DNA of 22,869 nucleotides from a virus: IMG/VR virus record IMGVR_UViG_3300021425_000206, positions 1-22,869 of that record, one strand, 5' to 3'. Below are positions 1 through 22,869 of this stretch, piece after piece. The notes below the pieces were generated by a model that was given only the letters and a program-made list of their open reading frames with translations, was not told the origin of the DNA and searched no databases. Position numbers and translations under genes: made by a program. How positions within the stretch are numbered: position 1 is the first letter of the stretch; the number at the start of each line of letters is the position of its first letter.

Positions 1-529
1 TTCAAGCGACAGGCAAACAAGTGTTACTGCTCATCCAACAAATAATACATTATTTTTTAATGTTGACGGAACCCAAGTTGCAACAACATCAATAAATGGG
101 TTAAGTATACACGGATTGCAAGTCGACGATGTTAATATTAATGATAACCAAATTAGCACTAATGTATCAAATAGCGACTTAGAATTAAGAACTGCAGGTA
201 CCGGTAAACTTGTTAATGGTAGTTTAGCCTTAACTAATAATGTTATAGAAAATAACAAAACTTACGGCGGATTGGTTGTGAAACACACTGGTACTGGATA
301 TGCCAAGTTTCCGACTACATTAGGTGTTGTATTTCCGTTTGGTTCAACAGCTGAACGACCAACAGTTAGAAATCCTGTAGTAGCTGAGACTAGATTTAAC
401 ACAGATGATCAAATAATGGAAACTTGGGACGGGAATTTCTGGATTCCGTCAGGTGGTCCAGCATCTGATGTTATTTCTGAACAAGAATTCCAAGACTTGC
501 TTTTAGAATATACGCTAATCTTTGGGTAA
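1..529 (+). CDS. Tail-fibre-like structural protein, 3' end only (5' truncated by window)
   Basis: The reading frame is open from the left edge (first full codon at 2) to the TAA at 527-529, so the true start lies upstream. A TTG at 116 could be mistaken for a start, but the upstream codons continue the same protein and no ribosome site precedes it. The visible 175 residues are collinear with the last ~130 residues of the 1433-aa protein encoded next. They carry a SNSDLELRTAGTG shaft motif, then a cap with the pattern FPFG...RP...RFNTD...WDGNFW, then a final amphipathic segment ending LLLEYTLIFG. These motifs are typical of phage fibre shafts and caps, and I infer a trimeric tail fibre or whisker component. 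It is probably a tandem paralogue of its downstream neighbour. Exact function and full length cannot be seen. Confidence 0.85.
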   Translation, partial: SSDRQTSVTAHPTNNTLFFNVDGTQVATTSINGLSIHGLQVDDVNINDNQISTNVSNSDLELRTAGTGKLVNGSLALTNNVIENNKTYGGLVVKHTGTGYAKFPTTLGVVFPFGSTAERPTVRNPVVAETRFNTDDQIMETWDGNFWIPSGGPASDVISEQEFQDLLLEYTLIFG

Positions 530-551
530 TACCCTCCTTTTCTTTAATATC

Positions 552-559
552 GATAAATA
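552..559 (+). promoter_or_regulatory. T4-type late promoter-like element (GATAAATA)
   Basis: GATAAATA differs from the T4 late -10 consensus TATAAATA at one position. It lies in the longest non-coding gap of the window, about 110 nt upstream of the next start codon. T4-like late promoters need only this -10 element, read by the sigma-like gp55. Initiation a few bases downstream would give a leader of about 105-110 nt. The same ATAAATAC core recurs before the 2997-aa gene. Confidence 0.5.
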
Positions 560-564
560 CTATT

Positions 565-671
565 GATAGAAGTAAGACCATACTTTTATCAACAAACTGT
601 GGTTAGCCAGCAAAGAGCATAAGCTGAAAATTTAGGCTAGAGGGACAGGATCCCCGTGTTGAGGAGAAGAG
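565..671 (+). promoter_or_regulatory. Possibly structured 5' leader with strong RBS before the 1433-aa gene
   Basis: This is most of the only non-coding stretch over 100 nt. TAGCC at 604-608 can pair with GGCTA at 635-639, with a nested AGC-ATAA-GCT mini-hairpin at 616-625. GGGA at 642-645 can pair with TCCC at 651-654 around a 5-nt loop. The purine run GAGGAG at 661-666 is a good Shine-Dalgarno sequence five bases before ATG 672. There is no uridine tract after the stems, so this does not look like an intrinsic terminator. The pairing was found by eye and its function is unknown. Confidence 0.35.
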
Positions 672-3600
672 ATGGCTGTTGGTCGCATATCAGGTCCGCT
701 CTTGAAGTCTAATTTGATCCGTAATGGGATCGATCTAGCCTTTGAGACAGACTTACTATATCTAGATGTTAATAATCAGCGTATTGGTATTAAAAATGCT
801 TCACCTGAGCACGAATTAGACGTAACTGGTACTACACGTACAACAAATTTAATTGTAGACACTAATTCAGATATTGCCGACATTAACATACAAGGCAATA
901 CAATATCTTCTAATACTCAATATTTAAATCTTGGTACTTTTGATAATGTAGTGTACCAAAACAAAGCTCGCATTGATAGTATTGACATAGAGGGCAATAC
1001 TATAACTACAAATAATTCAAATGCAAATTTAGAACTTCGTCCTAACGGAACAGGTACTGTAGACGTTCATAGTGATTTAAATGTTGATGGAAATGTATAC
1101 GTCACAGGTAATATTACCGCAGACGGTAATGTTACTATTGGTGATCAAGATACTGACAATATTTCATTCAGTGCTGAAATTGCGTCAGATTTAATTCCCG
1201 ATGCACACATAACATATAACTTAGGTACACCTACCAAAAAATGGCAAGACATTTGGGCAAATACTGTTACTACTGAAAGCCTTGCAGTAGGAGATTTAGA
1301 AGTTGACGGCATTGATTTAATTTTACGGCAAGGAAATATATACTATGTTGCTGAAAACGGCAATGATACAGCCAGCGGTGATCATCCACAAGATCCTTAT
1401 GCTAGTGTAGAACAAGCATTAAGTGCTGCGACAGCAGGAGATACAGTCCATGTATATCCTGGTGTATATCAAGAAAACTTTCCATTAACTATTCCGGTTG
1501 GCGTAACACTCAAAGGACATAGTTTGCGTAGTGTTATGATCAAACCAAATAGTGGTTACGAATACAACGATGCATTTTTATTAAATGGCGAAACTACTAT
1601 TGAAGATATTACTATTAGCGGATTTTATAGCGGTAGTAAATTATACGAAGTAACACAAATTGATAACGCAACAACTTTAAGAATTAATGTTGGTACTGCT
1701 CCTTTTGCACACACTTATGTTAGTGGTGGTACAATTAGTGCTGACGATAGCACATCATTAATTGCTAACGTCTCAAATGCAGTTTACGATCACACAACAG
1801 GTGAAGTTGTTATAACAACAGATGTAGCACATGATACATATGTTGGAGCAAACTTATTATTCAGCGGTTTAGTTTATAGTTGCAACGGCGGTAACAGAAC
1901 ATTCCCAGACAATGGTTATGCTTTCCGTTTTGCAACAGATTACGAAGTAACTACACGTTCGCCGTATATTAAAAACATAACTGTTATAACAGAAGGAACT
2001 AGCGTAGCAGCAGGAACAAATTCAGCAGATGATCCAAGAGGATTTAATGCAGGTGACGCTGGTAAAGGTGCATACATTGACGGTGCATATGCAACTGCTA
2101 ACTCTAAAGAAGCAAGTATGTTGTTCCACTCAGCGACATTTATTACTCCAGGTGTAGATGCAATTACTTGTACAAACGGTGTTAGAGTAGAATGGCTGAA
2201 CTCATTTTCTTACTTTGCTAATAGAAGTTTTTACTGTTTTGATAGCAATGACGGTAAGTACGGAGATGGTAAAACACGTATTAGACTAGGTGGAATTACC
2301 GGAACATTCCAAGCAGGCGATCAAGTAACATTTACGTCAACAGATGCTTCTACAACAGTAGTAGTAGATGTCGAATCAGTGGACGGAGATATTCTTGTTA
2401 TTGACGGTAAAGATGACAGTTTTGTAGGTTTTGACTTTACTCCACAGAGTATTGTTGCAACCACAGGATCAGGTGCAACCGCAACAAGTATAGAAAATTA
2501 TGACGTAAAAGATTTTGGTGCAGAAGTACGTATGATAGGATCTGCTAGTGTATATGGTAATTACGGTATTTGGGGTGATGGCCCGGGCGTAATTGTATAT
2601 GCTATAGGTCATAACATGGCGTATATAGGCAACGGAAAAGAAGTAACAAATGATCCAGAAACTGTAGTTCAAGCAAATGAAATTATAGAATTAAATGATG
2701 CTAAAATTCGCTACAATACTGTAGACCAACAAGGCGATTTCCGTGTAGGAGATCTCTTTTTTGTAGATCAGCAAACTGGTAACGTAAGTTTTAATAGTAC
2801 AAACTTTACTATCAATAGTGCTAATGGTTTAACTATTACCGACGGTGCTGACACTACAATTATCAAGGCAGATATGATTGACACAGGTAATTTGCGCCTA
2901 AGTGGAAATACACTCTCTAGTTTATCAGGCGATGTTAACATTGTCTCAGCAAGCGATAATATAAATTTAAACAATAATGTTAATATAACAGGAAATTTAG
3001 ATGTTACTGGTGACGTAACAATTGGCGGTAATATAACTATTGGCGACCAAGACACAGATACTATCCAATTTGTTGCAGGCATAGATTCTGATATTATTCC
3101 TAGTACAGATAGTGTTTATAGTTTAGGACTAGAAACTCGTATTTGGAGTAATTTGTATGTCAATCAATTTAATGTTGACGGAATAGAAATACGTGACAAC
3201 TACATTCAAACTGTAGAGTCTAATGCTGATTTAGAATTACGTGCAAACGGTACAGGAGAAATTCTTGTACCTACAAATAATGTACAAATCGATAACAATT
3301 TAACAGTTAGCGGAAATTCAAACTTGCAAAGTACAACGGTCACAGGTACTTTAACTCATACAGGTACATATACGCAAACAGGTGACACTACAGTCACCGG
3401 CAACTTCACAGTCACTGAAGATTTAGATGTTACTGGAGCAGCGCAGTTTGAAGAAATACTAGTTGATGACAACTATATAACAACTACAACTACCAATACA
3501 GACCTAGAACTACGTGCTGTAGGAACAGGCGAAGTATTAATTCCTAATAATGATGTTAACATTACTAATGATTTAATTGTAGGTGGTACAATTACCGTTG

Positions 3601-4973
3601 GAGACATAAATTCGGCAGGTACAATTACTGCAAATAAATTTAGTACAGGCGACATAATTATTGACGATAATTTTATTACTACTACACTAAGTAATTCAGA
3701 TTTAGAATTAAGAGCAAACGGTACAGGCGAAGTTATTGTTCCTAGTAATGACGTTAATATAGCACAGGATTTAACTGTAGACGGATTAAGTACATTTGCT
3801 AATACTACTATTGTTGGTACATTAACTCATACCGGTAATACAACACAAACTGGTAACTACAACTTAACTGGAGCCTTAAACGTTATTGGCGAAGTTACGA
3901 TTTCTAGTACAACACAATTCGAAGATATACAAATTAGCGGCAATGTTGTTACTACTACACAAAGTAATAGCGATTTAGAATTACGTGCTGCTGGTAGTGG
4001 CGAAGTGATTATACCAAATAATGATGTTACTATTTCTAATAGCTTAACAGTTGATGGAACATTAAGTGTTGGAAACATTAATAGTAGCGGAACAATTTCG
4101 GCTAACAATTTTAGCACTGGCGACATTCTGATTGATGATAATTTTATTACTACAACAAATAGCAACTCAGATCTAGAACTTAGGGCAGCAGGCACAGGAA
4201 ATATTATTATAGATGATTTTTCTATAAACGGATCAACAATAGCTACAACAGCAGATATGACTCTTGCTCCTGGATCTGAAACAGTTGTGATAGACGGAAC
4301 CGGAGCTCTTAGATTACCAATCGGAAACACTGTACAAAGACCAACAGGTACAGCAGGACAAATTAGATTTAACAGCGAACTTGGAAGATTTGAAGGTTAT
4401 GACGGAAGTAATTGGATAAAACTACACGGAGTTCAGGATGTTGACGGCGACACTAACATCACAGCAGAACTAACATCGGGGGCTAATGATGATGTTATTA
4501 GATTTAATGTTGCAGGCACAACAGTTGTAGATATAGACAGTAATCGACTTAATACAAATAAACTAACCGTAGAAGAGATTACTATTGACGGTAATGTGAT
4601 AAGTACTACTAATACAAACACTGATCTTGAGCTAACAGCAAATGGTACAGGATCCGTTATATTTGAAAACTTTGCTTTTAGCAACAATACAATAACAAAT
4701 ACTGTTGCTGATAGTATAACAGAGTTTCAGAATACAAACAACGGATATGTAAAATTTGACGGCACATACGGTTTAGTTTTACCAGTTGGAGGAAACACTG
4801 ATAGACCTTTATTAGCATATACTGAAACTGGTATGACACGTTTTAATGCTGACTTGTCAAGAGTTGAGATTTATGACGGTACAAACTGGGTATCGGTAGC
4901 AGGTACTGATGCAGGTATTTCAAGATCTGAAGCTGAAGATTTAGCGTTTGAGATTGTATTGAGTTTAGGATAA
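672..4973 (+). CDS. Large tail-fibre-like structural protein with beta-helix and repetitive shaft (1433 aa)
   Basis: ATG 672 follows the GAGGAG ribosome site. Residues 1-60 form a conserved head (GPLLKSNLIRNGIDLAF...RIGI). DLELR-type shaft motifs occur at residues 119, 853, 944, 1010, 1101, 1167 and 1318. A module beginning IGDQDTD occurs at about 156 and again at about 790. Between these copies, residues ~223-690 look like a parallel beta-helix of the pectin-lyase / DUF1565 type: YYVAENGND, then GDTVHVYPGVYQENFPL, GVTLKGHSLRS and RSPYI. QQGDFRVGDLFFVDQQTG at ~686 matches a block near the C-termini of the two giant proteins downstream. Cap motifs LPIG...RFN...YDGSNW and LPVG...RFN...YDGTNW lie near 1213-1250 and 1367-1409. 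I infer a fibrous, probably trimeric virion protein involved in host attachment. No catalytic residues can be assigned. Its first-position late promoter and tight downstream genes suggest it heads an operon. Confidence 0.9.
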   Translation: MAVGRISGPLLKSNLIRNGIDLAFETDLLYLDVNNQRIGIKNASPEHELDVTGTTRTTNLIVDTNSDIADINIQGNTISSNTQYLNLGTFDNVVYQNKARIDSIDIEGNTITTNNSNANLELRPNGTGTVDVHSDLNVDGNVYVTGNITADGNVTIGDQDTDNISFSAEIASDLIPDAHITYNLGTPTKKWQDIWANTVTTESLAVGDLEVDGIDLILRQGNIYYVAENGNDTASGDHPQDPYASVEQALSAATAGDTVHVYPGVYQENFPLTIPVGVTLKGHSLRSVMIKPNSGYEYNDAFLLNGETTIEDITISGFYSGSKLYEVTQIDNATTLRINVGTAPFAHTYVSGGTISADDSTSLIANVSNAVYDHTTGEVVITTDVAHDTYVGANLLFSGLVYSCNGGNRTFPDNGYAFRFATDYEVTTRSPYIKNITVITEGTSVAAGTNSADDPRGFNAGDAGKGAYIDGAYATANSKEASMLFHSATFITPGVDAITCTNGVRVEWLNSFSYFANRSFYCFDSNDGKYGDGKTRIRLGGITGTFQAGDQVTFTSTDASTTVVVDVESVDGDILVIDGKDDSFVGFDFTPQSIVATTGSGATATSIENYDVKDFGAEVRMIGSASVYGNYGIWGDGPGVIVYAIGHNMAYIGNGKEVTNDPETVVQANEIIELNDAKIRYNTVDQQGDFRVGDLFFVDQQTGNVSFNSTNFTINSANGLTITDGADTTIIKADMIDTGNLRLSGNTLSSLSGDVNIVSASDNINLNNNVNITGNLDVTGDVTIGGNITIGDQDTDTIQFVAGIDSDIIPSTDSVYSLGLETRIWSNLYVNQFNVDGIEIRDNYIQTVESNADLELRANGTGEILVPTNNVQIDNNLTVSGNSNLQSTTVTGTLTHTGTYTQTGDTTVTGNFTVTEDLDVTGAAQFEEILVDDNYITTTTTNTDLELRAVGTGEVLIPNNDVNITNDLIVGGTITVGDINSAGTITANKFSTGDIIIDDNFITTTLSNSDLELRANGTGEVIVPSNDVNIAQDLTVDGLSTFANTTIVGTLTHTGNTTQTGNYNLTGALNVIGEVTISSTTQFEDIQISGNVVTTTQSNSDLELRAAGSGEVIIPNNDVTISNSLTVDGTLSVGNINSSGTISANNFSTGDILIDDNFITTTNSNSDLELRAAGTGNIIIDDFSINGSTIATTADMTLAPGSETVVIDGTGALRLPIGNTVQRPTGTAGQIRFNSELGRFEGYDGSNWIKLHGVQDVDGDTNITAELTSGANDDVIRFNVAGTTVVDIDSNRLNTNKLTVEEITIDGNVISTTNTNTDLELTANGTGSVIFENFAFSNNTITNTVADSITEFQNTNNGYVKFDGTYGLVLPVGGNTDRPLLAYTETGMTRFNADLSRVEIYDGTNWVSVAGTDAGISRSEAEDLAFEIVLSLG
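3195..4205 (+). repeat. Tandem 471-bp (157-aa) shaft super-repeat, two full copies plus a partial third
   Basis: Units start at 3195, 3666 and 4137, each at a DN[YF]I codon run, and are exactly 471 bp apart. Within each unit two DLELR motifs are 91 residues apart, and a GTLTHTG...TQTG stretch lies between them. Units 1 and 2 align over 157 residues without a gap; the third stops resembling them after the first DLELR motif. This looks like an in-frame duplication of fibre shaft. Confidence 0.85.
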
Positions 4974-4977
4974 AGAT

Positions 4978-5307
4978 ATGGCAACATTTTTTAGAAACAA
5001 AGTAGTAAAAAGCGTCGGAACAAAACCAGTAACAATTACTACCATGAGTGCTTCGCAGCGTTCTACAGTAATTGGAATGAGTTTAACAAACCTTACTGAC
5101 GGCTTTGTGTATGCAAGCGTTTTAGTAAAAGACGATACAAGCGTAGAAGGATACTATGCTAAAGATGTTCCTATTGCACAAGGAACAAGTTTACGTATTG
5201 TGAACCAAGGTGAAAAACTTATCCTAGCACCATTGAATGAAATTTCGGTTGTTTCGAATAGAGACGACAGTATAGACGTAATTCTAAGTTACGTGGAGGT
5301 AGTGTAA
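4978..5307 (+). CDS. Small virion-associated protein, function unknown (109 aa)
   Basis: ATG 4978 lies four bases after the upstream stop, with a weak AGGAT ribosome-like site at 4967-4971 inside the previous gene, so translational coupling is likely. The product has no signal peptide or transmembrane segment. It reads as a run of short beta-strands (KPVTITTM, RSTVIGMSLTN, VYASVLVKD, KLILAPLNEISVV, DVILSYVEVV), consistent with a small beta-sandwich. Its length and strand order resemble the 106-aa protein at 20762, which also directly follows a giant fibre gene; I infer the two may be distant paralogues. A structural, cap or adaptor role is plausible from context only. Confidence 0.85.
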   Translation: MATFFRNKVVKSVGTKPVTITTMSASQRSTVIGMSLTNLTDGFVYASVLVKDDTSVEGYYAKDVPIAQGTSLRIVNQGEKLILAPLNEISVVSNRDDSIDVILSYVEVV

Positions 5308-5308
5308 T

Positions 5309-5725
5309 ATGACATATTATGTAGGTAATGATCCTAAAACAATTAACGATAGTTTTATTAAGCGTTACTTCTACGGACTTCGTAGGAACGACGACGGAGA
5401 ACTATTTTTAGTAAGACTAGACCAACTGTCAAGTGGTACAGATAATGTAGTTATTATAAACAATGAAGCATCGTCAGATGAAAACTTTCCAGATTTTGAA
5501 GAAGGTATTGATTTTTTGGACGGAATTGATGATGATCATAACATTGTATATGACAACTTAAATTATCCTCAGTTACGTTGGGATGGTAGATTTTTATTAT
5601 ATTATGTTGAACCGGAAACAGGACAATTTGTACAGGTAATTAACGGAAGTTATGATTTCCCAGCAAATATTTCAACTGACGGAACCCAATCAACATATGG
5701 CGGACAACGTGGAGCAGGTTACTAA
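5309..5725 (+). CDS. Hypothetical protein in structural operon (138 aa)
   Basis: ATG 5309 is preceded by GGAGG at 5295-5299, a strong Shine-Dalgarno site nine bases upstream and inside the end of the previous gene. The stop TAA at 5723-5725 overlaps the next ATG by one base (TAATG), so the two products are probably made coupled. The protein is acidic in the middle (DFEEGIDFLDGIDDDH), aromatic near the end (RWDGRFLLYYVEPETG) and finishes in a glycine-rich tail. I do not recognise a domain. Its location between a fibre gene and a giant adhesin gene suggests a structural or assembly role, for example an adaptor or partner of the neighbouring large protein. Confidence 0.85.
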   Translation: MTYYVGNDPKTINDSFIKRYFYGLRRNDDGELFLVRLDQLSSGTDNVVIINNEASSDENFPDFEEGIDFLDGIDDDHNIVYDNLNYPQLRWDGRFLLYYVEPETGQFVQVINGSYDFPANISTDGTQSTYGGQRGAGY

Positions 5726-8700
5726 TGGCTGAATTTAAACTAGAAAGATTTAAGTATTCATGGAAAGGTGCCTGGACCGGCAGCACCGAATATAAACGAG
5801 ACGACATTGTTAAGGTTGGAGGCAAGTCATATGTTTGTTTGATAACGCATACATCCGATGCTGACTTTAATGTTGATTTAGAAGCAGTTGTCCCAGGTTC
5901 ATCGCCTCCAATTCCGGCTCCTAAATGGATTGTAATGACTGACAGTAGATCGTTTGTAGGAAACTGGGCTACTGCAACTATCTATAATAGAGGTGATATT
6001 GTACAATTTGATGGATCTTTATGGCTTTGTATTGATGGCCATACCTCAACAGATTTTGCTTCAGATTATACAAATTGGGAAGTTTTTGCACAAGGTATAA
6101 AATTCAAAGCAGACTGGGGTACTAGTATAGGGTATGGACCAGGTGCGTTAGTAAAATACAACGGTATTGTATATAAATGTATTAATCCTCACACTTCGGC
6201 CGGATCTATAAACGATAATATTGATGATTGGGAAGTATTTTTTGATGGAGTTGAATACGCAGGCAATTTGCAACCTCTTACTACATACAGAGTCAACGAT
6301 TTAATTAAATTCGGCGGATCAATTTTTAAGGTTATAGAAGAATTTACTAGTAGCGAAGAAGGAATAGATGACACCAAAGTTCAAATGTTACTTCCAGGCT
6401 TCCAATTTGACGGCGACTGGGTATCAACAACAGCATATAGCATAGGAGATGTTGTTCGTTACGGCGGATATATGTTCTATTGTACTAATAATAACATTGG
6501 TATTGATCCTTTCGTGAGAGATGAAGATAGTTCAAACTATTGGTCAAAACTAGCACTAACATACAATTTTAGAGGAACCTGGTCTGAAGCAGCAGATTAT
6601 AAGCCAGGTGACATTGTACAACGCGGCGGCGATCTTTACCTTGCAAAATATGAAGTAGGCGGATACGAACAAGATGGATCTTCATTAGATTATCTTGACA
6701 CAGATGTTTGGGAAAAAATAGCGCCAGGTGCTGTCTGGGGGAAAGAAAATGCAGTAGCAGGATTAGGGTCCACCGACGGTACAACAGTCAGATATAATGT
6801 TGAATTTTCTTCACCTAGAGAAGGCGATATCGGCAACAAATATGTTATTGCTGGCGAATATAGAGCTACTTTGAAGTTTTATGAAAATTATACGTACATT
6901 TTTAATCAAGATGCTTTAGAAAATGTTTACTTTCCTAACGCTAACGGTACAGACCCTAATCCACACCCTTTAAATTTTAGTGCTGATAATCCTAACGGAG
7001 AGCGCGGTGGCGGAACTGGATTCTTAAGTGGTGTAACTTATTATCTAGATGATGAGATAGTAACGTACAGTGATTATAATGATACTACAAACTTTCAAGC
7101 TGCTACTAATCGTAGAGTAGAAATTTTTATAACTCCTCAAACTCCAAGAACATTGTATTATTGGTGTTGGAACCATGAAGACATGGGTAACACTATAACA
7201 GTTGACGATGAACCAGTGTTGTCAGGAAACTGGACTGCTGACAGAGAATACCTTGTAAATGAAGTTGTATACTACTTAGGAACAGCATATAAGTGTAATA
7301 CACAACACTTGTCGGCAGATGATAATTTTCCAGGAGACAATGGAAGCGGATATTACTATTGGGACACATACATTGAAAGAGGTTCCTCAGCAGGTTTAAA
7401 TGACAAAGGCGATTTACTAACGTACGGTTTAAACCGCACACTTGCAGGTGACCAATCTTCATTAGGTCCTGTTGCGTTACCAATAGGCGAAGAAAGAGAA
7501 GTATTATCTATAAACACTGACCAAGAAGCCTTTTGGAGAGCAAGAATACAAGATAGCGACACTATCTTTGTAGGTCAAAACGGTATGGACTTAGACGGAT
7601 ATGGTTTAAGTCCTGACAGGCCTTTTGCAACAGTAAAACATGCTTGTGAGTATGTAGAAGACAACTTCACTGCCGGAACACCAACAAAGGTTTATGTAGC
7701 AACTGGAAATTATATCGAAAGCGGTCCTATAAGTATTCCAGCAGGCTGTGTTGTAATGGGAGACGAACTTAGGGCAACAAAAATCACAGCAAACGATCCA
7801 TTTCCGGATTATGCGGGCGACGATTATATTACGAAAAAATTGTATATACAGCATTTGTTAACTTTTTTAGATGATCTTTTCCAGAATAGACTAGTAACTT
7901 CGACACCTGGTAATAATATTTTCCAAGATAGATCTGTACCAGCAGTTGGCTCTGACCCTACAGAAACTGTTGTTGAATTAATAGACTTCCATGACGAATA
8001 TTTAGATTACTGGTTAGGTTCCGGCATTGTAAACCCCACAGTGGTTGGAACTAACACTGCTACAGTTGATACAAGTTATTTAGATGCAGTTGACATATTA
8101 GAAAAAAACAAAAACTTTATTGCAAATGAAATCTTTGCTTGGCTAAGATTTACTCAACCAACCTATACCTTTGATGAAAATAGAATTCGGAGAGACATTT
8201 ATCATTTTTTAAGAGCTGTAAAACACGATTTAATTTATACAGGGAACCATAGAACTATTCTACATTGTAGAGACTTTAAAAACAAAGCATTAGGTAGCCA
8301 GTTTGATGATTTATTCTATATTAGAGATACAACCGGTGTAAGAAATTGTACTATTAATGGACTTAGAGGAACACTGAATCCTCCGGGCGTATTTGATTTG
8401 TATCAGCGTCCAACAGGCGGCGCATGTGTAAGTTTAGATCCAGGTTGGGGTCCAGATGACGAGAGTGTTTGGATTAAGAATAGATCACCTTATATACAGG
8501 GTGTAACTAACATAGGATCAAACTGTGTAGGACAAAAGATTGATGGATCTCTACACAACGGCGGACTAAAGTCTTGTACATCTAATGACTTTACTCAAGT
8601 CTTAAGTGATGGAGTAGGAGCATGGATTACTAACGGCGGAAGAGCAGAACTTGTATCTGTGTTTACGTATTATTGTGTAATCGGATATCTTGCAGACGAA

Positions 8701-11700
8701 GGCGGCACAATCCGTGCAACTAATGGAAATAACTCTTACGGAGTTTTTGGTGCTATTGCAGATGGTTTTGATCCAACCGAAACTCCGCAAACTGCGTTTA
8801 TAGATAACCAAAGTCAAAACGAAGCTACCGTTGAATCTGTCTTTGCAGGAGAATTTACTGATCAGATATTTGCTTTAGAGTACAACCATTGTGGAGAAGA
8901 ATACAGTCAAGCACAAGCAGATATTGTAGGTGCAGGAATTAATGCCTCAGTAGAGTTTAATGACTTTAGATCTGGCGGATTATATAATGTAAGAATTATT
9001 AACAGTGACGGATCGGGAGCAATAGGTGGTTCGGGCTATAGATTGCAAACCGGAAATGCACAAACTGGAGACAGCACCACTATAACATTAGATACTGGAT
9101 CTGGATTTGATGAAGTAGACATTTTAGGGCAAAGAGTAATTATTATATCAGGTGACGGAACAGGGCAATATGGATATGTCCAAGCGTATAATCCAGGTAC
9201 AAAAATTTGTACTGTATATAAAGAAAGCACCGATACAATAGGTTGGGACCATATTGTTCCAGGTACAACTATTGAAACATTATTAACTTCAAATACCCAA
9301 TATCGTATTGAACCGAGAGTTGTATGTGATCCGCCGCCAACAAGTGGAGCAGAATATTCTTTACCGCAAATTAGACCGTATGAGGATGTACAGTTTGGTC
9401 AAACAACCAGCATTTTTACGGGATTGCAAATGGACCCCGGTAGCGGTGAGGTAGACGGTATTGCTGCATCACCTGCTGTATTTAATTTGACACGCTCTGC
9501 CCAAACATATACAATAGAATTTACTGATGAAGGAGCTGGATATGTAGTGGGAGATCAAACTGTTATCAGCGGCTCTGCATTAGGAGGTACTGCAGGAGTT
9601 AATGATTGTACAATTACGGTAACAGCAGTTACTGAAGACAGTACAAATAGTATTGTAAGCGTTAGTGTATTAGGAACTGGAATTGGCGGAAAATATGTTG
9701 CAATTTCAGATCCAAACTTCTTTTCATACAGCGATAATGGCCAAACCTGGACAGAAGGAAACTTGCCTTTTGTAAGCACTTGGATCAAAGTAGTAAATGG
9801 TAATAATAGATTTTTTGCTTTGCCTACAGAGGAATCAGATCAGTTCGGTTTAAGTTTAGATGGAATAAATTGGGAAAGAAAAACTGTAGGTCCTTTAGCA
9901 GAATATAGCGATATAATTTACGGAGGCGGAAGATTTGTTGCTATAGCAGAAAATAGCAATACTACAATTTATAGTTCAGACGGCGATACTTGGGCACAAG
10001 GTACTATTCCTGATGATGCTTTAGGAGATTCAACAGCAAGCCAATGGCTTTATCTTGCGTATGGAAATGGCAAGTATGTTGCTGTATCAGGCAATGATAG
10101 TGCAAGTGCTACATCATCAGATGGAGATACTTGGCTAAGGCATACCGGATTACCAGCAGGGTCTAATGATTGGGTAGGCCTAGCATTTGGAAGAGGTAGA
10201 TTTGTTTTATTAGCTAGGACTGGGGAACTTTATTATAGCTTTGATGGAATAACATGGACAAGCGGCGGAGATATGGTAACTCAAGACGGTTCAACTTCTA
10301 TGAATTGGACAAAGTTAAAATATGAAAATGGTCTCTTTGTTGCATTATGTGATACAACTGGATTAACAATTGGCGCAGATGCTTCAGACGGAACTACAAA
10401 TTTCTTTGCAACATCGCAAGACGGTATTTTATGGACTGGAAAAACATTTCCAGGATTTAAAATTTGGGGCTGTATAACACATGGTCCTGCCGGATATGTT
10501 GCCCTTTCTAAAAATGCAACATTAAATGGTGTAGCAATAGTCCAGACGGGCGCAACTGCATTACTAAGATCAGATGTTGGATCTAATGCGTTTGATAGCG
10601 TCAAAATTTGGGATTGCGGCAGCGGCTATGATGCCGCAAATCCGCCTAGCATTACTGTTACTGCAAATCCAGATGTAACTGTAGAATTAGCTACAGAGCA
10701 AAGAATAGGGTCAACAGGAACTATTGGAGCTCCGGATTGGATAAACAGAGGTCAAGGATACAGATCTTCTAGCACTGTTGTAACACTAACAGGCAACGGA
10801 TATGCAGATAATTTTCCAGTTGGTAATGATGTAGTTTTAACCGGAGTAAGTGTTGTTCCAGGTCCTGGAGCCCAGATTAGATTCGATGTTATACCAGATG
10901 AAGAAACACCTGACCCAGACGATAAAAAACTTTTTGCAGCAGTGGGTATTGTTGATTTAGGAGATGACGGCACAGGAAATGGCACTAACAGAATACGACT
11001 AACAGTTAGTCCTAAAGTTGAACTTGCAGACAATGTGCCACATGAGTCGGAAGTAGAAATTAGATTAAGATACAGCCAATGTCGCATTTCAGGACATGAC
11101 TTCCTTGATATCGGTACCGGTAATTTTGAAGAAACTAACTATCCAGAAATATATGCCGATGGAAATTATTTTGTAAGCGCACCTGAAAATGAAGTTTACG
11201 AAGAAAACGGCGGCAGAGTATTCTACACATCAAGTGACCAAGATGGTAATTTTAGAGCAGGTGAATTGTTTAGTGTTCAACAGGCTACTGGTATTGTAAC
11301 AATTAGTGCTGAATTCTTTAATCTAGACGGATTAAGCGAACTTGCACTAGGCGGAGTAAGACTAGGTGGTTCAGGTGCAGTAGTAAGAGAATTTTCAACA
11401 GACGTAAACTTTACTGAAGATTCGAACAATGTTGTACCTACACAAAGAGCAATAATTACTTTCTTGGCTAACAGGCTATCAGAAGGCGGTTCTGAGTTAG
11501 AAACTAACCAGCTTACTGCTGGACGAGTATTATTAGGCGGCGAAAACAATGAAATTAGGCATTCTTTAGGCGGTATTGTAGAAATTCCAGTTTTAGCGAT
11601 ATTTGAAGGTACAGGAGATCCTTTGAATCCGCAAGATAGCGCACAAGTAAGTGGTTTAATGCAAGCATATCCACTTTATTTTAGAACGGTAGATGAATCT

Positions 11701-11709
11701 ATCCAGTAA
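5725..11709 (+). CDS. Giant modular adhesin / virion structural protein (1994 aa)
   Basis: ATG 5725 overlaps the upstream stop by one base. Residues 11-335 hold six tandem modules of ~50 aa patterned W-x-x-x-x-x-Y-x-x-x-D-x-V-x-x-G-x-x-Y-x-C-x-x-x-H-T-S, resembling CBM5/12 carbohydrate-binding modules; a seventh lies at ~497-550. Between modules 6 and 7 is a cupredoxin-like region (HPLNFS with His414, then Cys481, His484, Met487). A beta-helix starts at ~613 (IFVGQNG, GDELRATK) and resumes at ~843, with SLDPGWGPD at 903. It is broken by a helical insertion at ~690-842 holding one degenerate module, in which Ile821 sits at the Cys position. A GxGY-type module (~1250-1315) precedes six Asp-box-like motifs of the type SxDGxxW (about 1336-1570). 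The C-terminus has GHDFLDIGTGNF at 1790, DQDGNFRAGELF at 1838 and VVPTQRA at 1903. I infer a glycan-binding fibre or baseplate adhesin. It is a paralogue of the next gene. Confidence 0.92.
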   Translation: MAEFKLERFKYSWKGAWTGSTEYKRDDIVKVGGKSYVCLITHTSDADFNVDLEAVVPGSSPPIPAPKWIVMTDSRSFVGNWATATIYNRGDIVQFDGSLWLCIDGHTSTDFASDYTNWEVFAQGIKFKADWGTSIGYGPGALVKYNGIVYKCINPHTSAGSINDNIDDWEVFFDGVEYAGNLQPLTTYRVNDLIKFGGSIFKVIEEFTSSEEGIDDTKVQMLLPGFQFDGDWVSTTAYSIGDVVRYGGYMFYCTNNNIGIDPFVRDEDSSNYWSKLALTYNFRGTWSEAADYKPGDIVQRGGDLYLAKYEVGGYEQDGSSLDYLDTDVWEKIAPGAVWGKENAVAGLGSTDGTTVRYNVEFSSPREGDIGNKYVIAGEYRATLKFYENYTYIFNQDALENVYFPNANGTDPNPHPLNFSADNPNGERGGGTGFLSGVTYYLDDEIVTYSDYNDTTNFQAATNRRVEIFITPQTPRTLYYWCWNHEDMGNTITVDDEPVLSGNWTADREYLVNEVVYYLGTAYKCNTQHLSADDNFPGDNGSGYYYWDTYIERGSSAGLNDKGDLLTYGLNRTLAGDQSSLGPVALPIGEEREVLSINTDQEAFWRARIQDSDTIFVGQNGMDLDGYGLSPDRPFATVKHACEYVEDNFTAGTPTKVYVATGNYIESGPISIPAGCVVMGDELRATKITANDPFPDYAGDDYITKKLYIQHLLTFLDDLFQNRLVTSTPGNNIFQDRSVPAVGSDPTETVVELIDFHDEYLDYWLGSGIVNPTVVGTNTATVDTSYLDAVDILEKNKNFIANEIFAWLRFTQPTYTFDENRIRRDIYHFLRAVKHDLIYTGNHRTILHCRDFKNKALGSQFDDLFYIRDTTGVRNCTINGLRGTLNPPGVFDLYQRPTGGACVSLDPGWGPDDESVWIKNRSPYIQGVTNIGSNCVGQKIDGSLHNGGLKSCTSNDFTQVLSDGVGAWITNGGRAELVSVFTYYCVIGYLADEGGTIRATNGNNSYGVFGAIADGFDPTETPQTAFIDNQSQNEATVESVFAGEFTDQIFALEYNHCGEEYSQAQADIVGAGINASVEFNDFRSGGLYNVRIINSDGSGAIGGSGYRLQTGNAQTGDSTTITLDTGSGFDEVDILGQRVIIISGDGTGQYGYVQAYNPGTKICTVYKESTDTIGWDHIVPGTTIETLLTSNTQYRIEPRVVCDPPPTSGAEYSLPQIRPYEDVQFGQTTSIFTGLQMDPGSGEVDGIAASPAVFNLTRSAQTYTIEFTDEGAGYVVGDQTVISGSALGGTAGVNDCTITVTAVTEDSTNSIVSVSVLGTGIGGKYVAISDPNFFSYSDNGQTWTEGNLPFVSTWIKVVNGNNRFFALPTEESDQFGLSLDGINWERKTVGPLAEYSDIIYGGGRFVAIAENSNTTIYSSDGDTWAQGTIPDDALGDSTASQWLYLAYGNGKYVAVSGNDSASATSSDGDTWLRHTGLPAGSNDWVGLAFGRGRFVLLARTGELYYSFDGITWTSGGDMVTQDGSTSMNWTKLKYENGLFVALCDTTGLTIGADASDGTTNFFATSQDGILWTGKTFPGFKIWGCITHGPAGYVALSKNATLNGVAIVQTGATALLRSDVGSNAFDSVKIWDCGSGYDAANPPSITVTANPDVTVELATEQRIGSTGTIGAPDWINRGQGYRSSSTVVTLTGNGYADNFPVGNDVVLTGVSVVPGPGAQIRFDVIPDEETPDPDDKKLFAAVGIVDLGDDGTGNGTNRIRLTVSPKVELADNVPHESEVEIRLRYSQCRISGHDFLDIGTGNFEETNYPEIYADGNYFVSAPENEVYEENGGRVFYTSSDQDGNFRAGELFSVQQATGIVTISAEFFNLDGLSELALGGVRLGGSGAVVREFSTDVNFTEDSNNVVPTQRAIITFLANRLSEGGSELETNQLTAGRVLLGGENNEIRHSLGGIVEIPVLAIFEGTGDPLNPQDSAQVSGLMQAYPLYFRTVDESIQ
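5755..6729 (+). repeat. Six tandem CBM5/12-like modules (1994-aa protein)
   Basis: Modules of roughly 50-60 aa share an entry W, a Y, a D-x-[IV]-V strand, a G-x-x-[YF] turn and an exit W. The YxC...HTS signature is kept in modules 1-3 (WLC in module 2) and degrades in modules 4-6. A seventh module lies apart at about 7213-7374, after the cupredoxin-like region. The CBM5/12 resemblance is by pattern only. Confidence 0.65.
6790..7200 (+). other. Cupredoxin-like domain within the 1994-aa protein
   Basis: Residues ~356-492 contain GEYRATLKFYENYTYIFNQ, then PHPLNFS (His414), a long loop, and TLYYWCWNHEDMGN (Cys481, His484, Met487). His plus C-x-x-H-x-x-M near the end of a beta-sandwich resembles the type I copper ligand set of plastocyanin-like proteins. 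The paralogue at 11755 lacks this region. Fold and metal binding are inferred. Confidence 0.5.
9715..10440 (+). repeat. Six Asp-box-like repeats (beta-propeller-like) in the 1994-aa protein
   Basis: Motifs SDNGQTW, SLDGINW, SSDGDTW, SSDGDTW, SFDGITW and SQDGILW recur, each usually preceded by a GxGRFVAxx-type strand. The spacing resembles sialidase / BNR propeller blades. I see no basis for naming a catalytic site. Confidence 0.65.
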
Positions 11710-11721
11710 AGAAAAAAATAT

Positions 11722-11729
11722 AATAAATA
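11722..11729 (+). promoter_or_regulatory. T4-type late promoter-like element (AATAAATA)
   Basis: AATAAATA differs from the T4 late consensus TATAAATA only at the first base and is followed by C, as at 552-560. It lies in the 45-nt gap between the two giant genes. Initiation just downstream would leave a leader of about 20 nt containing GGAG (11741-11744), ten bases before ATG 11755. It could give the 2997-aa gene and those after it their own late transcript. Confidence 0.5.
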
Positions 11730-11754
11730 CACTGTATAACGGAGTACACAACAA

Positions 11755-14700
11755 ATGGCAGAGTTTAAATTAGGAAGAATTAGATTTGTTTGGAAAAATG
11801 AATGGGTAACTTCCACAACATATTATAAAGATGACGTTGTAAGATTCGGCGGAAAAATTTATATCTGTGTCGAAGGACACGAATCATCCCCGGACTTTTT
11901 TACCGATTTTGATATTGTTCCACCAAAATGGAATCTTGTATCAGACGGACAATCATGGAAAGGTACTTGGACAACTAGTACAAGCTATATTATTGATGAT
12001 ATTGTTTCATACGGTGCGCGGTTATATATTTGTACAGCTAATCATACTTCACAAGCCCTTGCTGCCGATGGCTTAGAAGCAGATATTGCAAACTGGACAG
12101 TGTTTGCTGAAGGATTAAACTGGACAGGTGACTGGACAGTAGAAACAAGTTATAAAATTAATGATGTTGTAAAATATGGTTCATCTGTGTACGTGGCCAA
12201 TACAGCACATACATCACAAGCTCTTGCTGCTGACGGGCTAGAAGCGGATATTGCAAACTGGGATTTATTCAACCAAGGAATTGACTACAAATACGAATGG
12301 GTCACAGGTACTAGATACAAAGTAAATGATGTTATTAGATACGGCGCAGGACTATGGGTATGTACTACAGCACACACTGCAAGTGCAGCATTTGGCACAG
12401 ATAGTGCTAATTGGGAAAAATTTGTTGAAGGATTCCAATTTGAAGGCGAATGGGACGCATATACTCCATACCAAGAAGGTGATGTAGTACGTTACGGAGG
12501 CAATACTTATATTGCCAAAACATCAAACGTTGAGAAAAAACCTGCACAAGAAGCAGTTGACTGGGAAATTTTTTCGCAAGGTATTAGATTTTTAGGTGAA
12601 TGGGGAGAAGATAGCTCTTCATATGAATATAGGGTAGGTGAATTAGTAAGACAAGGTGGATATACATATATTTGTATTCAAGATCATTCTAATCAACAAC
12701 CTCCTAATGCAACATATTGGAACAGATTAAACAGCGGACTTGACTGGCGTGGCGAATGGCTAGATGATCAAGAGTACTTCTTAGGTGATGTAGTGCGTTA
12801 CGGTGCAAATACATATGTATGTGTAGGAGGACACATTTCAGAAGGAGACGATTTTAGCACAGAAACTAAAATCGAACCAGGTGGCGGAGCACAAAACTCT
12901 CGTCCGGATTTAGATACTTCTGGAACTTATTGGAATATTCTCGCAATAGGTAAAGAAGAAGATGTACTTACTACTACAGGAGACTTGGTATATTATACAG
13001 GATCTGCTCCTGCTAGACTTCCAATCGGAACTGATGGACAAGTTTTAACTGTTGGAGCAAATAATTTACCTGAATGGGCAACATTAGGTTCTGCAGAAGA
13101 TGTTTATTGGGTAGCTGAACATGGTGTTGATAGTCCTTCTCCAATTTATGGTAAAACTATTGACAGGCCCTTTAAAACTATCCGTTATGCTTGCGAGCAA
13201 GTAGAAAAAGGAGCAAAAAATCCAAATGCAGCAAGGTTATTAGAACTTAACAGACAATTTATTCAAAGAGAAATTGTAGAGTGGACTGATTACCAAATAA
13301 CAAATAACATTGCGCCTTTCACTACTAGTTTTGCATATCAAAGTGCAAAATGCGAAAGAGATATGGGCTTTATTGTTGATGCTTTAATTTGGGATATCAC
13401 ACACGGCGGCAATGCTAAATCGAGAGAAGCTGCACTAAGTTATGTCAACGACACTACAGGATCACCGTATCTAACACAAAAAGACGAAACAAAGGCAAGT
13501 ATTAATTACGGCTTGACTGTAATTGAAGCTGTGTTAAATCAAACAGCACCTAGCACAAACTATCAAGTTGCAAATGGAGATAATTCAACTGCTATTGTAG
13601 AGCAATATACAGAAACAGGGTTGCAGGCAGAAACTGTACTGTCAGATTGTACAGCATTAGTAAAAATCATTACTGATGCAATCACAGCAGGAGTAGCAGA
13701 TGACATACCTGCAGAAGACTGGCCTACTACACTTATTAGAGTTTCAACAGGTAGATATTACGAAGTACTACCGATAATTGTTCCTAGAGAAACATGTGTA
13801 ATGGGAGACGAACTACGTGCAACAAATGTAAATGCTAGAACAAAGTATAATCAAGCTGATCAATTAACTCCAGCTTCTGATGCAAAATTTAGTTTTGAAG
13901 GCATTAAGAGGATGGAAAAAGTTTTAAATGATGTTGTTAGAGGTTATACTGTAGAAAAAACTACAGGCAACACTTTAACACAAGTTTCAGAATATCCATT
14001 AGCTGAAGCACCTCAAGAAACTGCTGTAGGAAAACTTGCAAGAGTTATTCGTAGAAATATTGACTTCGGAGTCAATCAAAAACTAGAATACGAACATATT
14101 GCTATCGATCAATTTTCAGACAGCGCAGACGGTTACGGTAGAGATTTAATAAGGGCAAACCAACAATTTATTTTAGACGAAATGATGGCATATCTAGCAG
14201 ACGCGGATGACGGCTATCCAGATCTAAAATACAGCCGAACTAAGTGTCGTAGAGATGCAAGTTTCATCATCGATTCTGTATTATATGATTTAACTTATGG
14301 CGGCAACTGGCAAAGTGTAGAAGCAGGAAAAGCATATTTTGATGGCGCATCTAATAACCTTCAAATTAATTCTACTGAAAAAACAGCAACACTTGCAGCA
14401 TATGCTTATTTAAAATCGTTAATGCAAACTGTATGTAGAAATATTACTGTTAGTCCTGTGTATTCAGAAACAACTCAGGTTGTAAACCCAGATGCTGGTA
14501 ATGCAGGAACATCAAACACTATTGGTAGTTTGATGGACGATGTGATTACTGTTATAAGAGACGGGTTTGATAATGCACCAACCATTACCTATCCAAGCAC
14601 AGCAAATGCTGATAGCGACTTAGTTGCTGCATCTACTGCAATGACAAACGCAAGTAGTCAGATTCAAATCGATACTATCGATTTTATTAGCAAATACTTT

Positions 14701-17700
14701 GGTAATTTTAACTACGACAGTGCAAAATGTCGTAGAGATTTAGATATTATAATTTCTGATCTAGCTTTTGACGTTGCCTTAGGAACAAACTTTAACGCTG
14801 TTTATAACGGTATTGCTTATACCAGACCTAATGCGTATATTGTAAAGCAGAATCAATTAGCAGCAACAATAGGCGCTATCAACTTCGCTAGAGATACACT
14901 TGAAGATGAATTAAGCGATTCTACAGCTATTACTAGACACCTTGCTGCCTATAACGAAGTAACTGACATTTTAGAAAATGGAAGCGTAGGCACTGCAGAT
15001 CCAGGAGACGGCGTTGTAGATGCTCTTAGTTTCCCAGCACCGGCTACTTTGCCTAGCACAAATGCAGAAGATGCAAAGAATCAACTTGTTGCAAACAGAG
15101 CATATATCCAGGCAGAAATTGTTGCTTGGATCGACGACCAAATTGCAGCTAATGCTAGTAATCCAGTAAGCCCTTGGTATCAGTTTGAATATAATTCTAC
15201 AAAATGTTCAAGAGATACAGGATATATTGTTGATGCAATGTGCTTTGATATTTTATATGGCGGTACACTAGCAACTACTCGTGTTGCACAATCTTATTTT
15301 GGCGACGATGGCACAGCATACCCAGCAGAGCAAACTGAACAAACATCCTTAGCATATGGTAGATTGTCAGCAGTCTTAGACGAAATTGTACGAGAAGTTA
15401 ATGTAACTGAAAGTTCAGGAAACGGCTTAACACAAGACACTTCAGGAACAGCAGCTACATCTACTGAAGGTAACGCTCTTATTGCTAAAATGGCAATTAT
15501 TACTAACGCACTAGATGCAGGGAACTTGGATAGTTTACCTGCTATTGTATCACCAGACTTATCAGCACTATCAGTAAGTGCTACACTTCAAACTGAAAAG
15601 TCAGCAATTGATAGTGCAGAAGCACAAACTATCTTAGACACAATTCAGTATATTAACACTACATTTAATACTGATTTTGTTTATAATCAAGCAAAATGTA
15701 TGAGAGATGTTAACATTATTATCGACTCTGCAAGATATGATATGATGCTCCAGACAAACTTTGCAAGTATAATTGCAGCATACTCGTATTTGAGAGCTCC
15801 AGCAGCAGAAGTATTAGGAGCCCAAAAAGATGCAACTATTGCTGCTTTAGAATTTGCTCGTACAAAAGTTATCGACTCAGTAAATACAAATCCAGGTGCT
15901 ATTGTTAGCATTAATAATACTTGGGATTTTGTAACAGATGTAATTTTTGGCGGTGATGCAAATGGAAGCAATAGACAAACTGACGAAAATCATAACTATA
16001 GCGCAATTAGACATTTAGAATTAAACAAGGATTTTATTGTACAAGAAGTACACTCTCATGTCACAGAGCACTTTAAAACGTCAATCACTGAAACTGTAAA
16101 TGTTGGTGGTATTTTAAATACAAGCGATACAAGTTGGTTAAAACCATATATGCCTGTGAAGTTTGTAAATAAAGACGACTCAACTAACAGTGTAACAAAT
16201 GCAGGATTAGTTGAGGATACAACATACTACGTTAAAGATATTTTAAGTAGCACTACATTTACTTTAACAGACTCAGTAGGCGGAACGTTAGTTACTGTAC
16301 AGGAAGCTCTTCCTGTATTTGACTATGATAAAGTTAAATGTTCAAGAGATACAGGATATATTTTAGATGGTGTTGCGTATGACGTTGTATTAGGTACTAA
16401 CTATAATAGTGTATATAATGGTATTTCTTATCAAAGAGCAAGCGGTGCTACTGTTACTGCTGATCAATTAACACAGACTATTGCAGGTATTAATCATGCT
16501 AAGTCTAAGGTTGGTTATATCAACCAAGTAAGAACAAGTACAACTGCTCAAACTAGAGCAGATGCAGGCTTTGACGAAGTAATTGACGTACTACAAAATG
16601 GTACAGTCAGCGTATCTGTCCCAGGAGACGGCGTAGCAGATACACTAAGTTTTCCTGCCCCAACAGGTGCAACAGCAAATACACAAAATGCTGTAGCGCA
16701 GCTTATAGCAAATAGAGCATTCCTACAAGCGGAAGTTACGCAGTATATTGCCGATAACTTCCCAGCACTTGTTTACGATAGTGCAAAGTGTGAACGCGAT
16801 GTTGGATATATTGTTGATGCGCTATGCTACGACATTATGTATGGCGGAAATAGTGCAAGTGTTAGAGCAGCACAATCATACTTTGTTGGCGCAGCAAGCC
16901 AATTAGGTGCTGGACAGCAACTTGCAACAGTTGGAGCATATGACTATCTAGCAAGTGCAGCAGGATTTGTCATTGTTGAAACTACTGCAGATGTTGGCAC
17001 AGGGTTCCCACTACAGGTAGGTGTAAGTCAAGATACAAGTGGAACAGCAGCAAGTGCAACTGAACAAACACTAGCACAAGATCTTATTCAAATTACCGAA
17101 GATGTTATCAATGACGGTAACCTAGACGGCTTACCGACTGTAGAATATCCGGACGTTAGTTGGGCACCACAAGCACTACAAGATGCACAAGTTGCTATCT
17201 ATGCTAACAAAACAGATATCCGCAGAAGTGTTATTAGATTTTTAGATGATACATATGCACAATTATTTACTATGGAAAAGGCATATGATTATAATGTTGC
17301 ACTTTGTAGTAGAGACATAAAAGCATACCTTGATGCAATCAAATGGGATATACAATATCCACAAGAATTTAAACGTGAATATAGATTTGCCGGAACTACT
17401 GATTTAACTCTTTACTTACCGGGCTGTTATAAGTCTAAACTTGCAGCAAGGTATTATGTAAACGCAGTAAACGGATCTCAAGAAGAAGATTTCTACTACA
17501 TGAGGAACAATACTGGACTACGTTTGCAAACATTAGACGGACTAAGAGGCGATTTAGGACCTGCAAATGCTTACGGTACAAGTAGACCGACAGCTGGTGC
17601 ATATGCAAGTCTTGACCCAGGTTGGGGTCCAGCAGATAAACGTGCTTGGATTAGCGCAAGATCGCCTTATATGCAAAACTGTTCTTGTTTCGGTTATGCA

Positions 17701-20700
17701 TGTATCGGACAAAAAATCGACGGTGCACTACACGACGGCGGCAACGACTCAATGGTATCAAACGATTTTACTCAATTGATGGGCGACGGCATCGGTGCTT
17801 GGATCACGAATAATGGTAGAGCAGAACTTGTGTCGGTGTTTACCTACTATTCACACGTTGGATACCTTGCAGAAAATGGCGGCAGAATACGTGCAACGAA
17901 TGGTAACAACTCATACGGAGACTTTGGTAGTATTGCTGAAGGATTCGACGCTGAAGAAACTCCAGTAACCGGCGCAGTCGATAACGTTAGCCAATATAAT
18001 GCTGTGATATCAAATGTTGTAACAGACCAAGATAAAATTTTAGTAGCAGAATTTAGTCATGCAGGAAACGACTATACAAAGGCACAGATTGATTTCTTTG
18101 GCGCAGGTGATAATGAAGAAGTTGTTGCAAACGAATTTAGAGATGACAGTATATTTGAAGTAAAACTATTAGATTTAGACGACTCTAGCGGAGAAATTGG
18201 AGGAGACGGATTTACTGTTGTACAAAACACTGCACAAGGCGGTACAACAACAAGCATTTCTCTTGCAGCAACAGACGGAGCAAGTTCTACAGCATACCCC
18301 GGCATGAAAGTTATTTTATCAGGTGGTGCAGGAATTGGCCAATATGCATTAATAGATACATATGATTCCGGAACAAAGATTGCTACGGTTGTAAGAGAAT
18401 CAGACGGAGCAGCAGGTTGGGATCATTTTGTTCCGGGTACTGCTATCGTTGCACCTAATAGTTCTACAACATATGAAATAGAACCAGCTCTTGATATTGC
18501 TGCTCCTCCTAAGTCAAACGGCACGATTACTTTACCATCAAGTTCTACTTGGGTAGATGTAGATTATGTTGAAACATCAGCACAATACACAGGTATTTCA
18601 GGTACATCAAGTGCTAACGGATTGAGTGCTACGTTTGATGTTACTAGAACAGGAAGCAAATACTATGTAAGTATTAATGCTGGCGGATCAGGATACGTTA
18701 GACTAGAAACAGTAACCATTGCCGGTACAAGTTTAGACGGTGCAAGTCCAGCTAACGATCTAGTTATTACTGTTACTAGTGTAGATACAAACGGTGCTGT
18801 TACTGGATTAGATATAAGCGGTGTTGGACAAAAAGGTAAATTCCTTGCAATTAGTAACACAACTACTACAGCAGCATTAAGTATAGACGGTGAAACGTGG
18901 ACAGCGGAAACATTGCCAACAGCAGGATCAGGAACCTGGTCAAGTATTGCTAGTGGTCTGCTAGATGATGGTTCATCAGACTATTTTGTAAGTAGTGTAG
19001 TTGTTGTTGCAGATGGTAGCAACAATGTAGCATACAGTGCGGATGCAGATACTTGGAGTAGCACAACACTTCCAGGAGGATTGAACACTGGTGCAGAAAC
19101 AAGAGTTGCATTTGGTAATGTAGCACTTAATGATAACAGATATGTTGTTATTAGTTCAGCAGACCAAGATGTTGCATACTCACAAGATGCTGGTGCTACT
19201 TGGACACTTAATACAAATGCTTTACCTGGTATTGGTTATGATGCTATTGCATTCGGACAAGGTATATTTGTAGCTGTTCAAAGTGGTTCTACTAATGCAG
19301 TTTGGTCAGAAGACGGAATACTTTGGAATAGTATCTCATTACCTAGCGCAGCAGCTTCTGCTACAGATATTGCTTTTGGTAATAACCATTGGGTAATATT
19401 AGGAAGTACTAATGGAACTATGTATTCATTAGATGGTAAAAATTGGACAAACGGATCTTTAGCATTGCCATTAACTGCTACTGAACGTAAAATTGCATAT
19501 GGACAGGGCGTTTTTGTAATTACTTCAGACGATACAAATGAAGTGCAATGGTCGCAGGATGGTATTTACTGGCAAGCATATACAGTCACTACTATAACAG
19601 GTGGGTATAATGCTTGTGCGTTTGGTAATCCTAATAGAACAGGAAAGTTCGTTCTACTACCCAATGCAGCAGGAACCGGAGGTGCATACGCTAGACTCGG
19701 AGCCAAAGCAATAGCTCGTGTAGGTGTAGCAAGTGAGAAAATTTTCGAAATAAGACTACAGGAGCCAGGTTCGTGTTATGATCCTTTAAATTTACCTGCT
19801 GTAACTGTCACAGATCCTGCTAACATTTATGATATTAATGTTAGAGTGCGTGTAGGTAGCGGAGTTCTTGCTAATCCAACCTACAACAATAGAGGTAGTG
19901 GATATCTTGAAGCAACAGCAGACATTAACGATAACAACTCTAATGGTGGCGCAGACTTTATACAATTTGGATCATTTATTGCTGTTAAGAGACTAACAGC
20001 AAGACCAGTTCCAGGATCTAACGTAGTGTTTAGCGGATTGTCTACAACATATAAACTTGTAAATGTTGTTAGTTTTGTAGGCGACGAAGATGGCTCATAT
20101 ACAGCATTTTTAAACGTGTCTCCAGAGGTAACAGTTGCAGATGAAATTACTGACGAAGCGTCAGTAACTTGTAGAATACGTTATTCACAGGTACGTTTAA
20201 CTGGACACGACTTCCTTGATATTGGTACAGGTAATTTTACTAAAACAAATTACCCAAATACGCCTCTTGTTGATCCTGACCCAGCAGACGAAACAAAAGA
20301 GTTTAACGGTGGACGAGTGTTCTTTACTGCTACAGACCAAGATGGTAACTTTAGAGTTGGTAACTTGTTTAGCGTTGAACAGGCAACTGGTGTTGCTACA
20401 CTTGATGCTGAAGCATTTAACATTGCAGGTCTACAAGAACTATCGCTAGGCGAAGTAACACTAGGCGGTAATAGTGCAGCAGTTAACGAATTTAGTACTG
20501 ACCCGTTCATGACTGCAAACAGCGACAATGTTGTTCCAACACAAAGAGCTGTGAAAGCATACATTGAAGCACAAATTGGTGGTGGTGGTGCGTCCTTGAA
20601 CGTAAACACAGTCACAGCTGGAGATATATTCATTGGTTCGAATATTATAACTACAGCATCAGGTTCAGCGATAAATATCACTGGAACTATGAACTTTACT

Positions 20701-20748
20701 GGTGGTATCACAGGTTACCCACTAGCAATTAACTACATGTTGAGATAA
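11755..20748 (+). CDS. Giant modular adhesin / virion structural protein with expanded helical repeats (2997 aa)
   Basis: ATG 11755 follows GGAG at 11741-11744. The protein parallels the 1994-aa protein upstream. Residues 10-399 hold seven CBM5/12-like modules. LPIGTDGQVL leads to a beta-helix starting at ~449 (DVYWVAEHG, DRPFKTIRYACEQ) and continuing at ~660-692 (VSTGRYYEVLP, CVMGDELRAT). It resumes near 1880 with SLDPGWGPADK at 1952, RSPYMQ and RAELVSVFTYY. Two insertions in the helix carry eight K-C-x-R-D modules (L-C-S-R-D in the last) with Cys at 533, 831, 992, 1151, 1315, 1529, 1679 and 1851. A GxGY module (~2285-2360) and six Asp-box-like motifs (~2376-2600) follow, then the shared C-terminal block with GHDFLDIGTGNF at 2817. 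The cupredoxin-like region of its paralogue is absent. I infer a very large host-recognition fibre or adhesin; no enzymatic function is claimed. Confidence 0.92.
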   Translation: MAEFKLGRIRFVWKNEWVTSTTYYKDDVVRFGGKIYICVEGHESSPDFFTDFDIVPPKWNLVSDGQSWKGTWTTSTSYIIDDIVSYGARLYICTANHTSQALAADGLEADIANWTVFAEGLNWTGDWTVETSYKINDVVKYGSSVYVANTAHTSQALAADGLEADIANWDLFNQGIDYKYEWVTGTRYKVNDVIRYGAGLWVCTTAHTASAAFGTDSANWEKFVEGFQFEGEWDAYTPYQEGDVVRYGGNTYIAKTSNVEKKPAQEAVDWEIFSQGIRFLGEWGEDSSSYEYRVGELVRQGGYTYICIQDHSNQQPPNATYWNRLNSGLDWRGEWLDDQEYFLGDVVRYGANTYVCVGGHISEGDDFSTETKIEPGGGAQNSRPDLDTSGTYWNILAIGKEEDVLTTTGDLVYYTGSAPARLPIGTDGQVLTVGANNLPEWATLGSAEDVYWVAEHGVDSPSPIYGKTIDRPFKTIRYACEQVEKGAKNPNAARLLELNRQFIQREIVEWTDYQITNNIAPFTTSFAYQSAKCERDMGFIVDALIWDITHGGNAKSREAALSYVNDTTGSPYLTQKDETKASINYGLTVIEAVLNQTAPSTNYQVANGDNSTAIVEQYTETGLQAETVLSDCTALVKIITDAITAGVADDIPAEDWPTTLIRVSTGRYYEVLPIIVPRETCVMGDELRATNVNARTKYNQADQLTPASDAKFSFEGIKRMEKVLNDVVRGYTVEKTTGNTLTQVSEYPLAEAPQETAVGKLARVIRRNIDFGVNQKLEYEHIAIDQFSDSADGYGRDLIRANQQFILDEMMAYLADADDGYPDLKYSRTKCRRDASFIIDSVLYDLTYGGNWQSVEAGKAYFDGASNNLQINSTEKTATLAAYAYLKSLMQTVCRNITVSPVYSETTQVVNPDAGNAGTSNTIGSLMDDVITVIRDGFDNAPTITYPSTANADSDLVAASTAMTNASSQIQIDTIDFISKYFGNFNYDSAKCRRDLDIIISDLAFDVALGTNFNAVYNGIAYTRPNAYIVKQNQLAATIGAINFARDTLEDELSDSTAITRHLAAYNEVTDILENGSVGTADPGDGVVDALSFPAPATLPSTNAEDAKNQLVANRAYIQAEIVAWIDDQIAANASNPVSPWYQFEYNSTKCSRDTGYIVDAMCFDILYGGTLATTRVAQSYFGDDGTAYPAEQTEQTSLAYGRLSAVLDEIVREVNVTESSGNGLTQDTSGTAATSTEGNALIAKMAIITNALDAGNLDSLPAIVSPDLSALSVSATLQTEKSAIDSAEAQTILDTIQYINTTFNTDFVYNQAKCMRDVNIIIDSARYDMMLQTNFASIIAAYSYLRAPAAEVLGAQKDATIAALEFARTKVIDSVNTNPGAIVSINNTWDFVTDVIFGGDANGSNRQTDENHNYSAIRHLELNKDFIVQEVHSHVTEHFKTSITETVNVGGILNTSDTSWLKPYMPVKFVNKDDSTNSVTNAGLVEDTTYYVKDILSSTTFTLTDSVGGTLVTVQEALPVFDYDKVKCSRDTGYILDGVAYDVVLGTNYNSVYNGISYQRASGATVTADQLTQTIAGINHAKSKVGYINQVRTSTTAQTRADAGFDEVIDVLQNGTVSVSVPGDGVADTLSFPAPTGATANTQNAVAQLIANRAFLQAEVTQYIADNFPALVYDSAKCERDVGYIVDALCYDIMYGGNSASVRAAQSYFVGAASQLGAGQQLATVGAYDYLASAAGFVIVETTADVGTGFPLQVGVSQDTSGTAASATEQTLAQDLIQITEDVINDGNLDGLPTVEYPDVSWAPQALQDAQVAIYANKTDIRRSVIRFLDDTYAQLFTMEKAYDYNVALCSRDIKAYLDAIKWDIQYPQEFKREYRFAGTTDLTLYLPGCYKSKLAARYYVNAVNGSQEEDFYYMRNNTGLRLQTLDGLRGDLGPANAYGTSRPTAGAYASLDPGWGPADKRAWISARSPYMQNCSCFGYACIGQKIDGALHDGGNDSMVSNDFTQLMGDGIGAWITNNGRAELVSVFTYYSHVGYLAENGGRIRATNGNNSYGDFGSIAEGFDAEETPVTGAVDNVSQYNAVISNVVTDQDKILVAEFSHAGNDYTKAQIDFFGAGDNEEVVANEFRDDSIFEVKLLDLDDSSGEIGGDGFTVVQNTAQGGTTTSISLAATDGASSTAYPGMKVILSGGAGIGQYALIDTYDSGTKIATVVRESDGAAGWDHFVPGTAIVAPNSSTTYEIEPALDIAAPPKSNGTITLPSSSTWVDVDYVETSAQYTGISGTSSANGLSATFDVTRTGSKYYVSINAGGSGYVRLETVTIAGTSLDGASPANDLVITVTSVDTNGAVTGLDISGVGQKGKFLAISNTTTTAALSIDGETWTAETLPTAGSGTWSSIASGLLDDGSSDYFVSSVVVVADGSNNVAYSADADTWSSTTLPGGLNTGAETRVAFGNVALNDNRYVVISSADQDVAYSQDAGATWTLNTNALPGIGYDAIAFGQGIFVAVQSGSTNAVWSEDGILWNSISLPSAAASATDIAFGNNHWVILGSTNGTMYSLDGKNWTNGSLALPLTATERKIAYGQGVFVITSDDTNEVQWSQDGIYWQAYTVTTITGGYNACAFGNPNRTGKFVLLPNAAGTGGAYARLGAKAIARVGVASEKIFEIRLQEPGSCYDPLNLPAVTVTDPANIYDINVRVRVGSGVLANPTYNNRGSGYLEATADINDNNSNGGADFIQFGSFIAVKRLTARPVPGSNVVFSGLSTTYKLVNVVSFVGDEDGSYTAFLNVSPEVTVADEITDEASVTCRIRYSQVRLTGHDFLDIGTGNFTKTNYPNTPLVDPDPADETKEFNGGRVFFTATDQDGNFRVGNLFSVEQATGVATLDAEAFNIAGLQELSLGEVTLGGNSAAVNEFSTDPFMTANSDNVVPTQRAVKAYIEAQIGGGGASLNVNTVTAGDIFIGSNIITTASGSAINITGTMNFTGGITGYPLAINYMLR
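11782..12951 (+). repeat. Seven tandem CBM5/12-like modules (2997-aa protein)
   Basis: Seven units of ~50-65 aa show the W...Y...D-x-V-x-x-G-x-x-[YW]-[VI]-[CA] pattern, usually followed by H-x-S/A and an exit W. Modules 2 and 3 are 55 aa apart and share the identical residues TSQALAADGLEADIANW, encoded by different codons. This array aligns with the six-module array at the start of the preceding gene. Confidence 0.65.
13228..17390 (+). repeat. Eight alpha-helical KCxRD modules inserted in a beta-helix
   Basis: Modules average ~160 aa. They share a leading helix of the type L-x-x-N-R-x-[FY]-[IL]-Q-x-E, then F-x-Y-x-x-x-K-C-x-R-D-x-x-[YF]-I-[VIL]-D, then either YGGN...A-x-S-Y-F or LGTN[FY]N[AS]VYNGI. 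Cys-to-Cys distances are 298, 161, 159, 164, 214, 150 and 172 residues. A short beta-helix segment (about 13732-13830) lies between modules 1 and 2. I know of no assigned function for the module. Confidence 0.75.
18870..19570 (+). repeat. Six Asp-box-like repeats (beta-propeller-like) in the 2997-aa protein
   Basis: SIDGETW, SADADTW, SQDAGATW, SEDGILW, SLDGKNW and SQDGIYW recur, several preceded by GQGxFV strands. The second has Ala for Gly. Copy number equals that of the paralogue, consistent with a closed six-bladed propeller. Any glycan-binding role is inferred. Confidence 0.65.
20670..20677 (+). promoter_or_regulatory. Possible late promoter-like element inside a coding end (GATAAATA)
   Basis: GATAAATA, identical to the element at 552-559 but followed by T, lies in the 3' end of the 2997-aa gene, 84 bases before the next ATG. 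It is in frame as codons for Ala-Ile-Asn-Ile, so it could be chance in AT-rich coding DNA. If active it would transcribe the small protein, S74 fibre and LamG genes. Confidence 0.2.
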
Positions 20749-20761
20749 TGGAGATTAAAAA

Positions 20762-21082
20762 ATGGCAACAGGAGTATTAGGAACAGCGGACTTGAGTGCC
20801 GCAACAAACACTACACTATATACTTGTCCTGCTGATACTTTTTCAGTAGTGTCAGTTAACTTGTGTAATAGAGCAGCAACAACACGTGATGTACGTATTG
20901 CAGTCGCAGCAGCAGACACACCAACAAATGCTGAATATATAGAATTTGATACAGAAATACTAGCAAACGGTGTGCTAGAAAGAGGCGGCATTGTTTTAGG
21001 CGCAGGCAGTAAAATTGTTTGCTATTGCAACAGCACTGATATGTCGGCGGTCGTATTTGGTATAGAAACATCACTAGCATAA
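20762..21082 (+). CDS. Small virion-associated protein, function unknown (106 aa)
   Basis: ATG 20762 is preceded by GGAG at 20750-20753, eight bases upstream. The product is mostly short beta-strands: TTLYTCPADTFSVVSVNLCN, DVRIAVAAAD, YIEFDTEIL, GIVLGAGSKIVCYCN, AVVFGIETSLA. The pattern of an N-terminal strand pair, a polar loop, a central hydrophobic strand and a final hydrophobic strand resembles the 109-aa protein at 4978. No signal peptide or membrane span is seen. Sitting between the giant adhesin and the S74 fibre, it may be a cap, adaptor or fibre-tip subunit. That is inference from position; the fold is unconfirmed. Confidence 0.85.
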   Translation: MATGVLGTADLSAATNTTLYTCPADTFSVVSVNLCNRAATTRDVRIAVAAADTPTNAEYIEFDTEILANGVLERGGIVLGAGSKIVCYCNSTDMSAVVFGIETSLA

Positions 21083-21092
21083 GGAGAAAATA

Positions 21093-21974
21093 ATGCGTAG
21101 AATTTCAACAGGTGTATTAGGTGGACCAATTTTAGGTGTACTATCTACTACAGAAAACGTGGTTACTACGCTTACGCCCGATGCTAATTTAACATTAGAT
21201 CCAAATGGCACCGGTGAAGTAAGAGTAGCAACAAATTTGCAAGTAAATGCAGGTGCTTCCTTGAAGTTGGCAGATAACGCTAGTTCCTTCTCAGTATCTT
21301 TAAAATCTCCTGGAACATTAGCTGCTAATTATACCTTGACATTCCCTGCAGACGACGGCGGTGCAAGTCAATACCTGCAAACAGACGGCAGCGGAAATTT
21401 GACATGGTCTTCAATTGGAATAGGAATAAGTGACCAAACAGGTAGCGGAACTACTCACTATCCTTTAATATCAACAAGCACAAGCGGTAGCGTAAGTTCT
21501 GTTAACACTTCAAGTTCTAAATTATCTTTTGTTCCTTCAACGGGTACACTAAGTTGTTCAGCAATAGGTGTGACAAATTGCACAGTAAGTGGTACAGCAA
21601 GTTTAGGTAGCTCTGTAGATATTAACGGTGGAGCGATTGACGGAACAACTATTGGCGGATCTAGTGCAGCAAACGGTACATTTAATACTTTAAGTGCTTC
21701 AACTATAACAGAGACATCTAGTATTGCTTATAAAGAAAATATTAACCCAATTGAAAATGCCCTTGAAAGCATTTTGCAATTAGCTGGTAAAATTTATGAT
21801 AGAAAAGATGGATCTAGCCAAAATGAAGCAGGATTGATTGCTGAAGAAGTGGCAGATGTGATCCCAAATGTAGTTTCATATAAAGATGGAAAACCGGAAG
21901 GAATCCAATATACTAAGTTAACAGCATATTTAATAGAAGCAGTAAAAGAATTAGCTACACAGATTAAAAAGTAA
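21093..21974 (+). CDS. Tail fibre protein with C-terminal peptidase S74 intramolecular chaperone (293 aa)
   Basis: ATG 21093 follows AGGAG at 21082-21086. Residues 1-45 hold a shaft-like ANLTLDPNGTGEVRV segment. Residues ~70-110 hold the SPGTLAANYTLTFPADDG and LQTDGSGNLTW motifs common in phage fibres. A Ser/Thr/Gly-rich shaft follows. Residues 209-293 are a peptidase S74 (endosialidase-type chaperone) domain: S-S-I-A-Y-K-E-N-I, then EAGLIAEEVADVIPNVV, YTKLTAYLIEAVKEL. In this family the C-terminal chaperone trimerises the fibre and then cuts itself off using a Ser-Lys pair. Ser209 and Lys214 have the expected five-residue spacing, although the usual SDxRxK is altered to SSIAYK. The mature fibre would then be about 208 residues. 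The domain is compact and ends soon after the core helices. Confidence 0.92.
   Translation: MRRISTGVLGGPILGVLSTTENVVTTLTPDANLTLDPNGTGEVRVATNLQVNAGASLKLADNASSFSVSLKSPGTLAANYTLTFPADDGGASQYLQTDGSGNLTWSSIGIGISDQTGSGTTHYPLISTSTSGSVSSVNTSSSKLSFVPSTGTLSCSAIGVTNCTVSGTASLGSSVDINGGAIDGTTIGGSSAANGTFNTLSASTITETSSIAYKENINPIENALESILQLAGKIYDRKDGSSQNEAGLIAEEVADVIPNVVSYKDGKPEGIQYTKLTAYLIEAVKELATQIKK
21717..21974 (+). other. Peptidase S74 self-cleaving chaperone domain
   Basis: This part of the 293-aa protein starts at the putative cleavage serine (Ser209, codon 21717-21719) with Lys214 five residues later. It contains the GLIAEEV and YTKLTAYLIEAVKEL signatures. Release after trimer folding is known for endosialidase-type fibres. 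Activity here is inferred from the two residues. Confidence 0.8.
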
Positions 21975-21987
21975 TTAGGAGTTTCTA

Positions 21988-22869
21988 GTGGCAAATATTA
22001 AAAATACAAATGTGAATTTATCTGGATCGGATATAGGTAAAGGCATTGTTTTGCCAAACGGAAATAATGGAGCTAGACAAGACACTACAGCTAATTTACG
22101 CTTTAACACCGATCTACAATATGTTGAACATTACTACAAAGGACAGTGGCGCGATACAAGAGCAAATTATGGCGGCGGGTATATTGACGAAGGATTAGTT
22201 TTATTATTCGATCCGAGTGATCCTGCGAGTTATCCAGGAAGTGGCGTAACAGTTTACGATCTTTCAGGACAAAACAACCACGGAACATTATATGGTACAA
22301 CTTGGGTAAGTAATGGCCAGCAATCTTATTTTAACCAAGTTTTAAATAATAATAACAATATTTCTGTGTTAGCTTCTCCTAGTTTGAATTATAGTCATAG
22401 AAACTGGACCTATAATGTTTGGGTATATCCAACATTTGACGATAATGGTACTTGGACACAATTTTTCTGTAAGGGAAACGCACAAGGACGTAGACGTCCG
22501 GCGTGTTGGTACTATAGTGGCTCAAGTAGCAGATTTCATATAACTTGGAACGGTGATGGCCAAAGTCAGCAAACTGTTGATACAACCGATCCTATAACTT
22601 TTCAAAATACATGGCAAATGATCACTGTAACATCTCGCAATGGTACAATGAGAGCATATCGTAACGGAAGCGCAAACGCAAACTCAGTAGGAATTGATGC
22701 TAGAAATGGAAATACTGATCCATTGTTTATTGGACAAGTAGACGATCAAGGAAGTTGGCAATATAGAGGCCCTGGTCAGCGTATAGGTTATTTTTCACTA
22801 CATGACAGAGCACTAAGTGATACAGAATTATCTACATTGTTTTCGGATACAAGAGGACGTTTTGGTGTC
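21988..22869 (+). CDS. LamG / concanavalin A-like fibre protein, 3' end beyond window (at least 294 aa)
   Basis: The start is GTG at 21988, set by AGGAG at 21977-21981 with a six-base spacer; the frame is then open to the last base. Residues ~18-57 match the fibre cap seen in the upstream genes (GIVLPNGNNGARQ...LRFNTDLQYVEHYYKGQW). From residue ~65 a laminin-G / concanavalin-like jelly roll follows: GLVLLFDPSDPASYPGSG, VYDLSGQNNHGTLYG, RNWTYNVWVYPTF, WQMITVTSRNGTMRAYRNG, FIGQVDDQG, GQRIGYFSLHDRALSDTELS. The last residues RGRFGV resemble the closing strand of many phage LamG modules, so the stop may be close. Such domains bind sugars in other proteins. I infer a receptor-binding or decoration protein at the tip of the tail apparatus. 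Confidence 0.9.
   Translation, partial: MANIKNTNVNLSGSDIGKGIVLPNGNNGARQDTTANLRFNTDLQYVEHYYKGQWRDTRANYGGGYIDEGLVLLFDPSDPASYPGSGVTVYDLSGQNNHGTLYGTTWVSNGQQSYFNQVLNNNNNISVLASPSLNYSHRNWTYNVWVYPTFDDNGTWTQFFCKGNAQGRRRPACWYYSGSSSRFHITWNGDGQSQQTVDTTDPITFQNTWQMITVTSRNGTMRAYRNGSANANSVGIDARNGNTDPLFIGQVDDQGSWQYRGPGQRIGYFSLHDRALSDTELSTLFSDTRGRFGV

Follow-up and report, generated by a model that had tools for sequence, protein, structure and literature searches.

The segment between the sixth and seventh CBM5/12-like modules of a 1994-residue tail fibre/adhesin-like protein is confidently predicted, on the basis of a structural model, to form an independent domain with a cupredoxin fold, and comparisons of relatives indicate that it belongs to a widespread and mobile family of domains. 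The DNA analysed here, referred to as the window, is a stretch of 22,869 nucleotides from a 22.9-kb virus record. We consider it probable that this tail module contains a type-1-like copper site by which it is stiffened; the site would be loaded after lysis of the host or at the cell envelope. The features on which this assignment is based are listed in Table 1.

Table 1. Positions in the window of the cupredoxin-fold domain, its predicted ligands, and neighboring modules
Feature	Position	Strand	Residues, context, or basis
Tail fibre/adhesin-like protein of 1994 residues that contains the domain	5725..11709	+	ORF; PHROG 9851
CBM5/12-like module 6, directly N-terminal of the domain	6574..6723	+	Residues about 284-333
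Cupredoxin-fold domain	6772..7212	+	Residues 350-496; AlphaFold2 model, fold search, profile match at residues 357-491
His414, first predicted metal ligand	6964..6966	+	In PHPLNFS
Helical insertion between strands, missing in compact relatives	7063..7101	+	Residues about 447-459; model compared with compact model, alignment
Cys481, predicted thiolate ligand, end of penultimate strand	7165..7167	+	In YYWCWNHEDMG
His484, predicted metal ligand	7174..7176	+	In YYWCWNHEDMG
Met487, predicted axial ligand	7183..7185	+	In YYWCWNHEDMG
CBM5/12-like module 7, directly C-terminal of the domain	7225..7380	+	Residues about 501-552

The genes of the window have matches in families of baseplate wedge and tail fibre proteins of cyanophage type, and no near match to the window was found in the phage collection. 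Seven CBM5/12-like modules start at about residues 15, 79, 129, 180, 230, 284, and 501 of the 1994-residue protein and place the region between modules 6 and 7, where an earlier note on this DNA had located it. The extent of 6790–7200 proposed there is correct as to location, but the limits of the domain are slightly wider. A profile in which the four ligand columns were masked, so that the ligands could not help to find relatives, matches the domain with an E value of 2e-44, and it found nothing above threshold in the 2997-residue paralogue or in the upstream 1433-residue baseplate wedge protein. The motif C-x2-H-x2-M occurs once in the 1994-residue protein and is also missing from the paralogue, which, as had been stated, lacks the insertion. 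The description of the domain as inserted is borne out by orthologues L216, L217, and L220–L224, in which module 6 is joined directly to module 7. Orthologue L001 carries its copy exactly where the window protein does, and orthologues L219 and L225 have a copy without the ligands at another site, with a similar insertion point in both. A Pfam search with the window domain matched no family, and the domain matches positions 556–683 of PHROG 708 with an E value of 4e-13.

Within the CBM5/12-like modules themselves, the two residues of a Y-x-C-x3-H pair (YVCLITH is one example) almost always occur together or not at all. The pair was surveyed in positions 5725–7380 (residues 15–552) and 11755–13100 (the 2997-residue paralogue) of the window and in orthologues L001 and L216–L225. 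Both residues are present in 44 module copies, Cys only in 1, His only in 0, and neither in 24; modules at one position are related and not independent in these counts, and a few of the 24 are regular-expression matches outside modules. The pair is possibly a second metal or thiol site.

The structure of residues 350–496 was predicted with AlphaFold2 without templates from 86 relatives, and the model has a mean pLDDT of 96.2 and a pTM of 0.90. Its best Foldseek match in the PDB is rusticyanin (E 2.4e-4, probability 1.00), and the best 50 PDB matches listed are all cupredoxin-fold copper proteins or their relatives, including laccases, copper nitrite reductase, AcoP, plastocyanin, ascorbate oxidase, and the cupredoxin-fold factor VIII. 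Structural alignment with VIA-align gave a Z score of 8.8 with Ssl1 laccase (3.2 Å, 109 residues aligned) and of 8.5 with Hyphomicrobium nitrite reductase (2.8 Å, 101 residues aligned). A separate template-free model of a compact, pelagiphage-type relative has a pLDDT of 93.6; for this model the top Foldseek matches are to the SO1698 peptidase, which is not a copper protein, and VIA-align ranks rusticyanin and nitrite reductase first, both with a Z score of 8.8 (2.9 Å and 90 residues aligned for rusticyanin). Both models have the Greek-key β-sandwich of about eight strands that is characteristic of cupredoxins. The Foldseek TM-scores are moderate (about 0.5), so that the relation to known cupredoxins is remote, and Z scores near 9 are little above the warning level of the tool. 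Small “beta-sandwich proteins” from Pithovirus and Marseillevirus metagenome assemblies in the BFVD also match the window model, with E values down to 1.8e-6.

The residues claimed in the earlier note, His414 in PHPLNFS and Cys481, His484, and Met487 in YYWCWNHEDMG, are at the positions given there and make up a His…Cys-xn-His-xn-Met ligand set. They correspond to H65, C132, H135, and M138 in the numbering of the model, which has strands at 67–70, 127–132, and 140–145. In the model a strand begins shortly after His414, the penultimate strand finishes at Cys481, and the short loop leading to the last strand contains both His484 and Met487; the helical segment of the window copy precedes the strand that bears the Cys. 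The cupredoxin-like fold and the final strand-loop arrangement that had been suggested are thus found both in the template-free model and in the fold search.

Searches with sequence profiles gave weaker signals. The window copy has no match to PF00127 (Copper-bind; curated cut-off, 21.2 bits) and is not filed under that family, and it is not listed among the matches to the amicyanin model TIGR02657. PF00127 is nevertheless the Pfam model that is matched most by members of the family (6 of 98; best E 0.019, weak and below the cut-off), and TIGR02657 is the NCBIfam model matched most (10 of 98, weakly; best E 0.001). PF25489 (At5g54830-like) matches five members weakly. The first profile has only two matches in the PDB, both weak (E 0.06 and 2) and both to copper proteins, and a single-sequence search of the PDB with the window domain returned only filamin and Ig-like matches, which were taken as chance. 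Profile-profile comparison with cyanophage plastocyanin gave a weak probability of 17% in which only the C-x2-H loop was aligned. The profile of the compact form matches antibody variable domains (heavy chains) through its YYC strand, better than it matches cupredoxins. We judged this likeness to be convergent because Ig folds are not listed in the fold search.

Among the 136 unique relatives found by the masked search, which have a median pairwise identity of 42%, the first His is present in 133, the Cys in 135, the second His in 135, and the Met in 133, and the four ligands are at the top of the conservation ranking apart from one core Phe. The homologues therefore keep the quartet, and its retention at this level of identity indicates that it is not due to chance. 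The conditions under which the earlier note would have given up its reading thus did not overturn it. Some of the baits contained ligand residues, and two stricter subsets were therefore counted. In the subset found with ligand-free bait words, Cys, the second His, and Met are present in 13 of 13 copies and the first His in 12 of 13; in the subset outside the fetched place and without bait words, the counts are 12 of 12 and 11 of 12, respectively, the one exception being an alignment shift. All four ligands are present in 23 of 23 copies from cellular genomes.

The manner in which the site is lost is the most informative observation. A wider set of 292 unique copies includes 244 with the sequence His-Cys-His-Met at the four positions. 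The Cys is accompanied by the second His in 247 copies, 45 copies lack both, and neither is found without the other; of the 247, 245 also have the Met, and 244 the full set. The 45 ligand-less copies were mostly fetched deliberately with a ligand-less bait, so that their number carries no meaning, whereas the absence of mixed cases is informative. A tree calculated without the ligand columns places them in one clade, made up of the second copies of cyanophage gp7-type proteins, and in the separate copy of L219, which suggests about two events of loss. The rest of the domain scaffold is retained in these copies, so the ligand residues are not needed for the fold, and the paired loss is what would be expected of a metal site and not of a fold requirement. 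Two pelagiphage-type copies, L121 and L124, have C-x2-H-x2-H in place of C-x2-H-x2-M, a natural variant of the axial ligand.

The earlier note regarded such a domain as unusual in a phage tail, but it proved to be a common mobile module of marine phage tails, present in hundreds of phage records: tblastn searches found it in 103 with the window copy as query and in 338 with the compact copy. Nearly all of the phages matched are phages of Synechococcus, Prochlorococcus, Pelagibacter, or Methylophilales, and each record has from one to seven copies, with seven in one 155-kb contig. The host proteins are cyanophage baseplate wedge (gp7/gp10-like) and tail fibre proteins and pelagiphage fibres, annotated as gp7 baseplate wedge, baseplate wedge tail fibre connector, tail fibre, or virion structural protein; in the baseplate wedge tail fibre connectors, the domain is at the C terminus. 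A protease-like ORF of 1850 residues in Prochlorococcus phage MED4-213 (L215; HQ634174.1, about 18472–18801) also holds a copy, the only one there that is detected directly by PF00127, below the cut-off.

In cell genomes, the domain is found in single-cell contigs of Pelagibacteraceae, which are probably phage, given the T7-type fibre context of close relatives, and in lipoprotein-like proteins of SAR86, SAR92, and related gammaproteobacteria, as well as in Marine Group II archaea. The proteins of SAR86, SAR92, and their relatives (L195, L198, and L205–L210) have a lipobox and Gly runs and end in the domain, as do collagen-repeat proteins of Marine Group II archaea (L201–L204).

In the reading that we consider probable, the tail protein would fold in the host cytoplasm. 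We take the metal to be copper, with a structural role and not one in electron transfer, and, because phage tails assemble in the cytoplasm, we infer that the predicted site would acquire it from seawater or at the cell envelope once lysis has occurred. A point against this reading is that the cytoplasm, as the site of phage assembly, is poor in free copper. The bound metal would tie the loop of the first His to the Cys-His-Met loop and so stiffen the module, which may form a spacer within the tail or a domain that makes contacts there. A site with these residues might also serve in electron transfer or in host recognition guided by copper. The ligand-less copies show that the domain can persist without a metal. 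A bolder proposal, which we think rather improbable, is that marine phage virions carry several real type-1 copper centers each in their baseplates and fibres, that these act in infection through redox-sensed triggering or by being recognized by the host in the course of its copper handling, and that the phages would consequently form a marine copper-binding pool.

Other accounts of the conserved cluster differ in whether a metal is bound and in which one. The domain might be a metal-free structural or adhesion β-sandwich of cupredoxin descent, with the cluster serving as a packed core or a binding surface. The cyanophage gp7 clade, which keeps the scaffold with the ligands replaced, and L219 and L225, which lost the ligands independently, show that the domain is useful without the site; against this, the Cys and second His are kept together (247) or are both gone (45) but never occur singly, the ligands rank as high in the masked search as described above, and the packing of a core would not be expected to need exactly the quartet of copper ligands. 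We regard this explanation as unlikely, although it retains a real chance of being correct. Alternatively, the site could be structural but hold another metal, such as cytoplasmic zinc. Zinc is more available than copper in the cytoplasm, where phage tail proteins fold, and His/Cys/His is a possible zinc set, but retention of the Met in 245 of 247 copies favors copper, the full set that includes it (244 of 247) fits copper better, and the nearest folds are copper proteins. Zinc or some other metal thus appears quite unlikely.

Two further possibilities concern the origin and the use of the module. An immunoglobulin-like tail decoration domain, unrelated to cupredoxins and with a chance motif, would account for the match to antibody variable domains through the YYC strand and for the annotation of cyanophage relatives as immunoglobulin domain or fiber Ig/hemolysin. 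It is very improbable, since cupredoxins are at the top of the structural alignments of both template-free models, the quartet is conserved and lost as a unit, and no Ig folds are among the matches listed, although a distant similarity would still be compatible with the latter. By analogy with the iron Trojan Horse, the virion might also carry, in this domain, copper or an electron-transfer center that acts on the envelope of the host or that a host copper uptake system recognizes; the domain would then be a device for redox reactions or for the delivery of copper. The conserved type-1-like site and the several copies per phage genome, up to the seven of the 155-kb contig, are consistent with this, as is the proposal that iron-binding HxH motifs in tail fibres are recognized by siderophore receptors (PMC11705849), but no redox partner, catalytic copper cluster, or link to a copper receptor was found, and ligand-less copies occur in the same baseplate protein. 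We consider such a device decidedly unlikely and retain a stiffening copper site as the probable explanation.

The fold and the type of site are already known, but the open-access papers searched contained no description of phage baseplates and fibres built in part from a cupredoxin module; the published idea that comes closest is that of iron in tail fibres (PMC11705849). Should copper be bound at the site, metalloprotein modules would be present in the baseplates and fibres of a large share of marine T4-like phages, a virion metal chemistry that is without description in the literature searched, and current ideas on phages and metals in the ocean, which are based on iron, would be extended to copper. 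A domain that is annotated as hypothetical in many cyanophage genomes would also receive a name and a set of residues open to testing, for which the natural ligand-less clade is a built-in control. The sharing of the module by phage tails and cell surfaces, including surface lipoproteins of SAR86, SAR92, and Marine Group II, suggests that phages and marine microbes may have exchanged parts of their surfaces.

The nearest solved folds, rusticyanin and the N-terminal cupredoxin of Hyphomicrobium copper nitrite reductase, have sequence identities of 12–21% with the window domain. They function in acidophile respiration and in denitrification, respectively, whereas the window domain is part of a tail protein, and the ligand loops are longer in rusticyanin. 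The earlier note likened the site to those of plastocyanin type; the cupredoxin topology agrees with this, but the C-x2-H-x2-M spacing is that of amicyanin, whereas the plastocyanin loop is C-x2-H-x4-M. The plastocyanin (petE) carried by the same phages has a loop that reads CAPHKGAGM and exceeds the PF00127 cut-off in 4 of 6 phage records tested. It is the product of a separate small gene, with a signal-like N terminus, is metabolic and not a part of the virion, and has weak profile similarity to the domain. Amicyanin, with ligands His53, Cys92, His95, and Met98 (PMC12723479), has the same ligand set and spacing as the window domain but serves methylamine dehydrogenase as a free electron carrier in the periplasm. 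The residue after its first His is Asn (HN) in place of the Pro of the window domain (HPL), the window domain has the additional helical insertion before the Cys strand, and none of the TIGR02657 matches shown is over the curated cut-off. PHROG 708 (cyanophage baseplate wedge subunit), which the window domain matches, covers the wedge protein in full and assigns neither a fold nor a metal function to the part that contains the domain; many relatives are annotated as gp7. The HxH sites of T4-type long tail fibres and marine phage fibres are likewise metal sites in tail proteins (PMC11705849), but they bind iron through paired His residues in a trimeric fibre, whereas the Cys/His/Met site of the window domain is predicted to lie within one β-sandwich.

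Follow-up and report, generated by a model that had tools for sequence, protein, structure and literature searches.

Phycobiliprotein-like globin modules in a giant tail fiber protein of a virus related to cyanophages

Three large genes and the features of their proteins

The window analyzed here, i.e., the whole stretch of 22,869 nucleotides, harbors three large open reading frames (positions 672–4973, 5725–11709 and 11755–20748), which encode proteins of 1433, 1994 and 2997 amino acids, respectively; all features located below lie on the plus strand. An earlier note, made from the sequence alone, had described a helical module with a KCxRD motif in 0, 1 and 8 copies in the three genes, and a search with a module profile reproduced these counts. 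Eight copies were found in the 2997-aa protein, starting at residues 502, 805, 969, 1117, 1293, 1486, 1656 and 1822, and one match in the 1994-aa protein, from residue 798 onward; no module was detected with this profile in the 1433-aa protein. In line with the note, one copy precedes the main insert of the 2997-aa protein: the first lies upstream of GDELRAT (residue 684), and the other seven come after it.

With regard to the proposal that the copies occupy homologous positions, the 1994-aa and 2997-aa proteins aligned on both sides of the insert, at 24% over 942 columns (residues 1–845 versus 1–855) and at 37% over 1233 columns C-terminal to it. The link to the 1433-aa protein held through a shared phrog_9851 match (residues 219–581, E 6.4e-19), which corresponds to a module-free region at 1326–2414, and not through BLAST, which matched this protein to the other two in another region only. 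The window fiber protein itself matched phrog_9851 (tail fiber protein) with an E-value of 1.5e-198 and is homologous to annotated tail fiber proteins of T4-like cyanophages; a tblastn search with it matched 232 phage records, mostly of cyanophages, with Pelagibacter phage Mosig in first place. For the pectin-lyase-like beta-helix assigned in the note, the sole Pfam match was PF12708 in the 1994-aa protein (E 0.0018, sub-threshold), and in the model of a four-module relative (L023), the putative beta-helix core was of low confidence, with pLDDT below 50 over most of the post-insert region, so that the model gave no confident sign of a helix running on across the insert.

In the 1994-aa protein, the pre-insert segments (IFVGQNG to MGDELRAT, recognized by these landmarks and by homology to the 2997-aa protein) span approximately 7555–7788, and the single module, placed from its profile match and the sequence, approximately 7822–8292. 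The order of this module is permuted, with the tail half being followed by the head and the helix equivalent to KCxRD, and its motif site reads IRRD, without the Cys.

The 2997-aa protein begins with CBM_5_12 carbohydrate-binding repeats (Pfam PF02839, seven stretches, E 2.2e-28) from 11755 to about 12924. Module 1 (13192–13725, KCERD; module profile and sequence) is a complete, class-A-like bundle located between strand 1 (VYWVAEHG) and strand 2 (LIRVSTG..MGDELRAT), the latter, delimited by sequence landmarks, running through GDELRAT at 13726–13830. A tail half without KCxRD follows at 13888 to about 14076 and was assigned to a basal permuted bundle by a by-eye sequence comparison and by helices 277–299 and 325–344 of the L023 model. 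Modules 2 (class A, KCRRD, 14131–14610), 3 (class B, KCRRD, 14611–15060) and 4 (class A, KCSRD, 15061–15549) were defined by the profile, a module tree and class profiles, and module 5 (class B, KCMRD) is covered by a match to PF00502 (Phycobilisome) at 15505–15900. Between the head helix and the KCxRD helix of module 6 (class B, KCSRD; profile, tree and class profiles), the sequence points to a short, probably beta insert (16099 to about 16326), whose L023 equivalent has predicted strands at 685–768, and the portion past this insert lies at 16327–16677. Module 7 (class A, KCERD) occupies 16633–17124. Module 8, the last one (LCSRD, 17164–17454), was placed by profile, tree and sequence as the head and KCxRD half of the basal permuted bundle, and it clusters with 1994-aa type modules in the module tree. 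Past the insert, a conserved fiber core at 17566–18174 showed a mean column identity of 72% in an alignment (A1) of 16 sequences. In our reading, the main insert would carry half a module before its first KCxRD and the complementary half at its end, and the 1994-aa module appears likewise permuted. Lateral arms on the fiber with a longer receptor reach, as envisaged in the earlier note, are possible.

Phycobiliprotein-like fold and the CXRD motif

The earlier note knew of no described function for the module; a phycobiliprotein-like globin fold was recognized through PF00502 and the model of module 7. This AlphaFold2 model, made of the module alone (pLDDT 89.7, pTM 0.87), adopts the phycobiliprotein/globin fold: in VIA-align, 49 of the 50 rows listed were phycobiliproteins, with Z from 16.2 to 14.3 (3.1 Å over 146 residues for the Z 16.2 match), the remaining row being 8u0f, titled just 'Bacterial fluorescent protein'. 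Phycobiliproteins also made up 49 of the 50 matches listed by Foldseek, with none at E ≤ 0.001 and a best value of 6.5e-3. In the L023 model, class A, class B and module 1 each matched phycobiliproteins with Z 13–15, with Z 14.1 for the module 1 equivalent (range 58–216) and Z 13.5 for class B (2.7 Å over 126 residues, 19% identity). Identity of the modules to solved phycobiliproteins was about 10–20%.

At the sequence level, the PF00502 match in the window covered profile positions 11–142 of 155 with 17.3 bits (E 5.2e-5), below the curated cut-off of 22.2 bits. At E ≤ 0.01, 20 of a set of 50 related records matched this family, none of the 50 exceeding the cut-off, and scores above it were obtained for tail proteins of the cultured cyanophages S-PM2 (38.8 bits, E 1.1e-9) and S-RIM44 (23.2 bits), as well as for DSL-LC03 (27.6 bits). 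Since the window score is below the cut-off, the modules were not filed as light-harvesting phycobiliproteins, and light harvesting by fiber modules outside a phycobilisome seems unlikely. When members of both module alignments were scanned singly (E ≤ 10), PF00502 was the most-matched Pfam family in each (9 of 60 and 7 of 58). Profile searching of the PDB (E ≤ 10) gave weak matches (best E 0.02), 13 of 14 of them to phycocyanin alpha, in which the KCxRD of the module falls column for column on that of phycocyanin alpha. With hhalign, shallow alignments of phycocyanin reached no more than 85% and 62% for the alpha subunit and 3% and 7% for the beta subunit, values that did not pair class A or class B with either subunit. 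Homology of the module to phycobiliproteins is well supported, and a generic helical repeat without relatives was rejected in view of the PF00502 matches and the VIA-align rows. Full-text searches of the literature retrieved no report of phycobiliprotein-like modules in virion proteins.

The KCxRD motif coincides with the bilin-attachment motif CXRD, of which CXQD is the photoglobin variant according to the available part of PMC10151467. At the homologous place, all eight modules in the 2997-aa protein have kept CXRD, whereas the 1994-aa module of the window has lost it. Over 277–278 modules, conservation reached 90% for C, 83% for R and 97% for D, and the Cys was present in 54/55 first, 53/53 last, 77/84 class B and 74/86 class A modules; in class A, Gln took the place of Arg in 26 of 86 modules and the Cys was replaced in 12. 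These figures were drawn from the wider module counts and not from alignments A4 and A5 (60 of 94 and 58 of 71 candidates, respectively), whose Cys is invariant by construction because members were selected by the pattern C.[RQK]D. Among relatives assigned to the 1994-aa type, the Cys was retained in 5 of 50 distinct modules, a core-assigned count that replaces 12/58 because the earlier set of 69 single-module proteins mixed types.

Module numbers in related proteins

At least 587 related stretches were found, of which 80 were kept. Totals were taken from proteins with their first module past residue 350 (n = 70; 53 once near-duplicates were removed), and in these 53 complete, non-redundant relatives of the 2997-aa protein, only totals of 4, 6, 8 or 12 modules occurred, i.e., even ones in 53 of 53. 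For split genes, the modules of both open reading frames were summed; 5′-cut proteins were excluded, as were the five-module frames L011, L034 and L045, each being the latter half of a split gene in which the first frame had been either cut or discarded as a near-duplicate. Where one profile match covered the head only and the next, less than 115 residues away, the core only, the two were counted as one, which took L076, L077, L080 and L092 from 5, 6, 5 and 5 to 4 modules each, and a close-spaced pair in L019, both with CxRD, was left as two.

Inner modules were split equally between classes A and B in 52 of the 53 proteins, a balance in module counts for which shuffled labels gave 23.1 proteins on average. 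The class profiles were trained on seven proteins labeled from the module tree, and outside this training set the balance held in 45 of 46, the exception (L076) being decided by 0.3 bit. Together with the even totals, this balance shows growth by A/B pairs, as in alpha/beta phycobiliproteins.

The 69 single-module proteins formed a mixed group: core scores placed 60 in the 1994-aa type, and of the other nine, four were 5′-cut with cores clearly nearer to the 2997-aa type and five had closer scores. All 60 proteins with a core closest to the 1994-aa protein had exactly one module, located 83–109 residues before the core. The comparison among relatives proposed in the earlier note thus confirmed variation in copy number within the 2997-aa type only, the 1994-aa type being fixed at one, and the accordion-like gain of modules from one paralogue to the next that it had envisaged was rejected. 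Because the positions recur in relatives, module placement is not due to chance.

Cultured cyanophages, rival explanations and significance

A query with the module region of S-PM2 matched 376 phage records, 375 of them named Synechococcus, Prochlorococcus or cyanophage. The giant 'short tail fiber' proteins of S-PM2 (T4-GC 734), S-RIM44, S-RSM4, S-WAM2 and S-CAM1 carry the same CxRD modules as the window, although in another fiber context and at low identity, and are annotated merely as tail fiber or hypothetical proteins. In S-PM2-like phages, cpeT, a gene of the bilin-lyase family, lies directly upstream of such a giant fiber gene, and in 54 of the 60 cpeT records listed, a segment of the same fiber gene began 0.5–4.6 kb downstream on the same strand. 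By tblastn there were at least 66 cpeT records, a lower bound since an HMM search also showed CpeT in S-RIM2, syn9 and P-RSM1, first counted as being without it; for the same reason, we abandoned an attempt to contrast cultured phages with and without cpeT as to how often the Cys is kept. In many cyanophages, the module also occurs beyond the cpeT-linked fiber, in gp7-like and other structural proteins, and in the stretch of syn9 examined, 0 of 3 modules had CxRD. Four marine strains of the S-CREM2 cluster encode an S-type lyase, and the long tail fiber of S-CREM2 was detected by mass spectrometry (both from the accessible part of PMC10665884); no module was found in that fiber. CpeT and CpeS were absent from the 18 and 22 related virus records searched, respectively, which may be fragments, and because psbA was likewise absent from 18 such records, we infer a cyanobacterial host from kinship only.

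The modules share with phycobiliproteins (phycocyanin, phycoerythrin and allophycocyanin; PF00502) the same globin-type fold, with Z up to 16.2, and CXRD on the same helix, and the two phycobiliprotein subunits have a counterpart in two subunit-like classes in equal numbers; unlike phycobiliproteins, they occur as arrays of 4–12 within a structural protein of a phage. A phycobiliprotein domain within a large multi-domain scaffold is also found in ApcE, the phycobilisome core-membrane linker, which is cellular rather than viral, and its bilin domain (4xxk, 4xxi) gave TM 0.58–0.66 to module 7. Phage CpeT, which Gasper et al. in 2017 reportedly described as a T-type phycobiliprotein lyase, is a bilin-lyase-family enzyme, unlike the structural modules, with its gene upstream of the giant fiber. 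As far as the available part of PMC10151467 goes, bilin biosynthesis-associated globins (BBAGs) and photoglobins are, like the modules, divergent bilin-binding globins outside phycobilisomes with CXRD or CXQD, and bilin binding without lyases is reported for them; they differ in being stand-alone proteins of bacteria with a link to genes for heme oxygenase or bilin reductase, and phages are named there for PcyX and PcyA only.

We hold it probable, at about 0.6, that the module belongs to the phycobiliprotein superfamily as a divergent, bilin-binding globin and forms a paired, pigment-carrying arm in a T4-like cyanophage-type tail fiber. Building on what was computed (the fold, the remote PF00502 homology, the CXRD conservation, the equality of A and B, and totals differing by two or its multiples), we infer bilin binding, as well as any part in light-dependent adsorption. 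Class A and class B modules would pack as pseudo-heterodimers, like alpha and beta phycobiliproteins, and the pairs would stack into an arm that leaves the fiber shaft and returns via the permuted basal bundle. The conserved Cys may hold a covalent bilin, attached by a host lyase, a phage lyase or self-assembly, so that the virion would display, on this arm, a surface that is pigmented and resembles a phycobiliprotein, with stability, host-surface binding and light sensing at adsorption as candidate uses of the pigment.

A clearly less probable explanation, although one to be taken seriously, is that a host-captured globin serves without pigment as a rigid helical spacer or adhesin arm, with Cys, Arg and Asp reflecting fold constraint or slow decay. 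The 1994-aa type, which retains its module although 45 of 50 distinct ones lack the Cys, fits such an apo scaffold, as do several marine cyanophage structural-protein modules without CxRD and the failure to find CpeT or CpeS in the available relatives. However, the same type suggests that the Cys is dispensable for the fold, whereas elsewhere (54/55, 53/53, 77/84 and 74/86 modules) it persists despite 20–67% identity to the first row of the alignment, and a scaffold leaves both the motif and the synteny with a lyase gene unexplained. That the modules mimic host phycobiliproteins, sequestering bilins or lyases or contacting phycobilisomes, with their presence in the virion being secondary, appears improbable: their homology to host antenna proteins and the almost exclusive occurrence of phage-collection matches in cyanophages agree with it, but location within large tail fiber, baseplate or structural proteins would be odd for a soluble decoy, and the pairs are inserted at recurring positions inside the fiber. 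The least credible reading is a convergent helical bundle that resembles phycobiliproteins by chance. Helical repeats may score high, and in helical folds a Z below about 13 may be of little significance; against this, sequence support is independent (E 1.1e-9 in S-PM2, 5.2e-5 in the window), the structural matches listed are almost all of one family at Z > 14, and the motif aligns with phycocyanin alpha column by column.

An antenna-type fold has here been redeployed as a modular virus building block that expands by domain pairs. On the preferred reading of a bilin-binding paired arm, the fibers of the phage may be pigment carriers. A 2010 review (PMC2984593, available in part) described the advantage of pebS/pcyA as unclear for Prochlorococcus phages and reported light-dependent adsorption for several cyanomyoviruses. 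If the modules carry bilin, they are a candidate acceptor for phage bilin enzymes and a candidate sensor for such adsorption. The stronger proposal that cyanophage fibers are pigmented, with bilin-loaded paired arms sensing light or altering their shape in response to it and thereby causing light-dependent adsorption of cyanomyoviruses, and with the fiber being the missing acceptor of phage bilin enzymes such as CpeT, is speculative and rather doubtful at present. Both the acceptor and the sensor ideas are testable in the pair of S-PM2 and Synechococcus WH7803.

Architecture of the module-bearing genes

Three large genes were identified in the window, which is the full length of the 22,869-base virus record. 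PHROG matches were to a baseplate wedge subunit for ORF 1 (672-4973, 1433 aa) and to tail fibre proteins for both ORF 2 (5725-11709, 1994 aa) and ORF 3 (11755-20748, 2997 aa). A profile search of the three proteins for the helical KCxRD module bore out the copy numbers of 0, 1 and 8, respectively, claimed in the earlier note. The 1994- and 2997-aa proteins also carry six and seven CBM_5_12 stretches, respectively, mostly N-terminal. Another contig (L003), 100% identical in the 2997-aa protein, extends beyond the window; at 14720-18523 its genes include PHROG matches to a 2OG-Fe(II) oxygenase and a tryptophan halogenase, and a partial match to a DNA methyltransferase PHROG.

In an AlphaFold model of L023, a relative with four modules (28 sequences), each module is a helical bundle composed of head helices, the long KCxRD helix and two tail helices, with module 1 being a complete bundle flanked by two strands. 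The strands before the insert were modelled at block pLDDT values mostly of 70-90, and the conserved fibre core after it mostly below 50, which leaves a beta-helix running on across the insert a putative feature. According to our own reading of the sequence and this model, the main insert opens with a tail half, closes with a head and KCxRD half and has complete bundles in between; the one module found in the 1994-aa protein is permuted in the same way as the ends of the main insert. We infer a basal split bundle, at whose natural ends an even number of complete bundles has been inserted, and the BBBAAA order of inner module classes A and B in relative L019 would fit such nesting. In module 6, the head and KCxRD helices are separated by a short insert (16099-16326), for which beta structure is predicted in a relative; some relatives have a comparable insert in module 2 or in their last module.

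Fold and sequence homology of the module

An initial sequence search against the PDB gave seven weak matches, three phycocyanins among them (E 0.02-0.09). In a structural search with the L023 model, each of the 50 entries listed was a phycobiliprotein, a part of the phycobilisome or smURFP, an engineered bilin protein (Z 15.2-11.9); module 1 was matched, as were both classes, A and B. Module 7 of the window (16633-17124, class A) modelled alone (60 sequences) reached a pLDDT of 89.7 and a pTM of 0.87. Of the top 50 Foldseek matches listed for it, 49 were phycobiliproteins and the other was a globin; the best had an E of 6.5e-3 with a probability of 1.00, and no match reached E<=0.001. The VIA-align matches listed comprised 49 phycobiliproteins and 8u0f ("Bacterial fluorescent protein"; Z 16.2-14.3).

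At the sequence level, the phycobiliprotein family PF00502 matched window positions 15505-15900 (E 5.2e-5; profile 11-142 of 155) with 17.3 bits, below the cut-off of 22.2. At E<=0.01, 20 of 50 related records matched, none above the cut-off, and in the control set only Synechococcus elongatus did; at a loose E of 10, 4 of 14 control genomes matched, with only one above the cut-off. Proteins of cultured cyanophages pass it, namely those of S-PM2 (38.8 bits, E 1.1e-9), S-RIM44 (23.2) and DSL-LC03 (27.6). When 14 named phage records were searched in six frames, matches at E<=0.01 were obtained for 11 (five above the cut-off) and none for ACG-2014d, P-SSM2 and Mosig. ACG-2014d is nevertheless matched by the module profile; the P-SSM2 and Mosig fibre has the core and no match to that profile. 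Against PDB sequences, phycocyanin alpha accounted for 13 of the 14 class A profile matches at E<=10 and for the best two of the six class B matches. Pfam scans of single members (E<=10) found PF00502 in 9/60 class A and 7/58 class B modules, more often than any other family; single class B members score better with unrelated families.

Paired modules and the CXRD motif

Relatives L003-L099 came from scans of viral contigs, some loci sharing a contig. All 60 core-bearing proteins nearer by score to the 1994-aa protein have exactly one module, located 83-109 residues ahead of the core. The 2997-aa type is represented by 53 complete, non-redundant proteins, of which 27 have four modules, 22 have six, three have eight and one has 12; no odd total was found. 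A module tree with 112 tips and many unresolved forks shows clustering by position: the first modules of different relatives group together, as do the second and the last ones, and the lone modules of the 1994-aa type fall in with the last. Extra modules arrive as one B plus one A, the inner orders being AB, ABAB, ABBA (one protein), ABABBA (window) and ABABBBBAAA (L019). By class profiles trained on seven proteins, A and B are equal in number in 52/53 proteins (45/46 outside the training set). When class labels were shuffled (20,000 trials), 23.1 proteins were balanced on average and 38 at most, figures to be read with the proteins being kin by descent and the events not independent. Mapped on a tree of the core that is poorly resolved, module number has changed at least 10 times.

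Eight of the six-module proteins are spread over two split ORFs. Split genes occur in 8/53 non-redundant 2997-type proteins, corresponding to at least four changes on a poorly resolved tree. Fission within module 1 was observed in L009 (2012-2018), L012 (16044-16049), L013 (16054-16059), L015 and L011: the first ORF ends in GGGY-stop and the ATG of the second follows a few bases on. The last codons are GGAGGAGG, a ribosome-binding-like stretch, in L011, L012, L013 and L015; those in L009 are GGCGGGGG.

In passages of PMC10151467, CXRD is given as the phycobiliprotein bilin-attachment motif and CXQD as its photoglobin variant, and BBAGs with CXRD are described as binding bilin without lyases. 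The motif is present in all eight modules of the 2997-aa protein of the window. Across relatives, the cysteine occurs in 54/55 first, 53/53 last, 77/84 class B and 74/86 class A modules, and in only 5/50 distinct modules of the 1994-aa type. Since this type has retained the module and mostly lost the cysteine, the residue seems dispensable for the fold, which suggests that elsewhere it is kept for attachment. Of 47 module matches in 12 proteins or fragments from cultured cyanophages, 34 have CxRD, by a pattern admitting K or Q for R.

Cyanophage fibres, cpeT and light

A query with the S-PM2 module region, which includes flanking sequence so that a match need not be to the module itself, matched 376 records in a collection of 50,697 phage records (306 Synechococcus, 55 cyanophage, 14 Prochlorococcus and one marine virus). 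By tblastn, 66 records contain cpeT, a gene of the bilin-lyase family. Of 60 listed, 54 were also among the top 60 listed for a segment of the S-PM2 giant fibre outside the modules, all with the fibre match on the same strand 533-4639 bases downstream of cpeT (median 2635); the remaining six were S-SCSM2R, P-HM1 (two records), P-HM2 and MED4-213 (two). This synteny may partly reflect common descent of these genomes. The cpeT-linked fibre has modules in all five cases looked at (S-PM2, S-RIM44, S-RSM4, S-WAM2 and S-CAM1), and CpeT was detected by HMM in 10 of the 14 named records, most of which were picked because of their modules. Among the relatives of the window, possibly fragments, CpeT (0/18), CpeS (0/22) and psbA (0/18) gave no match.

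Fold, homology, motif and pairing are established here by computation, and our best reading is that paired bilin-binding-globin modules form arms on the cyanophage fibre. A bilin would be covalently bound to the module, class A would pack on class B and the modules would make up an arm. Such a hypothetical pigmented fibre, if true, would connect phage bilin genes with light-dependent adsorption, which we take S-PM2 to display. In passages of a 2010 review (PMC2984593), several cyanomyoviruses are described as adsorbing in a light-dependent manner, and what Prochlorococcus phages gain from bilin genes is called unclear. Full-text searches (titles and abstract openings, with subscription papers mostly outside their reach) listed no paper on phycobiliprotein-type modules in virion proteins; the PF00502 match may already stand unremarked in databases, since the S-PM2 protein passes the Pfam cut-off.

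The long tail fibre of S-CREM2 (L197, 1060-15975) matched the CusF copper-binding family with 70.7 bits over the whole protein, no single stretch being above threshold. In marine cyanophages S-RIM2, P-HM2 (gp7), syn9, ACG-2014d, ACG-2014f and P-RSM1 (L108-L113), the module is part of very large proteins, gp7-like or otherwise structural, annotated as genes of roughly 12-20 kb, and several copies lack CxRD. S-RIM44 (L102, 10438-10977) and S-PM2 (L107, 5905-6432) have cpeT a short way upstream of the giant fibre gene, and in S-PM2 a tRNA gene cluster is annotated within that gene (L107, 10509-15336).
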